Source: Acidobacteria bacterium 13_1_20CM_3_53_8 (lineage in GTDB: Bacteria > Acidobacteriota > Blastocatellia > Pyrinomonadales > Pyrinomonadaceae). From it: 64,000 bases of DNA. Positions 1 to 64,000 of this stretch are shown piece by piece (the first letter of the stretch is position 1; each line of letters starts with the position of its first letter). The stretch covers positions 124,001 to 188,000 of the forward strand of contig MNJR01000026.1 in NCBI GenBank assembly GCA_001920415.1, in the 5' to 3' direction. The notes below the pieces were generated by a model. That model did not search any database. It saw nothing but the letters and a program-made list of their open reading frames with translations, and was not told where the DNA came from. Made by a program: the position numbers and the translations under genes.

Positions 1-431
1 GCCATCTGCATTACCGCGCCGCGTGTTCTGTCCGTGCGCCAGACTGCATCGCCCGTCAAAAGGTCTGCGGCCTCAAGGCGCGTCTTTCCGCCGCGTTCCA
101 GATTGAGAAGAACTAAATCCGTGCCGGGAATCGCGGCAACGTCCGTCTCGTCCAATAGTGTGTCCTTGCGCCGCCAGAGCACATCGCCGGTCTCTGCGTC
201 CAAGCCGTAGAGCGACTTCTCCGTGCCGACCAGAAGCACACCCACTTCCGTTGACTGGTAGAACCTGACCTCGCCATCAAGCCGTGTTGACCAGGGCGTG
301 GAGGCGCGCGTCTCTGATGCGCTTGCGCCGCAGACGAGCAGGAGCAAGGCGAAGGCAGGCAGGTAAATCGTTGAAGCGTTTCGCGCTCGACTAATCAATG
401 AGAGAATCACAACGTTCAAAACCCTTTGCAT
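1..431 (-). CDS. Secreted PQQ-like beta-propeller protein (partial, N-terminal part)
   Basis: Reading the minus strand from an ATG at 431 gives an open frame running off the left edge of the window, so only about 143 N-terminal residues are present. Residues 1-40 look like a signal peptide: basic start, hydrophobic LPAFALLLLVCG, small residues before the mature part. The mature part contains GLDAETGDVLWRR and a second DLLTGDAVWR, the typical PQQ-like (quinoprotein) blade signature in which a D-x-x-T-G-D turn is followed by V-x-W-R. The family covers BamB-like scaffolds and PQQ dehydrogenases; nothing seen here separates them, and no catalytic residue can be assigned. The role is probably extracytoplasmic. 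Confidence 0.7.
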   Translation of the reverse strand, partial: MQRVLNVVILSLISRARNASTIYLPAFALLLLVCGASASETRASTPWSTRLDGEVRFYQSTEVGVLLVGTEKSLYGLDAETGDVLWRRKDTLLDETDVAAIPGTDLVLLNLERGGKTRLEAADLLTGDAVWRTDRTRGAVMQM

Positions 432-473
432 AACAATTATGTAGACGATCATCTCGCTCAATGAATTATAGGG

Positions 474-606
474 CAAAGGAAAGTCAAAAGGTAAAAGTAA
501 AAAGGCAAAAGGGTGGACACGCCTTGCAGGCGTGAATTAAAGATTAAAAATAAGGGATGAAAGCTTTCGTCTTACCTTTTGCCTTTTACCTTTTTACTTT
601 TGCCTT
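474..606. repeat. Heptad inverted repeat, TTTTGCC/TTTTACC family (copy A-1)
   Basis: Left arm 481-511 (purine-rich AAAAGGT, AAAAGTA, AAAAGGC words) is complementary to right arm 573-606 (TTTTGCC, TTTTACC). Both arms have a period of seven. A small GC hairpin (ACGCCTTGCAGGCGT, 519-533) lies in the loop. The element occupies much of the 343-bp gap 432-774; the rest is the leader of the next gene. Confidence 0.85.
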
Positions 607-774
607 CTTCTGGGCTACTCTCCTCACGTGCGGCCACAAAGCTTCTTTACAGCGTTAGCAGCATCCAACTGCGCGGGCGTCAGGCTCATCTAAGTTATCG
701 CCTGAGACGCCTTATGTTTCAGGTTCGTCAGGCAAATAGGCCGGACGTTTTCGGGGAAGTTAGAAGGAGAAAAG

Positions 775-1320
775 ATGACCCCTAAATTTCGCAGGTCGGC
801 TGTGGCTTCGGCCCTGGCCCTCCTGCTCGTTTTTTCAACAGTCCTGTTCGCGCAGAGAAGCAACACACCAGTCCAATTCTCTTTCCACTCGATTGACGGC
901 GCGACCGTGACAAACGATGACGTGCACGGCCAGGTAGTTGTGCTAGCCTTCGGCGCGTCGTGGCTGCCGCTCTCAAAGAAGCTGGCCCAAGGGATACGCA
1001 AGATCGCCAACGATTACAGCGCGCACGGCGTGATAGTTTACTGGGTAAGCACCGATTCAGATTCGCCGCATTCCAGGAACTACGCATCGGACGCGCAGCT
1101 TCGGGATTTTGCAAAAAAATATGATTTGAACCTGACCGTCCTGCGTGACCCTGACGGAAGGATTTCCAAGCAGTTCGGCGTAGACCAGATTCCGGCGATT
1201 GTTATCTTAGACAAGCAAGGGCGCGTTTACGGCGAGCCTATGAACGGGCTTGACCCGGACATTGATCTAAACAACGAACTCGCCAAGCCTCTGAACAGAG
1301 TTCTTGGACTGGAGCAGTAA
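775..1320 (+). CDS. Secreted redoxin-like (TlpA/AhpC-TSA fold) protein lacking the CxxC motif
   Basis: 181 residues. The ATG at 775 follows AAGGAG with good spacing. Residues 1-27 form a signal peptide ending in a hydrophobic stretch and FAQ. The remainder follows the thioredoxin-like peroxiredoxin/TlpA pattern: VVVLAFGASW at 54-63, an internal region (VIVYWVSTDSDS), and the cis-proline segment QIPAIVILD followed by G-R-V. Where TlpA-type proteins carry W-C-x-x-C, this protein reads WLPLSKK (63-69), so both redox cysteines are absent. The fold seems retained but thiol-disulfide exchange at this site is not possible. It may be a non-redox binding member of the family. It stands alone in its orientation. 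Confidence 0.7.
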   Translation: MTPKFRRSAVASALALLLVFSTVLFAQRSNTPVQFSFHSIDGATVTNDDVHGQVVVLAFGASWLPLSKKLAQGIRKIANDYSAHGVIVYWVSTDSDSPHSRNYASDAQLRDFAKKYDLNLTVLRDPDGRISKQFGVDQIPAIVILDKQGRVYGEPMNGLDPDIDLNNELAKPLNRVLGLEQ

Positions 1321-1354
1321 GCTTCAACGTTTCATCACGAACCGAAGATAAGAT

Positions 1355-1443
1355 AAGTCAAAAGTAAAAAGGCAAAAGGCAAAAGTGAAGAAGGTTAAAT
1401 TCCTTCCTTACTTTTGCCTTTTGCCTTTTACCTTTTGCCTTCT
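1355..1443. repeat. Heptad inverted repeat, TTTTGCC/TTTTACC family (copy A-2)
   Basis: Left arm 1355-1385 and right arm 1409-1442 are reverse complements built from seven-base words. The element lies between two convergent genes. The stop codon and last residues (GKR) of the minus-strand maf gene are read from the right arm. Confidence 0.85.
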
Positions 1444-2060
1444 TCCCTCATCTCCCGCGCCATTTTATAGACTAGCTGAACCGGAAGGCCTACGACGTTC
1501 CAGTAATCGCCTTGAATCTCTTCTATGAAGAGCGCAGCCGCTCCCTGAACGGCGTATGCCCCTGCCTTATCTAGAGTGTTGCCGACCGAGACATGCCAGC
1601 GTATCTCTTCGTCAGTCATTGGCCCGAAACGCACGCGCGTGGATTCAAACGCGACCAGCTTTTGAAATCTGTCTTCATCTCTTCGCACGAGCGCCACACC
1701 CGTCAACACTTCATGCCAACGACCGCTCAAACGCTTGAGCATCCACACGGCCTCTTCCTCGTCGCCGGGCTTCCCTAAAATCCCGTCGTCAACTACTACG
1801 GTCGTGTCCGCTCCAAGCACCAGGCGAGACGTATGACGCGCGGCTGCCGTCTCGGCTTTAGCAAGAGCCAGCCGAGTGACGTAAGCCTCCGGCGGTTCGG
1901 AATCGAAGAGCGATTCGTCAACGTCAACCGCAGAAATCTCGAAAGGCCATCCGACCGCGCGCAAGATTTCAGCGCGTCGCGGACTTGCCGACGCCAGCAC
2001 AAGCGCTTCTCTCAAAAATCCATTCACAGACAACACTGCAACCCTCCGCTTGTCGCTCAC
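1428..2060 (-). CDS. maf: Maf family nucleotide pyrophosphatase (dTTP/UTP type likely)
   Basis: The 210-residue frame contains the Maf hallmark LASASPRR at residues 22-29, GADTTVVVD, LGKPGDEEEA and DKAGAYAVQG with the following IEEIQGDYWNVVGLPV. Maf proteins hydrolyse non-canonical or canonical nucleoside triphosphates to monophosphates and have been linked to septum inhibition. Family members normally begin only a few residues before LASASPRR, so the true start may be an internal GTG/TTG around codon 12-20 and the first ~15 residues may not be translated. The final residues (EEGKR) and the TAA lie inside a heptad repeat, so the natural C-terminus appears to have been replaced by repeat sequence. 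Confidence 0.88.
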   Translation of the reverse strand: MSDKRRVAVLSVNGFLREALVLASASPRRAEILRAVGWPFEISAVDVDESLFDSEPPEAYVTRLALAKAETAAARHTSRLVLGADTTVVVDDGILGKPGDEEEAVWMLKRLSGRWHEVLTGVALVRRDEDRFQKLVAFESTRVRFGPMTDEEIRWHVSVGNTLDKAGAYAVQGAAALFIEEIQGDYWNVVGLPVQLVYKMAREMREEGKR

Positions 2061-2126
2061 ACTCTCTTTCCATTACACTCAATTCGATTTTAGATTTCAG
2101 ATTTCGGATTAGCAATAGAAAGACCG

Positions 2127-2258
2127 TGATAAGTGACAGGAATTATTTTTAATCTTTAATTTTAAGATTTTAGTTTTCAGTTTAAGAAGAAGCCTTCGCT
2201 TCTTTATTAAAACTGAGGATGAAAAATTAAAAATGATTCTTGCTCGTTACTTGTCATC
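2127..2258. repeat. Nested heptad inverted repeat (GTGACAAG / TTTTTAA / TTTTAGT words; copy Q-2)
   Basis: The outer arm 2127-2140 (GTGATAAGTGACAGG) pairs with 2246-2258 (GTTACTTGTCATC). The next layer pairs ATTTTTAATCTTTAATTTT with AAAATTAAAAAT near 2224-2233. The core hairpin AAGAAGC-CTTC-GCTTCTT at 2187-2204 is followed by T-rich sequence and could end transcription. A lone fragment of the GATTTTAGATT family (about 2088-2110) precedes it. The element ends six bases before the ATG of the next gene. Confidence 0.75.
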
Positions 2259-2263
2259 GCCTT

Positions 2264-2740
2264 ATGGAAGCTTTAATCAAAGCGCTGCCTAAGCTTGTGC
2301 GCGCGGCGGGCGAATCGGAGGAAGTCTTGGAGGCCGCAGCGTTCGTCGCATGGCGTCAGATAGCTGGCGAGGGGCTGAGGACGCAGGCCGTTCCGTTCCG
2401 TCTTTATCGCAAGACGCTGATAGTTTCGGTCGCGGACGCCACATGGCAGAAGCAGCTCGAAGCCATTAGCGGTCAGCTTCTCTTTCGTCTGAACTCTTTA
2501 TTAGAGCAGGCCGTTGTGACCTTCATCGAATTTCGCATTGACCCGAAAACGGTCAAGGCCGAGCGCGCCATGTTGCAAGGGCGTCAGACTGACAAAGAGG
2601 AGCAGGAGCGTCGCGCGCTCAGAAGCGCTGGCGGCATAGTGCTCGCCGCAGCCAATAGCGCCATTCAAGACGAACGCCTGCGCTATCGCTTCCTGCTCGC
2701 CGCCGGAAGCTGCATTGACAGACAGGAAGGAGAGAAGTGA
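2264..2740 (+). CDS. DUF721 / DciA-like protein
   Basis: From the ATG at 2264 the product is 158 residues; an upstream TTG (2240) in the same frame lies inside a repeat and is unlikely. The N-terminal ~95 residues match the DUF721/DciA pattern: a helical lead-in, W-R-Q-I-A-G-E-G-L, R-T-Q-A-V-P-F, then LIVSVADATWQKQL and L-N-S-L-L. DciA-type proteins load or stimulate the replicative helicase DnaB in bacteria lacking DnaC; that role is family knowledge, not shown here. The C-terminal ~60 residues are helical and charged without a recognised domain. The stop codon abuts the next repeat. Confidence 0.75.
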   Translation: MEALIKALPKLVRAAGESEEVLEAAAFVAWRQIAGEGLRTQAVPFRLYRKTLIVSVADATWQKQLEAISGQLLFRLNSLLEQAVVTFIEFRIDPKTVKAERAMLQGRQTDKEEQERRALRSAGGIVLAAANSAIQDERLRYRFLLAAGSCIDRQEGEK

Positions 2741-2859
2741 TTTTGGATTTTAGATTTTGGATTTTGGATTTTGGATTAAGTCTTTCGGTAAAGTCGAACT
2801 TTTGAATCCAAAGTTCAGGATGGCAGCCACGCTAATCCAAAATCTAAAATCCAAAATTG
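2740..2859. repeat. Heptad inverted repeat, TTTTGGA family (copy B-1)
   Basis: Left arm 2740-2778 is four to five copies of TTTTGGA/TTTTAGA; right arm 2833-2859 is the reverse complement (TCCAAAA, TCTAAAA). It lies between the stop of the DUF721 gene and the ATG of gatC, leaving only five bases before gatC. Confidence 0.88.
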
Positions 2860-2863
2860 AACC

Positions 2864-3160
2864 ATGCCTATCACAGAATCTGACATCAGGAAGATTGCGC
2901 AGCTTGCGCATCTTGAGATAACCGAGGAAGAGCTTCGCGCCTACACGCCGCAGATTGCGGAGATAGTGACTTACGTAGAGCAGTTGAACGCATTGGACAC
3001 GAGCGCCGTTGAACCTTCGACCGGAGGCTTGACGCCCGAAGGCGAGCGCACCACAGCAGATCGCGCAGACGAAGCGCAGCCTTCTCTGGGCCAGGAATTA
3101 GCGCTTGATCAAGCGCCCGACCCTGCATCGGGACACTTCCGCGTTCCGAAAGTTTTATGA
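2864..3160 (+). CDS. gatC: Asp-tRNA(Asn)/Glu-tRNA(Gln) amidotransferase subunit C
   Basis: 98 residues, the usual GatC length. The start of the mature pattern I-x-x-I-A-Q-L-A-H-L-E-I-T-E-E-E-L is followed by the central helix I-V-T-Y-V-E-Q-L-N-A-L-D-T and the extended C-terminal tail ending F-R-V-P-K-V-L. GatC wraps GatA and stabilises the GatA-GatB complex that converts misacylated Glu-tRNA(Gln) or Asp-tRNA(Asn) into the correct amide form. It is followed by gatA, as in many bacteria, with a small heptad repeat between. gatB is not in this window. Confidence 0.93.
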   Translation: MPITESDIRKIAQLAHLEITEEELRAYTPQIAEIVTYVEQLNALDTSAVEPSTGGLTPEGERTTADRADEAQPSLGQELALDQAPDPASGHFRVPKVL

Positions 3161-3161
3161 C

Positions 3162-3226
3162 AGAGGTTAGAGGTCGGAGGTCGGTCAAATGCTTTTACTA
3201 ACCTCTAGCCTCTGACCTCTAATCTT
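3162..3226. repeat. Short heptad inverted repeat, GAGGTCG family (D)
   Basis: Left arm 3162-3185 (GAGGTTA, GAGGTCG, GAGGTCG) pairs with right arm 3199-3224 (CCTCTAG, CCTCTGA, CCTCTAA) around a loop of about 13 bases. It fills the whole gatC-gatA gap, so a hairpin would form in the co-transcript just upstream of the gatA start. Confidence 0.8.
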
Positions 3227-3231
3227 TGACT

Positions 3232-4704
3232 ATGGACTTTTCAGAATACAGCATCGAAACACTTCGCTCGCGCCTGAGCAACGGCGAGGCGCGAGCGCGC
3301 TTTGTTGTTGAATCTTCGCTCGACTCGGCAGAGAAACTTAACGAGACGCTGAACGCTTTTCTTCAGATTGATAGAGCAGGCGCTCTCGCACGCGCCGACG
3401 AAATTGATTCATCCAAAAATTTAAGAAACGCGCCGCTCGCTGGCGTGCCCGTTGCAATCAAGGACAATATCTGCGTGCGCGGGCTGCAAGCTTCGTGCGG
3501 CTCGCGCATACTTGGGCCATATCATCCGCCTTACAGCGCGACCGCGATTGAACGTTTACAGAAAGCTGGCGCTGTCATCATTGGCAAGACAAACTGCGAC
3601 GAGTTCGCTATGGGTTCGTCAAACGAGAACTCCGCGTTCGGGGCTGTGAAGAACCCCTGGGACACAGCGCGCGTGCCCGGCGGTTCAAGCGGAGGAAGCG
3701 CCGCAGCAGTTGCCGCAGGAATTGTTCCCGCCGCTCTAGGCTCAGAGACGGGAGGCTCTGTGCGTCAGCCAGCTTCGCTCTGCGGCATCGTCGGCTTCAA
3801 GCCTACCTACGGACGTATCTCCCGCTACGGTCTTGTTGCCTTCGCCTCTTCGCTCGATCAAATCGGAATCTTCGGTCGCAAGGTGAGCGACATAGCGAGC
3901 GTGCTAGGCATCGTCGCAGGGCGCGACACGCACGATGCGACGACCGCAGACGTTCCCGTGCCGGATTACGTTGGAGAATTGGCGGGCGACATCAAGGGCG
4001 CGCGCATAGGCTTTCCCCGAGAATTGTTCGGCGAGGGATTGGACGATGAAGTGCGCGCGGCTGTTCTTAAAACGATTGAAGCTTACAGAGAACTCGGCGC
4101 GGAGATTGTCGAAGTCGAATTGCCTCACGCTAAATATTGCATAGCGGTCTACTACATCATAGCCACCGCCGAAGCTTCGTCTAATCTAGCGCGCTACGAC
4201 GGCGTGCGATACGGTTTCAGGGCAGAAGAGGCTAAGGATTTAAAGCATATGTACCGCGCCACGCGCGACGAAGGTTTCGGCGCGGAAGTAAAGCGCCGCA
4301 TAATGCTTGGCACTTACGTGCTCTCCTCTGGCTACTACGACGCTTACTATCGCAAAGCCCAGCAGGTGCGCACGCTCATCAAGCACGATTTTCTCAGAGC
4401 ATTCGAGACGTGCGACGCGGTTCTGACGCCTACTACACCCACGACAGCATTTCTCATAGGCGAGAAGACGGACGATCCGCTGGCAATGTATTTGAACGAC
4501 ATCTACACCTGCACAGCGAACCTAGCAGGCATTCCCGGAATCAATGTGCCCTGCGCGCTCTCGTCCGAAGGCTTGCCCATAGGCTTCCAACTCCTAGGCG
4601 CGCACTGGAGCGAACCCACGCTCTTCCGTCTGGCAGATGCATACGAGCGCGCGCATCCGTTTGAGGCGCGACCGCGAGTTCACGTCGCGTCGGCGAGCGA
4701 GTGA
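3232..4704 (+). CDS. gatA: Asp-tRNA(Asn)/Glu-tRNA(Gln) amidotransferase subunit A
   Basis: 490 residues from the ATG at 3232 (a TTG two codons earlier is also possible). Amidase-signature enzyme: the Ser-cisSer-Lys triad is visible as VAIKDN (Lys about 77), PGGSSGGS (Ser about 152) and [11 protein letters not shown] (Ser about 176). The C-terminal part has the GatA-specific [20 protein letters not shown] and [12 protein letters not shown] segments. It releases ammonia from glutamine, which is channelled to GatB for amidation of misacylated tRNA. Length and motifs are complete, so the gene looks functional. Pairing with gatC is normal. Confidence 0.96.
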
Positions 4705-4755
4705 AGATTTTTATTAAAAGAAATGTAGAAGCTTCTGTGCAGAATAATCTAAGGC

Positions 4756-4854
4756 AGCGGGGGCAAGCCGCCCTTCCTAACCTATGAGGCGCGGCAGCTT
4801 GAATAATTCAACCAACAGTTTCTCAAAGGTCAGGAAGGCGGGCTTGCCCCCGCT
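4756..4854. terminator. Long inverted repeat between convergent genes (possible bidirectional terminator)
   Basis: Arms of about 27 bases with near-perfect complementarity (AGCGGGGGCAAGCC at the left, GGCTTGCCCCCGCT at the right, 4756-4854) surround an internal spacer of about 45 bases. It separates gatA from a convergent small gene. No clear T-run follows either arm, so the terminator role is an inference from position. Only one copy is in the window. Confidence 0.55.
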
Positions 4855-4879
4855 TCTTCGCTGCTGAAGCAATGCTTAA

Positions 4880-5170
4880 CTACGATTCGTGCGCCGGTCT
4901 TCCGGGCAGACGCTTTCGCCGCTCAGGCTTTTTGTCAGGAATTAAATCTCCTGTGAAAAGCTCGACCAGCCCTTTGGCAGTGCCAATGACGGGCGTTGCG
5001 TCAAGGCCGACGTGAATGCCGCCGCGCAGCAACCCTTTCTTCCTTATCTCATAACCCGCAAGGCTAATTGCAAACACAGAACCTACGACCGGGATAGGCT
5101 TAATCAAACGCTTCGCCAGTCCCCAGCCGCCCGCGCGCAAAAGTCTTCTCTTAAGAGTCGTTGCCATCAA
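4880..5170 (-). CDS. Small hypothetical protein with hydrophobic middle
   Basis: 96 residues. I do not recognise the family by name. The N-terminus is basic (LKRRLLRAGGWGLAKRLIK), residues about 25-45 are hydrophobic (PVVGSVFAISLAGYEI), a Gly/Ala-rich stretch follows (GIHVGLDATPVIGTAKGLVEL), and the tail is strongly basic with RRKRLPGRP. The pattern suggests a membrane-associated or glycine-zipper-like protein. The ATG at 5170 and codon use resemble the neighbours. It is convergent with gatA and has no operon partner. Confidence 0.55.
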   Translation of the reverse strand: MMATTLKRRLLRAGGWGLAKRLIKPIPVVGSVFAISLAGYEIRKKGLLRGGIHVGLDATPVIGTAKGLVELFTGDLIPDKKPERRKRLPGRPAHES

Positions 5171-5375
5171 TCGTTCCCTATAGCTTTTCAGTAAAAGCCA
5201 GTGATCAAATTTTCTAGGGGAGCAGGTTTCGTCTATTTTACTAACAACTCAACCGTCAATGCTACATCGCAACGCATCTACAAAAATGTTTCCGCGCTAC
5301 AGGCCGTGCGCCGTGCGACAATGTGCTAGCATAGAGTTAATGTGAGTTTTATATAAGAGAGAAAGAGAGAAGACG
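5171..5375. other. Intergenic stretch without recognisable gene
   Basis: I see no coding region in this part of the 372-bp gap between the divergent small hypothetical gene and the ABC binding-protein gene. The gap must hold their two promoters, but no convincing -35/-10 pair stands out. Confidence 0.4.
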
Positions 5376-5446
5376 ATCCACTAAGACACACGAAACCACA
5401 CGAAGAGAAGAAATCATTTCGTGTAGATTAGTGTGATTTAGTGGAT
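5376..5446. repeat. Inverted repeat, CACTAA/CACACGAA family (copy O-1)
   Basis: Left arm 5376-5410 (ATCCACTAAGACACACG...) pairs imperfectly with right arm 5416-5446 (...TTAGTGTGATTTAGTGGAT). A second related copy lies at 26849-26926. Outer flanks (about 5333-5350 and 5480-5500) also share AACTC(A/G)CGTT in inverted orientation. Confidence 0.7.
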
Positions 5447-5542
5447 AATTCATCTGCTTTTATCTCCTCAATGCTTATATCGAACTCGCGTTAGAGTTAA
5501 GCTCAACGATTTCAGATAGAATTTTGTTCCGGCTTAAGCCAG

Positions 5543-6586
5543 ATGCGATTAACGGTCAAACGCTGCGCAACTCTTCTGCTATTGCTAGCCTTCGCCATAA
5601 TGCTCGCGTGCAAACCATCAGGCACAGCCAGAAGACGCACGCTCCTAATCTACACGCCGCACGGCCAAGACATGCTGCGCGATTTCATCAATCGCTACAA
5701 ACAGCAGAACCCGGACGTGGACATTCAATTTCTAGATATGGGTTCGCGCGAGATTCTTGAGAGATTGCGAGCCGAGCGCAACCGTCCGCAGGCAGACCTC
5801 TGGTGGGGCGCGGCGCATACAACATTTCAGACAGCAACGGACGAAGATCTTCTCTCGCCTTACAAACCAACGTGGGCAGGTCAAGTTTCCGGGGATTCGC
5901 GCGACCCGCAGGATCGCTGGTACGGCACTTACGCCACGCCCGAAGTCATAGTCTATAACAGTGACGCCGTTCGAGCCGAAGACGCGCCGCATGATTGGGA
6001 CGACGTGCTTGATGCCAAATGGCGCGACCATGTTTTGATTCGCAATCCGAACCCTTCGGATTCCATGCGCGCGATTTTCGGCGCGATGATCTGGCGCTTT
6101 TACAGCCAGACGAATTCACCTGCGGGCGGCTATGATTGGTTGAGAAGACTGGACGCAAACGTTCACGAGTACACGGCGGACGGCACGCTTCTCATGCAGA
6201 AATTAGCGCGGCAGGAAGGTCTGGTAAGTTTGTGGAACATGCCGGACGTTCGTCTTTATCAGGAACAAAAACATTTTCCGGTCGCCTACATGATTCCGCG
6301 AAGTGGCACGCCCGTCATCACAGACGCCATAGCAATCGTGCGCGGCGCGCAGCATGAAGAAGAGGCGCGAAAATTTTATGAGTTCGTCACGACGCCGGAA
6401 AGTTTAATCTACGCCGCGCGCACCTTTTACCGCATCCCTGTGCGAACAGATTTAGACCGCTCTCAACTGCCCGCATGGATGAACGAATCTTTCACGCGCA
6501 TGCCTGTTGACTGGGATTTATTGAGAAGAGATGGAAACGATTGGCTGAAATACTGGGATGCCGAGATTCGAGGAAGAAATAAGTAA
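5543..6586 (+). CDS. ABC transporter substrate-binding lipoprotein (iron/thiamine-type, family 1)
   Basis: 347 residues with a lipoprotein signal: basic start, hydrophobic LLLLLAFAIM and lipobox L-A-C (Cys23). The body follows the Fe(III)/thiamine-type family 1 solute-binding layout: LLIYTPHGQDM at the start of the fold, ADLWWGAAHTTF, YATPEVIVYN, a D-W-D-D-V-L-D-A-K-W segment and ITDAIAIVRGAQ before the C-terminal helices. It would sit at the membrane and deliver ligand to the permease encoded downstream. The ligand cannot be fixed from sequence alone. The ATPase gene follows after a 240-bp gap filled by a palindromic element. Confidence 0.82.
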   Translation: MRLTVKRCATLLLLLAFAIMLACKPSGTARRRTLLIYTPHGQDMLRDFINRYKQQNPDVDIQFLDMGSREILERLRAERNRPQADLWWGAAHTTFQTATDEDLLSPYKPTWAGQVSGDSRDPQDRWYGTYATPEVIVYNSDAVRAEDAPHDWDDVLDAKWRDHVLIRNPNPSDSMRAIFGAMIWRFYSQTNSPAGGYDWLRRLDANVHEYTADGTLLMQKLARQEGLVSLWNMPDVRLYQEQKHFPVAYMIPRSGTPVITDAIAIVRGAQHEEEARKFYEFVTTPESLIYAARTFYRIPVRTDLDRSQLPAWMNESFTRMPVDWDLLRRDGNDWLKYWDAEIRGRNK

Positions 6587-6608
6587 GGTGAAATATGTGC
6601 GCAAAGTG

Positions 6609-6817
6609 AGCCGCGCTAGCGGCGCAATGAATTTAGCCCGGCTTTTCAAAGCCGGGAACAGTAGCATCACCACAAGCGCCTCGGCGTCGCGTCAGCGACG
6701 ATTGAGAGAGACTATCGGAAATGATTCAATCGTCGCTAGCGCGACGCCCACAAAAATTTACACGCTCTCCCGGCTTTTCAAAGCTGGGCTAAATTCACTC
6801 AGGCCGCTAGCGCGGCT
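6609..6817. repeat. Long modular palindromic element (copy J-1)
   Basis: About 209 bp. The outer arms (GCCGCGCTAGCGGC ... GAATTTAGCCCGGC at the left; GCTGGGCTAAATTC ... GCCGCTAGCGCGGC at the right) are inverted. Inside them lies a second palindrome made of GCGTCGCG-AGCGACGATTGA and its complement. Small hairpins such as CCCGGC-TTTTCAAA-GCCGGG recur in each arm. The same architecture and most of the sequence recur at 58460-58657. The element ends 12 bases before the next ATG. Confidence 0.85.
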
Positions 6818-6829
6818 GATTGAGGTTTG

Positions 6830-7900
6830 ATGCCTTTTCTCTCTTTAGAACACATATCGTAGCGATACGGCTCGACGGCAGCCGTCGCGGACGTTTCACT
6901 GGCGGTAGAGCGCGGAGAGTTTTTCGGACTTCTTGGCCCGTCCGGGTGCGGCAAGACTACGACCTTGCGAGTGATTGCCGGACTAGAGACGCCGGATGCG
7001 GGACGAATAATTTTCGACGGCTCTGACATCACAAATCTTTCGCCTGAAAAGCGCGGCTTCGGGATGGTCTTTCAGAATTACGCGCTCTTCCCTCACCTGA
7101 ATGTTTTCGAGAACGTAGCTTTCGGGCTTCGCGCTCGCCGCAGACCTAAGAATGAAATTGAAGAGAAGGTTAAAGAAGCGCTCTCGCTCGTGCAGCTTCC
7201 GGGTTATGAGAAGAGGCGCGTTGACGAACTATCAGGCGGGCAGCAGCAGCGCGTTGCAATCGCACGCGCCATAGCAATCGAGCCTCAGCTTCTTCTCTTC
7301 GACGAGCCGCTATCTAATCTGGACGTGGCGTTGCGCGAAGAGACTCGCGGCGAATTGCGCTCGATTGTCAAACGATTGAACCTCACAGCCGTTTACGTCA
7401 CGCACGATCAGGAAGAAGCCTTCGCCCTGTGCGACCGCATAAGCGTAATGAACGCTGGCCGCATTCTACAGACGGGCGCGCCGCGCGAGCTTTACGAGCG
7501 ACCTGCAAACGTCGCGGTTGCGCGTTTCCTTGGAAGAAACAATTTGATAGAGGCTATGCGCGTGAGCAAGTTGCATGACACTCGTGGTGAGTTCAAGACT
7601 CTGCGCGGCGGCCATACGCTCGTCGCGCAGGCGAGCGCGGACAAGCTTGCTCCAATCAACAAGCCCTGCACACTAGCCATTCGTCCAGAGCACTTGATTC
7701 TAGTAGAGGACGGCGCGCTTTCTCAAAATTCTTTCGCGGCTACGTTGCGCGAGATAATCTTCGCAGGCTCAACCACCACCATAAGGCTAGACGCGAACGG
7801 CCTCACGCTCGAAGCCCTCGTTCTTCAAACCAACGGCCTTTTGGTCGGCGATTCCTGCATAGTCCAACTCCCTCCCGAACACATAACGGTCCTGGCATGA
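6830..7900 (+). pseudogene. ABC transporter ATPase with an in-frame amber codon at position 11
   Basis: The ATG at 6830 has GAGG upstream and the frame encodes MPFLSLEHIS, then TAG (6860-6862), then RYGSTAAVADVSLAVERGEFFG (given in two parts: RYGSTAAVADV, SLAVERGEFFG) and the Walker A GPSGCGKTT at residues 36-44. ABC ATPases of this class read 'ISKRYG' here, so TAG stands for AAG. No ATG, GTG or TTG occurs between the stop and 6965, and the TTG there lies after Walker A, so a restart would give a protein without nucleotide binding. Everything else is intact: Q-loop MVFQNYALFPH, LSGGQQQR, LLLFDEPLSNLD, H-loop VTHDQEEA and a TOBE-like C-terminus. The stop overlaps the permease start as ATGA. 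It could be a recent nonsense allele, a read-through codon or a base error. Confidence 0.85.
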
Positions 7901-9708
7901 AGCCGACAGAGAAAGAATTTGACGCGGAGACGCGGGAACACGGCGGAAGAGACGCGGAGACGCGGCGACGCGGGGACGCGGCGAGAAGAACAAAGATTCG
8001 CGCAACGCCCTCTTTTTCGCCGCGTCTCCGCGTCTCCGCGTCTCCGCGTCTCCGCGTTTTCCTGCTCTGGCTCGTCGTAGCGCTCGTGCTGCTCTACGGC
8101 ATAATCTATCCGAACTTCTTCGTCTTCTGGGCAGCGCTAGCGCCGGGCGGCGAATTCTCTCCCGCAAAATTTTTTGAAGTGTTTGTCGAGCGCGCCGTGT
8201 GGGAAGCGGCGGCGACGAGCGTGGGAGTTTCGTTGTTGACTGTCTGCTTGTGCGCGATGGTCGGCGTGCCCCTTGCTTTTCTGTTCGAGCGTTATGAATT
8301 TCCGGCGAGAAGATTTTTCGCGGCGCTCGCAGCGCTTCCACTTGTTCTGCCTCCGCTCGTAGGCACAGTCGCCTTCATCTTCCTCTGCGGTGAATCTGGA
8401 ATCTTAGCGCGCGCAACCCAGCACGTCTTTCATCTAAAAGGAGCGCCGTGGACGCTGCGAGGTTGGTGGGCTATCTTGCTCTTCCACACCTATACGATGT
8501 ACCCGTTCTTTTACGTTCTAGCTGGCGCTGGTCTTCGCCGCATTGACGCTGGACTGGCGGAAGCGGCGCGAAGTCTTGGCGCGCGAGGGTGGCAGGTGAT
8601 GGCGCGTGTAGTGCTGCCGCAACTGACGCCTTCGCTTGTGGCTGCTGCTCTTCTAACCTTCATGACTTCTATGGCGTCGTTCAGCGCGCCGCTACTGTTT
8701 GGCGGCGGGGTGCGAATGCTTACGCTGGAAATCTACAACGCTCGACAACGCGGCGACACGCAGCTTGCGCTGACAGAGACAGTGATACTCGCGTTCATCT
8801 CGCTCTGTTCGCTGCTCTTCTTTCAGCGATACGAAGGGACGCGCAAGTTTGCCGCAGCGGCTATGAAAGGAGCGACGCGAAGGCGCGCGCCCGTTATAAA
8901 AGGGAGAGTGCGCGTTGCGGCGACCCTTTGTGCAGTAGTCTTCACAATCATCCTAAGCTTTCCAGTGCTCACGCTCCTTCTGGTAAGCTTCGCGCGCGAC
9001 GGCTCTTGGACAACGCAGACGCTCCCGCCCGCTTACACGCTCGAAAATTTCACGCGCATTCTTGGACAAGAAGACGCGAGTTCCGTCTTCATCAACAGCC
9101 TGCTCATGTCCGGCTTGAGCGCGCTGGCTGCGCTCGTGTGGAGTTTCGTTGTTACGAGCGTGGTCGTTACGAAAGAGAGAAGCGTGTGGCGGCGAGTCAT
9201 CTCCTTTTTAGTTCTAATACCCTGGGCGCTGCCCGGCACGGTCGTTGCGGTCGCAATCGCAGAAAGTTACGGCAGAGAAAATCCATTGACAGGCTCGTTC
9301 ATTCTCGTCGGCACGTTCTGGATTCTGCCTGTCATATACTTCCTTCGCTTCATGCCGCTTGTGGTGCGCGCTGTGCAGGCTAGTCTTGAGCAGATGGACG
9401 CTCGGCTGGAAGAGGCAGCAGAAGGTTTAGGGGCTAATTGGTGGCGCAGATTCCTGCGTGTGCGGCTGCCGCTCGTGTGGCCGGGTGCGCTAGCAGGGAC
9501 GCTGCTTGCTTTCGTCATAGCGCTCGGCGAATACGTTGCCAGCGTTCTGGTGTTCGTACCACGCAGCCGCCCCGTCTCGATTGCGATTGCATCCGCGATG
9601 CGTGATTTCAATCTGGGGACGGCGGCGGCTTACGGCGTGGCGCTGATTCTAATTATAGCCATTAGCATGATCGTCGCGGCGAGGTTGGAACGTGGAGCAG
9701 AGGCTTAG
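7897..9708 (+). CDS. ABC transporter permease, two fused membrane domains (FbpB/ThiP-like)
   Basis: 603 residues with two BPD_transp-type halves, each with about six membrane segments and an EAA loop: EAARSLGARGWQ with PQLTPS in the first, EEAAEGLGANWW with PLVWPG in the second. This is the fused permease typical of Fe(III) and thiamine importers. The gene overlaps the ATPase by four bases (ATGA), showing translational coupling. Residues about 8-55 are unusual: they are the translation of an octad inverted repeat (GACGCGGA... and ...TCTCCGCG), giving Arg-rich DAETRRRGDAARR and SPRLRVSASPRLRV before the first membrane helix. The insertion keeps the frame and avoids the core, so the permease may still work. 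Confidence 0.88.
   Translation: MKPTEKEFDAETREHGGRDAETRRRGDAARRTKIRATPSFSPRLRVSASPRLRVFLLWLVVALVLLYGIIYPNFFVFWAALAPGGEFSPAKFFEVFVERAVWEAAATSVGVSLLTVCLCAMVGVPLAFLFERYEFPARRFFAALAALPLVLPPLVGTVAFIFLCGESGILARATQHVFHLKGAPWTLRGWWAILLFHTYTMYPFFYVLAGAGLRRIDAGLAEAARSLGARGWQVMARVVLPQLTPSLVAAALLTFMTSMASFSAPLLFGGGVRMLTLEIYNARQRGDTQLALTETVILAFISLCSLLFFQRYEGTRKFAAAAMKGATRRRAPVIKGRVRVAATLCAVVFTIILSFPVLTLLLVSFARDGSWTTQTLPPAYTLENFTRILGQEDASSVFINSLLMSGLSALAALVWSFVVTSVVVTKERSVWRRVISFLVLIPWALPGTVVAVAIAESYGRENPLTGSFILVGTFWILPVIYFLRFMPLVVRAVQASLEQMDARLEEAAEGLGANWWRRFLRVRLPLVWPGALAGTLLAFVIALGEYVASVLVFVPRSRPVSIAIASAMRDFNLGTAAAYGVALILIIAISMIVAARLERGAEA
7920..8058. repeat. Octad inverted repeat inside coding sequence, CCGCGTCT family (copy M-1)
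   Basis: Left arm 7920-7987 consists of GAGACGCG-type words, right arm 8018-8058 of CGTCTCCG words; period eight. It lies entirely within the permease reading frame and adds an Arg-rich N-terminal segment. A related copy is at 18089-18199. Confidence 0.85.
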
Positions 9709-9719
9709 AGTTAAATAAC

Positions 9720-9766
9720 TTTGCGGGCTTAAGCTTTTCACTTTGCGCCTTTGCGAGAATATAATT
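9720..9766. repeat. Single-arm fragment of the CTTTGCGC octad family (H-1)
   Basis: The text TTGCGGGCTTAAGC ... CTTTGCGCCTTTGCG matches the left half of the elements at 47400 and 59821, but I cannot see a complementary right arm before the next gene at 9803. It is probably a truncated copy. Confidence 0.5.
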
Positions 9767-9802
9767 CCTCTCGCTAACAACTCCGTCGAATTCAGGGTTT
9801 GA

Positions 9803-12262
9803 ATGAACAAAAATTTTACAGGCCGCGTGTATAAACTTCTTCTGGCGCTTCTCTTCTTCGCGCTGATTGCGCCAGCGCCGTTTGCTCAACGCGCAACTGA
9901 GCGCGCTCAGTCGTCTTCAACAGAAAGCGATAGAGTTGAGCTTCATCAAGCGCTGCTGGATTTGACGAACCCCTGGACAGTGATGTGCGTCGCGGCTCAC
10001 CCGGATGATGAAGACGGAGCGACCTTGACTCTTCTTCGACGAAAATACGGTGTGCATACTGTGAGCCTCTTTTCCACTTATGGAGAGGGCGGGCAGAACG
10101 CCACGGGGCCAGAGCTTTACGAAGGGTTGGGTGCGATACGAGAGCGAGAGACCGAAGCTGCGGCGAAGATTCAGGGATCAGAGCCTTACTTTCTTGGTCT
10201 TCGTGATTTCGGTTTCTCGAAATCCGCTGAAGAAGCCTTCCGCATCTGGGGACACGACGAAGCTCTTAGGCGCATGGTGCTGACGATACGCGAGCTTCGT
10301 CCCGACGTTATCATCACAAACCACGACACAGTTAGCGGGCACGGTCATCATCAAGCGACAGGCCGTCTTGTGCTCGAAGCATTCGACGCTGCGGCAGACC
10401 CCACACGATTCTCAGAACAGATTCATGACAACGGCGTGGCCCCGTGGCAGGCCAAGCGGCTTTTCGTTCGCATCAATTACGAAGGCGGAACGGGGAGCAG
10501 AAATCTTGAAGAGGAAGCAGAGCGTAATGGAAAAGTTGTTTCGGTGAATGTAACGGAGCGCGACCCTTTGCGCAATTCAACTTATGCCGAGCAAGCATTA
10601 CAAGCGCTCCACCAGCACGCTTCTCAAGGCCCTTGGCCTGATACGGTTCCCAATGCGATGATGAAGATACGCTACCGTCTAGCGCGCGAGTCCACGCATG
10701 TTCTGGCGCTTCCCTCCCATTCGCAAACGTTTCTTGACGGCTTGCAGCCTTCAGCCGCAGTCTCCATGTGGCTCGACACGCTAAAGTTTGATGGGCGGCC
10801 TGTTGATTTTCTGGACGAACGCAACCGCGTATTCAATGATCTGGTCTCATCACACCGGGATATATGGAGGATTGCGCCGGTAGAAGCAGGAGATGAACGG
10901 AAACTTCGTTTAATGAATGAGCGGTTAGACCGCGCTCTTGCTGCTGCGAGTGGTATTAAGATAACAGTTACGCCGCGCGAAGAGTTTGCCGCTCCCGCAT
11001 CATGGCAGACTTTCTCTATAACCTTTTCTAACACTGGCACTCATCAAGCAGAGATTTTCAGGGAAGTCTCTGGCAGGAGATTGCGCGTAGCGCTTGCGCG
11101 CGGAAGTTCCCTGACCCTGATGGAATCTGCTCAAGTTCCGGCCAGTACGCCGATCAACGTGCCGCGCTCTGAGCATCTTTATGACGGGAATCTGCGTGGC
11201 TTTGAATTCAGCAAGAGCTACAATGTAGCTATAGATAGCAATACACAATTTATAGACAACCAGATACGGTTTCATCTCCCCGTGTCTGCTCATGTTGATG
11301 TCGCGCCGCCCGTAGAGATAGCAAGCGTCAGCCCGTCGCCTTTCGTTCTGACGCCTGCGACGATGATGCGTAAGGGTTCTTTGAGCGTCCGGCTCATTAG
11401 TCATCAGAAGACGATGGTCACAGGAAGATTGATCGTCACGGCTTATGTTTCCGACCTAGACCGGCGCGAAACCGCAACGCCATTCAGGCTTTCGGCTGGT
11501 GAATCCCGCGCAGTTGAAATTTCAAGCAACGATCTTTCAAGGTTGATGAGAGGCTTGCATATGATGGATCAGCCTTATGTTGGAAGATTGGGTTTCTCAA
11601 TTTCTCGCGCGAATGGATCGGCGGGGCGTGAACAACTAAAAATTCCTATGGAGTTGGTCAATGCTAAGCTCGGCGTTGAGAGCAGAGAGTTGACGATTGA
11701 GGACGTGCGCGCGGGCGATCTTTCCAGCTTCGACACAATCATCATAGACAATCGCGGCTACTATGCTCACCCGGAATTGATAGCAGCAAACTCGCACCTG
11801 TTAGATTTCATGCGCGCGGGCGGCACGCTCATAGTTTTCTATCACAAGGCGAACGAGTGGAATCAGGATGCGCAAACGAATCGCCCGCAACTTGCGCCCT
11901 ATCCGATTACTCTAGGAAACGCGCGCGTCACGGACGAGAACGCGCCTGTGACTTTCACCGAACCGAATAACGCGCTGCTCAACTTTCCCAATAAAATTTC
12001 TCAAGATGATTTCCAGGGTTGGATTCAGGAGCGCGGGCTTTACTTTCCACAAAAGTGGGACGAGCATTACAGCGCGCCGCTTGCTATGAATGATGCGAAC
12101 GAACCCGTTTTGCGCGGCGGATTGCTGGCGGCTGATTATGGGCGCGGGCGCTACATCTACACTAGCATCGTCTGGTACAGGCAGTTGCGCGCTGGCAACG
12201 CGGGCGGATATAGAGTCTTCGCAAACATGATAAGCTACGGGCGAGCGCACGGCAGCCAATAG
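9803..12262 (+). CDS. Secreted PIG-L/LmbE-family deacetylase-like protein with C-terminal domain
   Basis: 819 residues. Signal peptide at 1-29 (hydrophobic LLLALLFFALIAPAP, then FAQ). The PIG-L deacetylase domain follows: AAHPDDED at 64-71 (zinc-binding His and Asp), LFSTYGEGGQN, RERETEAAAKI, LGLRDFG and the HGHHQATGR motif with further metal-binding His. Family enzymes remove N-acetyl groups from GlcNAc-type substrates with zinc. After about residue 380 comes a beta-rich region and then a glutaminase-like fold segment (DTIIIDNRGYY ... LLDFMRAGGTLIVFYH) similar to ThuA/GATase-like domains. The export signal means it acts outside the cytoplasm, perhaps on polysaccharide. No operon partners are evident. 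Confidence 0.8.
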   Translation: MNKNFTGRVYKLLLALLFFALIAPAPFAQRATERAQSSSTESDRVELHQALLDLTNPWTVMCVAAHPDDEDGATLTLLRRKYGVHTVSLFSTYGEGGQNATGPELYEGLGAIRERETEAAAKIQGSEPYFLGLRDFGFSKSAEEAFRIWGHDEALRRMVLTIRELRPDVIITNHDTVSGHGHHQATGRLVLEAFDAAADPTRFSEQIHDNGVAPWQAKRLFVRINYEGGTGSRNLEEEAERNGKVVSVNVTERDPLRNSTYAEQALQALHQHASQGPWPDTVPNAMMKIRYRLARESTHVLALPSHSQTFLDGLQPSAAVSMWLDTLKFDGRPVDFLDERNRVFNDLVSSHRDIWRIAPVEAGDERKLRLMNERLDRALAAASGIKITVTPREEFAAPASWQTFSITFSNTGTHQAEIFREVSGRRLRVALARGSSLTLMESAQVPASTPINVPRSEHLYDGNLRGFEFSKSYNVAIDSNTQFIDNQIRFHLPVSAHVDVAPPVEIASVSPSPFVLTPATMMRKGSLSVRLISHQKTMVTGRLIVTAYVSDLDRRETATPFRLSAGESRAVEISSNDLSRLMRGLHMMDQPYVGRLGFSISRANGSAGREQLKIPMELVNAKLGVESRELTIEDVRAGDLSSFDTIIIDNRGYYAHPELIAANSHLLDFMRAGGTLIVFYHKANEWNQDAQTNRPQLAPYPITLGNARVTDENAPVTFTEPNNALLNFPNKISQDDFQGWIQERGLYFPQKWDEHYSAPLAMNDANEPVLRGGLLAADYGRGRYIYTSIVWYRQLRAGNAGGYRVFANMISYGRAHGSQ

Positions 12263-12276
12263 TAATACAAAGAGAG

Positions 12277-12422
12277 GTCAGTACCGCCTGCGGTAGCGGG
12301 CGGGTGAAGAAGTCAAAAGGAAAAAGGAAAAAGTGAGAAGAAGCCAATCTTCTTATTTTCCTTTTGCCTTTTTACTTTTGACTTTGCTAACAGACCCGCC
12401 CGCTACCGCAGGCGGTACTGAC
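12277..12422. repeat. 29-bp-arm GC-rich palindrome (core I, copy 1) with a heptad element as its loop
   Basis: Left arm 12277-12305 (GTCAGTACCGCCTGCGGTAG, then CGGGCGGGT) and right arm 12394-12422 are perfect reverse complements. Each arm contains its own mini-hairpin ACCGC-CT-GCGGT. The loop 12306-12393 is a complete AAAAGGC/TTTTGCC heptad inverted repeat (A-3), so one palindrome is nested in another. Confidence 0.92.
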
Positions 12423-12460
12423 TACATGACCGCACGTCCCCTTTTCAGTCCAAGTCAATT

Positions 12461-13459
12461 ATGAAGAGAGTTCTTGCTGGATTTCTTCTCTGTCTGTTTC
12501 TACTCGCTCTCGCGCAAACAGCGTGGGCGCGAGCCGCTTACGAACAGGGCGCGCTCTTTCCCGTGCGTCAGAACGGCAAGTGGGGATACATCAACGCGCG
12601 CGGCGATCTGATTATTAACCCGCAGTACGATGACGCGTGGGAGTTTTCGGAAGGGATGGCCTACGTGCGCGCGGGCACGAAGCGCGGGCTGATTGATAGA
12701 AGCGGGCGCATGGTGATTGATCTCCAGCAAGTTGATTTCGCCGGAAACTTTTCCGAAGGCTTAGCCATTGTTCAGACGAGTGGTATGAACCCTCGAAAGG
12801 GTTTCATAGACCGGCAGGGCCGCCTGGTGATTGCCCCGCAGTTCGAGGCCGCAGAAAGTTTCAGAGAAGGCTTGGCCGCAGTGCTCCTTAATGGCAAGTA
12901 TGGATTCGTTGATAAGACAGGGAAGATGGTTATTAGCCCACAGTTCGACCGCGCGTTCGGCTTTCACGAAGGATTGGCGCTCGTCGTAGTCAACAACAAG
13001 CACGGCTTCATTGACCGTCACGGGCGCACAGTCATTCAGCCCGTTTACTACAACGCATTTCACTTCTCCGATGGACTCGCCAACGTAAAAATCGGGAACA
13101 GCTACGGCTACATCAACAAGGCTGGGAAGGTTGTGATTGAGCCGACCTTCTACTTCGCCGGAACATTCGCAGAAGGGCTTGCCCCTATAATTCAGAACAA
13201 CAAATTCGGTTACATTAATAAGCTTGGAAAGATCGTCATTCCTGCGCAGTTCGATTGGACCGAAAGGTTTTCGGAAGAGCTTGCGGTCGTTAAAGTTAGC
13301 GGCAAGTACGGGTTCATAGACCATGCAGGCGCGCTTGTTATACGCTCGCAGTTCGACTACGCCAGAGATTTTTCGGGAGGAGTCGCAAGAGTTACAGTGG
13401 CAGGAAAGATAGGCTACATTGATCGTAGCGGAAATTTCATCTGGAAACCAACGAAGTAA
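12461..13459 (+). CDS. Secreted WG-repeat protein
   Basis: 332 residues. The signal peptide covers about residues 1-24 (LLCLFLLALAQTAWA). The mature protein consists of eight full WG-type repeats of about 34 residues plus a partial ninth. Typical units are GKWGYINARGDLIINPQYDD and GKYGFVDKTGKMVISPQFD, each followed by an F-x-E-G-L-A-x-V strand. WG repeats form beta-rich solenoid or propeller-like folds; no enzymatic activity is known for the family in general. The repeats are divergent in sequence, so the array is old rather than recently amplified. The gene stands alone between two palindromic elements. Confidence 0.9.
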   Translation: MKRVLAGFLLCLFLLALAQTAWARAAYEQGALFPVRQNGKWGYINARGDLIINPQYDDAWEFSEGMAYVRAGTKRGLIDRSGRMVIDLQQVDFAGNFSEGLAIVQTSGMNPRKGFIDRQGRLVIAPQFEAAESFREGLAAVLLNGKYGFVDKTGKMVISPQFDRAFGFHEGLALVVVNNKHGFIDRHGRTVIQPVYYNAFHFSDGLANVKIGNSYGYINKAGKVVIEPTFYFAGTFAEGLAPIIQNNKFGYINKLGKIVIPAQFDWTERFSEELAVVKVSGKYGFIDHAGALVIRSQFDYARDFSGGVARVTVAGKIGYIDRSGNFIWKPTK

Positions 13460-13463
13460 GATC

Positions 13464-13638
13464 AAGTTGCAATAAAAAAGATGACATGCGGTCATAGGGT
13501 CAGGGGATTGAAGGGATGAGGGGTGAATAAGAAGGAGTGAATAGGTCAACATGCAATTGACTTTATCTTACTCATCCCTTATCCCTCATCCCTCATCCCT
13601 TCGCAGGCGGCACTGACCTTTCTTTGTACTGCAACTTG
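13464..13638. repeat. Nested inverted repeat, CATCCCT heptads (P)
   Basis: The outer arms CAAGTTGC (13464-13471) and GCAACTTG (13631-13638) enclose an inner pair: GGGATGA/GGGGTGA words near 13503-13532 and CATCCCT/TATCCCT words near 13571-13600. The sequence just after the right heptads (CAGGCGGCACTGACC) resembles the right arm of the core-I palindromes. Confidence 0.75.
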
Positions 13639-13714
13639 GTATAAGATCATTGCACTAGAACACCCTTTTTGAATCCACACACAATAATGGCTTATAATCT
13701 TTTCGGAGAAAGTC

Positions 13715-14017
13715 ATGAGCGAAGAGACTACTCAGAATTTACCGAACGATGATCTAAGGCTAATCCTTGCGCGCTTGGATTCCATAGACATGCGCCTTAC
13801 GACGCTTGAGGATAAGGTTGACCGCAGGTTAATGGAGACTCGACCTATCTGGGAGCAGGTTCTCGCAAGGTTGGATAATCTTGAGAGCGGAATGCAGAGC
13901 GGTTTCCGCAGGATTGAAAGGCAAGTCAGGCTGCTGGCCGAAGATGTGCTGGAAGTGCGCGCGGATCAGCGAGATTTAGAGAAGCGCATGGACAAGCTCG
14001 AACCGGAAGCTTCGTAG
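13715..14017 (+). CDS. Small coiled-coil hypothetical protein
   Basis: 100 residues from an ATG preceded by GGAGAAAGTC. From about residue 14 to the end the sequence shows heptad spacing of hydrophobics (LRLILARLDSIDMRLTTLED, LARLDNLESGM, RLLAEDVLEVRADQRDLEKR), typical of a continuous coiled coil. Similar short proteins are common in bacteria without a defined role. No signal peptide or membrane segment is seen. It is convergent with the SRPBCC gene. Function unknown. Confidence 0.65.
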   Translation: MSEETTQNLPNDDLRLILARLDSIDMRLTTLEDKVDRRLMETRPIWEQVLARLDNLESGMQSGFRRIERQVRLLAEDVLEVRADQRDLEKRMDKLEPEAS

Positions 14018-14080
14018 TAAAAGCTCACACCAACGAACAGACCGTCTTCGTCTCACACGCTTGACGGTTAATTTTAGAGC

Positions 14081-14563
14081 CTAAACTTCTAATTTCGCGC
14101 GTGCGCGTTGCAGGAATGTTTTAATCATCTCGGCTACGCGCTTCTGCATCTCTGCGCTGAGGCGGCCTTCGCCAACCAGACCTGCGAACATATGCAGGTC
14201 GCGCGCGTTGGGGCGGCGCATCTCTACGCGCTGCGCTATTCGCACGAGCGTTTTTGCGCCGCGCTCCTCGAATGCAGCGACGTAGCGAAGGAAGTTGCTC
14301 TTCTCGCCCGCCGCCGGAGAATATTCAAGACGATGCGGGCTATCTTCGGTCAATTCAACAGCGAAGGCTTCGCGCATTGACCCAAGCATGGGCACATCTG
14401 CGCGAACCATCCAGCGCTTGATGCCGTTAGCCTCGCTTCGGATATTCTCTATCCCCGGCATCAGGTCAACGACGTTGCGCAACTCGCCGAAGAATGCGCG
14501 CGCACAATCCAAACTCGTTCTCAATTCAAACTGTTCGCTGTACTCTGCCCTTATTCGGAGCAC
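14081..14563 (-). CDS. SRPBCC (START-like) superfamily protein
   Basis: 160 residues. Alternating beta strands and the long C-terminal helix fit an SRPBCC/Bet v1-like fold: opening strand YSEQFELRTS, helix CARAFFGELRNVVDLMPGIENI, central strands (IKRWMVRADVP, HRLEYSPA), and C-terminal helix AEMQKRVAEMIKTFLQRARAKL. Such domains bind hydrophobic ligands; the ligand is unknown. It is cytoplasmic, with no signal sequence. The 5' side abuts a heptad repeat. Assignment to the superfamily is by pattern only. Confidence 0.6.
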   Translation of the reverse strand: MLRIRAEYSEQFELRTSLDCARAFFGELRNVVDLMPGIENIRSEANGIKRWMVRADVPMLGSMREAFAVELTEDSPHRLEYSPAAGEKSNFLRYVAAFEERGAKTLVRIAQRVEMRRPNARDLHMFAGLVGEGRLSAEMQKRVAEMIKTFLQRARAKLEV

Positions 14564-14590
14564 AAAAAATCACCTCAAGAAAAAATTTAA

Positions 14591-14738
14591 GGGTAAAAGG
14601 GAAAAAAGGCAAACTGAAGAAAGTCAAAAGTAAAAAGGCAAAAGGCAAAAGTTAGGACAAAGCAATTTTTAATTTATAATTCACGCCTGCAAGGCGTGTC
14701 TTAACTTTTGCCTTTTTACTTTTACCTTTTGACTTTCT
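14591..14738. repeat. Heptad inverted repeat, TTTTGCC/TTTTACC family (copy A-4)
   Basis: Left arm 14591-14652 (AAAAGGC, AAAAGTA, AAAAGGT words) and right arm 14703-14738 (TTTTGCC, TTTTTAC, TTTGACT words). The loop contains CACGCCTGCAAGGCGTG, the same mini-hairpin as in copy A-1 but inverted. The element ends at the stop codon of the M14 peptidase gene. Confidence 0.85.
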
Positions 14739-17690
14739 TCAGAACGATGGCGAGAACAAAAAGGAGTTGAAGAAGAGGCGCGTGGTCGAGCGCCAGAAAC
14801 CCCGGAAATTCGGGTCTTCGGCGAAGACTATGACGTGGCCGCGCCCTGTCGGCTCTTCTATGACGTATGAAGTGTTGTGCAGCAAGCGCTCCGTGTTGTT
14901 AGGCCAGACGAAGCCTGAGACAAGCAAAGAGCCTGTGCCAGTGAACACTACAGCATTCGTGCCCTCGCGCGACGGGCGGAAGAAGTAGCCGGAAGAGACT
15001 AGCACAGGAAGCGTAGGGTCATCGTAGCCGTAAGTCAGAAACGTCGTGCGATCAACCGTAGCGCGAAGGATTGCGCCGGGCACGCCTTCGGGCACGCGCT
15101 CCGGTCGCGCAGACGGCGACGCAAGCGGCGGCAAGATGGGCGGCGCGCCTGCGAGTCTCTCAGCCTCGTTTGCTTCCGTCTGCTGCTGCTCCGTAGCGGT
15201 CTGAGTTTGCGCGCGTTGCGTCTTGCGCTGCGGCGCTGTCGCCGCGGACATTTCGTTCGGCGTCGGTGATGGCGTAGGTGTCGGACTTGGCTGAGCTTCT
15301 TCACCGCTCTGCCCAGCCTGATTGTCTTCGTCGCTTCCTACAAGACGCGATGAAGTCAGGTTTACGTCTTTGAGCGCAGCGAACACGGCAGCGCCTTTGA
15401 TGCAGACCAGAGTTCCGCCGCGCTCTATCCATGCGCGCAAGGTGTCAACGCCGCCTTTGCCGAATGCTGAGAAGTAACGACCGGGCGAGCCATCGGGCAG
15501 TATGATTACGTTGAAGCGATCAATGTCGCCCGACTTGATGTTGTTGATTGTCATAGGCGTGAAATCAACTCCCGCCTGATCCAATGTCCACCACATCGCG
15601 CCGTAGCTGGTCTGGTCAACTCCATCGTCCGCAGCGACTATGATGTTAGGCTTCTTCAAAGAGTTCACATTCTCTGAGCCTATGCCTGTATCGCCCGTTT
15701 CGTTGAAGCCTGAGTTGACGGCGTAAGCAAGAGCGCGAGTCTCGCGTGCGAGCCGCTCAATCGCTTCGTGCAAGCTTTCAGGGTTGCGCGATACGCGAGC
15801 GATTAAAGTGCCGCGAGGCCAATCGCGCCCGCCCGCGTTCAATGTGCGCGTGGCAACAGCAAGGTGGAAACCTTCGCGCTGCAAGCGATAAGCGAGCGCA
15901 GCCGAAGCATTGCGGTCGTAGGGGATTATGTAAGCGACTGAGGCGCGACCACCTATGACGCCAATGTTGTATGCGTCTGCGAGCAAGCGTTCAGGCGGCA
16001 ATGCCGTTCCCACAGGTACAGCCAGAAGATTCTCGCCCGGCCTTTCAAGACGCAATTCGACGTTCTCGAAATCCTGTGCGTCTTCTGTCCAGTAAGCTTC
16101 GACGCCGAAGACTAGCGGCAGCGACCACGCGGTCACGTCGTAGAAACCGTAATCTTCCCTAAAAGCGCTCTGGCTTCGTCGCTGGTTGCGAGCAAAGCGC
16201 GCAAGCTGTTCACGCACGAAAGCAGCATCCTCTTCAGTGTTCGGCTCAAGCAGAGCTTTTGCCAGACGCTTCTGCGGTTGCGCAAGGTCAACTACGAATG
16301 CGCCGGATTGAAAAGTCTTCGCAGCAGCAGCCGAATTTGGCCCTGAATAATCATGCGCCGCCGAAGAACGAAACGGAGCGCGCGAAGCTTTCACTTCAAT
16401 ACCAGCGCGCAGCAGCACGTTAACAAGATCAATCGCGCGCGGAAGGTCTCCATGCGGCACTAACACAATGCGCTTCATGCGACCTGTGCGTCCCTCTTCA
16501 ATCGCCGTTCGTTTGAAATCGTAATAATCATGAAGCCGCGCCTCTCTATTATCAGCAGCCGTTTGAAGCGTAGTCATAGAAGCGACGAAGTGTTTGGCTA
16601 TAGAAGAGCGCAACGTGACGATTGTGCCGTCATCGCGCCGCCAGTTGTAGCCCTTGAAACCTCCGCCGTCCGTCTCGTAGGTCATGCCGGTTGCGCCCGT
16701 CAGACTCGGCCACGAATCCCAGTAGCCCGGATAGTAAAGATCGAAGATGTCGCGCACGTAATAATCCCAGTTGTGCGCGTCAAACTGTGCGGCGTTCGCG
16801 CGACCGAAGATAGTCATCCACCGGTCTGCCTGCTGTCTGGGCAGATTTGGATTTATAGGAAGCGATGCTGGCGGGAAGAAGAATTGAGAAGGCTGGCCGT
16901 GATGATCCGCTGCGACCTGCGGGTTCCATTCCAGAAATGCGCGCTCCATGTTGCGCGTCTCAACTTGCGTCGAAGCTATATTGTCGCGGTTGAGGTCAAA
17001 GCGGAAGTGATTATGACGACCGTAAATTGACCAGGGTTCGCGGTGCTCGCCCGCAAGAGGGTCTGGGTTGCCAAGCCCGAAAGAGTTGTACCATGTGACG
17101 AATCGTTCGTGACCGTCCGGGTTCTCGCCCGGAACTATCAGCACAAGGCAGTTCTTCAAGATGCTCTGCGTTGCGGGTTCGTCCGACGCCGCGAGTTGAT
17201 ATATGACCTGCATCATGGCCTCGAACGACGACGACTCGTTGCCATGAATCGCGTAGGCGAGCCAAACGATGACGGGTGTCTCAGAAATTATCTGCTGCGC
17301 CTGCGCCGGTGTGGTCGTGCGCGGGTCGGCCAGACGAGCCATGTTCGCTTTAATCTGATCGAGTCTCTGTATGTTTTCGGGCGAGCTTATAGCAATAAGA
17401 TGCATCATGCGATGCTCGTTCGTCTCGCCTATGTCGAGTACGCGTACACGGTCTGTGGCTGTTTGAGCAATTTTTTCGACGACGCGCTCCATCGTCGCGT
17501 AGTTGGTGTGAAAATCGCCAACGTCAAAGCGCGTGACCGTTTGCGGGCGCGGCACGCTATCGCGGTAAGGCCCGCGCGCGTAAAAGTCGAAGCGCGGTTC
17601 TTCGCGTTGCTGTTGCGCATGGGCGGCGCAAGTAAATAGAGCGCAGAAGAAGAGCAACGAGGCGGCGCGGAATATTTTTTGGCTTATCAT
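14739..17690 (-). CDS. Secreted M14-family zinc carboxypeptidase-like protein
   Basis: 983 residues. Signal peptide 1-25 (AASLLFFCALFTCAAHA). The M14 zinc motif H-x-x-E occurs as AIHGNESS (His149, Glu152), with the substrate-binding DLNRDN segment and a downstream QVAADHHGQPSQ that can supply the third zinc ligand. The domain is followed by long beta-rich regions and a segment with DTLRAWIERGGTLVCIKGAA, similar to glutaminase/ThuA-like domains seen in other secreted hydrolases. Between them lies a low-complexity Pro/Ser/Thr linker (PSPTPTPSPTPNE). It would remove C-terminal residues from peptides outside the cytoplasm. The stop codon touches a heptad repeat. Activity is inferred. Confidence 0.85.
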   Translation of the reverse strand: MISQKIFRAASLLFFCALFTCAAHAQQQREEPRFDFYARGPYRDSVPRPQTVTRFDVGDFHTNYATMERVVEKIAQTATDRVRVLDIGETNEHRMMHLIAISSPENIQRLDQIKANMARLADPRTTTPAQAQQIISETPVIVWLAYAIHGNESSSFEAMMQVIYQLAASDEPATQSILKNCLVLIVPGENPDGHERFVTWYNSFGLGNPDPLAGEHREPWSIYGRHNHFRFDLNRDNIASTQVETRNMERAFLEWNPQVAADHHGQPSQFFFPPASLPINPNLPRQQADRWMTIFGRANAAQFDAHNWDYYVRDIFDLYYPGYWDSWPSLTGATGMTYETDGGGFKGYNWRRDDGTIVTLRSSIAKHFVASMTTLQTAADNREARLHDYYDFKRTAIEEGRTGRMKRIVLVPHGDLPRAIDLVNVLLRAGIEVKASRAPFRSSAAHDYSGPNSAAAAKTFQSGAFVVDLAQPQKRLAKALLEPNTEEDAAFVREQLARFARNQRRSQSAFREDYGFYDVTAWSLPLVFGVEAYWTEDAQDFENVELRLERPGENLLAVPVGTALPPERLLADAYNIGVIGGRASVAYIIPYDRNASAALAYRLQREGFHLAVATRTLNAGGRDWPRGTLIARVSRNPESLHEAIERLARETRALAYAVNSGFNETGDTGIGSENVNSLKKPNIIVAADDGVDQTSYGAMWWTLDQAGVDFTPMTINNIKSGDIDRFNVIILPDGSPGRYFSAFGKGGVDTLRAWIERGGTLVCIKGAAVFAALKDVNLTSSRLVGSDEDNQAGQSGEEAQPSPTPTPSPTPNEMSAATAPQRKTQRAQTQTATEQQQTEANEAERLAGAPPILPPLASPSARPERVPEGVPGAILRATVDRTTFLTYGYDDPTLPVLVSSGYFFRPSREGTNAVVFTGTGSLLVSGFVWPNNTERLLHNTSYVIEEPTGRGHVIVFAEDPNFRGFWRSTTRLFFNSFLFSPSF

Positions 17691-17810
17691 CTTGTTCGGG
17701 GCAAGCTTTCAGAAAATTTTATGAATTTGAGAAGGCAACGGCGAATGTTACCGCGCTTCTGCCCCAAGACTCAAATGCTCTGCATCTAATCTTTCAAAAG
17801 AGTGTAAACT

Positions 17811-17869
17811 GTTTAGAGTTCAGCCTTCAGGCTGTTTGTATAAACACGCTCGAAGCGTGAACTCTAAAC
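17811..17869. repeat. Inverted repeat GTTTAGAGTTCA ... TGAACTCTAAAC
   Basis: The 12-base outer arms are perfect complements (17811-17822 and 17858-17869). Two mini-hairpins, GCCTTCAGGC and CGCTCGAAGCG, sit between them. It lies in the divergent gap between the M14 peptidase and the small zinc-ribbon gene. Confidence 0.75.
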
Positions 17870-17903
17870 AAGGGTCGCAACTTTTCGCATACAGCTATAA
17901 AGA

Positions 17904-18113
17904 ATGACGGAAGCTCAATTCAAAGACAGATGCCCGCGTTGCGGCGAAGGCCGATTGCGTTCATGGCGTGAGCTAAACGAAGAGGAGCGAATGGTCGTGC
18001 TGCGCCTTCCGGCCTCTGCCGACTACACTCGCGCAGAGCGCGAAGCGCGCCACCGATGGTGCACGCTATGCTGGCATGAAGAGACAGGAGGAAGAGACGC
18101 GGAGATGGGGTGA
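17904..18113 (+). CDS. Small zinc-ribbon protein
   Basis: 69 residues with two CxxC pairs: CPRCGEGRLRSW (Cys11, Cys14) and WCTLCWHEE (about Cys53, Cys56), a spacing that suits a zinc ribbon. The middle is helical (LNEEERMVVLRLP, YTRAEREARHR). Function unknown; comparable small ribbons are often nucleic-acid or protein-binding. The last residues (GGRDAEMG) are read from an octad inverted repeat, so the original C-terminus has probably been altered. It is convergent with glnE, and the two stops share the same repeat element. Confidence 0.6.
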   Translation: MTEAQFKDRCPRCGEGRLRSWRELNEEERMVVLRLPASADYTRAEREARHRWCTLCWHEETGGRDAEMG

Positions 18114-18199
18114 CGCGGGGACGCGGCGAGGAAGAAGGATTTGCTTCACGATAGATGCTCTTCTTCGCCGCGTCTCCGTGTCTCCGCGTCACCGCGTCT
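18089..18199. repeat. Octad inverted repeat, CCGCGTCT family (copy M-2)
   Basis: Left arm 18089-18131 (GAGACGCGGAG..., GACGCGGGGACGCGG) pairs with right arm 18158-18199 (CGCCGCGTCTCCG..., CCGCGTC). It lies between two convergent genes and supplies the final codons of both the zinc-ribbon protein and GlnE. Confidence 0.85.
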
Positions 18200-21110
18200 G
18201 GTCTTTCATGATTCTCTCGTATGCCGCGCGAATCTCCCGCATAGCGCGGGCGAGGTCTGCCGTTAGAGAAGCGGCTGATGCGTAGTTCATGGCGCGGGCG
18301 ATGTCTGCGAGCGCTGGGTGGCCGTGCGCGGGCAATCGTGTTGCGCGGCCTATGACGAGGCGCAAGCTATGATCCACCTTGCGTAGCAGCGAGTAACCAC
18401 TGCTCATCGCCTTGAAATCCTCTTCGGCGAGCGAGCCTGCCTCGCGCAGATGTTCCAGCGTGGCGCGCGTAGAGCGGTCTTCTCCCTCGTCCGGCACGTT
18501 GTCGCGCAGTTGCAGGTATCGCGTTGCAAAATAAACGTCCAACATGCCGCCCGCTCCATACTTGATGTCAACTTTTCGTGCGCGCCTGTCAGCCTTCTCC
18601 TGCTCAAGCCGCTCGCGCACTCGCAGAGTTTCGGCACGTAAATTCTCGCGGCTTGCCCTTAGAGCCACTCTATGAACTATCGCCCGCGCCTCTTCCTCAA
18701 CCCCTGTTCCCAAAGCACGCTCGCCCGCAGTCGCGCGCAGCTTCACGTAAGCCAGCCACTCCCACGCGACCGAACGATTTTCAAGATAATCCAGAAACCC
18801 GCGCGCGCCTGAAACGGTTGCGCCGTTCTTCCCGTCTGGGCGCAGCCGCAAGTCAACGCGATAAAGGTAGCGGTCGCGCGTCATGCTAGAAAGCGCAGTG
18901 ACCAACAACTCGGCCATGCGCGCGTAAGCTTCTTTATGCGTGAGATGCTTCAGGGGCGAAGGCGCAAGGTCTTCATAAACCAGAACCACGTCCAAATCTG
19001 AGCCGTAATCCACGCCTCTGCCGCCGAGTCGTCCAAGTCCAAGCACGGCCATGCGCGGCTCCGCGTCCAGATGGCCGAATTTTCTGAAAAGCTCGTCGCG
19101 CGCAATCTTCAATCCCGCATCAAGACTTGCTTCAGCCAACTCAGTCTGCCGAGCGTTCGCTTCAAACATAGAAATCTTACAGGCTGAATCGAGCGCGCCT
19201 ATCTCGAAGAGCAGTCTGGCCCACGTGCGGCGCAAAGCGGAAAGACGAGAGCGAAAATCCGAACTCTGTTCGATGGCTTCAAACAAAAGAGCGCGATAAT
19301 CCGGGAGCGCAGGCGTCCCGGCCAACACGACAAGCTCTGGATGACACGCGACCATCTCGCCGAAAAATTCAGATGCGCCGCAGATGCTGACCAAAGCGCG
19401 CAGAGCTTCTTCGCTTAACTCAACCTCTTCGGAAGATTTTTCAAGCGAGGCAGCAACTCGCGCCGCCATCATCAGAGCGCGGTGCGAGTTGAGCGACGCG
19501 CGCGCCGCATCGCGTAAGATTTCTTCAGTCTGTTCGACAAGAGCGCTGCCAGCCGTCGCACGTCGCTCAAACAGACGCGGGGCGAAGATTTCGGCTGCGG
19601 CGCGCGTCGCTAAACTTTCCGCATCAAGCGGCTGAACCGGTTTTATCTGATGAATACAGGGAGCCGTAGGAATCGTTTGTCCCGTTACCTCACCTTTCGA
19701 GTTATGCTCTTCATCATTTCCAAAAATACGCTCGAAGGCCGCGCGCACTTTCAAAGTGTGTGAGCGAAGCGCACTATCAAATTCATCGAGAGCATTAGCG
19801 CCCGCGAAATTCATACGGCGAGCTACAAGAGCGCGTCTTTCATCATCAGCCGGAACAGAATGCGTTTGCAGCCCGTGCTCCATCTGAAGGCGATGTTCGA
19901 GCATGCGAAGAAACGAGTAAGCATTCGTTAGCTCTGCCAGCTCGCGCTTTGTGATTAGCTGCCGGTCTGCCAGACGGCTCAATCCAATGAGCGTGTGCGG
20001 AGCGCGCAGCCAGGCGTCCGCGCCTCCGAAGGCGAGTTCCAGAGCCTGCGCTATAAACTCAATCTCGCGTATGCCGCCACGTCCCAGCTTGACGTTGAAG
20101 TCGTGCGAAGCCAGCGCGTGCTGCCTGTCAATCTTCTGCTTTGCAAGACGCACGTCTCTGAGCGCGGACGCTGGAGTGATTTCTGGACGAAAGACTCTGT
20201 GGCGCACACGCTCTGCAAAGCGCGCGAAGAGCGCTTCCGAGCCTGCAGACGCGCGCGAGCGAATCAGCGCTTGCAACTCCCAAGATTGTGCTGATTCGCT
20301 GTAATAACGCACAGCCTCGTCCAGAGACGAAGCGAGCGCGCCATCGCGTCCGTGAGGTCGCAGCCGCAGGTCAACGCGATAGGCAGCGCCTTCGCCAGCC
20401 GTCTGTCCTACGATGCGCGTCATCTCGCGTGCAAGCTTTACGAAATACTCCCGGTTGGTTATCTCGCCGCGTGCGCCCTGCCCGGAAGTCTTGCCTTCGT
20501 CCGAGAATAGAAAGAAGAGATCAATGTCCGAAGCGTAATTCAATTCGCGCGAGCCTAGCTTGCCCAACGCTACGACGCAGAAACTCGCAGTTGAAATTCT
20601 TCCCTTCTCGTCCGCGCAGAGCGGCACGCCGTAACGATTATCCAACGCAGCCCGCGCTAGATTCAGCGCGTATTCGAGCACAGCATCGGCCAGGTTTGAA
20701 ATCTCTTCGGTCGTCTCGACAATCGTGCTGATGCGCCTTATGTCGTGAAGGTAAATGCGCAGAAGTTCGCGGCGACGAAAGCGCGATAGAAGCAGGTGAG
20801 GGTCTAGCTGCGAGTTTGTTAAGGCAAAGCGTCCCAACGATTCCCCAAATTCTTCGCGCGTCTTCACGCGAACCTGCTGGCGTTCGCGCGCCAGCCACTG
20901 AATGTAGTCTGGATTCTGTAGAATCGTCGTCGCCAGAAGCGGACTCCACGCGGCGAGCGCCAGCATATTTGAAAGGAGCGCCGCATCGCGCGCGAGCGTA
21001 CGAGCGGCGCGGGGATGCTCCGCCGTCAGTCGCTCATAGAACAGGCGCGCGCTTTCCGCATCCGGCAGATCGCGCACCAGAGCTTCAACTTTTTCATCTG
21101 AAAAGGCCAA
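18189..21110 (-). CDS. glnE: Bifunctional glutamine synthetase adenylyltransferase/adenylyl-removing enzyme
   Basis: 973 residues, the usual length. Two nucleotidyltransferase-type halves are visible: the N-terminal half with LGSRELNYASDIDLFFLFSD and the C-terminal half with GGRGVDYGSDLDVVLVYED, each carrying the D-x-D metal pair. Each half also has the downstream VDLRLRPHGRDG / VDLRLRPDGKNG segment and a helical regulatory domain. GlnE attaches or removes AMP on a tyrosine of GlnA according to nitrogen status and PII signals. The longest frame starts with TTG at 21110, just after an in-frame TAA; no strong ribosome-binding site is seen, so a later start is possible. The last residues (QTR) come from an octad repeat. 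Its target glnA lies 500 bp away. Confidence 0.95.
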   Translation of the reverse strand: MAFSDEKVEALVRDLPDAESARLFYERLTAEHPRAARTLARDAALLSNMLALAAWSPLLATTILQNPDYIQWLARERQQVRVKTREEFGESLGRFALTNSQLDPHLLLSRFRRRELLRIYLHDIRRISTIVETTEEISNLADAVLEYALNLARAALDNRYGVPLCADEKGRISTASFCVVALGKLGSRELNYASDIDLFFLFSDEGKTSGQGARGEITNREYFVKLAREMTRIVGQTAGEGAAYRVDLRLRPHGRDGALASSLDEAVRYYSESAQSWELQALIRSRASAGSEALFARFAERVRHRVFRPEITPASALRDVRLAKQKIDRQHALASHDFNVKLGRGGIREIEFIAQALELAFGGADAWLRAPHTLIGLSRLADRQLITKRELAELTNAYSFLRMLEHRLQMEHGLQTHSVPADDERRALVARRMNFAGANALDEFDSALRSHTLKVRAAFERIFGNDEEHNSKGEVTGQTIPTAPCIHQIKPVQPLDAESLATRAAAEIFAPRLFERRATAGSALVEQTEEILRDAARASLNSHRALMMAARVAASLEKSSEEVELSEEALRALVSICGASEFFGEMVACHPELVVLAGTPALPDYRALLFEAIEQSSDFRSRLSALRRTWARLLFEIGALDSACKISMFEANARQTELAEASLDAGLKIARDELFRKFGHLDAEPRMAVLGLGRLGGRGVDYGSDLDVVLVYEDLAPSPLKHLTHKEAYARMAELLVTALSSMTRDRYLYRVDLRLRPDGKNGATVSGARGFLDYLENRSVAWEWLAYVKLRATAGERALGTGVEEEARAIVHRVALRASRENLRAETLRVRERLEQEKADRRARKVDIKYGAGGMLDVYFATRYLQLRDNVPDEGEDRSTRATLEHLREAGSLAEEDFKAMSSGYSLLRKVDHSLRLVIGRATRLPAHGHPALADIARAMNYASAASLTADLARAMREIRAAYERIMKDQTR

Positions 21111-21186
21111 GACGGTGATATATTACGCGGCCTCAAAGCGCATTAGCTAGTTCGGACTTTAATCTTATTCATGAAAAGGAGATGAG

Positions 21187-21504
21187 ATGAGAAAGAGACT
21201 TCTGGCAAAGCTAGTAATTATCGTGGCGTTGGGTGTAATTAGTTCAGCCCACAGCGTTCCCGCGTCGCAGCCGCAACCGATGAAGACACATCAGTACAGA
21301 TGTACGGATCGCAACCAATCCCTCTACATTATAATCTATGAAAACAACGGGCAGCTTAACGGCGGAAACATGTACCTGGAAAATATTCAGGTCGCCAATT
21401 TAACGGCGGTCACCTTACAACTCTTCAGCGACAGGATATTGGTCGCAAACTACACGGCCAGCACCCGCGTCGAAGTCTGCAAGTCCACACACAAATACCA
21501 GTAA
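21187..21504 (+). CDS. Small secreted hypothetical protein
   Basis: 105 residues. The ATG follows AAAAGGAGATGAG, a strong ribosome-binding site. A clear signal peptide (KLVIIVALGVISSAHSV) ends near residue 26. The mature part is about 75 residues, beta-rich (QSLYIIIYENNG, ANLTAVTLQLFSDRILVANY) and has two cysteines (CTDRN, VCKST) that could form a disulfide. I recognise no family. It lies between glnE and glnA, in the opposite direction to both. Function unknown. Confidence 0.6.
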   Translation: MRKRLLAKLVIIVALGVISSAHSVPASQPQPMKTHQYRCTDRNQSLYIIIYENNGQLNGGNMYLENIQVANLTAVTLQLFSDRILVANYTASTRVEVCKSTHKYQ

Positions 21505-21519
21505 AGCAGTGACAAGAAG

Positions 21520-21603
21520 AAGTCTGGAGTCTGGAGTCGTGAGTCTGGAGTCCGAGGTCAAAAGCAATTTGCCTTTGACTCCAGACTCCAGACTCCAGAC
21601 TCT
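21520..21603. repeat. Heptad inverted repeat, CCAGACT family (copy C-1)
   Basis: Left arm 21520-21552 (GTCTGGA GTCTGGA ... ) and right arm 21578-21603 (CCAGACT x3). It fills the convergent gap between the small secreted protein and glnA, and its right end touches the glnA stop. Confidence 0.88.
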
Positions 21604-23027
21604 TAAATATCGAAGTACATGCTGAACTCAAGCGGGTGCGGGCGCATCCTTAGAGGCTGAATCTCGCGCTCGCGCTTGTAGCCAATCCAGCGATCAATTA
21701 TGTCTTGGGTGAAGACTCCGCCTTTCAAGAGGAAGTCGTGGTCGCGTTCGAGCGCGTTCAGAGATTCATCAAGAGAACCCGGCAGGCTCGGAACATTCTT
21801 CAGCGCTTCCGGCGAGAGATCGTAGATGTCTTTCTCCAATGGCTGCCCCGGATCAATCTTGTTCTGAATGCCATCCAATCCCGCCATCACCATCGCAGAG
21901 AAAGCCAAGTATGCGTTGCACGAAGGGTCTGGCGGACGGAATTCCAATCGCTTCAATTTCGGGTTCGTAGAGAACATTGGAATGCGAACGGCGGCAGAGC
22001 GGTTGCGCGCCGAATACGCAAGGTTGACGGGCGCTTCAAAGCCGGGCACAAGTCGCTTGTAGCTGTTCGTAGTTGGCGCTGCGAAAGCTACTATTGCAGG
22101 AGCGTGTTTCAAGAGTCCGCCGATGTAATAAAGCCCAAGCTCGGAAAAGCCCGCGTAGCCGTCGCCAGCAAACAGTGGCTTCTCGTCTCTCCAAAGGCTC
22201 TGGTGGCAGTGCATACCGCTTCCGTTATCGCCGTAGAGCGGCTTAGGCATAAACGTCGCGGCCTTGCCGTATTGATAAGCCGTGTTGCGCACGACGTATT
22301 TGAAGATTTGCAGGTTGTCGGCTGTGCCTAAAAGAGTCGAGTAGCGGAAATCAATCTCGCACTGTCCTGCCGTAGCAACCTCATGGTGATGACATTCTAC
22401 GTTGATGCCAAGGCGCGCGAGCGTCAAAGAGATTTCGGAACGAAGGTCGCTCAAACTGTCAGCAGGAGGCACGGGCACGTAGCCCTCTTTCGCTCTGATA
22501 CGATAGCCCAGATTGACTCCAGAAAATTCGTCTGCCTGGCGTCCGCTATTCCAGTGCGCCTCGTCCGAATCAATCGTGTAGCCAGCGCTATTTTGCTCGT
22601 TATGAAACTTGGCCGAGTCAAAGACGAAGAACTCCGCTTCGGGGCCAAAGTAAGCAGTATCGGCTATGCCCGTTGATTTAAGATAACTTTCTGCGCGGCG
22701 CGCAACGGCACGCGGATCATACGGGTAGTCCTCGCGCGTTATTGGGTCAACGACGTTGGCTATGATGCAGATGGTCGGCTCTTCCGAAAATGGCTCCATC
22801 CAGAAGCGCACTGGGTCTGGAATCAAGAGCATGTCGGATTCGTGAATGGCCGCCCACCCGCGAATACTTGATCCGTCAAAGCCGAAGCCCTCTTCGAAAG
22901 AGTCTTCGGTAAACTGGTCAATTGGGAAAGTCAGGTGCTGCCATGAGCCTGGAAAATCGGTAAAGCGCACGGAAACGAATTTCGCTCCCTGATCTGTGGC
23001 ATACTTCAAGGCCGTTTTTGCGTTCAT
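21603..23027 (-). CDS. glnA: Glutamine synthetase type I
   Basis: 474 residues, the GSI-beta length. The beta-grasp segment ([14 protein letters not shown]) and [12 protein letters not shown] are followed by the catalytic barrel: [63 protein letters not shown] (given in parts: [20 protein letters not shown]) and the metal-ligand [14 protein letters not shown]. The adenylylation tyrosine is present in DIYDLSPE, consistent with control by the nearby GlnE. It ligates ammonia to glutamate using ATP. CCAGGAGATACA directly precedes the ATG, and a consensus promoter lies upstream at 23164-23191. Confidence 0.97.
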
Positions 23028-23068
23028 TGTATCTCCTGGATGATTTTAAGAGTGTTGGGGGTGCTATC

Positions 23069-23092
23069 CGCCCCGTGAGCTTTTGGGGCGGC
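23069..23092 (-). promoter_or_regulatory. GC-rich hairpin in the glnA leader
   Basis: CCGCCCC and GGGGCGG pair around a loop of ten bases, about 45 bases before the glnA start and downstream of its promoter. It could influence expression, but no T-run follows, so a terminator or attenuator role is unproven. Confidence 0.35.
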
Positions 23093-23163
23093 CTGATTTC
23101 AAATGCGAAGGAATGTCGAGCGCGGTCGCGCGCCATCTTGCTGCGGCGCATAAAAAGCTTTGA

Positions 23164-23191
23164 ATTATAGTTCCAGAACCGTCTCTGTCAA
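23164..23191 (-). promoter_or_regulatory. Consensus sigma-70-type promoter for glnA
   Basis: On the minus strand a perfect TTGACA (23186-23191) and a perfect TATAAT (23164-23169) are separated by 16 bases. The start of transcription would be near 23157, giving a leader of about 130 bases before glnA. This is the clearest promoter in the window. Confidence 0.75.
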
Positions 23192-23468
23192 GCTTTTCTA
23201 TGCAATTAAATTTCGGACGGAGAGGCGCAACCGGCTCGCTTTTTCTCTTAAACCTTTGCCGCCCGCAGAGTTAAGAGTCAAAGGGGGCGGCTTACCCTGA
23301 AAAAAATAGTTTTTGACCCCCACGCCTTTTTTTGTTACATTTCGCCTCCAAGTGTTCCATCCCCTGATTACTCCGCAACATGGTAAGAGGCGCGCTCACG
23401 CTTCAAGTGGAAAAGTGACGGTGTGAGCGACTGGGAACCGGGAAAAGCAAGGTAGGAGACCGCAAGAA
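23192..23468. other. speA upstream region with possible structured leader
   Basis: The region holds a poor -35/-10 pair (TTGACC 23313, TTACAT 23335). A stem follows near the gene: GCGCTCAC (about 23392) pairs with GTGAGCG (about 23423), enclosing a GA-rich loop. I compared it by eye with cobalamin, SAM and guanidine riboswitch cores and found no good match. No gene is seen. Confidence 0.3.
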
Positions 23469-25379
23469 TTGACCACCGCTATTGAACAGACGCTCGAAAC
23501 TTACGGCATAGAAAATTGGGGCGCTGGCTACTTCGATGTTAATCGCAAGGGCAACCTCATAGTGCATCCGTCCCGTGACGACAAGCGCGCAGCAGATGTG
23601 AAAGAGATTATTGACGACCTAGCCCGCAGAGGCATTCAAGCGCCAGTGCTGATACGCTTTCCCCAACTTATTGCGAATCAGGTGCGAAAGCTTCAGCGCT
23701 CATTTCAGAAAGCGATTGCCGAATACGGGTACAGCGGCGCGCACCTGTGCGTCTATCCTATGAAGGTCAACCAGCAGCGCTCCGTTGTAGAGGAATATCT
23801 TCGTGAAGGCTCGCGTTATGATTTTGGTCTGGAAGCAGGGTCTAAGGCAGAGCTTTATGCTGCGCTCGCGCTTGAGCAGACGCCCGCCAGTCTTCTAGTC
23901 CTGAACGGATTCAAAGACGAAGAGTTCATACAGCTAGCGTTCGTGGGCGCGAGATCGGGAAAACGCGTCGTCATAGTTATAGAAAAGTTGAGCGAGTTGG
24001 GACATGTCTTGCGCGTCGCCGAAACTCACGAAGGGACTATGCCGATGGTGGGCATGCGAGTAAAACTCTACTCGAAAGGCTCTGGCCGGTGGGAGAAGTC
24101 CGGCGGCGAGGCTGCGAAGTTCGGGCTGACCACGACGGAAATCTTGGAAGTCATCTCGCGCATGCAGGAGGCCGGTCGTATAGACATGCTGCGCCTCTTG
24201 CACTTTCACATAGGCTCGCAACTCACAGACATCAAGCGCATCAAGAACGCCATGAAAGAGGCCGCGCGCGTCTATGCCAAAATTCATCAGATGAAAGTCC
24301 CCATAGAATTGCTGGACGTTGGCGGCGGCATGGCCGTTGACTACGACGGATCGAAAACTGCTTTCGATTCATCTGCGAACTACTCGGCGCAAGAGTTTGC
24401 CAACGATGTCATCTATACAATCAAGCAGGTTCTAGACGACGAAAACGTGCCGCATCCTACTATCATTCAAGAGTCCGGGCGATTCCTCTCCGCTTACCAC
24501 GCTATTCTAGTCACGAACGTGCTTGACGAGATTGAAACCGTAGTTGAAGACATCACGCCGATTGAGATTCGCGCGGACGAGCCGCAGGTGGTCATAGAGC
24601 TTGGCGATTTGCGCGCGACCATAGGGGTGAAGAATTACCGCGAATATTATCACGACGCGCTGGAACACCGCGAAGAGCTTTTCACACTATTTAATCTGGG
24701 TCTAATCACGCTGGAAGATCGCGCGAAAGGCGAAGTGCTCTTCTGGGATGTGTGTGAGCGCGCAGACAAATTCGCGCAGACTGCAAAATATGTTTCCGAA
24801 GAGTTCGATGATTTGCGGCGCTTGCTCTGCGCCAAATATTTGACCAACTTTAGCGTCTTCCGCTCGGTGCCGGATCACTGGGCGCTGGATCAGTTATTTC
24901 CCATCATACCCATTCACGGACTTAACCGACAGCCGACAGAGTACGCCACGCTTTGCGACATCACGTGCGATTCGGACGGCGTGATTGACAAGTTCGTTGA
25001 CCTGCACGATGTCAAGCAGGTGCTGGAGCTACACAAGCTCACGGCAGGCGAACCGTACTACATAGCGTTCATGCTCGTAGGCGCTTATCAGGAAGTGATG
25101 GGCAATAATCACAACCTGTTCGGCGCGCCCAACGAAGCGCACGTCCACATTGATGATAACGGCTATCTCATCAAGAAAGTGATACGCGGCTCTACTGTGG
25201 GCGAAGCCGTCGGGCGCGCACGCTACGACCGCTCGCTTCTGCACGACGGCTTCCGCCGCCAGGTCGCACAGCGCGTCAAGGCCGGTGAGATGTCCGAAAG
25301 TGAAGCGACACGATTAAACGAGTTCTACGAATCAAGCTACGACGCCTATACTTATCTGGCCGTCAATGGAAAGCAGTGA
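23469..25379 (+). CDS. speA: Biosynthetic arginine decarboxylase
   Basis: 636 residues, the usual length. Start chosen as TTG at 23469, supported by AGGAG about ten bases upstream; no in-frame ATG lies further upstream. PLP-dependent alanine-racemase-fold decarboxylase: the PLP lysine is in CVYPMKVNQ (Lys99), followed by FGLEAGSKAEL, LLHFHIGSQ, LDVGGGMAVDYDG and the active-site VCERAD near the C-terminal part. It converts arginine to agmatine, the first step of the agmatine route to putrescine. The DHS-like enzyme follows 130 bp downstream and agmatinase lies 8 kb away, so a polyamine pathway is encoded here. Confidence 0.95.
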   Translation: MTTAIEQTLETYGIENWGAGYFDVNRKGNLIVHPSRDDKRAADVKEIIDDLARRGIQAPVLIRFPQLIANQVRKLQRSFQKAIAEYGYSGAHLCVYPMKVNQQRSVVEEYLREGSRYDFGLEAGSKAELYAALALEQTPASLLVLNGFKDEEFIQLAFVGARSGKRVVIVIEKLSELGHVLRVAETHEGTMPMVGMRVKLYSKGSGRWEKSGGEAAKFGLTTTEILEVISRMQEAGRIDMLRLLHFHIGSQLTDIKRIKNAMKEAARVYAKIHQMKVPIELLDVGGGMAVDYDGSKTAFDSSANYSAQEFANDVIYTIKQVLDDENVPHPTIIQESGRFLSAYHAILVTNVLDEIETVVEDITPIEIRADEPQVVIELGDLRATIGVKNYREYYHDALEHREELFTLFNLGLITLEDRAKGEVLFWDVCERADKFAQTAKYVSEEFDDLRRLLCAKYLTNFSVFRSVPDHWALDQLFPIIPIHGLNRQPTEYATLCDITCDSDGVIDKFVDLHDVKQVLELHKLTAGEPYYIAFMLVGAYQEVMGNNHNLFGAPNEAHVHIDDNGYLIKKVIRGSTVGEAVGRARYDRSLLHDGFRRQVAQRVKAGEMSESEATRLNEFYESSYDAYTYLAVNGKQ

Positions 25380-25385
25380 CAGAAA

Positions 25386-25482
25386 AGTCTAGAGTCTGGA
25401 GTCTAGAGTCTGGAGTCAAAGGCAAAAGCAAAGAACTGTTTTTGACATTGGACTCCAGACTCTAGACTCCAGACTCCAGACT
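25386..25482. repeat. Heptad inverted repeat, CCAGACT family (copy C-2)
   Basis: Left arm 25386-25417 (GTCTAGA GTCTGGA GTCTAGA GTCTGGA) and right arm 25451-25482 (CCAGACT CTAGACT CCAGACT CCAGACT). It fills the speA to DHS-like gene gap, so it would be transcribed within the operon. Confidence 0.88.
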
Positions 25483-25510
25483 TAATTTCGTCACTTCTTC
25501 GGAGAAGACT

Positions 25511-26572
25511 ATGGTGACTCAACGAAAACCGCGAGCCTCGAAATATTTGACTGTGCCGACGCGCCCCGTGCAGGTTGACCGTGACCGCTCGGTCGCAGGA
25601 CTTCTGGAGAAGATGGAGGGGACTGGCTTCGGCGGCAGGCAATTGGCCGAGGCTCATCGCATCTGGCTGGACATGCTTGGCGACAACACGACCATTATGG
25701 TCGCAGCAAGCGGCGCGCTGATACCTGCCGGGATGCGGCGGCTTCTAGCCTACGTCATCAAGAACCGTTTCGTTGACGTGCTTGTGCTCTCCGGCTCACT
25801 TCTATTCCACGACCTGCACGAAACTCTGGGTCGCCATCACTTCCAATCTCATCCTTCGATGACGGACGCAGAGCTTGAGGCTTCACAGATAAGCCGCATG
25901 TGGGATCTGCTTGCCAGCGATGAGGAGTATCACGAAGCTGAAGAATGGGTCGGCGGTTTTACTAACCAGATAGACCAGACGCGCCCGTACGCGACGCGCG
26001 AGTTTCTGCACATGCTTGGCCGGGAATTGGCCGAGATTGCAACGGAAGACGGCGTGCTCACCTCCGCTTACAAAGCGCGCGTGCCAATCTTCTGCCCGGC
26101 CATCATGGATAGCTCGCTCGCCGTAGGCATCGGCGCTTCGCGCTTCGACAAGAAGAACAACTTCCAGTTCGACATAGTGCAGGATGTTCTGGACATGGCG
26201 CAGATTTTCGCTAAAGCCCGTGTGACAGGCGCGATTCACCTTGGCGGCGGCACGACCAAAAGCTTCATGCAGAAGATGGAGCTTGCCACGAACATTGTGA
26301 AGACGCCGCCACGCGGTCACAAGTACGCCATACAGATTTCTACGGAAGCGCCACATCCGGGCGGACGCTCCAACGCCTCGACCTTCGACGACACGCTAAC
26401 TTTCGGCAAATTGACACGCGGCGCAACCACAGCTTACGTCAACTGCGACGCAACCATAGCGCTCCCCATCCTAGTAACCGCGCTCTCCCAAACCGCCGCC
26501 AAATACATGAAAGGCCGCAAGCGTCCGAACTTCACTTTTATAGCTAAAGATTTGATTGTTGAAGTGCCGTAA
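25511..26572 (+). CDS. Deoxyhypusine synthase-like protein (probable polyamine enzyme)
   Basis: 353 residues with the DHS fold markers: an N-terminal GARQLAEA-like segment (FGGRQLAEAH), VAASGALIPAGMR, VLSGSLLFHD, FCPAIMDSSLAVGIG, HLGGGTTKSF and the C-terminal block FGKLTRGATTAYVNCDATIALPILV (in parts: FGKLTRG, CDATIALP). The lysine of the FGKL segment aligns with the catalytic lysine that carries the aminobutyl group in eukaryotic DHS. Bacteria lack eIF5A, and bacterial homologues are reported to act as homospermidine synthases on polyamines. Position directly after speA supports a polyamine role. It could also be a deoxyhypusine-type enzyme of unknown target. Confidence 0.8.
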   Translation: MVTQRKPRASKYLTVPTRPVQVDRDRSVAGLLEKMEGTGFGGRQLAEAHRIWLDMLGDNTTIMVAASGALIPAGMRRLLAYVIKNRFVDVLVLSGSLLFHDLHETLGRHHFQSHPSMTDAELEASQISRMWDLLASDEEYHEAEEWVGGFTNQIDQTRPYATREFLHMLGRELAEIATEDGVLTSAYKARVPIFCPAIMDSSLAVGIGASRFDKKNNFQFDIVQDVLDMAQIFAKARVTGAIHLGGGTTKSFMQKMELATNIVKTPPRGHKYAIQISTEAPHPGGRSNASTFDDTLTFGKLTRGATTAYVNCDATIALPILVTALSQTAAKYMKGRKRPNFTFIAKDLIVEVP

Positions 26573-26596
26573 CGAAAAAATAATCAAAAGAAAATC

Positions 26597-26647
26597 AGAA
26601 GCCAGTAGTCAGCAGGAGGAAGATGCTGATTGCTGGCTTCTTTATTT
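26597..26647 (+). terminator. Rho-independent terminator candidate after the DHS-like gene
   Basis: AGAAGCCAGTAGTCAGCA (26597-26614) pairs with TGCTGATTGCTGGCTTCT (26624-26641), followed by TTTATTT. It starts 25 bases after the stop codon of the DHS-like gene and would end the speA operon. Confidence 0.65.
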
Positions 26648-26699
26648 GAATTAGCGTGAGTTCGATGTAAGACGAAGTGCGAGCAAGTGAATCATCCAC

Positions 26700-26848
26700 T
26701 ATAGCAATTCTCAGTTGAGTGCGACTAAAGTCAGTACCGCCTGCGGTAGCGGGCGGGTCATCGTCGCAGCATCACCCGCCCGCTACCGCAGGCGGTACTG
26801 ACCTGACCGCTTTGCCGCAGCATTCGCATTCAAGTGAGAACCGCTATA
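26700..26848. mobile_element. MITE-like element with TATAGC ends carrying core palindrome I (copy 2)
   Basis: About 149 bp. Terminal inverted repeats of about 24 bases: left TATAGCAATTCTCAGTTGAG, right (reverse complement) TATAGCGGTTCTCACTTGAA. Inside sits the 29-bp-arm palindrome (26730-26758 and 26774-26802). TATA-type ends and small size without coding capacity fit a non-autonomous IS630/Tc1-like element; no transposase is in the window. The mobile origin is an inference. Confidence 0.7.
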
Positions 26849-26926
26849 AATCACACTAAACGACACTAAACTAATTCTTCTCTTCGTGTTATTTCGTGTG
26901 ATGCGCGTGGATAGTTCTCTCCCTTT
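26849..26926. repeat. Inverted repeat, CACTAA/CGTGTG family (copy O-2)
   Basis: Sequence AAATCACACTAAACGACACTAAAC with a partly complementary right half (CGTGTTATTTCGTGTGATG). It is related to copy O-1 at 5376 and is degraded. The rest of the gap to 27135 shows no gene; the M36 gene has AAAGGAG before its ATG. Confidence 0.55.
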
Positions 26927-27135
26927 CTCTCTTACGTCGAACTCACGTTGAATTAACAACAATTTTTGTTCAAGCCATTCCGTTACGTTTTGCTCATCTC
27001 AAGAATTTCTCAACCACCCTCAATATAGTGTATTCGTCGCAAAAGTTATTTTCCTCCCCCAAACAATTTCGTTGGCATGACCGCTCACGGTGCTGTCCTG
27101 CTCAGCAGTTGTAATCCCCCAAAGGAGCCAGAGAA

Positions 27136-30100
27136 ATGAGACCCAAGATTAATGCGCGCCGAACCGGACGAGCTTGGTTAATAGCGTTTACATTCTTCCT
27201 CTTCTGCTCTGTGACCCTGCTTTTCAGCGCAACGCCACGCTCAAAGGCCGGGGGCAACGTGATCGGCAATAAATCAATGCTCGTATCGCTACAGCAGTCT
27301 GGTCTTCCGAGCGAGATTGATGTGCGTGGCTCGAACGGAGTGCCGAAAGGCACGGCGCTGCGCTCGCCGACCGCAGCACAAGTGAAAGCGATAAACTCGT
27401 TGCAGGCTGTGAGCGGCGTCACACTTCGCGTAGAGTACAATGGACTGACCGCGACACCGCGACACCTCTTCAGTTTTGACGGCTACCTGACGCCGCCAAG
27501 TTCAGACTCGCCTGAAACGATTGCGCGAAACTTCTTAAAACGTTGGAGCGCAATCTTTCGCTTTAGTGACGAAGATTTACGGGGTTTGAGACTCAAGAGC
27601 CGCGCAACCGTTCCAGACATGGGCACGACCATTCTGCTCTTTGAGCAGCAGGCGAGCGGCCTGCCTGTCTATCATGGCGAGGTGCTGGTCAACGTCAATC
27701 GCAGCGGACAGATTATAGACGTTGGCAGCGAGAGTTTTCCGCAACTGTCAATCACAAATGCACAGACGATTACGCCCGCCCAGGCGATTACCGCCGCGGC
27801 TTCAGCCCTAAACATCTCTAACTTTACGCCGCAATCTTTGGGAACGGCACAGGTGCTGAAGACCTATGGCAATCTCACGCCTGAGTATGTGGCCGCGTCG
27901 AAATACAGCAAGGGCGGCGTCTTCACGGACGACATTGTGGTCACGCGCACAGTCTTTCCGCTTGGCGACACTGCCCGTCAGGCATATAAATTTGTTCTCA
28001 CCACTCCGCAATACAAAGGCGTCATGTGGGAGCACATTGTTGACGCGCAGACGGGCGAAGTGCTGCGCCGCTTCAGCCTGACATCATTCTTTGGCGACAT
28101 GGGAGGCGGGCCTAGTACCAACAGGCGATCAACTTTTCGCCCTGACATACAGGATCGCGTTGAAGCAATGAATCCTGCGGGGACTGCGGCAGGCAAAGTC
28201 TTCGATGGTATGCCTACAGCGCTTTCCGGCACATTAGGAGTTGGAAGATCGCCTGCGCCCGGCACCCCTCCGACTTATCCTGCCGAGTCAACAACGGCGC
28301 AAGCCAGCGGTCGAGGCTTCAGGAAGAGTTTTGTTTCCGCGCGCAATCAAGACCCATTCGCAGACCCCGCAACCGCATTAGTCTATAACACTCCATTCGG
28401 ACAGGTGCTGCGCGCATTCCCCGATGCGCTCAATCCGTCGGCAGAATCTCCTTTCGGATGGTTCTATCTGCCAACCACGACGGCTGGAACGGAAGTAACG
28501 ACATCAGATAATAATCGCGCCACGACACGCGCCATCGGTTACGTGATGTCCTCCGAAGCCCAAACACGTAATGATGCGGCAAATTCTCCGACGGGCAACG
28601 GCAGCCAGCCGTTTTCTGCTGCGCTCACCACCTTGTTAGCTCCCCGAACGATCAACGGCAATACCTATAACTCTGTCTTCGAGTCGAACTATACGGAAGG
28701 CAACAACGTGTTCACAGCCGATGACCGCGAGAACGACGATGAAACAACACACGGCATCAAAGGCTTCGCATTGAACCGGCAGTTCACGGCGAGCCGTTTC
28801 GATTTCATCAACAGCTACGAGTACGGAGGCGTGGACGCGGACGGCAGCACCACACCTGTGACCTATCCTGCAAGCTCCAACCCTGATGTTTATCCGGGCG
28901 ATGTGACGCTCTTCTACTACAACAACCTCATACACGACTATCTCTACAGCATAGGCTTCACCGAACAGTTCTGGAATTTTCAGCAGGACAACTTTGACAG
29001 GGGCGGCGCTGGCCGTGACGCCATCAGCGCTCAAGTGCAGGACGGCTCCGGCACAGACAATGCTAACTTCGGCACTCCGGCAGACGGCGGCTATCCGCGC
29101 ATGCAGATGTTTCTCTTTACCGAATCAACGTTCCGTCGCTCTGACGGAGATTTCGATTGGGACGTAGTCGCGCACGAACATTATCACGGCGTCTCCAACC
29201 GTTCTGCGGCCAAGGGTGATACGGGCTGTCTGGGTGTTGCGCTGGTCGGCGAGCCTGGAGGCATGGGAGAGGGCTGGTCGGATTATAACGCCACATCAAT
29301 AGCCGACGATGATTCGGAAGGCGAATATGTGACGGGCGAATTCGACGTTGGCATACGCCGTCTGCCCTACACCAATTACCGTTATTCGTATGCAACCGCC
29401 AACGGCGTTGCTCGCACGCGCCGCGACACTAGAACAGCATCTGACGTTGGAGCCGGAGTTCCATTTGAAGTGCATGACGTGGGAGAACTCTGGGCTGCAA
29501 CGCTCTGGGATATGCGCGAGCTGTTGATTATGAAACAGAAGGTCGGCGCTACATTTCCCGGCATCTTCTTTGATGGAACACGGCGTCTGGGGAGCGGCAC
29601 TAATTTCTTCATTGGGTACAGGCAAGTGCAATCGGTGGACACCAGCCACCCGATTGACTATCGCGCATCTTTCAATACGAATGATCCGGTGACTATTATT
29701 GCGAGCCAGGCGATTGTTCGTCCCGGTATGCTCGCGGCGGAGATTCAATCGCTAGGAAACCGCAACGGGCCGCTGGCAACGGCAGTCAGCACAGCCGCGC
29801 GGCTCTCTGACACTCTAGTATTACGCGGCTTGCAGCTTTCCCCTTGCAATCCTTCGTTCGTGGATGAGCGCGACTCTATCTTGGCCGCAGACCGCGAAAT
29901 GACGGGCGGAGAGAATCAGGCGATCATCTGGCGCGCATTCGCAAGTCACGGCGTAGGCATGTTGGCGCAATCCACTTCGGCTCAGAATCCCGGTAGCTCA
30001 TCGGCTCCGGTCGTGGTCGAAGATTTTTCAGTTCCGGCAGGCGTCACAACGTGCGAGCAGTCTGGGCCTCTACAGCCACCGCCCTTTGCTCTCTCCAATA

Positions 30101-32028
30101 CTACGAACAATGTCGTCACGATCACGATCAACGGCGGCACTGCGTATCCGGGCGCAGCCCAATACGTCATCTCGCGCGCCAATAGCGCGAATGGGCCGTT
30201 CACCACTATAGCCACGATTCCGGCCACGCAGACCACTTACAATGATGATAACGGCGGGGCAAAGCTGCCGCTCGGCCAGACCTTCTACTATCAGGTTCGT
30301 GCGAGCCGCGATACGAGTTCACTTTGCGTCTCCACATCCGATACCCAGAGCATTACAGTGACCACGGGAGTTATTCTCCCGATTGCTCCGACGTTCGCGG
30401 GCATAGGTCAAGTTTCCGATCCGGGACAGTGCAGTCGCTTGGTCTTGAGTTGGAGTCCGGCAGTTTCAGCCAATCCCAACGCGAATATCGTTTACGATAT
30501 TTACCGTGTTGATATGATTGACTCTGTGGGCAACACGGGCACGCAAGACCCTACGTTCACACCGTCGGTTTCCAATCGCATAGTTAACGGCTTCAGCGGT
30601 CTGTCCTACTCGGATACTAATCTGGAGTTGAATCACGTTTACTACTACATAGTGCAGGCGCGCGATACGAACAACGGATTGGTTGACACGAACAACACCG
30701 GCAACACGATCGCCAAGTTCAGCGCTCCGACTACACCGGGTAAGACGAACACTCCGGTCTTTGCGCAAGAGAACTTTGAAACCACAGGGGCGGATGCTCG
30801 ATTCTTTCCAAATCTGGTGGAATCCAGCAGTGCAACTCCATCAGCGCAAGCTGATCCTGTTTTCCAACGCAGGACGGGCGTCGTTCTTGATAGCGGTCTA
30901 CCAACAACATCAACGATCTATGCACCGGATTTCGATCCAGCCTCTAATCCTGTTTTTGGTGGAGGCGCGCCGAGCGACTTTTCGACGGAGATTGGTGATG
31001 GCACTGGTCTCACGTTAACGCCCACTTCGATTATGGAGTTCGATCACAAATTCAGCGCAGAATCTACGTTCGATGGCGGCGTGATTGAGATTAAGGTGGG
31101 CGCTCCTTTCAGCAACACCGCCAATGGCAGCGATCCCACTCTCACCCCGTATCCGAACAATACCACCTCTTTCGATCTGGGATACTACATTATTGACGGC
31201 CGTCGCGCCTACACGGGCGCCAAGGGATTGCATCATGTGCGTATCCCGCTCAGAGCATTTGCTCCAGGTGGAATACATAATCCTACTGGTCTGCCTGTAC
31301 ATATACGCTTCCGCATGACTTCGGATGCAGGAACGACAGCGGGCACGGATAGCGGTTGGTACATTGACAATCTGGTGATTAACAACCTGGCCTGTGCGCC
31401 GACTGCTGCATCGGCAACGATCAGCGGGCGTATCACTACCAGTGACGGCGCTCCTTTGAGCGGAGTTGCCCTTGCGCTCAATGGTGCTAAGTCTGCCAGA
31501 ACCATCACGGATAGTAACGGTTTCTACCGCTTCGAGAATGTTGGAGTAGGCAGCTTCTACACTGTTACTCCATCAGCAGCCAATTACACCTTCGGCCCTG
31601 CGGATCGTTCCTTCTCTCTCAACGCAGATAAGACAGATGTAACGTTCACAGCAGACGCGGCTGCTCAAACGGCGAATCCTTTGGACACTGGCCTATACTT
31701 TGTGCGCCAGCAGTATCTGGACTTCTTGGGACGCGAACCAGATCAGGGAGGACTTGATTACTGGAGCAACGAGATGGATAGATGCGGCGATGATGCTGCT
31801 TGCGTCAACTCAAGACGCATAGGCATATCGGCTGCGTTCTTCATCGAGCAGGAGTTCCAGCAGACTGGCTCTTCTCGGCAGACAGGCCGCAGGTCGTCGG
31901 AGGATCGAATCTGGATACGAGGAAGGCAGCTTTTGCCGACGCCTTTGTGCGACGTGCAGAGTTTCAGGGAAAATATCGGTCGGCCACGACTGCAAGCTCT
32001 TTTGTTGACGCGCTGCTGCAAACGGTGA
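27136..32028 (+). CDS. Secreted M36 (fungalysin-like) metallopeptidase, C-terminus frameshifted
   Basis: 1630 residues as read. Signal peptide at about 1-36. A propeptide-like FTP/PepSY region follows, then the M36 catalytic domain with AHEHYHG (His680, Glu681, His684) and the third zinc ligand in GMGEGWSDY. Beyond about residue 970 come fibronectin-type-III-like segments, a laminin/jelly-roll-like region and a carboxypeptidase-regulatory-like domain (ISGRITTSDGAPLSG...). The last part starts a DUF4214 domain (YLDFLGREPDQGGLDYW), but the frame breaks near 31870: the matching continuation lies in another frame at 31881-32372. The final ~50 residues read here are therefore artefactual. A strong ribosome-binding site supports the ATG at 27136. 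Confidence 0.85.
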   Translation: MRPKINARRTGRAWLIAFTFFLFCSVTLLFSATPRSKAGGNVIGNKSMLVSLQQSGLPSEIDVRGSNGVPKGTALRSPTAAQVKAINSLQAVSGVTLRVEYNGLTATPRHLFSFDGYLTPPSSDSPETIARNFLKRWSAIFRFSDEDLRGLRLKSRATVPDMGTTILLFEQQASGLPVYHGEVLVNVNRSGQIIDVGSESFPQLSITNAQTITPAQAITAAASALNISNFTPQSLGTAQVLKTYGNLTPEYVAASKYSKGGVFTDDIVVTRTVFPLGDTARQAYKFVLTTPQYKGVMWEHIVDAQTGEVLRRFSLTSFFGDMGGGPSTNRRSTFRPDIQDRVEAMNPAGTAAGKVFDGMPTALSGTLGVGRSPAPGTPPTYPAESTTAQASGRGFRKSFVSARNQDPFADPATALVYNTPFGQVLRAFPDALNPSAESPFGWFYLPTTTAGTEVTTSDNNRATTRAIGYVMSSEAQTRNDAANSPTGNGSQPFSAALTTLLAPRTINGNTYNSVFESNYTEGNNVFTADDRENDDETTHGIKGFALNRQFTASRFDFINSYEYGGVDADGSTTPVTYPASSNPDVYPGDVTLFYYNNLIHDYLYSIGFTEQFWNFQQDNFDRGGAGRDAISAQVQDGSGTDNANFGTPADGGYPRMQMFLFTESTFRRSDGDFDWDVVAHEHYHGVSNRSAAKGDTGCLGVALVGEPGGMGEGWSDYNATSIADDDSEGEYVTGEFDVGIRRLPYTNYRYSYATANGVARTRRDTRTASDVGAGVPFEVHDVGELWAATLWDMRELLIMKQKVGATFPGIFFDGTRRLGSGTNFFIGYRQVQSVDTSHPIDYRASFNTNDPVTIIASQAIVRPGMLAAEIQSLGNRNGPLATAVSTAARLSDTLVLRGLQLSPCNPSFVDERDSILAADREMTGGENQAIIWRAFASHGVGMLAQSTSAQNPGSSSAPVVVEDFSVPAGVTTCEQSGPLQPPPFALSNTTNNVVTITINGGTAYPGAAQYVISRANSANGPFTTIATIPATQTTYNDDNGGAKLPLGQTFYYQVRASRDTSSLCVSTSDTQSITVTTGVILPIAPTFAGIGQVSDPGQCSRLVLSWSPAVSANPNANIVYDIYRVDMIDSVGNTGTQDPTFTPSVSNRIVNGFSGLSYSDTNLELNHVYYYIVQARDTNNGLVDTNNTGNTIAKFSAPTTPGKTNTPVFAQENFETTGADARFFPNLVESSSATPSAQADPVFQRRTGVVLDSGLPTTSTIYAPDFDPASNPVFGGGAPSDFSTEIGDGTGLTLTPTSIMEFDHKFSAESTFDGGVIEIKVGAPFSNTANGSDPTLTPYPNNTTSFDLGYYIIDGRRAYTGAKGLHHVRIPLRAFAPGGIHNPTGLPVHIRFRMTSDAGTTAGTDSGWYIDNLVINNLACAPTAASATISGRITTSDGAPLSGVALALNGAKSARTITDSNGFYRFENVGVGSFYTVTPSAANYTFGPADRSFSLNADKTDVTFTADAAAQTANPLDTGLYFVRQQYLDFLGREPDQGGLDYWSNEMDRCGDDAACVNSRRIGISAAFFIEQEFQQTGSSRQTGRRSSEDRIWIRGRQLLPTPLCDVQSFRENIGRPRLQALLLTRCCKR

Positions 32029-32372
32029 AGCAGTCGTCTGGGATGGATTTATCATCGCAACGTGACGCGCTCGTCTCGAAGTACAGCACGGGCGGGGACA
32101 TGAATCAGAGCCGCAGCCTGGTGTTGAGAGACTTGGTGGAGAACGATGCCTTTAAGCAAGCCGAATATAATCCATCGTTTGTGCTAATGGAGTATTTCGG
32201 CTACCTCAGGCGCGATCCAGATCAAGGAGGCTTCAACTTCTGGCTAGACGTATTGAACAACCGTGTGCCGGGCAACTACCGCTCTATGGTCTGTGCGTTC
32301 ATCACGAGCGCCGAATACCAACAGAGGTTCAGTTCTGTCGTCACACATCGTAATGAGGAGTGTGGATCATAA
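31881..32372 (+). pseudogene. Detached C-terminal half of the M36 protein's DUF4214 region
   Basis: The frame reads DRPQVVGGSNLDTRKAAFAD and continues with VDALLQTVKQSSG, VLRDLVENDAF, FVLMEYFGYLRRDPDQGGFN and SMVCAFITSAEYQQRFS to a stop at 32372. This is the normal second half of the domain that begins in the M36 protein, including a second R-D-P-D-Q-G-G-F motif. Compared with related proteins, about 20 residues (the F-V-Y-R-L-Y-K...P-D-R stretch) are missing at the junction, so a short deletion not divisible by three has occurred. It has no credible start of its own. Confidence 0.75.
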
Positions 32373-32430
32373 GCGCATAGAAGTAGAGCGCAATAACGGC
32401 CTCGCTTCTTCTAGCTGGCAAACAATAAGC

Positions 32431-32472
32431 AAAGGTCGCCGGAGTTTACTAAGTTCCGGCGACCTTTTGTTT
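32431..32472 (+). terminator. Rho-independent terminator after the M36 gene
   Basis: Stem AAAGGTCGCCGGA (32431-32443) and TCCGGCGACCTTTT (32455-32468) with an 11-base loop, followed by GTTT. It lies about 60 bases after the restored stop codon at 32372, which supports the view that the true M36 gene ended there. Confidence 0.85.
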
Positions 32473-32552
32473 CGCGTCTCGCATGTATTAAAAAGGTTGG
32501 TGATAAATATTCTGTTATAGGTGAAGATTGATGACCAAGAATTTTCCAGCAC

Positions 32553-32685
32553 TATTACGGTTTACGATTGAGTGCGACTTATGTCAGTACCGCCTGCGGT
32601 AGCGGGCGGGTGTTGCTGCGACGATGACCCGCCCGCTACCGCAGGCGGTACTGACTTTAGTCGCACTCAACTGAGAATTGCTATA
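32553..32685. mobile_element. MITE-like element with TATAGC end carrying core palindrome I (copy 3)
   Basis: The right end (reverse complement TATAGCAATTCTCAGTTGAG) is identical to the left end of the copy at 26700; the left end (TATTACGG...GATTGAGTGCG) has diverged. The core palindrome occupies 32583-32611 and 32627-32655. The element reaches into the hicA reading frame. Confidence 0.7.
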
Positions 32686-32883
32686 AAACCCAAGAAGGTC
32701 ATCAAGGTTCTTGAGCGTAATGGCTTTATAGTCCATCACACAACGGGAAGTCATTACATTCTCAAGAAAGAGAAGTTGAGAGTAACAATCCTTTATCACA
32801 ACAAAGACTTGAAGCCCGGCACGCTTGCGTCCATTATTAAGCAAGCTGGCTTAACAGTAGATGAGTTTTTAGATTTGCTGTGA
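32581..32883 (+). CDS. hicA: HicA-family toxin (mRNA interferase) with repeat-derived N-terminus
   Basis: The HicA domain is clear from IKPKKVIKVLERNGF, the catalytic-type HHTTGSHYILKK (His in GSH), RVTILYHNKDLKPGTL and IIKQAGLTVDEFL. HicA toxins cleave mRNA and are neutralised by HicB. The only in-frame start codons (GTG 32572, ATG 32581) lie inside a MITE-like palindrome, so the first ~35 residues (PPAVAGGCCCDDDPPATAGG) are translated repeat. Normal HicA proteins start just before K-P-K-K. The insertion has therefore replaced the natural start. A cryptic start may exist, or the gene may be silent. hicB faces it on the other strand. Confidence 0.8.
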   Translation: MSVPPAVAGGCCCDDDPPATAGGTDFSRTQLRIAIKPKKVIKVLERNGFIVHHTTGSHYILKKEKLRVTILYHNKDLKPGTLASIIKQAGLTVDEFLDLL

Positions 32884-32898
32884 AAGAGAAGGAAGAAA

Positions 32899-33126
32899 TT
32901 ATACGAGTTCGACAGTTATTTCTTCTGTGATTGATTCATCGGCAGGAATAGGCTCTCCATCTTTTTGCAGGCTCTCTAAGTAGCATCGAATTGCATCGGC
33001 GGCCATCTCACGCGCCTCTTCGAGCGTATCGCCTTCCGTCACCAAACCGGGCAGTGCGGGACAGGTGACTACATATCCTCCGGTTTCATCAGGCGTCATG
33101 ATAACTGTGTAATTCAGGATTTTCAT
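32899..33126 (-). CDS. hicB: HicB-family antitoxin
   Basis: 75 residues, the short HicB form: YTVIMTPDETGGYVVTCPALPGL followed by TEGDTLEEAREMAADAIRCYL (each quoted here only as family pattern) and a short acidic tail. The partial RNase H-like fold masks HicA. No DNA-binding domain is seen, so autoregulation would need another protein. Its stop codon is only 15 bases from the hicA stop, and the two genes are convergent. HicA/HicB genes are normally in one operon, so this layout is unusual. Confidence 0.85.
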   Translation of the reverse strand: MKILNYTVIMTPDETGGYVVTCPALPGLVTEGDTLEEAREMAADAIRCYLESLQKDGEPIPADESITEEITVELV

Positions 33127-33169
33127 GGCTTCGATTATAACATCTACACTTTTCGCTTACCATCATTCC

Positions 33170-33200
33170 GACCTACTGACTACTGACTACTGACTACTGT
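33170..33200. repeat. Heptad direct repeat CTACTGA (F)
   Basis: Four tandem copies of CTACTGA precede TATACTTTT and the speB start. No complementary arm is visible, so this is a single-arm form of the heptad elements. The speB promoter may overlap it. Confidence 0.7.
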
Positions 33201-33211
33201 ATACTTTTTCT

Positions 33212-34141
33212 ATGTCTGAATCAGCCAATCTTCCAATGAACTTCGGCGGTATTGCCGAAGAGGAGTTTTCCGATTTCGAGCGGGCGCGCGTCGTCGTGTG
33301 GCCTGTCGCTTACGAGGGCACTGTCTCTTACGGGACGGGGACGGGACGAGGCGCTAAGGCCATTATTGACGCTTCGCGCAACATGGAGCTTTATGACGAA
33401 GAGACTGATGCGGAGGTTTACAAGCTGGGCATAAGCACAGTCGGAGAGTCTGCTTCATTAGAGCCGCCTGAAGAGATGATGGAGTCGCTTTACCAGCGAG
33501 CGCGTTCGTTGCTCTCGACCGGAAAGTTCGTAGCCATGATTGGCGGCGAGCATTCCGTGAGCGCTCCTGTCATACGCGCTCATGCCGAAAAGTATACGAA
33601 CCTGTCTGTCTTGCAGATAGACGCGCATGCAGATTTGCGTGACACCTACGATGGCACGCCGCATTCTCATGCTTCAATCATGGCGCGCGTTATAGGAGAC
33701 ATGCGTCTTCCTTCCGTGCAGTGCGGGATTCGTTCTATCTCCGCTGAAGAGGCGCGAGCGATTGATAAACTGCCGACGCGAATTTTTTGGGCCAAGGATA
33801 TTGTTGGCAAGAGCGGCTGGTGGGATGAAGCCGTTGAAGGTTTGACCGAAAATGTTTATCTGACGATTGACATTGACGGCCTTGACCCTTCGCTTGTTTC
33901 AGCAACGGGCACGCCCGAACCCGGCGGTCTGGGCTGGTACGAAGTCATCGGCCTTATTCGCACAGCCGCCAAAAAACGGCACATCGTCGGAATGGATTTA
34001 ACCGAATACTCTTACGTTGAAGGCCACACCGCCTCGGCCTTCCTCTGCGCCAAGCTCATCTACAAATCGCTCGCTTTCATTTTTGAATCTGAGACCAACC
34101 GCGTTCGCACTGCGAGCAAAAGTTCAACGGTTCAGGCATAG
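33212..34141 (+). CDS. speB: Agmatinase (ureohydrolase family)
   Basis: 309 residues. All manganese-binding motifs of the family are present: GGEHSVS, DAHADL, HSHAS and DIDGLDP. The fold markers ISTVGE and TGTPEPGGLGWYE are also present. It splits agmatine into putrescine and urea, completing the route begun by SpeA about 8 kb upstream. Agmatinase is favoured over arginase by that context, but the sequence alone does not exclude guanidinobutyrase or arginase-like activity. The cytoplasmic protein has no signal sequence. The ATG at 33212 begins shortly after a heptad direct repeat. Confidence 0.88.
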   Translation: MSESANLPMNFGGIAEEEFSDFERARVVVWPVAYEGTVSYGTGTGRGAKAIIDASRNMELYDEETDAEVYKLGISTVGESASLEPPEEMMESLYQRARSLLSTGKFVAMIGGEHSVSAPVIRAHAEKYTNLSVLQIDAHADLRDTYDGTPHSHASIMARVIGDMRLPSVQCGIRSISAEEARAIDKLPTRIFWAKDIVGKSGWWDEAVEGLTENVYLTIDIDGLDPSLVSATGTPEPGGLGWYEVIGLIRTAAKKRHIVGMDLTEYSYVEGHTASAFLCAKLIYKSLAFIFESETNRVRTASKSSTVQA

Positions 34142-34150
34142 ATGAACTGT

Positions 34151-34207
34151 TTTCTTTGCGTCTTTGCGTGAAATTTATCTCACGCAAAGACGCAAAGGAC
34201 GCAAAGA
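34151..34207. repeat. Octad inverted repeat, CTTTGCGT family (copy H-2)
   Basis: CTTTGCGTCTTTGCGTG (34154-34170) pairs with CACGCAAAGACGCAAAG (34181-34197). It lies between convergent speB and the phosphodiesterase-like gene and could serve as a terminator hairpin. Confidence 0.8.
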
Positions 34208-34219
34208 AGAAAGAGAGCT

Positions 34220-35620
34220 TTATTCACGTAGTAGTGGCTGCGCTTCGCTTCCGCGCACATGATTTGGAAACTCGCGGTGCGTGCTCATCAAAAATGCAGA
34301 GGTGCTGGCGCGCATGGCGTTGCCGTGCGTGGCTGCCAGACGGACTATGCGGCTGAAGAGGGCTGAGCCGTAGTAGTAGCCGTCTTTCAAACTCACCAGC
34401 ACATCAGCAGGATGGCGCACGCGCGTTTGTTGAATCGAAGTGTAGAGATTGTTGAGAGCGTCAGGGTAGATGTGCTCGCCCGTGCGCTCTGCCCAAGCTT
34501 CGTCAGAAGCGAAACCTTCAGCGTCCATTAAGCCATCTTCACTTAAGCTCCGAAAAATTGAAGCAAGCTGCAACGGATCGCCTTCCACTTGTTCGTAAGC
34601 GTAAAGCGCGCGCCCGTCTCTTTCACGACGATGAATGCGCGCGCTGCCGCGCCAGCCTTTCACTCCTACAATGTTTTCGCCGTCGCGGTAGAGCGAAAAA
34701 TCAATGCCTTCGAGCGGCACGAGCGCATCTGCCAATTTAGGTGAAGTCTGTTCTTCACAAAAGAGCGCGGCGAAGCCTATGAGACCGAATGCGGGGAGCA
34801 CGACCTGTTGTTTGTCGTTTGCGCCGTTAAGACGATTAGTGATTTGAAATCCGCAGCGGCGCAGGTGTGTTTGAAGATGCACACGGCGATTCTCTTCCAG
34901 GTTCATCCCATGATCTGAGAAAAGCGCAACTTCGGTTTCGTCGCCGCAGAAAGTTTTGATCTCAGTCAAAAGCCTGTCGAGCGATTCCAGCACGACGCTC
35001 AGGCTCTCTGTCCCGCGCATGTGCATCAACCCGTCCGTCCCCTTAAGGAATGCGAAGTAATCGCGGTCTTGCGGCGCACGTCGAAACTTTTCTCGGAAGC
35101 GCTGAATGTCTGCGCGAAAAATCTTTTCCGGCGCGAAGTAAACTAGATACTCGAAGGGTAGCGGCTCCTGGTAATCAAGTTCATCCATGTAGGTCGAAGG
35201 AATTTTTTCGGGCGTGCGTCGGCCAATGTACTTCTGCGCTCCGCCGCGAAGTTCCCGCGTGTTGCGATCAAAATAGCGGCTCTCGTATCCGACGGGCACG
35301 CTAGCCTTGAGCATTGCAGAGAGCGCAATGTTCGTCATCGTTGGAAAAGGCGAGAGCAGACGCGAAGGCGCATTGAACCCGTCGAACAGCCCGCGCGTCT
35401 TTGCTTCTCTAATCACATCGAACGGCACGCCGTCCAGACAGAGCAGAAGCCTTCGCGCGCGCGTCGCACCTGCGACCCGTTGACGCGTCTCCTGCTCACG
35501 AGGCGAGAACGTCAACACCTTTGCGTCGCCTTTCGCGTCTTCGAGTCTTTGCGTGAGATTAGTTTCTTGCAAAGGCGCAAAGTCGCAAAGGCAATCTTGA
35601 ATCGCGTTGCTATTCTTCAT
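34220..35620 (-). CDS. Alkaline-phosphatase-superfamily (type I phosphodiesterase-like) protein
   Basis: 466 residues from the ATG at 35620, which overlaps the stop of the upstream TPR gene by about 11 bases; the longer frame to 35761 runs through that gene and is not used. Superfamily markers: LLLCLDGVPFDVI near residue 60, PSRLLSPFPTMTNIALS with a candidate nucleophile Thr, LKGTDGLMHMRG and VALFSDHGMN with metal-binding Asp/His. No signal sequence or membrane segment is seen. Residues about 10-35 are encoded by a degraded CTTTGCGC octad repeat (35521-35593). The substrate is unknown; thrC and a TPR gene precede it in one operon. Confidence 0.7.
   Translation of the reverse strand: MKNSNAIQDCLCDFAPLQETNLTQRLEDAKGDAKVLTFSPREQETRQRVAGATRARRLLLCLDGVPFDVIREAKTRGLFDGFNAPSRLLSPFPTMTNIALSAMLKASVPVGYESRYFDRNTRELRGGAQKYIGRRTPEKIPSTYMDELDYQEPLPFEYLVYFAPEKIFRADIQRFREKFRRAPQDRDYFAFLKGTDGLMHMRGTESLSVVLESLDRLLTEIKTFCGDETEVALFSDHGMNLEENRRVHLQTHLRRCGFQITNRLNGANDKQQVVLPAFGLIGFAALFCEEQTSPKLADALVPLEGIDFSLYRDGENIVGVKGWRGSARIHRRERDGRALYAYEQVEGDPLQLASIFRSLSEDGLMDAEGFASDEAWAERTGEHIYPDALNNLYTSIQQTRVRHPADVLVSLKDGYYYGSALFSRIVRLAATHGNAMRASTSAFLMSTHREFPNHVRGSEAQPLLRE
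35521..35593. repeat. Octad inverted repeat inside coding sequence (copy H-3)
   Basis: Left part GCCTTTCGCGTC...GTCTTTGCGTGAG and right part TTGCAAAGGCGCAAAG...CGCAAAGGC are imperfect complements. The element lies within the N-terminal coding region of the phosphodiesterase-like gene and keeps the frame open. Confidence 0.65.
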
Positions 35621-36884
35621 CTGTGTCACCTGCTTGTTTCTTAGGTTTGTATGGCGCACGCAATCCATCGCGTGCTTCCGTTTGTGAATCGTAAACGTTG
35701 GGGCGCGCGAGCACCGCACGGTATTGCGTGAGCGCATCGTTTCGTTTTCCCGCAAGGTCAAGCGCCTGACCAGCGCGAAGATGCGCCATCGTGACCAGGT
35801 TTGCTTCCGCGCCCGCGCTCGTAGTCACAGCCAGAAACTCGCGCGCTGCGCGGTCAAATTGTTGGGCGGTCATCAATGCTTCGCCGTACTTGAAATGAAT
35901 CAAATCCTGGTAACGCGCAGCCGCACGATCATGCAAAAGTACGTCGAAGGTTCCGAAAGCCTCGCGCTCTTCCCCTGCGGCGTCTGCGGGTTTGTTGGCG
36001 GCGCGGTCAAGCGAAGCCTGCGAAACGAGCGCGTCAGCCGTCTCCAATTTGAATAGATAGTTTCGCGGATACTTTGTGCCAAGTTCGCGCGAGATTGCGA
36101 GCGAATCGTTGAAACGCTTTTCGCGTTTGTAGAGCGCAATAAGAACTATCTTCGCGTCGTCGCGCACAAACTTTCCTTCACGCGCGACTCGCTCAAGCGT
36201 CGCCAACCCGCGCTTCTTCGAGCCGTGAAAGCCGCCTATGCTCGCCAGCAGTTTCACGGGCAAAGGGAGATTGCCTACGACGTAATCGTAAAGACCTATG
36301 GTCAACTCTGCGTCGTGGAAATCCGGGTCTAGTTTGAGCACATCACGATGGCGATCAACGCTGCTAGAACCGTCGCGCAGAGCAGAGATGAAGCTGCGCT
36401 GCACAGCGCCCTCAAACGCAGCTTTTAATCCTTCGGTCGCTCCCAGAAAATAGAGCGCCTCGACATCGCGCGGGTTTGCCCTCAATCTTGCTTTCGCAAG
36501 CGTCGCGGCGCGCCTTGTTAACTCGCGAAACTGACTGAGATCGTTCGGGTCAACCTGGTCTTCATTGTTCGAGTAGAAAGAGTCTGAATTGTAGAGCGAG
36601 GCTTGAAGCCTTCGTGACTTATTCAGAATCTTAGACCAGAGCGCGGCGGCCAGAAATTGCGCTCCCGCAGGGTGCGTAGGATATATCCGCTCCAACTCCT
36701 GAAAATTCTTTTGCGCCTCGTCGTAATCCAGATTGTAAAGCGCCTCGAAACCGCGCGTGCGCAACTCTTCAAACTTAGCCCTATCCGGCTCGGTCGCGCT
36801 TTGCGTCACAGATTGTTGCGCAAGAGTCGAACCGAACGCGCAGATGGTCAGCAACAGTATCAGAACATGCTTACCAGCTTTCAT
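35610..36884 (-). CDS. Secreted TPR-like protein
   Basis: 424 residues. Signal peptide 1-22 (VLILLLTICAFGSTLA). The mature protein is helical with tetratricopeptide-like units: FEALYNLDYDEAQKNFQELERIYPTHPAGA (helix pair near 50-80), ARLRANPRDVEALYFLGATEGL, LGTKYPRNYLFKLETADALV and HLRAGQALDLAGKRNDALTQYRAV (each shown as pattern, not exact motif). Such proteins act as protein-binding scaffolds; the partner is unknown. It lies 24 bp after thrC and overlaps the next gene, so all three form one operon. Confidence 0.75.
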   Translation of the reverse strand: MKAGKHVLILLLTICAFGSTLAQQSVTQSATEPDRAKFEELRTRGFEALYNLDYDEAQKNFQELERIYPTHPAGAQFLAAALWSKILNKSRRLQASLYNSDSFYSNNEDQVDPNDLSQFRELTRRAATLAKARLRANPRDVEALYFLGATEGLKAAFEGAVQRSFISALRDGSSSVDRHRDVLKLDPDFHDAELTIGLYDYVVGNLPLPVKLLASIGGFHGSKKRGLATLERVAREGKFVRDDAKIVLIALYKREKRFNDSLAISRELGTKYPRNYLFKLETADALVSQASLDRAANKPADAAGEEREAFGTFDVLLHDRAAARYQDLIHFKYGEALMTAQQFDRAAREFLAVTTSAGAEANLVTMAHLRAGQALDLAGKRNDALTQYRAVLARPNVYDSQTEARDGLRAPYKPKKQAGDTDEE

Positions 36885-36908
36885 CTCAAACTCCCCCTAG
36901 GCAAACTC

Positions 36909-38084
36909 TCATAGATTCTTCTCTTCAAAGCTCTCCAGATATTTTACGCCTGCGCCCGTATTAAATAGAACTATGCGCTCGTCCCGTTTGACTTCTCCGT
37001 TTTCTATCAATTTTCTCAATGCGGGCAAGCAGGCTGCGCCTTCCGGTGCTACGAAGAGACCTTCGCTCGCGCCTATCTCACTAACGGCTGCGAGTAGTTC
37101 TTCGTCAGTGACCGAGATGGCCGAACCGTTTGATTCTCGCAGCGCGTCCAGAATCAGAAAATCTCCTATGGCTCGTGGAACGCGCAAGCCTGATGCGACC
37201 GTAGCAGCGTTTGGAAACTCTTCTGCGAAGCGCTTCCCTTCTTGAAAGGCTCGCACGATGGGCGCGCAGGTTTCGGATTGCACAGTCACCATGCGCGGAC
37301 GCTTTTTGCCAATCCATCCAAGAGCTTCCATCTCGTCGAAAGCTTTCCACATTCCAATCAGCCCTGTGCCCCCGCCCGTCGGGTAGATGCAAACGTCCGG
37401 CAACTCCCAATCGAATTGTTCCGCCAGTTCATAGCCCAATGTCTTCTTGCCTTCAACTCTATAAGGCTCTTTCAAAGTAGAAACGTCGAACCAGCCTTCC
37501 ATCTCTTTTCTTCTTCCCACTTCAGCGCCGCAATCCGTGATGAGGCCGTCCATCAATGTAACGTGCGCGCCCGTCTGCTCGCATTCGATGACGTTAGCGC
37601 GCGGCGTGTCACGCGGCATGAAGATGAAAGTTTCAAGCCCTGCGCGTGCGGCGTAAGCTGCGAGCGCGCCCGCAGCGTTTCCGGCTGAAGGTACTGCGAG
37701 TCGTAGAGCGCCCAACTCCTTCGCCATAGAGACCGCCACGGCCATCCCTCGCGCCTTGAAACTCTGCGTGGGATTCTGCGACTCGTCTTTAATGTAGAGT
37801 TCACGAACGCCCAGCCGCTCGCCCAACCGTTCGGCATGAAGCATCGGCGTGAAACCTTCGCCGAGCGAGATTAGATTTTCGTCCGTTTCAACCGGAAGGA
37901 GTTCGCGGTATCGCCAGAGGTCTGCCCTTCGTCCACGCAAAGATTCTTTTGTCAAAGTTTTTCGGGCGCGTTCCAGATCGTAGCGAACCAGCAGCGGCTT
38001 TCCGCATTTCTCGCAAAGATTGTGCAACCGCCGTGCCTCGTGGCTTAGCCCGCACTGAGCGCATTCAAGGTGCGTAACGTTCAT
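36909..38084 (-). CDS. thrC: Threonine synthase
   Basis: 391 residues. An N-terminal zinc-ribbon-like part (CAQCGLSH, CEKCGKPL; Cys8, 11, 24, 27) is followed by the PLP fold-type II domain. The PLP lysine is in NPTQSFKARG (Lys110), with the phosphate-binding glycines in YPTGGGTGLIGMWK. The pattern matches the ThrC class rather than cysteine synthase. It converts O-phosphohomoserine to threonine. The gene is first in an operon with TPR and phosphodiesterase-like genes. Confidence 0.92.
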   Translation of the reverse strand: MNVTHLECAQCGLSHEARRLHNLCEKCGKPLLVRYDLERARKTLTKESLRGRRADLWRYRELLPVETDENLISLGEGFTPMLHAERLGERLGVRELYIKDESQNPTQSFKARGMAVAVSMAKELGALRLAVPSAGNAAGALAAYAARAGLETFIFMPRDTPRANVIECEQTGAHVTLMDGLITDCGAEVGRRKEMEGWFDVSTLKEPYRVEGKKTLGYELAEQFDWELPDVCIYPTGGGTGLIGMWKAFDEMEALGWIGKKRPRMVTVQSETCAPIVRAFQEGKRFAEEFPNAATVASGLRVPRAIGDFLILDALRESNGSAISVTDEELLAAVSEIGASEGLFVAPEGAACLPALRKLIENGEVKRDERIVLFNTGAGVKYLESFEEKNL

Positions 38085-38280
38085 GATGAAATGATTCCTT
38101 TCCAGATGACTTGCCTAATTTATTCTCGATTTTACGCGCAAAACGGCCTAGATTTATAGGCGGCAAAGCTCATCGTCATTCTTCTTTAGATTATTCCCGG
38201 ACTCTTTCACCTGCATAGGCTTGGCCTCAACACTCCCATAGGTTTCCGTCAGGTGGAGCAATTCTCTTGCGCCTTAAAAG

Positions 38281-38404
38281 CCGTAAATCGTTAATAGAGA
38301 GAAGAGGTGGATGGTAAATGGAAAGAGCTTTCCGTCCATTCACCATTTACTATTTTCCATTCACCTGTCTTTACTATTCACGATTTACGATTTACGATTT
38401 ACGC
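38281..38404. repeat. Nested heptad inverted repeat, ATTTACG family (G)
   Basis: The outer arm CGTAAATCGTTAATAG (38282-38297) pairs with CTATTCACGATTTACG and three further ATTTACG words (38374-38404). Inside lies GGTAAATGGAAAG-AGC-TTTCCGTCCATT and CACCATTTAC. The gap 38085-38421 otherwise holds the thrC leader and nothing else recognisable. Confidence 0.75.
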
Positions 38405-38421
38405 GCCTTGTCACTGTTTTT

Positions 38422-39315
38422 ATGATTCGACTACTCGCGCTCGACATGGATGGAACGCTGCTAGATTCGCGCGGCCAGCTTTCGGAGAGAAATCGTAGGG
38501 CGATTTCGTTGGCGCGTGAGCGCGGCGTAGAGGTCGCGCTGGTCACAGGGCGTCGTTTCCGCGACGCGCGCCCCCTTGCGCTTGAGCTTGCATTGGACGC
38601 GCCCTTGATTTCGCACAACGGAGCTTTAACGAAGCACGCGCGCACGCTTGAGACTGTTGAAGCGCTGCTGCTGCCTCTGGACGCAGCGCGCGAGGTGTTA
38701 CGCGTTGGCCGCGAGCACGGCGGTGACGCGCTCGTGAGCGATGACCCACAAGGCGCTGGCGTTCTTGTTTACGATCACCTGAGCGACAACAACACGGCGC
38801 TCGCAAGATACATAGCATGGGCAAGGCGCATACACGGCGACGAGGTCAAAGATGCCGTGCGACGCGTAGAATGTTTGGAAGAGTACATGGATCACCCGCC
38901 CGTGCACATAGCGTTTTCCGGCGGCTGCGAAGCTATGCGAAGTCTGGGTTGTGTCATCGAAGGCGAACTCGGAAATAGCGTGAAGATGCTTGCCACAATG
39001 TATCCGAAACAGGACTTCGCGCTTCTTGACATCATTCACCCTGCGGCGTCAAAGGGCGAGGGCGTGGCCGCCGCAGCGCGCGAGCTTAACATCGAGCGCG
39101 AAGAGGTGATGGCAATCGGCGATAATCTCAACGACCTTGAGATGCTCCGATACGCAGGCACTAGCGTGATAATGGGAAACTCCGAGCCTACACTGCGCGA
39201 TCTCTTACGCGACGCTGCGCGCTTTCACACAACCGCCACGAACGACGAGGACGGAGTGGCAATGGCGATTGAAGAGTTCATCTTAAGAAAAAGTCCGGGT
39301 GATTTTGGATTTTAG
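38422..39315 (+). CDS. HAD-superfamily phosphatase (Cof-like)
   Basis: 297 residues from the ATG at 38422; the longer frame from 38311 is translation of a heptad repeat. HAD motifs: LLALDMDGTLLDS (Asp8, Asp10), VTGRR, a C2-type cap (about 85-200), then K-G-E-G-V and MAIGDNLNDLEML for motif IV. The Cof/YbiV type cleaves phosphate from sugar phosphates or flavin/nucleotide substrates; the substrate is unknown. The last residues GDFGF and the TAG stop are encoded by the adjacent TTTTGGA heptads, so the original C-terminus has been changed by repeat sequence. Confidence 0.88.
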   Translation: MIRLLALDMDGTLLDSRGQLSERNRRAISLARERGVEVALVTGRRFRDARPLALELALDAPLISHNGALTKHARTLETVEALLLPLDAAREVLRVGREHGGDALVSDDPQGAGVLVYDHLSDNNTALARYIAWARRIHGDEVKDAVRRVECLEEYMDHPPVHIAFSGGCEAMRSLGCVIEGELGNSVKMLATMYPKQDFALLDIIHPAASKGEGVAAAARELNIEREEVMAIGDNLNDLEMLRYAGTSVIMGNSEPTLRDLLRDAARFHTTATNDEDGVAMAIEEFILRKSPGDFGF

Positions 39316-39421
39316 ATTTTGGATTTTAGATTGGAATAATTATCAAGCTTGAGCAGTTAACTCTCAGCTTGAAAGATGCTCAACCGCTTAATCCAAAATC
39401 GAAAATCTAAAATCCAAAATT
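39301..39421. repeat. Heptad inverted repeat, TTTTGGA family (copy B-2)
   Basis: Left arm 39301-39332 (TTTTGGA TTTTAGA TTTTGGA TTTTAGA) and right arm 39389-39421 (TCCAAAA TCGAAAA TCTAAAA TCCAAAA). The inner TCAAGCTTGAG and CTCAGCTTGA are also complementary. The element overlaps the end of the HAD gene and stops just before the AAGGAG of the cyclophilin gene. Confidence 0.9.
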
Positions 39422-39434
39422 AAAAGGAGCATGA

Positions 39435-39923
39435 ATGGCTAATCGAATAGCGAACATAAAAACTAACATGGGCACGATAAGGTTCGAGTTGTTGGAACAG
39501 GATGCGCCGAAGACCACGGAGAATTTCATTACGCTCGCCGAACGCGGCTACTACGACGGTGTCATCTTTCATCGCGTCATCAAGGGCTTCATGATTCAGG
39601 GCGGCGACCCTACGGGCACAGGGCGCGGTGGCGAATCAGCTTGGGGTGGCCGCTTCAACGACGAGATTAATCGCTCGTCGGAACTTTATCAGGGCAAGTA
39701 CACGAAGGGCACTGTGGCAATGGCGAATGCGGGGCCGAACACCAACGGCTCGCAGTTCTTCATCATGCATGTTGACTATCCACTGCCGCCCAGCTACACA
39801 AAGTTCGGGCGCGTCATAGAAGGCCAGGACGTTGTTGATGCAATCGCAACTACGCCCAGAGACCACAACGACCGTCCGAATTCGGAAGTCAAGATGGAGA
39901 AGGTCACAATTGAAAAGCAGTGA
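39435..39923 (+). CDS. Peptidyl-prolyl cis-trans isomerase, cyclophilin type
   Basis: 162 residues, the compact bacterial cyclophilin. Motifs: FELLEQDAPKTTENF, FHRVIKGFMIQGGDPTG (catalytic Arg in FHRV), GTVAMANAGPNTNGSQFFI and FGRVIEGQDVV. AAAGGAGC precedes the start. There is no signal peptide, so it acts in the cytoplasm on proline bonds of folding proteins. The TGA stop is the first bases of a nested heptad element. No operon partner in the same direction follows. Confidence 0.95.
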   Translation: MANRIANIKTNMGTIRFELLEQDAPKTTENFITLAERGYYDGVIFHRVIKGFMIQGGDPTGTGRGGESAWGGRFNDEINRSSELYQGKYTKGTVAMANAGPNTNGSQFFIMHVDYPLPPSYTKFGRVIEGQDVVDAIATTPRDHNDRPNSEVKMEKVTIEKQ

Positions 39924-40336
39924 CAAGTGACGAGCAGGAAAGAAATTTTTAATTTTTAACTCATGTTACGCAGCCAAAAGTTTTGAGCCGTCGAAGACGG
40001 CGACCGTCTAAAGCCCGGTGCGTGAGCGCCGGGTTAGAGTGGAAAGAATGTAGTTAGAGCTATCGAAGACGAGCGACAGCCCTTTGATTGCCACAGGCTG
40101 TCGCCCGCTCACGCGGGCTTAGGTAATCTTTTACCCAACACTAAACCCAGCGCTAACGCACTGGGCTTTAGACGGTCGCCCGCTTGCGCGGGCTGAAATC
40201 CAATCTTGCGTAAGGTGAGTTTTTAATTTAATTTCTTTTCAGTTTATAGAAATAAGCTAATTGCTTTCTCTTATTAATCTGAATGAAAAATTAAAAGTGA
40301 TTCCTGCTTGTCACCTGTCACTCGTCACTTATCACT
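39919..40336. repeat. Triple-nested repeat block between cyclophilin and thiD (Q-1)
   Basis: Outer heptads GTGACAAGTGACGAGCAGG (39919 onward) pair with TCCTGCTTGTCACC...GTCACTCGTCACTTATCACTT to 40336. The second layer is TTTTTAATTTTTAACTCA (39945 on) against TGAGTTTTTAATTTAATTT (40216 on). The modular hairpin element K-1 is in the middle. The last codons of thiD (VISDE) are read from the right outer arm. The 394-bp gap contains no gene. Confidence 0.85.
39986..40199. repeat. Modular hairpin element (copy K-1)
   Basis: A chain of short hairpins such as GCCGTC-GAA-GACGGC, CCCGGTGCGTGAGCGCCGGG, GCCCGCTCACGCGGGC, CCCAGCGCTAACGCACTGGG and GCCCGCTTGCGCGGGC. The whole unit is inverted-repeat-like and is matched in reverse complement at 50606-50818. 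Confidence 0.88.
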
Positions 40337-41082
40337 TCTCTTATTTTCTGTGTGACGAAGCGCTTTGCTTCGCTTACGGATTCTTCCAGGCTCATGCCTT
40401 TGCCTAGACAGGCGGCGATTGCTGACGAGAGCATGCAGCCTGTTCCGCGCACGTCGCCCGCTTCGATTCTCTTCTGTCGAAAGACAGACACGCGCCCTTC
40501 GTCGTCAAGCACGTCAACGGCGTCGCCGCCAGCCAGATGACCGCCTTTGACTAACACTGCTCGCGCTCCCATCTCGCGCAAAGTTTGCGCGGCTCGCAGC
40601 ATCGCTTCTTCATCAGCGATCTCTAATCCTGTGAGTTGTTCGGCTTCGGGGATGTTCGGCGTAATCAGGCGAGCGAGCGGGAAAAGCTCGGACAAGAGAG
40701 CAGCGATTGCGCCCTTGTCAATCAGGTCGAATCCTGTGGTCGAGCGCATGACGGTATCAACGACGGGCGCGGGCAAATCTTCTTCACTAAACAGGCGTGC
40801 GACCTCTTCTACAATTTCGCGCGTAGGCAGCATTCCGGTCTTTGCGCACACCACGCGGAACTCTTTTACAATGGGCGCGATTTGATTGCGCACGGCTTCG
40901 GCAGATTGATGAAGTGCGCCGTAAACGCCTGAGCTATTTTGAAAGGTGAGCGACGTGACGGCCACTGTAGCGCGCCAATCGAACGCTGTGAAAGTTTTAA
41001 TGTCCGCAATTACTCCAGCCCCGCCCGAAGGATCAAGCCCGGCTATGCTGAGCGCCACAGGTTGCTTGCTTCTCTGCGCCAT
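40318..41082 (-). CDS. thiD: Hydroxymethylpyrimidine / phosphomethylpyrimidine kinase
   Basis: 254 residues. Ribokinase-fold markers: IAGLDPSGGAGVIADIKTF at the N-terminus, VKGGHLAG and the catalytic-anion-hole GDVRGTGCMLSSAIAA near the C-terminus. ThiD phosphorylates HMP and HMP-phosphate to supply HMP-diphosphate to ThiE. It follows thiE by about 20 bp, so the two form a thiamine operon. The final residues VISDE are translated heptad repeat. No TPP riboswitch is seen at the operon start. Confidence 0.93.
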   Translation of the reverse strand: MAQRSKQPVALSIAGLDPSGGAGVIADIKTFTAFDWRATVAVTSLTFQNSSGVYGALHQSAEAVRNQIAPIVKEFRVVCAKTGMLPTREIVEEVARLFSEEDLPAPVVDTVMRSTTGFDLIDKGAIAALLSELFPLARLITPNIPEAEQLTGLEIADEEAMLRAAQTLREMGARAVLVKGGHLAGGDAVDVLDDEGRVSVFRQKRIEAGDVRGTGCMLSSAIAACLGKGMSLEESVSEAKRFVTQKIREVISDE

Positions 41083-41103
41083 GCCTAGATGATTAGAGCA
41101 TAA

Positions 41104-48561: not shown

Positions 48562-49905
48562 ATGAGTGTTGCGCTCCGCGTCGAAAATGTTTCCAAGCAG
48601 TATAGAATCTACGACCATCCGGGCGACCGTCTGAAGGAGACGTTGTCGCGCGGGCGCTGGAAGTGTCACCGCGAATTCTGGGCGCTGCGTGACATTAACT
48701 TTGAAGTTGAAGCCGGAACTACGACCGGAATCGTAGGCCCGAACGGGAGCGGCAAGTCAACGCTCTTGCAGATCGTGACGGGTACGCTTGAGCCTACGCA
48801 CGGGCTAGTCTGGCACGAGGGAAGAATTGCGGCGCTGCTGGAACTGGGCGCTGGCTTTAATCTGGAATTCACAGGAATCGAAAATGTCTTCATGAACGCG
48901 GCGCTCATGGGCTTTTCAAGAAGTGAGACGGAGAAGCTTCTGCCTGAGATTGAGCGGTTCGCGGAAATCGGCTCGTTCATACACCAGCCTGTTAAGACCT
49001 ATTCGAGCGGGATGTATGTCCGTCTGGCTTTCGCAACTGCCGTGAGCACAAGCCCCCAAATACTCATCATTGATGAAGCGCTTTCCGTGGGCGATGCTGT
49101 CTTTCAACATCGCTGCCTGCGGCGCATACGCGAGATGCAGGCCGGGGGCACGACCATACTGTTCGTCTCGCACGATCCTTCGGCTGTTAAGGCGCTCTGC
49201 TCTCGCGCGATTCTTCTTAACGGCGGCAAGGTGCAGGCAGACGGAAAGCCCCTGGATGTTCTCAATCGCTACCAGAAATTGATAATGGAGCGCGAAGAGG
49301 CTTACGAGGCCGAACAATCTGAAGGCGAGCAAAGCGAAAGAGACGGAAACGTTTCTATCCAAGATGATAAAAGTTTGGGCCAACGAAGCCCTGCGCTTCA
49401 ATACAACTTCAGGCACGGCGACCGTAGCGCGGAGATTCTGAGCGCAGAGCTTCTGGATGCTCAGCGACGCTGCGTTGATCTCATTGAAAGCGGCGCACCC
49501 GTGCTTGTGCGTATGCGCGTTCTGTTTCACCGCGATGTGGACGATCCGCTCTTCGGCTTTCTCATACGCAACCGTCACGGCATACACGCATACGGAGCAA
49601 ACACAGAGCAAAAAAGTTTTCGCTTCGGAAAAGTTTTCAGGGGCGAAGTTGTTGAAGTAATGTTCAGCTTCGATTGCTGGCTCGCGGCAGACCTTTACAA
49701 CGTTTCGTTCGCAGCGCACAGCGAGGCCGGGATAAGCTACGATTGGATTGACGGCGTCATTTTCTTCCGCGTCATCGCGCCCGTGCCCGTCGAAGGCATA
49801 GCGAACCTGAATGCTACGGTCGCGGGCAAACGATTGGGACAAGTTTCTAGAGAGAAAAGCAGTGATCATGAAAGGGAGGTGACTTTGAGCGGTGGCCGAC
49901 CGTGA
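48562..49905 (+). CDS. wzt: Polysaccharide ABC exporter ATPase with C-terminal Wzt domain
   Basis: 447 residues. N-terminal ABC ATPase: VGPNGSGKSTLLQ Walker A near residue 57, an LLELGAGFNLEFTGIEN region typical of the Wzt/TagH class, signature KTYSSGM, Walker B ILIIDEALSVGD and H-loop FVSHD. After about 260 a linker leads to a beta-sandwich Wzt_C-like domain (about 285-430) with LVRMRVLFHRDVDDPLFGFLI, which in the family binds the modified end of the glycan before export. The gene is divergent from wzm and overlaps the next gene by 14 bases. Confidence 0.9.
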   Translation: MSVALRVENVSKQYRIYDHPGDRLKETLSRGRWKCHREFWALRDINFEVEAGTTTGIVGPNGSGKSTLLQIVTGTLEPTHGLVWHEGRIAALLELGAGFNLEFTGIENVFMNAALMGFSRSETEKLLPEIERFAEIGSFIHQPVKTYSSGMYVRLAFATAVSTSPQILIIDEALSVGDAVFQHRCLRRIREMQAGGTTILFVSHDPSAVKALCSRAILLNGGKVQADGKPLDVLNRYQKLIMEREEAYEAEQSEGEQSERDGNVSIQDDKSLGQRSPALQYNFRHGDRSAEILSAELLDAQRRCVDLIESGAPVLVRMRVLFHRDVDDPLFGFLIRNRHGIHAYGANTEQKSFRFGKVFRGEVVEVMFSFDCWLAADLYNVSFAAHSEAGISYDWIDGVIFFRVIAPVPVEGIANLNATVAGKRLGQVSREKSSDHEREVTLSGGRP

Positions 49906-50590
49906 AGTCGCAGAAATTTTAGGGGAGATACGCGAGCAGGTGCGATCTCAAAAACGGTCAGAGCTTCATTCAGCTTCGATCGTGGGTAACGGGCGCGCTA
50001 CTCAACTTGATCGTGATCTGATTGCGCTGCTCAAACGACTCTCTGTGCAGCTTGAGACGCTTGCTCGCGCGCAAGACCGTCTGCCTCCTGTGGTGAGCAA
50101 CCGAACGGGCTGGCTTGCGCGCCTTGAGCTTTGGGTCAAAGGGCAGGCTGGTCGTGCCACGCGCTGGTACGCATGGGAGCAGGTCAACTTCAATCGCGCG
50201 GTCACGGAAGCGCTCAGGGAGATTGCTGGCGCGCTCAACTCAATCGCGCATAATCAAGCGGCGGGCGAAACTTCTTATGGCACACGCGCGACGAATGATT
50301 CTGATCTAGCGTCGCTCGCGTCTAGAATTGCGGCGCTGAAAGTGTCTTCGCAAAAGATAGAAGAGTTAGACGCGGAAGTTGCCGGTTTGCGCAGAATATT
50401 GGATGAGCGCTTTTCTCAACTACGCGATGAGCAGCGCGTCCTGCTGGAACAAATTCTTGATGAGCAGCGTGTTCACTTGAAACAACTCGCGCTCGAGATA
50501 CGCGAGACGGCGCTTCGAGCAGAGCGCGACGCGCGCAGACTTGAAATGCGGCTTGACGAGATTGCCAACCGCAACGAACCGCCAGCATAA
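49892..50590 (+). CDS. Coiled-coil protein linked to Wzt
   Basis: 232 residues from a GTG at 49892, overlapping wzt by 14 bases. The sequence is highly charged with heptad hydrophobics: REVAEILGEIREQVRSQ at the start, LIALLKRLSVQLETLARAQ, and a long C-terminal helix ILDERFSQLRDEQRVLLEQILDEQRVHLKQLALEIRETALRAERD (pattern only). No signal peptide, membrane segment or catalytic motif is visible. The tight coupling to wzt suggests a partner in glycan export or in glycan length control, but this is only inference. Confidence 0.6.
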   Translation: MADREVAEILGEIREQVRSQKRSELHSASIVGNGRATQLDRDLIALLKRLSVQLETLARAQDRLPPVVSNRTGWLARLELWVKGQAGRATRWYAWEQVNFNRAVTEALREIAGALNSIAHNQAAGETSYGTRATNDSDLASLASRIAALKVSSQKIEELDAEVAGLRRILDERFSQLRDEQRVLLEQILDEQRVHLKQLALEIRETALRAERDARRLEMRLDEIANRNEPPA

Positions 50591-50605
50591 AAATCATGTA
50601 ATAAG

Positions 50606-50818
50606 ATTTCAGCCCGCGTGAGCGGGCGACAGCATAAAGCCCAGTGCGTAAGCACTGGGTAAAGACAACAAGTAAGATTACCGAAGCCCATGAAATGGGC
50701 GACAGAGGTTTGATTATTAATGGGCTGTCGCTCGCCTTCGATAGCTCTCTCTTCATTCTTTCATGCTAACCCAGCGCTTACGCACTGGGCTTTATGCTAT
50801 CGCCGTCTAAAGACGGCT
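50606..50818. repeat. Modular hairpin element (copy K-2, inverted relative to K-1)
   Basis: The order of hairpins (GCCCGCGTGAGCGGGC, GCCCAGTGCGTAAGCACTGGG..., GGGCTGTCGCTCG, CCCAGCGCTTACGCACTGGG, GCCGTC-TAAA-GACGGC) is that of K-1 at 39986 read on the other strand, with about 80% similarity by eye. It fills the gap upstream of the GT-C gene. Confidence 0.88.
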
Positions 50819-50828
50819 AAAAATCTGC

Positions 50829-52931
50829 ATGGCCTTTGACCGCATCTCTAAATTCTACAAACAAAATTTCAGATTCATTCTTCTCGCAGTCATAGCCTGT
50901 CTCGTTGCGCTCGCGTGGTGGCAGCGCTTCGTGCTAGACGACGCTTTCATCTCGTTTCGCTACGCGGACAATCTGGCGCGCGGGTGGGGATTGGTCTGGA
51001 ACGAGGGCGAGCGCGTCGAAGGCTACACAAATTTTCTGTGGACTCTGCTGATGGCCGTGCCGATAGCGCTCGGTCTTAGCCCTGTAAGCTTTTCCATGGC
51101 GCTCGGTCTGCTGTCATTCGTAGCGTCGCTCTATTTCACTTATAGACTCGCCCTGTTGGTTCTCTCCTCCAAAACGGGCGCGCTCGTCACCATCATTATG
51201 CTCGGCACGAACTACACTTTCAGCCGCTACGCTACGAGCGGCATGGAGACTCAGCTTCAGGCGTGCCTGTTTGTGACGACTCTCTACGCGCTCGCCAGCG
51301 CTCAACGTTCAGGGCTATGGACGAACAGAAGATTTTTGGGAATCTCCCTGCTGTTAAGCCTCGCGCTGCTCACCAGATTGGACTCCGCGCTTCTTTTCGC
51401 AATTGTCTTTCCCGCCGCTCTCTTGCCAGTATTAAAAGAGAAGATTGAAGGCGAGCGAAAGGCCATGAAGGTTGCCTGTCTTTGCGCTCCGCTGGCCGCA
51501 CTCGTCGGCGGGTGGATGCTGTGGAAGCTTTATTATTACGGCGACATCTTGCCGAACACTTTTTATGCAAAAATCTCTTCGCTCAGCTCTTACATTGATG
51601 GTCTTAATTACGTTTACTATTTTTTTCGCTACTACTGGCTTCTTCCTCTGTTCCTGATACCTGTCATCACGCCGCGAAGATTTTCCCAAAAATTCAGCTA
51701 CGGCCTCTTGATTTCATTATCCGTGACAATCCTTTGGCTTCTCTATGTCATTAAAGTCGGCGGCGATTTCATGGAGTTTCGTTTCATTGTTCCCATCATG
51801 CCGCTCATCTTCGTAATCCTTGGCTGGATGGTCTTCTCGCTGCTTCGCAATCCCATACTTCAAAGTGCGTGCATTGCGCTCGTCATAGCAGGCTCCGTCT
51901 ATCACGGCAAGACATTCACGCTCACAGGAGGCGTGGAGCCAATCGAAGGGCTGGCCGGGCACGTGAGCGGCAGCGAATGCTGGGAGGATGCCGGGAAAGC
52001 TCTTGGGAAAGCTCTGAACTACGATTCGCGCGTCACGATTGCTGTCAGTCCTGCGGGCGCAATCCCCTTCTATTCGCGCCTGACGACGATTGACATGCTG
52101 GGGTTGAACGACCGTTGGATTGCGCGCAACGGCGCAGTGGTCGGCGAGAGAATCGGACATCAGCGTATGGCGACTGTGCAGTACCTGCTGGACAGGCGCG
52201 TGAACCTGCTGCTAGGCCCGGCATATCCCATGAGCCATGAGGTGAGAGCGCCAATATTTGGTGACGTTCCTTCAGCGCTGAACAACTTTTTCCTCCCAAC
52301 CGATCAGAGACAATACGATATACCCAAGACCTCTAAGCTAATAGAGATTCCCATCAGCAACGAATTGAAGCTGCCGGTCATGTATCTCTTCCCAAGCGCG
52401 ATTGTGGACGAAGCAATCGAGAGAGAAGGCTGGCGAACGTACCCGCTCGTCGCATCAGACACTGACCCGGCGACGTGGCCTGAAGACTTCCCCTTCTATA
52501 AACTCGGGACTAAAATCGCTTTCGCAGACGAGCAGGCAGGCCGCTACATTTGGGCAGGGTGGAGCGTGCGAGAGCCTTTCGGTCGGTGGAGCGATGCCGA
52601 GCGCGCAATGATAATCTTCGCTCTTAACGAAGACGAGATTCTAGACTCTGTGCTGCGCATAAAGCTCTGGACTTTCACAGCGCCCGGAAAGCTGAACGCG
52701 CAGCACGTCACCGTCTCGCTCAACGGGCGAGAATTGACGACGTGGCAGTTGAGCAATCCAGACATGGAAGAGTTCACGCTTGATATTCCGCGCGACGCGC
52801 TTTCGGAAAGAAACGTGCTTAGCTTCTACATGCCGGACATAGTCTCTCCCAAATCAATAGGCGTAAGTCCGAACGAGACACGACGCTTAGGCGTATACGT
52901 CGAGTGGGTCGAGATTGACGCCCAACGATGA
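50829..52931 (+). CDS. GT-C membrane glycosyltransferase (arabinofuranosyltransferase-like)
   Basis: 700 residues. About ten membrane segments in the first 400 residues and a soluble C-terminal domain. After the first helix comes the catalytic DD loop VLDDAFISFRYADNLARGWG followed by GLVWNEGERVEGYTNFLWTLL (quoted in part: WNEGERVEGYTNF), the layout seen in mycobacterial AftB and related proteins. GT-C enzymes use a lipid-phosphate sugar donor on the outer face of the membrane. The presence of DPPR-synthase-like and DprE1-like genes in the same window supports an arabinose-type donor. The acceptor is unknown. No signal of truncation is seen. Confidence 0.75.
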   Translation: MAFDRISKFYKQNFRFILLAVIACLVALAWWQRFVLDDAFISFRYADNLARGWGLVWNEGERVEGYTNFLWTLLMAVPIALGLSPVSFSMALGLLSFVASLYFTYRLALLVLSSKTGALVTIIMLGTNYTFSRYATSGMETQLQACLFVTTLYALASAQRSGLWTNRRFLGISLLLSLALLTRLDSALLFAIVFPAALLPVLKEKIEGERKAMKVACLCAPLAALVGGWMLWKLYYYGDILPNTFYAKISSLSSYIDGLNYVYYFFRYYWLLPLFLIPVITPRRFSQKFSYGLLISLSVTILWLLYVIKVGGDFMEFRFIVPIMPLIFVILGWMVFSLLRNPILQSACIALVIAGSVYHGKTFTLTGGVEPIEGLAGHVSGSECWEDAGKALGKALNYDSRVTIAVSPAGAIPFYSRLTTIDMLGLNDRWIARNGAVVGERIGHQRMATVQYLLDRRVNLLLGPAYPMSHEVRAPIFGDVPSALNNFFLPTDQRQYDIPKTSKLIEIPISNELKLPVMYLFPSAIVDEAIEREGWRTYPLVASDTDPATWPEDFPFYKLGTKIAFADEQAGRYIWAGWSVREPFGRWSDAERAMIIFALNEDEILDSVLRIKLWTFTAPGKLNAQHVTVSLNGRELTTWQLSNPDMEEFTLDIPRDALSERNVLSFYMPDIVSPKSIGVSPNETRRLGVYVEWVEIDAQR

Positions 52932-52933
52932 AG

Positions 52934-53010
52934 GCAGTTTTCAGTTTTTAGTTTTCAGTTTTAAGTTAAAGCAAGCAACTGAAAACTAAAAACTGAAAAC
53001 TAAAAACTGT
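52934..53010. repeat. Heptad inverted repeat, CTGAAAA/CTAAAAA (E-2)
   Basis: Left arm 52934-52964 (CAGTTTT CAGTTTT TAGTTTT) and right arm 52978-53010 (CTGAAAA CTAAAAA CTGAAAA CTAAAAA CTG). It fills the GT-C to methyltransferase gap and ends three bases before the next ATG. Confidence 0.9.
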
Positions 53011-53013
53011 TTT

Positions 53014-54348
53014 ATGGCCGAGCGAGAGAAAGAGAGTTTGTACGAGCGCGCAGGCATCAATGACCTGGCGCATTTTTACCGCACGCGGTTTGTGTCGGAT
53101 GAGTTGTTGGACGCGCGCTATTTCGATGCGCTCAACCGCTTCGACATTCGCTGGGCGCGCACCGTCTGGGTTTACGACAACGTGCGGCGCAACTCTAGCG
53201 TGTTGGATTTAGGCTGCGGCGGAGGCGTGCTCGCGCTGCTGAAAAGAAAAGGCGTGACGCTCTTCGGCGTGGACATCTCAGACGCTTGCGCTGCCGTCTC
53301 GCACTTGAATGGCTACGATGCGACATACGTTGCGCGCCTCACTGCGCTTCCTTTCGCGGACGCGAGTTTCGATTATGTGGTGAGCCTTGACGTGATGGGT
53401 CACGTGGAGTTTGCCGAAAAAGATGCTGTGCTGGCAGAAATCAGGCGCGTGCTTAAGCGTGACGGCGTAACCCTTCACGGCATTGAGAGCATGAACCGCG
53501 CGTGGCAGAAGGATTACAACGAGATGTCTGAGGAAGAGTTGCGGCGCTTCGTGCAGGTTGACGGGCATGTTGGTATGGAGGACGAGCCTTCAATCGCCGC
53601 CCGCTTCCGAAAATTTTTTGGGCACGTTCAGACCGCGTCGCGCTTCGGCGTCTGCCTGCCCAGCGATGTGATGACAAAGCTCGCGGACGAATACGACATG
53701 AAGGTTTGCGAGCCGGATTTTCTTGATTACCTGCGAAAACTTTCATTCAAAGAGCGGCGAGCATTCAACATGGCTATGGGCTATGTGTTCGATAAGATTT
53801 CCGAGCAAGGAATACCCTTGCCGCAGAGCGGCTACGTCTTCGTCAAAGCATCGAATCAACCGCTAGGCCAGTTCTACAACGAGCATCTTGATCGCACAGA
53901 CCTCTTCCCTTCATCATCGCACGCAAGAAGCCAGCATCAATCCATCTGTCTTGATCGCTCGACGCACGCCGCTTTCGACGCGGGCTGGCACGAGGCCGCG
54001 AGTTTTCCGCCCATCGCGCGCTGGATGAGCGAGAGAGGGCGCGTGAAATTCAAATCTACAAAAATCTCGCGGCTCAGTTTCGATCTGACAACGCACATGC
54101 CGGAGTTGACGGCGCGACCTTTAGGTTTAGAAGTTTATCTAAACGGCGAGCGTGTCCTCTGGCTTTCAATCATACAAACCGGATGGCAGGAGCTTTGGTT
54201 TGAAGTTTTCTCGGAAATTTCAGGCGAGACAGATTACGAGCTTGAGATAAGAGCAGACCGGACGTGGCAGCCCAGCCTTCATGACGACGCAAGCCCGGAC
54301 GACCGCGAGCTTTCGGTAGCAGTCTGCAACATAGAGATAATTCCTTGA
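53014..54348 (+). CDS. SAM-dependent methyltransferase, class I, with extra C-terminal domain
   Basis: 444 residues. Motif I VLDLGCGGGVLALL near residue 67, followed by LFGVDISDACAAV, LTALPFADASFDYVVSLDVMGHVE and EIRRVLKRDGVTLHGIES. The pattern fits UbiG/UbiE-like methyltransferases of envelope-glycan loci. From about residue 325 a beta-rich segment (RGRVKFKSTKISRLSFDL, LGLEVYLNGERVLWLSI) follows that could be a carbohydrate-binding or Wzt-like fold. Position between the GT-C protein and the YfhO gene suggests a glycan or lipid substrate. Confidence 0.78.
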   Translation: MAEREKESLYERAGINDLAHFYRTRFVSDELLDARYFDALNRFDIRWARTVWVYDNVRRNSSVLDLGCGGGVLALLKRKGVTLFGVDISDACAAVSHLNGYDATYVARLTALPFADASFDYVVSLDVMGHVEFAEKDAVLAEIRRVLKRDGVTLHGIESMNRAWQKDYNEMSEEELRRFVQVDGHVGMEDEPSIAARFRKFFGHVQTASRFGVCLPSDVMTKLADEYDMKVCEPDFLDYLRKLSFKERRAFNMAMGYVFDKISEQGIPLPQSGYVFVKASNQPLGQFYNEHLDRTDLFPSSSHARSQHQSICLDRSTHAAFDAGWHEAASFPPIARWMSERGRVKFKSTKISRLSFDLTTHMPELTARPLGLEVYLNGERVLWLSIIQTGWQELWFEVFSEISGETDYELEIRADRTWQPSLHDDASPDDRELSVAVCNIEIIP

Positions 54349-54402
54349 GAACTTCTTCGACGGCACTACGCTTTGAATGGTGAGCGGGAGCAACCAGCTA
54401 TA

Positions 54403-55314
54403 TCAATATGGGAAACCATCTTCAATTTTATCGGTTGTATCCTGTTTACCCTGCATGATGAAAAGCACAGAGCCATTTGTCCATGCCACACCTTTCCAGT
54501 CTGATGGATACCCCTGCGCTATTGTAAGTCTGGCTCCCCCTGGCAACATCTCGTCGTCACGCTGACTGATATTTGTACTGGGCCTGAAAACCAATCTGTC
54601 GCCAACAGCAGTCAATCCTTTTCTTTTAGTCCCCTGATCAACAACCGTTGTTGAGGGGCTAATCAGCTTTCTTAAATTCTGCAATCCTGCTTTCGCGTTC
54701 TCAACTGAGGAGAATTTAAATGCTGTTACTGAGACAGAGTCTGTTGATATACCTTGAGCTTCTACTGGCTGCGCGAAGTCGAACAGCGTCATCGTCGCAT
54801 TAGTTCGTCTCTGATAGATACCCTCCCAGCCATCTGTAGCACCGAGTTCCTGCCTGAGACCAGTTGTTTCGTGTGGATCGCTGAGTTGGTAATCACCTAT
54901 TGATTTCGGGAAAAGCTCGGCCAGCGATCCCCTGTAAACTCCAAGTGATGCCATAGGCCAGAAGATGTACAGAGCAAGTAGAATGACCAAGACGGAAGCT
55001 GCGCCGCCTATGATGAGCCACAGTTTTCCGCTTCGTTTCTTCTGTGGATAAGTTGATTGCTTTTCTTGATAAAGGGGCGGCGGTTCGGGTGCAAGTATAG
55101 TGGGCTGTGGGGTTGACTGTGGCGCTGGCATTGTAATACCGGGCATCGCCGCAGGATTTAAGACTTCGGTCGGCGTTGAATCGCTGCTACGAGGCGCGTG
55201 GATGCGCTTCGTTTCTTCTGGATCAAATGGAGCGGAAAGAATCGAGCCGTCAACTAAGCAGAAGGCCAGCGTATTGTCTGGATATGTGCGATTGCAGGTC
55301 GGGCAGCTTTTCAT
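54403..55314 (-). CDS. Zinc-ribbon membrane-anchored hypothetical protein
   Basis: 303 residues from the ATG at 55314 (MKSCPTCNRTYPDN). A zinc-ribbon-like start, C-P-T-C plus F-C-L-V-D-G-S, is followed by a Pro/Thr-rich linker, a basic stretch (KKRSGKLWL) and a single membrane helix (IIGGAASVLVILLALYIFW, about residues 118-137). The last ~160 residues form a soluble domain with no named family (SLAELFPKSIGDYQL ...). Comparable proteins are common in acidobacterial genomes. Function unknown. It is convergent with the preceding methyltransferase gene. Confidence 0.65.
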   Translation of the reverse strand: MKSCPTCNRTYPDNTLAFCLVDGSILSAPFDPEETKRIHAPRSSDSTPTEVLNPAAMPGITMPAPQSTPQPTILAPEPPPLYQEKQSTYPQKKRSGKLWLIIGGAASVLVILLALYIFWPMASLGVYRGSLAELFPKSIGDYQLSDPHETTGLRQELGATDGWEGIYQRRTNATMTLFDFAQPVEAQGISTDSVSVTAFKFSSVENAKAGLQNLRKLISPSTTVVDQGTKRKGLTAVGDRLVFRPSTNISQRDDEMLPGGARLTIAQGYPSDWKGVAWTNGSVLFIMQGKQDTTDKIEDGFPY

Positions 55315-55367
55315 GCGCTTAATGCCTCTGCTGTTTATTATCACCGAACAGTTTAATTAACAACTAA

Positions 55368-55503
55368 TAGGAGTTACACAGTTGACAGAAATGCTCAAGC
55401 CTTGTCAGTACCGCCTGCGGTAGCGGGCGGGTCTCTGCCGCACCAATCACCCGCCCGCTACCGCAGGCGGTACTGACCTGTTCGCTCAACTGCGTAACTC
55501 CTA
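55368..55503. mobile_element. MITE-like element with TAGGAGTTAC ends carrying core palindrome I (copy 4)
   Basis: Terminal inverted repeats TAGGAGTTACACAGTTGA (left) and TAGGAGTTACGCAGTTGA (right, reverse complement). The core palindrome is at 55404-55432 and 55449-55477. The ends differ completely from those of the TATAGC elements although the core is identical, so the core has been combined with another end type. Confidence 0.75.
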
Positions 55504-55505
55504 AA

Positions 55506-58436
55506 CTAATTTTTTCTAGCAGACTCGCGCCGAATGTAAAACGCAAGACCGCAGAGAAGAAACAGTGTCACGGCAGAGATAATCGCCCCGTTGCGCGCAG
55601 CAGGCGCAGTGTAGCGCATCTCCACACGATGCGAACCTTCCGGCAGCGCAACTCCGCGCAGCAAATAATCTGTCGTCAGAATCTGAGCCTTTTGCCCGTC
55701 AACAATCGCCTCCCATCCGGGATAGCTCATCTCGCTCACAACCAGAACAGAGGCCGTATCAGCGCTTGTTTCAATCAACAAACGGTTCGGCTCGTATGAG
55801 ACTATCTTCGCTGAAGAATTCTGAGAGATTGCACCGCCGGGTAATCGTGGAAGATTCTCTATGCTCGTCTCCAGAAGAGCAGTTCGCCTTGGGTCGAACT
55901 CGTGCTCGCTCTCGCCTCTGATTCTCTTCAGGGCTTCCTCATCGTCAACGGCTTCAGCCTCGGCCACAAGCCACGCGCGTGGCAGCGCACCTTCGTTGTG
56001 ATAGATGGCTACATTGTTCTCGTTGTAAACGGGTCGCCACTTATTTTTATCGAAGACCGTGAGTTGAAGAATCTGCGAATTTGAACTGGCGGAATCGTAA
56101 AGAATCGTGTTCCAGATAACGAGCGCAGTGTTGCCGGGCGCGATGTTGCTGATTTCAACCCGCTCGACATTTACCAGCTTGCCCAGAGCGATGCGCGTCC
56201 AGTAGCGATAAGAGGGGAAAGTTTCGTTGGACTTGCCGGGCTGGTCGAAGATTGTAGCCAGTTGATGGCGCACGATTGGCTGCACGTCGGGTCTATCATG
56301 CGCCCATTCCGCAGTGTCCACCCCTGCGCGAATCTCTCGCTCTATAATTTCACCATCAGTTGTTACGACGCGCACAAGGCCAACGGTCAGCCCCTGCCCC
56401 GCGCCAGCACCGTAAGAGAGCGTAGAAACGATTGCCAGCGTGTCGCCGCTCGCGGGAAATGTAGTCATCAAGCTGGACGATTCATCATGCTCTAAAGTGT
56501 AGCTGTCGTAATAGCGCGCGAACTTTATCCCTTCTCTCTCAAGCCTGTGGTCTGGAACTTCCAATGGGTTCACGTAAACGAGCGTGTAGGTCGTGTTCAG
56601 CAAATCCAGAACGTGAGAGCTTGATTGAAAGAGCGTAGGGTCTGGATTGTATTCGCCTCGCGTCCCAACGCCGTCGAGCCATGCGTTGCCTAACGCGCGA
56701 CTGTATCGCTCAAGCATCAACGGTTCGTAACCTGCAACATTCTGAAGCCCGTAAACCATCGTCAAGTTCTGCGAATCGAAAAGGGGATGCGGGTTGTATT
56801 CCTCCGCATCCAGGTGAACGCGCGTGTAGATGCGATTCTGTTCAGGAGGAAATTGTTGTAGAAGGCGAGTCGGCAGCGTAGGCGTAGTGATTCGACTAGC
56901 TGTTTTGGTCTGCGGCCACCACCACCTGGAAACCATTATGAAGGGATCGGAGAAGCAGCCTACGAAGATAACGCACGCGGCCAATATCAAACGCATTCGT
57001 GTTGGCGCGAGCTTCAAGACCTGCCAGAAAGCAAAGAGAAGCGGAATGGTGAAAAGAAGTTTCCAACGCAGATAGCTTGAGAGGGCTATGCTTATGTCCA
57101 TGTCTATATCTACGTCTGCGCTCTTCAAAGGCCGTGTCACACGCCACCAGAGCAGACCTATCAAAAGACTCAAAGCGAGCGGAACGACTGCCAACAAAAT
57201 ATCGCGCACAGTGCTTTGCTTCAGCCTTTCACGCGCGCCCGAAAATTTTTCCGAGATTGCATCCCACCCATAGGCCGAGAGAATGGCTACAGCAAACGTC
57301 CATTCGTAGCCGTGTCTTGCCGCCCCGCGAAACTTGTTTATGATGGGCACATAATAGAGCAGGCTATAGACGGGCGTGTATATGCCAAGCATCAAGACTC
57401 CTCCGACGAGCGCAATCGCCAGCCAGAAGAAGATGCGCGTATCGCGTCGCCTGTTACGAATTGCCGCCACTACGGCGCAAGCCCCGAGTAGAAGCGCCAG
57501 CAGCGGCACGTAGCCCGTAGCCAGATCGGTGTTAGTAATATAGATGGGAGCTAACACAGACTTTAAGAAGGTCAGCGGCGTGAACGAATGCTGGGCGAAG
57601 ATGGGAAAGCTCAAGCTGCTGCGAATGCTACGTCGCTGAGCGCGCATCGTCTCAAGTATCTGAAAAGCATCTAAGCCTACGCTGGTTACAATCGCAGCGA
57701 CTGTGACCAGCACAGGTCTCCAACGCTTCAACGTGAGCCATTCTTTCTTGACCTCGTGCGTTTCGCCGTTTGAATCAGGCTGGAATAGAGACAGGAAGAG
57801 AGCGTAAGCCATTGCCATCAGGCCAACGAACAGAAAGCCCTGGCCTATGCCTGTGAAGACAGACATTGAATATGCGGCTGTAGCCCATAGCCATGAGCGT
57901 ATGAATTTCTCTGTTAGCGAACGATCTATTGCCAGAAGCACCAGAGGCGTCCACATAGTAGAGTTTGGCAGAAGCCCGTTGTGCGTATAGCCTATAATCA
58001 TCAACCCGCCGTAACCGTAAGCGAGCGCAGCCAGAACAGATGCCAACCAGCTTCGCTTCAATTGCCGAGCGAAAGCGTATGTGAACAGAGGACAGAGCAG
58101 ATAAGGAGCCAGCACATAAATCTCTTCAGCCCAATGTCCGGGCAGAAACAAATAGCCCCACGTGAGCGGATAAGCCAAACCAATCTGTGCCATTGAGAGC
58201 AATGGATAGCCTGACAGTAATAGCGGAGTCCAGAGAGGAAGCATGCCATGACGAATCATGCTCCACGCCGTCATACGCTCTGGATAAAGCTCTATGTACG
58301 AGTCGAAGAAGAGAAAGAATCTGCCTCTAATGATTTCAGGCCCGAAGAAAATTATGAAATAGAGTGCGAAGAGCGAGATTGCGCCAAAACTTGCGCGATA
58401 CGCCCGCCAGAATCCTCGCAACCTCTCTCTATTCAT
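55506..58436 (-). CDS. YfhO-family membrane protein
   Basis: 976 residues. About twelve membrane helices in the N-terminal 500 residues, with the YfhO-type loop GPEIIRGRFFLFFDSYIELYPE (motif Y-P-E-R), YGYGGLMIIGYTHNGLLPNSTMWTPLVLLA (in part) and a second set after about 340. A large extracytoplasmic domain (about 500-930) ends in the conserved strand segments SEMSYPGWEAIVDG and LRGVALPEGSHRVEMRY. A last membrane helix precedes RRESARKN. YfhO proteins belong to the GT-C superfamily and transfer sugars to teichoic or similar polymers; here the acceptor is unknown. Confidence 0.85.
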   Translation of the reverse strand: MNRERLRGFWRAYRASFGAISLFALYFIIFFGPEIIRGRFFLFFDSYIELYPERMTAWSMIRHGMLPLWTPLLLSGYPLLSMAQIGLAYPLTWGYLFLPGHWAEEIYVLAPYLLCPLFTYAFARQLKRSWLASVLAALAYGYGGLMIIGYTHNGLLPNSTMWTPLVLLAIDRSLTEKFIRSWLWATAAYSMSVFTGIGQGFLFVGLMAMAYALFLSLFQPDSNGETHEVKKEWLTLKRWRPVLVTVAAIVTSVGLDAFQILETMRAQRRSIRSSLSFPIFAQHSFTPLTFLKSVLAPIYITNTDLATGYVPLLALLLGACAVVAAIRNRRRDTRIFFWLAIALVGGVLMLGIYTPVYSLLYYVPIINKFRGAARHGYEWTFAVAILSAYGWDAISEKFSGARERLKQSTVRDILLAVVPLALSLLIGLLWWRVTRPLKSADVDIDMDISIALSSYLRWKLLFTIPLLFAFWQVLKLAPTRMRLILAACVIFVGCFSDPFIMVSRWWWPQTKTASRITTPTLPTRLLQQFPPEQNRIYTRVHLDAEEYNPHPLFDSQNLTMVYGLQNVAGYEPLMLERYSRALGNAWLDGVGTRGEYNPDPTLFQSSSHVLDLLNTTYTLVYVNPLEVPDHRLEREGIKFARYYDSYTLEHDESSSLMTTFPASGDTLAIVSTLSYGAGAGQGLTVGLVRVVTTDGEIIEREIRAGVDTAEWAHDRPDVQPIVRHQLATIFDQPGKSNETFPSYRYWTRIALGKLVNVERVEISNIAPGNTALVIWNTILYDSASSNSQILQLTVFDKNKWRPVYNENNVAIYHNEGALPRAWLVAEAEAVDDEEALKRIRGESEHEFDPRRTALLETSIENLPRLPGGAISQNSSAKIVSYEPNRLLIETSADTASVLVVSEMSYPGWEAIVDGQKAQILTTDYLLRGVALPEGSHRVEMRYTAPAARNGAIISAVTLFLLCGLAFYIRRESARKN

Positions 58437-58459
58437 TATGCATACTCCACGAAGTTTTT

Positions 58460-58657
58460 GCCGCGCTAGCGGCTCGGATGAATTTAGCCCGGCGTTTCAA
58501 CGCCGGGAATCGCAAGTCAACGAGAGCAAAGGCGTCGCGTGAGCGACGATTGATAAAGTGATAATTCAACCGTCGCTAGCGCGACGAGGATCAAAAATTG
58601 GCACACTCTCCCGGCGTTGAAACGCCGGGCTAAATTCATCCGAGCCGCTAACGCGGC
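58460..58657. repeat. Long modular palindromic element (copy J-2)
   Basis: It has the same modules as J-1: GCCGCGCTAGCGGC, GAATTTAGCCCGGC, GGCGTCGCG/AGCGACGATTGA and their complements, with CCCGGCGTTTCAACGCCGGG as the inner hairpin where J-1 has TTTTCAAA. It begins 23 bases from the YfhO start, in the divergent gap before a methyltransferase gene. The remaining 58658-58811 holds only the next gene's leader. Confidence 0.88.
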
Positions 58658-58811
58658 TCATCTACGCATACTCTTAAATTTATCCCAATCGAAATTAATT
58701 CAAAACGGTCTTGATAAATAACCTGCGCGCGTCAGATTTGGCAAGCAACGCGCAAAAGGATAAATTAGATTTCGTTAAGATAGTGAATCATCAAAAGCAG
58801 ATTGGAAGAGA

Positions 58812-59813
58812 ATGAAGCACAGGCTATTACAGTATTTAACCTGCCCGTCATGTGGCGACGCAATAAAGCTATCGAACGTAACCAAAAGCGATGGCAGCGA
58901 GATTTTAGAAGGCGAGTTGCGTTGCGAGTCTAGCGCGCACTCTTTCGCAATCGAGCGCGGCATCCCGCGCTTCGCACGCCTGGGCGAGGTCGAACAGGAT
59001 AAGGCCGCGACAGCCGCTAGCTTCGGCTGGGAGTGGCGACATTTTACTCACGGCGATGAGCTATACGCTGACCAGCTTTTAGGCTGGCTGCATCCTGTCA
59101 AGCCCGAATTTTTCAGGGACAAAGTAGTGCTCGAAGGAGGCTGCGGCAAAGGGCGTCACACGCAATTGGCCGCGCGCTGGGGAGCGCGTGATGTCATAGG
59201 CATTGATCTGAGCGAGGCTGTTGAAACCGCCTTCACAGCGACGCGCAACCTTGAGAACGCGCACATCATTCAGGCGGACATCTACCGTCTTCCCTTCGCC
59301 AGAATCTTCGATTACGCCTTTTCCGTAGGCGTGCTTCATCATTTGCCAGACCCGCGCGCAGGGTTTCGGGGGCTTTCACAAAAAGTAAAACCGGGCGGCC
59401 ACATTTCCGCATGGGTTTACGGCGCGGAGAACAATGAATGGATAACGCGCTGGATTAATCCTCTGCGCGAGCGATTGACCTCACGCATCAACCCGCGCGC
59501 GCTGCTGCATCTCTCAGCGCTTCCGACCGCTGTGATGTACGCCGCGACCAAGCTAGTCTATGGCCCATTGAATCGCAGCGCGAGCGGCGCGCGCCTCGCC
59601 AGTCATCTCTTCTACAACGATTACCTGAACGCCATCTCCGTCTTCGGCTGGCGCGAGCAGCATTCCATTGTCTTCGATCACTTGGTCGCGCCGACGGCTT
59701 TCTACATCTCGCGCGCCGAATTTGAAGAATGGTGGCGCGAGATTAAAGCGAGTGATGTGCAGATTAGCTGGCACAACAAGAACAGTTGGCGCGGCTTCGG
59801 ACAAGTCAACTGA
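58812..59813 (+). CDS. Methyltransferase with Trm112-like zinc-ribbon start
   Basis: 333 residues, starting at an ATG with GGAAGAG just upstream. Residues 1-60 are a Trm112/UPF0434-like zinc part: LTCPSCGDAIKL, ELRCESSAHSFAIERGIPRF. A class I SAM domain follows: VVLEGGCGKGRHTQLAA, VIGIDLSEAV, QADIYRLPF, SVGVLHHLPDPRAGFR. The C-terminal ~120 residues contain hydrophobic patches that could touch the membrane. Proteins of this layout methylate lipids or glycans in many envelope loci. Substrate unknown. Confidence 0.8.
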   Translation: MKHRLLQYLTCPSCGDAIKLSNVTKSDGSEILEGELRCESSAHSFAIERGIPRFARLGEVEQDKAATAASFGWEWRHFTHGDELYADQLLGWLHPVKPEFFRDKVVLEGGCGKGRHTQLAARWGARDVIGIDLSEAVETAFTATRNLENAHIIQADIYRLPFARIFDYAFSVGVLHHLPDPRAGFRGLSQKVKPGGHISAWVYGAENNEWITRWINPLRERLTSRINPRALLHLSALPTAVMYAATKLVYGPLNRSASGARLASHLFYNDYLNAISVFGWREQHSIVFDHLVAPTAFYISRAEFEEWWREIKASDVQISWHNKNSWRGFGQVN

Positions 59814-59820
59814 GAGAATA

Positions 59821-59983
59821 ATTCAAAACCGAAAGCAATCACTCAACCTCTTAGCGAGCTTAAGCATTTTACTTTGCGCCTTTGCGTGAACCTGCAATTC
59901 TCTTGAAGCTCAAGATAGAGAGAATTGAGGGTTCACGCAAAGGCGCAAAGTAAAATGCTTAAGCTCGCAAAGAGTTTTGAATT
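59821..59983. repeat. Octad inverted repeat, CTTTGCGC family (copy H-5)
   Basis: Outer ATTCAAAAC (59821-59829) pairs with GTTTTGAAT (59974-59982). The next arms are TTAGCGAGCTTAAGCATTTT and AAAATGCTTAAGCTCG. Octads CTTTGCGCCTTTGCGTGAAC and GTTCACGCAAAGGCGCAAAG are fully complementary, with AATTCTCTTGA/TAGAGAGAATT inside. It lies between convergent genes and is the longest perfect example of the family here. Confidence 0.92.
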
Positions 59984-59992
59984 TCCGCGCCG

Positions 59993-60886
59993 CTATCGTG
60001 GTGAGATAAGCCAGAGCGTTAGTAGCAACCAGCCCAGGATTGAGACCAGAATGTGTGGGTCGCGGAAAAGCTCCTGCGCGGGGTCTGTGCCCGTCTGTTG
60101 AATATGCAGCGTGTAGAGATAGCGAAAGATCCCGTAGAGCACGAATGGCACTGTGTAGACCAAAGACTCTGTGTGATGCGTCTGAATCGTGACCGGACTC
60201 ATAGTGTAAAGGCTGTAGCAGAGAATCACGCAGGTAGCCGTCACAACTATCATCTTGTCCAGAAGCACTGGCGAGTAGTGCTCAAGCACACGGCGATGGT
60301 TCGTCTTCTCGTTTGAGAGCGCGTAAAGCTCTGCGCGTCGTTTGGCGAAACCAAGAAAGAGCGCAGTCATCAACCCGCAGAGCATCAACCACTGCGAAGG
60401 AGCAATCCCGATGCCGCTTGTCCCTGCCAGTATGCGCAGCATAAAGCCGCCCGCGATGATGAAGACATCCAGAAGAACTACGTGTTTCAACCCAAGCGAA
60501 TATGCCAGGTTGATTGCAACGTAAATCAGCAGTATGAACAGGACTGTGTTCGAGACAACTATTCCCAGCAGAAAGCCCACCAGCCACAGAATTATCATGA
60601 ACGAAAATGCCGCGCTCACCGAAATCGCTTTCGATGCCAGTGGGCGAAAGCGCTTGCGCGGATGATTAAGATCGTTCTCCCTGTCAAGAAAATCGTTGAT
60701 GATGTAAACGCCGCTCGCCACAAGCGAGAACGCCACGAATACCAGAAGCGCGCGTCTCAGCATCAATGGATCGCGCCATACGTTTGCGAAGAGCACGCCC
60801 ATCAACACGAAGCCGTTCTTCACCCACTGCCTGGGCCGCATCAAGCGCCACAGCGCCGTCACAGTTGTTTTAGCGTTAACTCTCAA
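59993..60886 (-). CDS. UbiA-family prenyltransferase, decaprenyl-phosphate phosphoribosyltransferase-like
   Basis: 297 residues, about eight membrane helices. The opening PRQWVKNGFVLMGVLFA and the aspartate motif NDFLDRENDLNHPRKRFRPLAS (N-D-x-x-D-x-x-x-D) match DPPR synthases such as mycobacterial Rv3806c more closely than quinone or heme UbiA enzymes. The second region RAELYALSNEKTNHRRVLEHYS is also of that type. The enzyme would transfer phosphoribose from PRPP to a polyprenyl phosphate. The dprE1-like gene lies upstream on the same strand, giving the next step of the same pathway. Confidence 0.8.
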   Translation of the reverse strand: MRVNAKTTVTALWRLMRPRQWVKNGFVLMGVLFANVWRDPLMLRRALLVFVAFSLVASGVYIINDFLDRENDLNHPRKRFRPLASKAISVSAAFSFMIILWLVGFLLGIVVSNTVLFILLIYVAINLAYSLGLKHVVLLDVFIIAGGFMLRILAGTSGIGIAPSQWLMLCGLMTALFLGFAKRRAELYALSNEKTNHRRVLEHYSPVLLDKMIVVTATCVILCYSLYTMSPVTIQTHHTESLVYTVPFVLYGIFRYLYTLHIQQTGTDPAQELFRDPHILVSILGWLLLTLWLISPR

Positions 60887-60935
60887 AGTTTATAGAGGCG
60901 TTCCATTGAATGCAGCCACTCTAGCAAGCGGCCAA

Positions 60936-61029
60936 GTCAGTACCGCCTGCGGTAGCGGGCGGGTCGTTGTTGCATGACTCTGCTGCTATCTCAAAACTCT
61001 ACCCGCCCGCTACCGCAGGCGGTACTGAC
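60936..61029. repeat. 29-bp-arm GC-rich palindrome (core I, copy 5)
   Basis: Arms 60936-60964 and 61001-61029 are perfect complements and identical to the other four copies. The loop is 36 bases. It separates the dprE1-like gene from the UbiA-like gene, so a long hairpin would form in any joint transcript. No clear outer terminal repeats are seen around this copy. Confidence 0.9.
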
Positions 61030-61050
61030 CTGTTTATACCTTACTCGGTT

Positions 61051-62427
61051 TCATTGCTTACCGATTTCAAGCATGCGCGCCAGGTCTGATTGAAAATGAT
61101 TCTCCGGGTCAACCTTTCGTTTGATCTTCTCCCATTCGGAAAATTTCGGGTACATGCGTCGAAAAGTTTCCGCTTTCACGCGCGTATCTTTCGCAAGGTA
61201 AACGCGCCCGCCATGACCCAGAACAATCTCGTCAAGACGATCAAGAAAACGGAAGAGTCCGGCGTCGCTCACAGGCATATCGAGCGCCAGCGTGTAGCCT
61301 TCCATGGGGAACGAGAGCAAGCCCTGATTCTGCGGGCCGAATCGTTTCAGCACCGCCAGGAAACTTGCGCGACGCTCGCGCGCCAATTCTTCCAATAGCT
61401 TGCGCAATCCTTCCAAAGATTCTACGGGCGGCAGAACGCACTGATACTGTATGAACCCGCGCCGACCGTACATGCGGTTCCAGTTGTTTATGCTGTCGAG
61501 CGGATGAAAGAATGTCGCGTAGTCCGTGACGAACGGCTCGCGCTTCGCCCCCTGCCAGAGATAATAGAACTGATTGAACGCTGAGATTGTGAGAGAGTTC
61601 AAGACCCATTGCGGGAGATCGAAAGGGAGATTAAGTTTCCCACGCTCTTTCAACAGAAGCGGCTCTTTGATTTTCCGGGAAAGCTCGGCAGCCTGCGCAT
61701 GATGCCCGCGCATCAACACGCTTCTTCCGAGCGCTCGCCCCTTTGCTAGACAATCAATCCACGCGACGGTGTAACGGTCGTCCCACTCTTCGCCTTCTAA
61801 CAAACTTAACGATGCGTCAAGGTCGCGCGCCTTGTCGTGTCGTACAACAACGTAAGCGCTCTCTACTGGCACCAGACGATAAGTAACTTCGGTGATGATG
61901 CCCGTCAAGCCCATTCCGCCGACTGTTGCCCAGAAAAGCTCTGAGTTCTTTTCCGGCGACGAGCGAACGCGGCTACCGTCGGCTAGAACAATCTCAATCT
62001 CCCTTGTGTTCGCGCCGAACGTTCCGTCGTGATGATGATTTTTGCCGTGAATGTCTGCGGCGACGCATCCGCCAAGCGAGACGAACCTAGTGCCCGGCGT
62101 GACGGAAGGAAACCACCCGCGCGGCAGAAATTTTTGGAAGACTTCAGCGAGCGTCATGCCTGCTTCGGCTGTGAGCCAGCCAGTACGCTCGTCGAAAGAG
62201 ATTGTGCGATCCAGCTTTTCCGTCATCATCACAACGCCGCCTTCGTTCATAGCGGCGTTGCCGTAGCTTCGTCCCTGCCCGCGCGCAATCATGCTCTCGT
62301 AAGATGACGGTTCGACCTCTTCTATTGTTTCAGGAGAGACGATTGCGGCGGAGGAGCGCGGGTAGCGACCCCAACCTGAAATCTCCTTAAAATCTTTTTG
62401 TAAACGCGCGGGAGTTTTAGTTGACAT
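61051..62427 (-). CDS. dprE1: DprE1-like FAD-linked oxidase (decaprenylphosphoryl-ribose 2'-oxidase type)
   Basis: 458 residues with a PCMH FAD-binding domain: RGQGRSYGNAAMNEGG, MTLAEVFQKFLPRGWFPSVTPGT (in part), SLGGCVAADIHGKNHHHDGTFG with the flavin-contacting His, and VGGMGLTGIITEVTYRL. The C-terminal half contains FQYQCVLPP and the ending RKVDPENHFQSDLARML. DprE1 oxidises the 2'-OH of polyprenyl-phospho-ribose, the first half of its epimerisation to arabinose; the reductase DprE2 is not in the window. The gene overlaps the upstream methyltransferase by 11 bases. Other sugar-oxidising family members cannot be excluded. Confidence 0.82.
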   Translation of the reverse strand: MSTKTPARLQKDFKEISGWGRYPRSSAAIVSPETIEEVEPSSYESMIARGQGRSYGNAAMNEGGVVMMTEKLDRTISFDERTGWLTAEAGMTLAEVFQKFLPRGWFPSVTPGTRFVSLGGCVAADIHGKNHHHDGTFGANTREIEIVLADGSRVRSSPEKNSELFWATVGGMGLTGIITEVTYRLVPVESAYVVVRHDKARDLDASLSLLEGEEWDDRYTVAWIDCLAKGRALGRSVLMRGHHAQAAELSRKIKEPLLLKERGKLNLPFDLPQWVLNSLTISAFNQFYYLWQGAKREPFVTDYATFFHPLDSINNWNRMYGRRGFIQYQCVLPPVESLEGLRKLLEELARERRASFLAVLKRFGPQNQGLLSFPMEGYTLALDMPVSDAGLFRFLDRLDEIVLGHGGRVYLAKDTRVKAETFRRMYPKFSEWEKIKRKVDPENHFQSDLARMLEIGKQ

Positions 62428-63637
62428 TCGCTGTGACTCGAATCTGCCCTGAACCGTTCAGCGCGAACCAGCAGACATCGTTGCTTACAAGATCGAACTC
62501 TAAGATATAACTGCCTACGGGCAGAGCGGGCACGCGAACTTCAAAGCTTACGGTCTGCCCCGGCAAGATTGGACGCCCCTCGCCCGGCGTCAGAGCCTCC
62601 CAGTGATAGCTGTGATGAAGCAGCTTTCCATCGGCGTCGTAGACATGACAGCCGAGTTGAACCGCACCGAGTCCGGCGCTTCTGGGAAGCCAGAGCGACT
62701 TGCTAGTATTCGTCACGGTAGCCCGCAGCGTAATGGGTTCGCCTTCGCGCGCGCTCAAACGGTCGGGCGCAATCTTTATCTCGCCCATAAGCCCCGTGCG
62801 GAAACGACTGTCCGAGATGACATCTTCGCCTTTGTATAGAAAGAAATTTCTCTGGTTCTGCAAAAAGTCTCGCGTGGCCTGCGCCCAACGCTGCAAGGCT
62901 TCGCCGCCCGCTAAAAAGTCATTAAAATCATCCAGGGTCAGATGAAATGTCGGCACGTTGAAGATGGCGAGTTTGATGTTCGTGAATCCTGCGCTTTGCG
63001 CTTGCTGCCAGATGTCTTCGATTACCACATCATTCTCGATTACGTTGAACGTCTTCATCTCGTACTGCGATTGCGGCGAGTGCGAATGCTCAGGCCCCGG
63101 CTCAGCGAAACCTGCTATGCCGCCTTCGACCAGAACGCGCGCCATCTCCGAAAGCACTTTCGGAGGGTTGGGCACGTGATGAAATGCGTCCAGGCAGATG
63201 ATTCTATCAACGCACGCATCGGGCAGGTTGAACCGCTCGCCATCGAAGAGCAGAAACTGCGGCTCCGGCTTTTCGCCTACGATGGGCTGACGATTGTAAA
63301 GCTCGCGCCCAATCTCTAGCGCCGTTGGCGAAACGTCAGTGGCTATGACTTTGCAGCCCAATTGCGTGAGATAGCGCGAAGCCCAGCAAGTGCCCGCGCC
63401 GAATTCCAGCACAGTCATTTCGGGGCAGAGCGACAGCCCTTGCAGCACCACAGCAAAGTTGATTAGCAGTTGCGCCGTCTCGTCAATCGAGCCGAAAGGT
63501 TTTGCGAGATGAAAGTTCCAATCCGACAAGCGCGAGAAATACTCTTCGGCCAGACGGTTTAGCTCCTCCAGAGAACTCTCCGCCATAAGCCTGCGCACAT
63601 CAATCAACTCTTCGTTTACTGCCAACGCTTTCTCCAA
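62417..63637 (-). CDS. Methyltransferase with C-terminal Wzt-type beta domain
   Basis: 406 residues from a TTG at 63637, or 389 from the ATG at 63586, which has AGG upstream. Class I SAM domain: VLEFGAGTCWASRYL, VIATDVSPTALEIG, FLLFDGERFNLPDACVDRIICLDAFHHVPNP (in part). From about residue 290 a beta sandwich follows: IKIAPDRLSAREGEPITLRATV, LGCHVYDADGKLLHH, LPGQTVSFEVRVP and LEFDLVSNDVCWFA. This domain is repeated, with clear similarity, in the gene that starts beyond the right edge (63755-64000). The dprE1-like gene overlaps its end. Such a protein could modify a growing glycan end. Confidence 0.78.
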   Translation of the reverse strand: MEKALAVNEELIDVRRLMAESSLEELNRLAEEYFSRLSDWNFHLAKPFGSIDETAQLLINFAVVLQGLSLCPEMTVLEFGAGTCWASRYLTQLGCKVIATDVSPTALEIGRELYNRQPIVGEKPEPQFLLFDGERFNLPDACVDRIICLDAFHHVPNPPKVLSEMARVLVEGGIAGFAEPGPEHSHSPQSQYEMKTFNVIENDVVIEDIWQQAQSAGFTNIKLAIFNVPTFHLTLDDFNDFLAGGEALQRWAQATRDFLQNQRNFFLYKGEDVISDSRFRTGLMGEIKIAPDRLSAREGEPITLRATVTNTSKSLWLPRSAGLGAVQLGCHVYDADGKLLHHSYHWEALTPGEGRPILPGQTVSFEVRVPALPVGSYILEFDLVSNDVCWFALNGSGQIRVTANVN

Positions 63638-63756
63638 AGGAAAGGCAAAAGGTAAAAGTAAAAAGGAAAAAGTTATAAGGCTAAAAGCATTTCAATTAAA
63701 AATTTAAAATTGGTTTCCGCCTCACTTTTGCCTTTTTACTTTTACCTTTTTACTTT
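63638..63756. repeat. Heptad inverted repeat, TTTTGCC/TTTTACC family (copy A-5)
   Basis: Left arm 63639-63672 (AAAGGCA AAAGGTA AAAGTAA AAAGGAA) pairs with right arm 63725-63755 (CTTTTGCC TTTTTACT TTTACCT). It fills the gap between two minus-strand genes that share a C-terminal domain, running from the stop of one to just before the start of the other. Confidence 0.85.
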
Positions 63757-64000
63757 AGTTCACTTCCACCTGCACATGTACCGTCGGCGAACCATTTTGT
63801 GTGAACCAGCACACGTCGTTGCTCACCATGTCCAGTTCGAGCACGTAGCTGCCTGCACAGAGAGGCGGGATGCGCGTGACGAGTTCAACTTTTTCATTCG
63901 GCATGATGGCGCGGCCTGTGTCCGGCGTGAGCGGTTCGGAGTGAAAACGATGATGCAGCAGCGTGCCATCGGGCAGATACACATGCACGCCTAATTCGAC
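63755..64000 (-). CDS. C-terminal fragment of a protein with a Wzt-type beta domain (partial)
   Basis: Only the last ~81 residues are in the window: VELGVHVYLPDGTLLHH, RIPPLCAGSYVLELDMVSND, VCWFTQNGSPTVHVQVEVN (given in parts). It matches the C-terminus of the adjacent methyltransferase (LGCHVYDADGKLLHH; VSNDVCWFALNGS), so the two are paralogues at least in this domain. The rest lies beyond the right edge. It is probably part of the same operon. Confidence 0.75.
   Translation of the reverse strand, partial: VELGVHVYLPDGTLLHHRFHSEPLTPDTGRAIMPNEKVELVTRIPPLCAGSYVLELDMVSNDVCWFTQNGSPTVHVQVEVN

Follow-up and report, generated by a model that had tools for sequence, protein, structure and literature searches.

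Can a gene cluster that keeps a phosphoribosyl-lipid synthase and a DprE1-type oxidase, yet no DprE2, still make an arabinofuranose donor? DprE1, a target of tuberculosis drugs, is commonly treated jointly with DprE2. The question is raised by a 64,000-nucleotide stretch of an acidobacterial contig (hereafter the window), in which the original prediction recognized parts of a polyprenyl-phospho-arabinose pathway; every open reading frame that it named is present (Table 1). The best reading of this locus, in our view, is a pathway to a pentofuranose-lipid donor, in which the product of DprE1 would either be reduced by an unlinked enzyme, giving arabinofuranose (Araf), or be left unreduced, giving a 2-keto sugar.

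Table 1 Features of the cluster (window positions).
Feature	Position	Strand	Details	Models or structures
O-antigen ligase-like protein (Wzy_C)	44795..46285	+		PF04932 (E 1.6e-16)
Wzm-like ABC-2 permease	47553..48386	−	divergent from wzt	PF01061
Wzt-like ABC exporter ATPase	48562..49905	+	Wzt_C carbohydrate-binding domain	PF00005, PF14524
AftB-like GT-C glycosyltransferase	50829..52931	+	700 aa; C-terminal domain ~150 aa	9dlf
SAM methyltransferase	53014..54348	+	C-terminal extension	PF08241
YfhO-like membrane protein	55506..58436	−	976 aa	PF09586
SAM methyltransferase	58812..59813	+	Trm112p-like N-terminus	PF08241
UbiA-family polyprenyl-phosphate phosphoribosyltransferase (DPPR synthase type)	59993..60886	−	297 aa	NF008977, 8j8j
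dprE1–ubiA gap	60887..61050	.	164 bp; in the closest homologous operons, site of dprE2 and mostly also of a HAD phosphatase gene	
REPIN-like inverted repeat	60933..61032	.	32-nt arms flanking 36 nt	
DprE1-family FAD oxidase (polyprenylphosphoryl-beta-D-ribose 2'-oxidase)	61051..62427	−	458 aa	NF053785, 4aut
SAM methyltransferase	62417..63637	−	C-terminal extension; 11-bp overlap with dprE1 start	PF08241
Paralogous methyltransferase gene, 3' part	63755..64000	−	continues beyond the window to ~64963 (L007:755-1963)	

The phosphoribosyl-lipid synthase and the oxidase

The UbiA-family protein scores 287 bits against the NCBIfam model for decaprenyl-phosphate phosphoribosyltransferase (NF008977), passing the equivalog cut-off of 234, and 207.3 bits against NF008978 (cut-off 207); its top solved relative is Rv3806c (8j8j, E 7e-37). 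It retains 24 of 24 invariant columns of the family alignment and all of the PRPP/Mg-site residues checked (R17, K23, Y61, N64, D68, K78, R81, Y129, K134 and K182), which correspond, in the same order, to R22, K28, Y70, N73, D77, K87, R90, Y138, K143 and K191 of Rv3806c, a match read by hand from alignments with the site residues taken from PMC10994848. This phosphoribose site is not conserved across the remaining UbiA superfamily (PMC10994848). Family and active site together argue strongly that the protein is a true phosphoribosyl-polyprenyl-phosphate synthase, as had been predicted. Weak matches to CyoE, UbiA and archaeal lipid models (24–46 bits) would be expected if the protein were instead a quinone or heme prenyltransferase whose position near DprE1 is coincidental, an identity named at the outset as one that would overturn the prediction. 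That identity is rejected by the family score; with the PRPP-site residues conserved as well, and with 50 of 58 loci having a DPPR-type UbiA no more than 8 kb from DprE1, we consider it very improbable.

The adjacent oxidase matches NF053785 with 473.5 bits over 441 residues. This score lies below the curated cut-off of 500, so we name the protein DprE1-family rather than a certified equivalog, although the shortfall is not peculiar to it, because DprE1 from G026 and G034, two relatives of the class in which DprE2 is present, likewise stays under the cut-off, at 480–493 bits. The solved DprE1 structure 4aut aligns over the full length (residues 12–455, E 4e-103), and 37 of the 39 columns that are invariant in the other alignment rows are kept, the exceptions being D57N and R452M. 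The predicted DprE1-like oxidase is borne out, as is its pairing, as a true DprE1, with the UbiA protein in a cluster of polysaccharide genes that includes GT-C enzymes. At 11 positions that are invariant in the sister clade, the window protein and its counterpart in G066, a genome that represents a second genus within the source organism's family (rounded completeness 100%, ~60 contigs), both differ; we considered such changes as a possible trace of a lost DprE2 contact and draw no conclusion, as they are scattered and mostly at positions that vary elsewhere.

The dprE1–ubiA interval and the search for DprE2

DprE2 lies beside DprE1 in 56 of the 58 relatives with enough flanking sequence, and the nearest operons, from beta/gammaproteobacteria and Zixibacteria, have the order DprE1–DprE2–HAD phosphatase–UbiA. 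Because such operons are common outside Actinobacteria, the non-actinobacterial setting singled out by the original prediction is unremarkable, and UbiA/DprE1 sets beyond that phylum are already known. In trees, the window and G066 proteins form 99–100% clades inside a beta/gammaproteobacterial group. After G066, the operons closest to both window proteins (51–60% identity) are those of Gallionella, Nitrosomonadales and Zixibacteria (L053-L070, L076, L115, L118); in this surrounding group DprE2 is kept in 20/20 scorable loci and the HAD phosphatase in 19/20, whereas the window has neither between dprE1 and ubiA. G066 shows the same DprE1–UbiA–methyltransferase arrangement and the same gap without DprE2, and tblastn with DprE2 detected no remnant in the window's gap. 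Trees and gene order suggest that an ancestor common to the window's genus and the second genus (g42) lost both dprE2 and the gene for the HAD phosphatase from this interval.

One consequence of such a loss could be that what is left of a transferred operon, DprE1 and UbiA, makes at most polyprenyl-phospho-ribose, with DprE1 idle or decaying. The ancestral order has indeed lost two of its internal genes, and the gap is occupied by a palindromic element, a REPIN-like repeat whose 27-nt core arm has 262 copies genome-wide. However, the arrangement is the same in two genera, with invariant residues retained and 63–70% protein identity for DprE1 and UbiA, and third codon positions differ between the window and G066 at about 2 to 3.6 times the rate of first or second positions (0.31/0.22/0.61 at positions 1/2/3 for DprE1; 0.30/0.15/0.55 for UbiA). 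As both proteins stay conserved, decay is unlikely, and we regard the leftover explanation as improbable.

Could a DprE2 be encoded elsewhere? The original prediction had pointed to dprE2 past position 64,000; ORF reading and a genome search place none adjacent and none in the next 39 kb. Searches with alignments A1 and A2 as queries (the NCBIfam DprE2 model is NF053786) yielded no DprE2 ortholog in the source assembly, which is 95.9% complete, or in G066, whose best short-chain dehydrogenase/reductase (SDR) reaches 128 bits. The best SDR of the source genome scores 139 bits, compared with 213–362 in six relatives, and falls in a clade separate from DprE2 that is also found in relatives possessing DprE2. 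Every other DprE1-bearing class relative examined has DprE2, except G066 and the draft genome G077. The best SDR of the source genome (C61:53487) was rejected as DprE2, being of the PRK07024 type, located between RNase J and uppP and outside the DprE2 clade; each of six family genomes has one ortholog. Its recruitment to the pathway would be a guess, because this neighbor of uppP occurs throughout the family, including where DprE2 exists. More generally, SDRs are abundant in the source genome. No candidate for the reductase lies in linkage with the cluster or occurs solely in genomes without DprE2, which speaks against reduction by an unlinked enzyme.

An ordinary DprE1/DprE2 pathway whose dprE2 lies in an unassembled part of the genome would fit the incomplete assembly, with its 155 contigs, and the scattered rather than clustered positions of the three pathway genes in G034 and G038. 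We think this quite unlikely, since the more complete G066 has the same gap and also lacks DprE2. The original prediction had named the lack of a DprE2 homologue anywhere in the genome as an outcome that would overturn it; with none found as far as the genome is assembled, an arabinose end product is not supported.

The phosphatase is less informative. The best HAD phosphatase match in the source genome is 57 bits, and G001 likewise gives 55 bits, in a search for phosphatases of the HAD type. Because class relatives with a DprE2 yielded no such phosphatase either, little can be read from its absence.

Glycosyltransferases, exporter and methyltransferases

The AftB-like glycosyltransferase matches AftB (9dlf) with E 3.6e-7 as a single sequence and E 5e-59 as a four-row profile that includes an Acidimicrobiales homologue. 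Its D38, R183 and R318 align with D62, R221 and R372 of AftB, of which the first is catalytic and the arginines are essential (PMC12041299). Against the curated AftB equivalog model it scores 33 bits (cut-off 1050), and hence it is AftB-like rather than an AftB equivalog. These alignments identify it as a distant AftB relative that keeps three essential catalytic and donor-site residues, much as predicted. Its C-terminal domain is shared with a second GT-C protein at ~65085-66920 (37% over 151 aa). The AlphaFold model had a mean pLDDT of 40 and was discarded.

GT-C, DprE1, UbiA, methyltransferase and YfhO proteins co-occur in G066 with 46–70% identity to the window, the YfhO-like homologue at 46%. 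In the G066 cluster we saw no counterpart of the AftB-like protein, which places this protein outside the conserved core. We considered homology between the GT-C protein that adjoins DprE1 in G066 and the PMT-like GT-C of Gallionella but set it aside, as BLAST shows no similarity. The predicted exporter genes hold up, with PF01061 in Wzm and a Wzt_C domain (PF14524) in Wzt. The Wzt-like domains ascribed to the methyltransferases do not: Pfam gives no Wzt_C match, and there is at best a hint of an Ig-like fold.

A proposed DprE2-less pathway and known pentofuranose systems

We propose, with a probability of about 0.5, that the window encodes a DprE2-less polyprenyl-phospho-pentofuranose pathway in which an unlinked reductase completes the epimerization to Araf. 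UbiA would transfer 5-phosphoribose from PRPP to polyprenyl phosphate, a step strongly indicated by its family and active site, and a phosphatase would remove the 5'-phosphate. DprE1 would then oxidize the 2'-hydroxyl to a 2-keto intermediate, a strong inference likewise. In the closest operons, DprE2 reduces this intermediate to the arabinofuranose lipid; here, another enzyme, for example a different SDR, most likely takes its place. Polyprenyl-phospho-Araf could next be flipped outward and used by the GT-C enzymes with C-terminal extra domains, which would decorate the exported glycan with Araf.

Alternatively, DprE1 may catalyze the last redox step, with the 2-keto pentofuranosyl lipid serving unchanged or being channeled, for instance by linked methyltransferases, to a keto or otherwise modified pentose. 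Two genera conserve DprE1 and UbiA yet have no DprE2 ortholog, and in both a methyltransferase is linked to this pair; the window copy, 62% identical to its G066 neighbor, overlaps dprE1. But methyltransferases of this broad family may have the glycan as their substrate rather than the lipid, and the abundance of SDRs makes reduction in trans easy. We know of no pathway that ends at a 2-keto pentofuranosyl lipid. On balance we regard this alternative as unlikely, and as slightly less likely still its full form, in which the keto lipid or a methyltransferase product is the glycosyl donor and places a keto or branched pentose in the surface glycan.

More broadly, the conservation in two genera of DprE1 and a phosphoribose-lipid synthase, with DprE2 absent, provides a natural test both of DprE1 acting alone and of the replacement of DprE2 by other reductases. 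For the reductase that we favor there is a precedent of function, which does not imply orthology to the SDRs here: Rv2073c of Mycobacterium and NCgl1429 of Corynebacterium are SDRs that partly replace DprE2 (PMC11497083), which shows that an SDR other than DprE2 can carry out the second epimerization step. Compared with the mycobacterial decaprenyl-phospho-arabinose pathway (Rv3806c, Rv3807c, DprE1, DprE2 and AftB), the window has homologous DPPR synthase and DprE1, and an AftB-like GT-C with the essential D/R/R residues conserved, but lacks DprE2; among the arabinosyltransferases, a relative of AftB is the only one seen at this locus.

The locus also extends by one case the published set of three-component pentofuranose systems; these make Araf and Ribf side chains, as in Citrobacter youngae O1/O2 (ORF12-15, GT136), and their Araf versions are reported to have DprE1/E2 homologues (PMC11127046). 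Unlike these systems, the window has a DprE1 without linked DprE2, no PRP/HAD phosphatase was found, no MATE or SMR flippase was noticed among the inspected cluster ORFs, and membership of its GT-C in GT136 is putative. The prototype GT-C carries a carbohydrate-binding C-terminal domain; here, the AftB-like protein and the GT-C encoded beyond the window have a C-terminal domain in common. Common to both are a PRPP-using synthase of the UbiA type, GT-C enzymes with C-terminal extra domains and the setting of an ABC-exported polysaccharide.

Enzyme identities and the surrounding cluster

The window spans bases 124001-188000 of C44, a 252-kb contig of a 6.1-Mb draft genome (95.9% complete, 3.9% contamination), and domain and family matches mark 44.8–64 kb as a surface-glycan cluster that also includes an O-antigen ligase-like protein and further GT-C enzymes and methyltransferases, with PIG-V-like GT-C, GT2 and GT4 enzymes farther out.

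Coordinates of cluster genes and repeats in the window (L007, the stretch covering the window end and beyond)
Feature	Position	Strand	Remark
wzm	47553-48386	minus	divergent from wzt
wzt	48562-49905	plus	
232-aa protein	49892-50590		start overlaps wzt; no Pfam match
AftB-like GT-C (700 aa)	50829-52931	plus	
Inverted repeat	59845-59977		directly downstream of ubiA; 59-nt arms, 93% complementary
ubiA	59993-60886	minus	297 aa
REPIN-like inverted repeat	60933-61032		in dprE1-ubiA gap
dprE1	61051-62427	minus	458 aa
Methyltransferase	62417-63637	minus	precedes dprE1
Tandem paralogue of the methyltransferase	L007:755-1963	minus	precedes dprE1; extends past window
611-aa GT-C	L007:2085-3920 (about 65085-66920)	minus	past window
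Further REPIN-like copies	12279-12420; 26732-26800; 32585-32653; 55404-55477		

The UbiA protein is DPPR-synthase-like, as the original prediction held, and not of quinone or heme type, so the first check proposed there comes out in its favour. This predicted phosphoribosyl-polyprenyl-phosphate synthase clears the curated threshold for decaprenyl-phosphate phosphoribosyltransferase and reaches no more than 46 bits against the listed quinone, heme and archaeal-lipid models. It retains all 24 columns that do not vary among its relatives and, in alignment to Rv3806c, the reported Mg and PRPP residues (PMC10994848). Judged by sequence, the DprE1-like oxidase is a genuine DprE1: its alignment with solved DprE1 spans both ends, and 37 of 39 invariant columns are present. 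It scores 26 bits under the curated cut-off, as do, by a smaller margin, two DprE2-carrying class relatives. The mycobacterial motif GWNVCVDFP aligns with GYTLALDMP, placing alanine at the position of C387 in M. tuberculosis DprE1, the cysteine targeted by benzothiazinone. Because the other rows of alignment A5 also have alanine, except for threonine in G066 (another genus of the same family), this replacement is not peculiar to the window.

Alone, the 700-aa AftB-like GT-C matches AftB weakly, but a profile including homologues from one Acidimicrobiales and two gammaproteobacterial records, in the latter of which the gene adjoins UbiA and DprE1, matches at E 5e-59, and D38, R183 and R318 align as counterparts of the essential AftB residues D62, R221 and R372 (PMC12041299). 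Its C-terminal domain of about 150 aa is common to the 611-aa GT-C (37% over 151 aa) and also present in G066 GT-C proteins. The 232-aa protein may be part of the exporter.

A DprE1–UbiA pair without DprE2

The special feature of the window locus and of G066 is the absence of DprE2. Using only alignment profiles built here, we found no ortholog of the expected dprE2 in the organism's own genome, a draft that may lack 4% of genes; the best SDR scored 139 bits, compared with 213–362 bits in six DprE1-bearing class relatives. We rejected this SDR as DprE2, as it falls in a clade apart from DprE2, to which each of six family genomes contributes a single ortholog; it sits between RNase J and uppP, as it does in G001, a relative whose genome also has true DprE2. 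Our profiles also found no DprE2 in the G066 genome (rounded 100% complete), in which GT-C and DprE1 are followed, across a 282-bp gap, by UbiA, a methyltransferase and YfhO (identities to the window of 63% for DprE1, about 70% for UbiA and 62% for the methyltransferase, which is single there and downstream of ubiA).

In trees of both proteins, built by quick search without bootstrap, the window and G066 pair (SH-aLRT 99 and 100) and nest in a group made up of beta/gammaproteobacteria and Zixibacteria; the DprE1 sequences of other members of the class fall elsewhere. DprE2 adjoins DprE1 in 20/20 scorable loci of this group, followed by a HAD phosphatase in 19/20, with ubiA downstream where found; at the site of DprE2, the window has a 164-bp gap. 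The 27-nt core arm of the REPIN-like repeat in this gap occurs 132 times forward and 130 times in reverse in the genome; the listed copies are all exact, which suggests recent amplification or strong retention of the element. The gap between dprE1 and ubiA in G066 also appears to hold a related half-site.

Codon-position differences between the window and G066 (positions 1/2/3: 0.31/0.22/0.61 for DprE1, 0.30/0.15/0.55 for UbiA) bear the mark of purifying selection and, with the retained invariant residues, indicate that neither gene is decaying, although figures this coarse could also accommodate constraint relaxed following a recent loss.

Two other loci are weak candidates for additional DprE2-less cases. 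In G077, an incomplete 2.5-Mb draft, the 3-kb contig L156 carries UbiA-DprE1 and then a non-DprE2 gene, and no DprE2 was found; G067 and G096, sisters of this lineage, have UbiA-DprE1-DprE2, and a second loss is possible. At L096, neither DprE2 nor UbiA lies within 10 kb of DprE1, and a genome search found no DprE2.

Possible pathway and known systems

Going by protein family, UbiA would transfer phosphoribose in the first step and DprE1 would oxidize C2'. The HAD phosphatase has no good match in the organism's own genome, which weighs little because DprE2-carrying class relatives also lack one. For the reduction step, an unlinked SDR would be the easiest answer, because Rv2073c and its Corynebacterium ortholog partially substitute for DprE2 (PMC11497083); alternatively, the keto sugar itself could be used, with no reduction.

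DprE1 is rare in the family (6/119 genomes). L108, from a MAG labelled Klebsiella pneumoniae, has UbiA, an AftB-like GT-C and DprE1, is close to the gammaproteobacterial MAG L102 and is probably a mislabelled bin. More broadly, our scan of genome contigs yielded 70 DprE1 loci, many in Pseudomonadota, Bacteroidota, Armatimonadota and others. Among the 58 scorable loci (at least 1.2 kb flanking DprE1 on both sides), DprE2 lies within 1.5 kb of DprE1 in 56, UbiA within 8 kb in 50 and a HAD phosphatase within 3 kb in 27. Thus, the genes do occur outside Actinobacteria, as the original prediction emphasized, but that context is not special: Kelly et al. demonstrated a PRPP-UbiA-GT-C route in Citrobacter, and DprE1/E2 homologues are reported for Araf-containing systems (PMC11127046).
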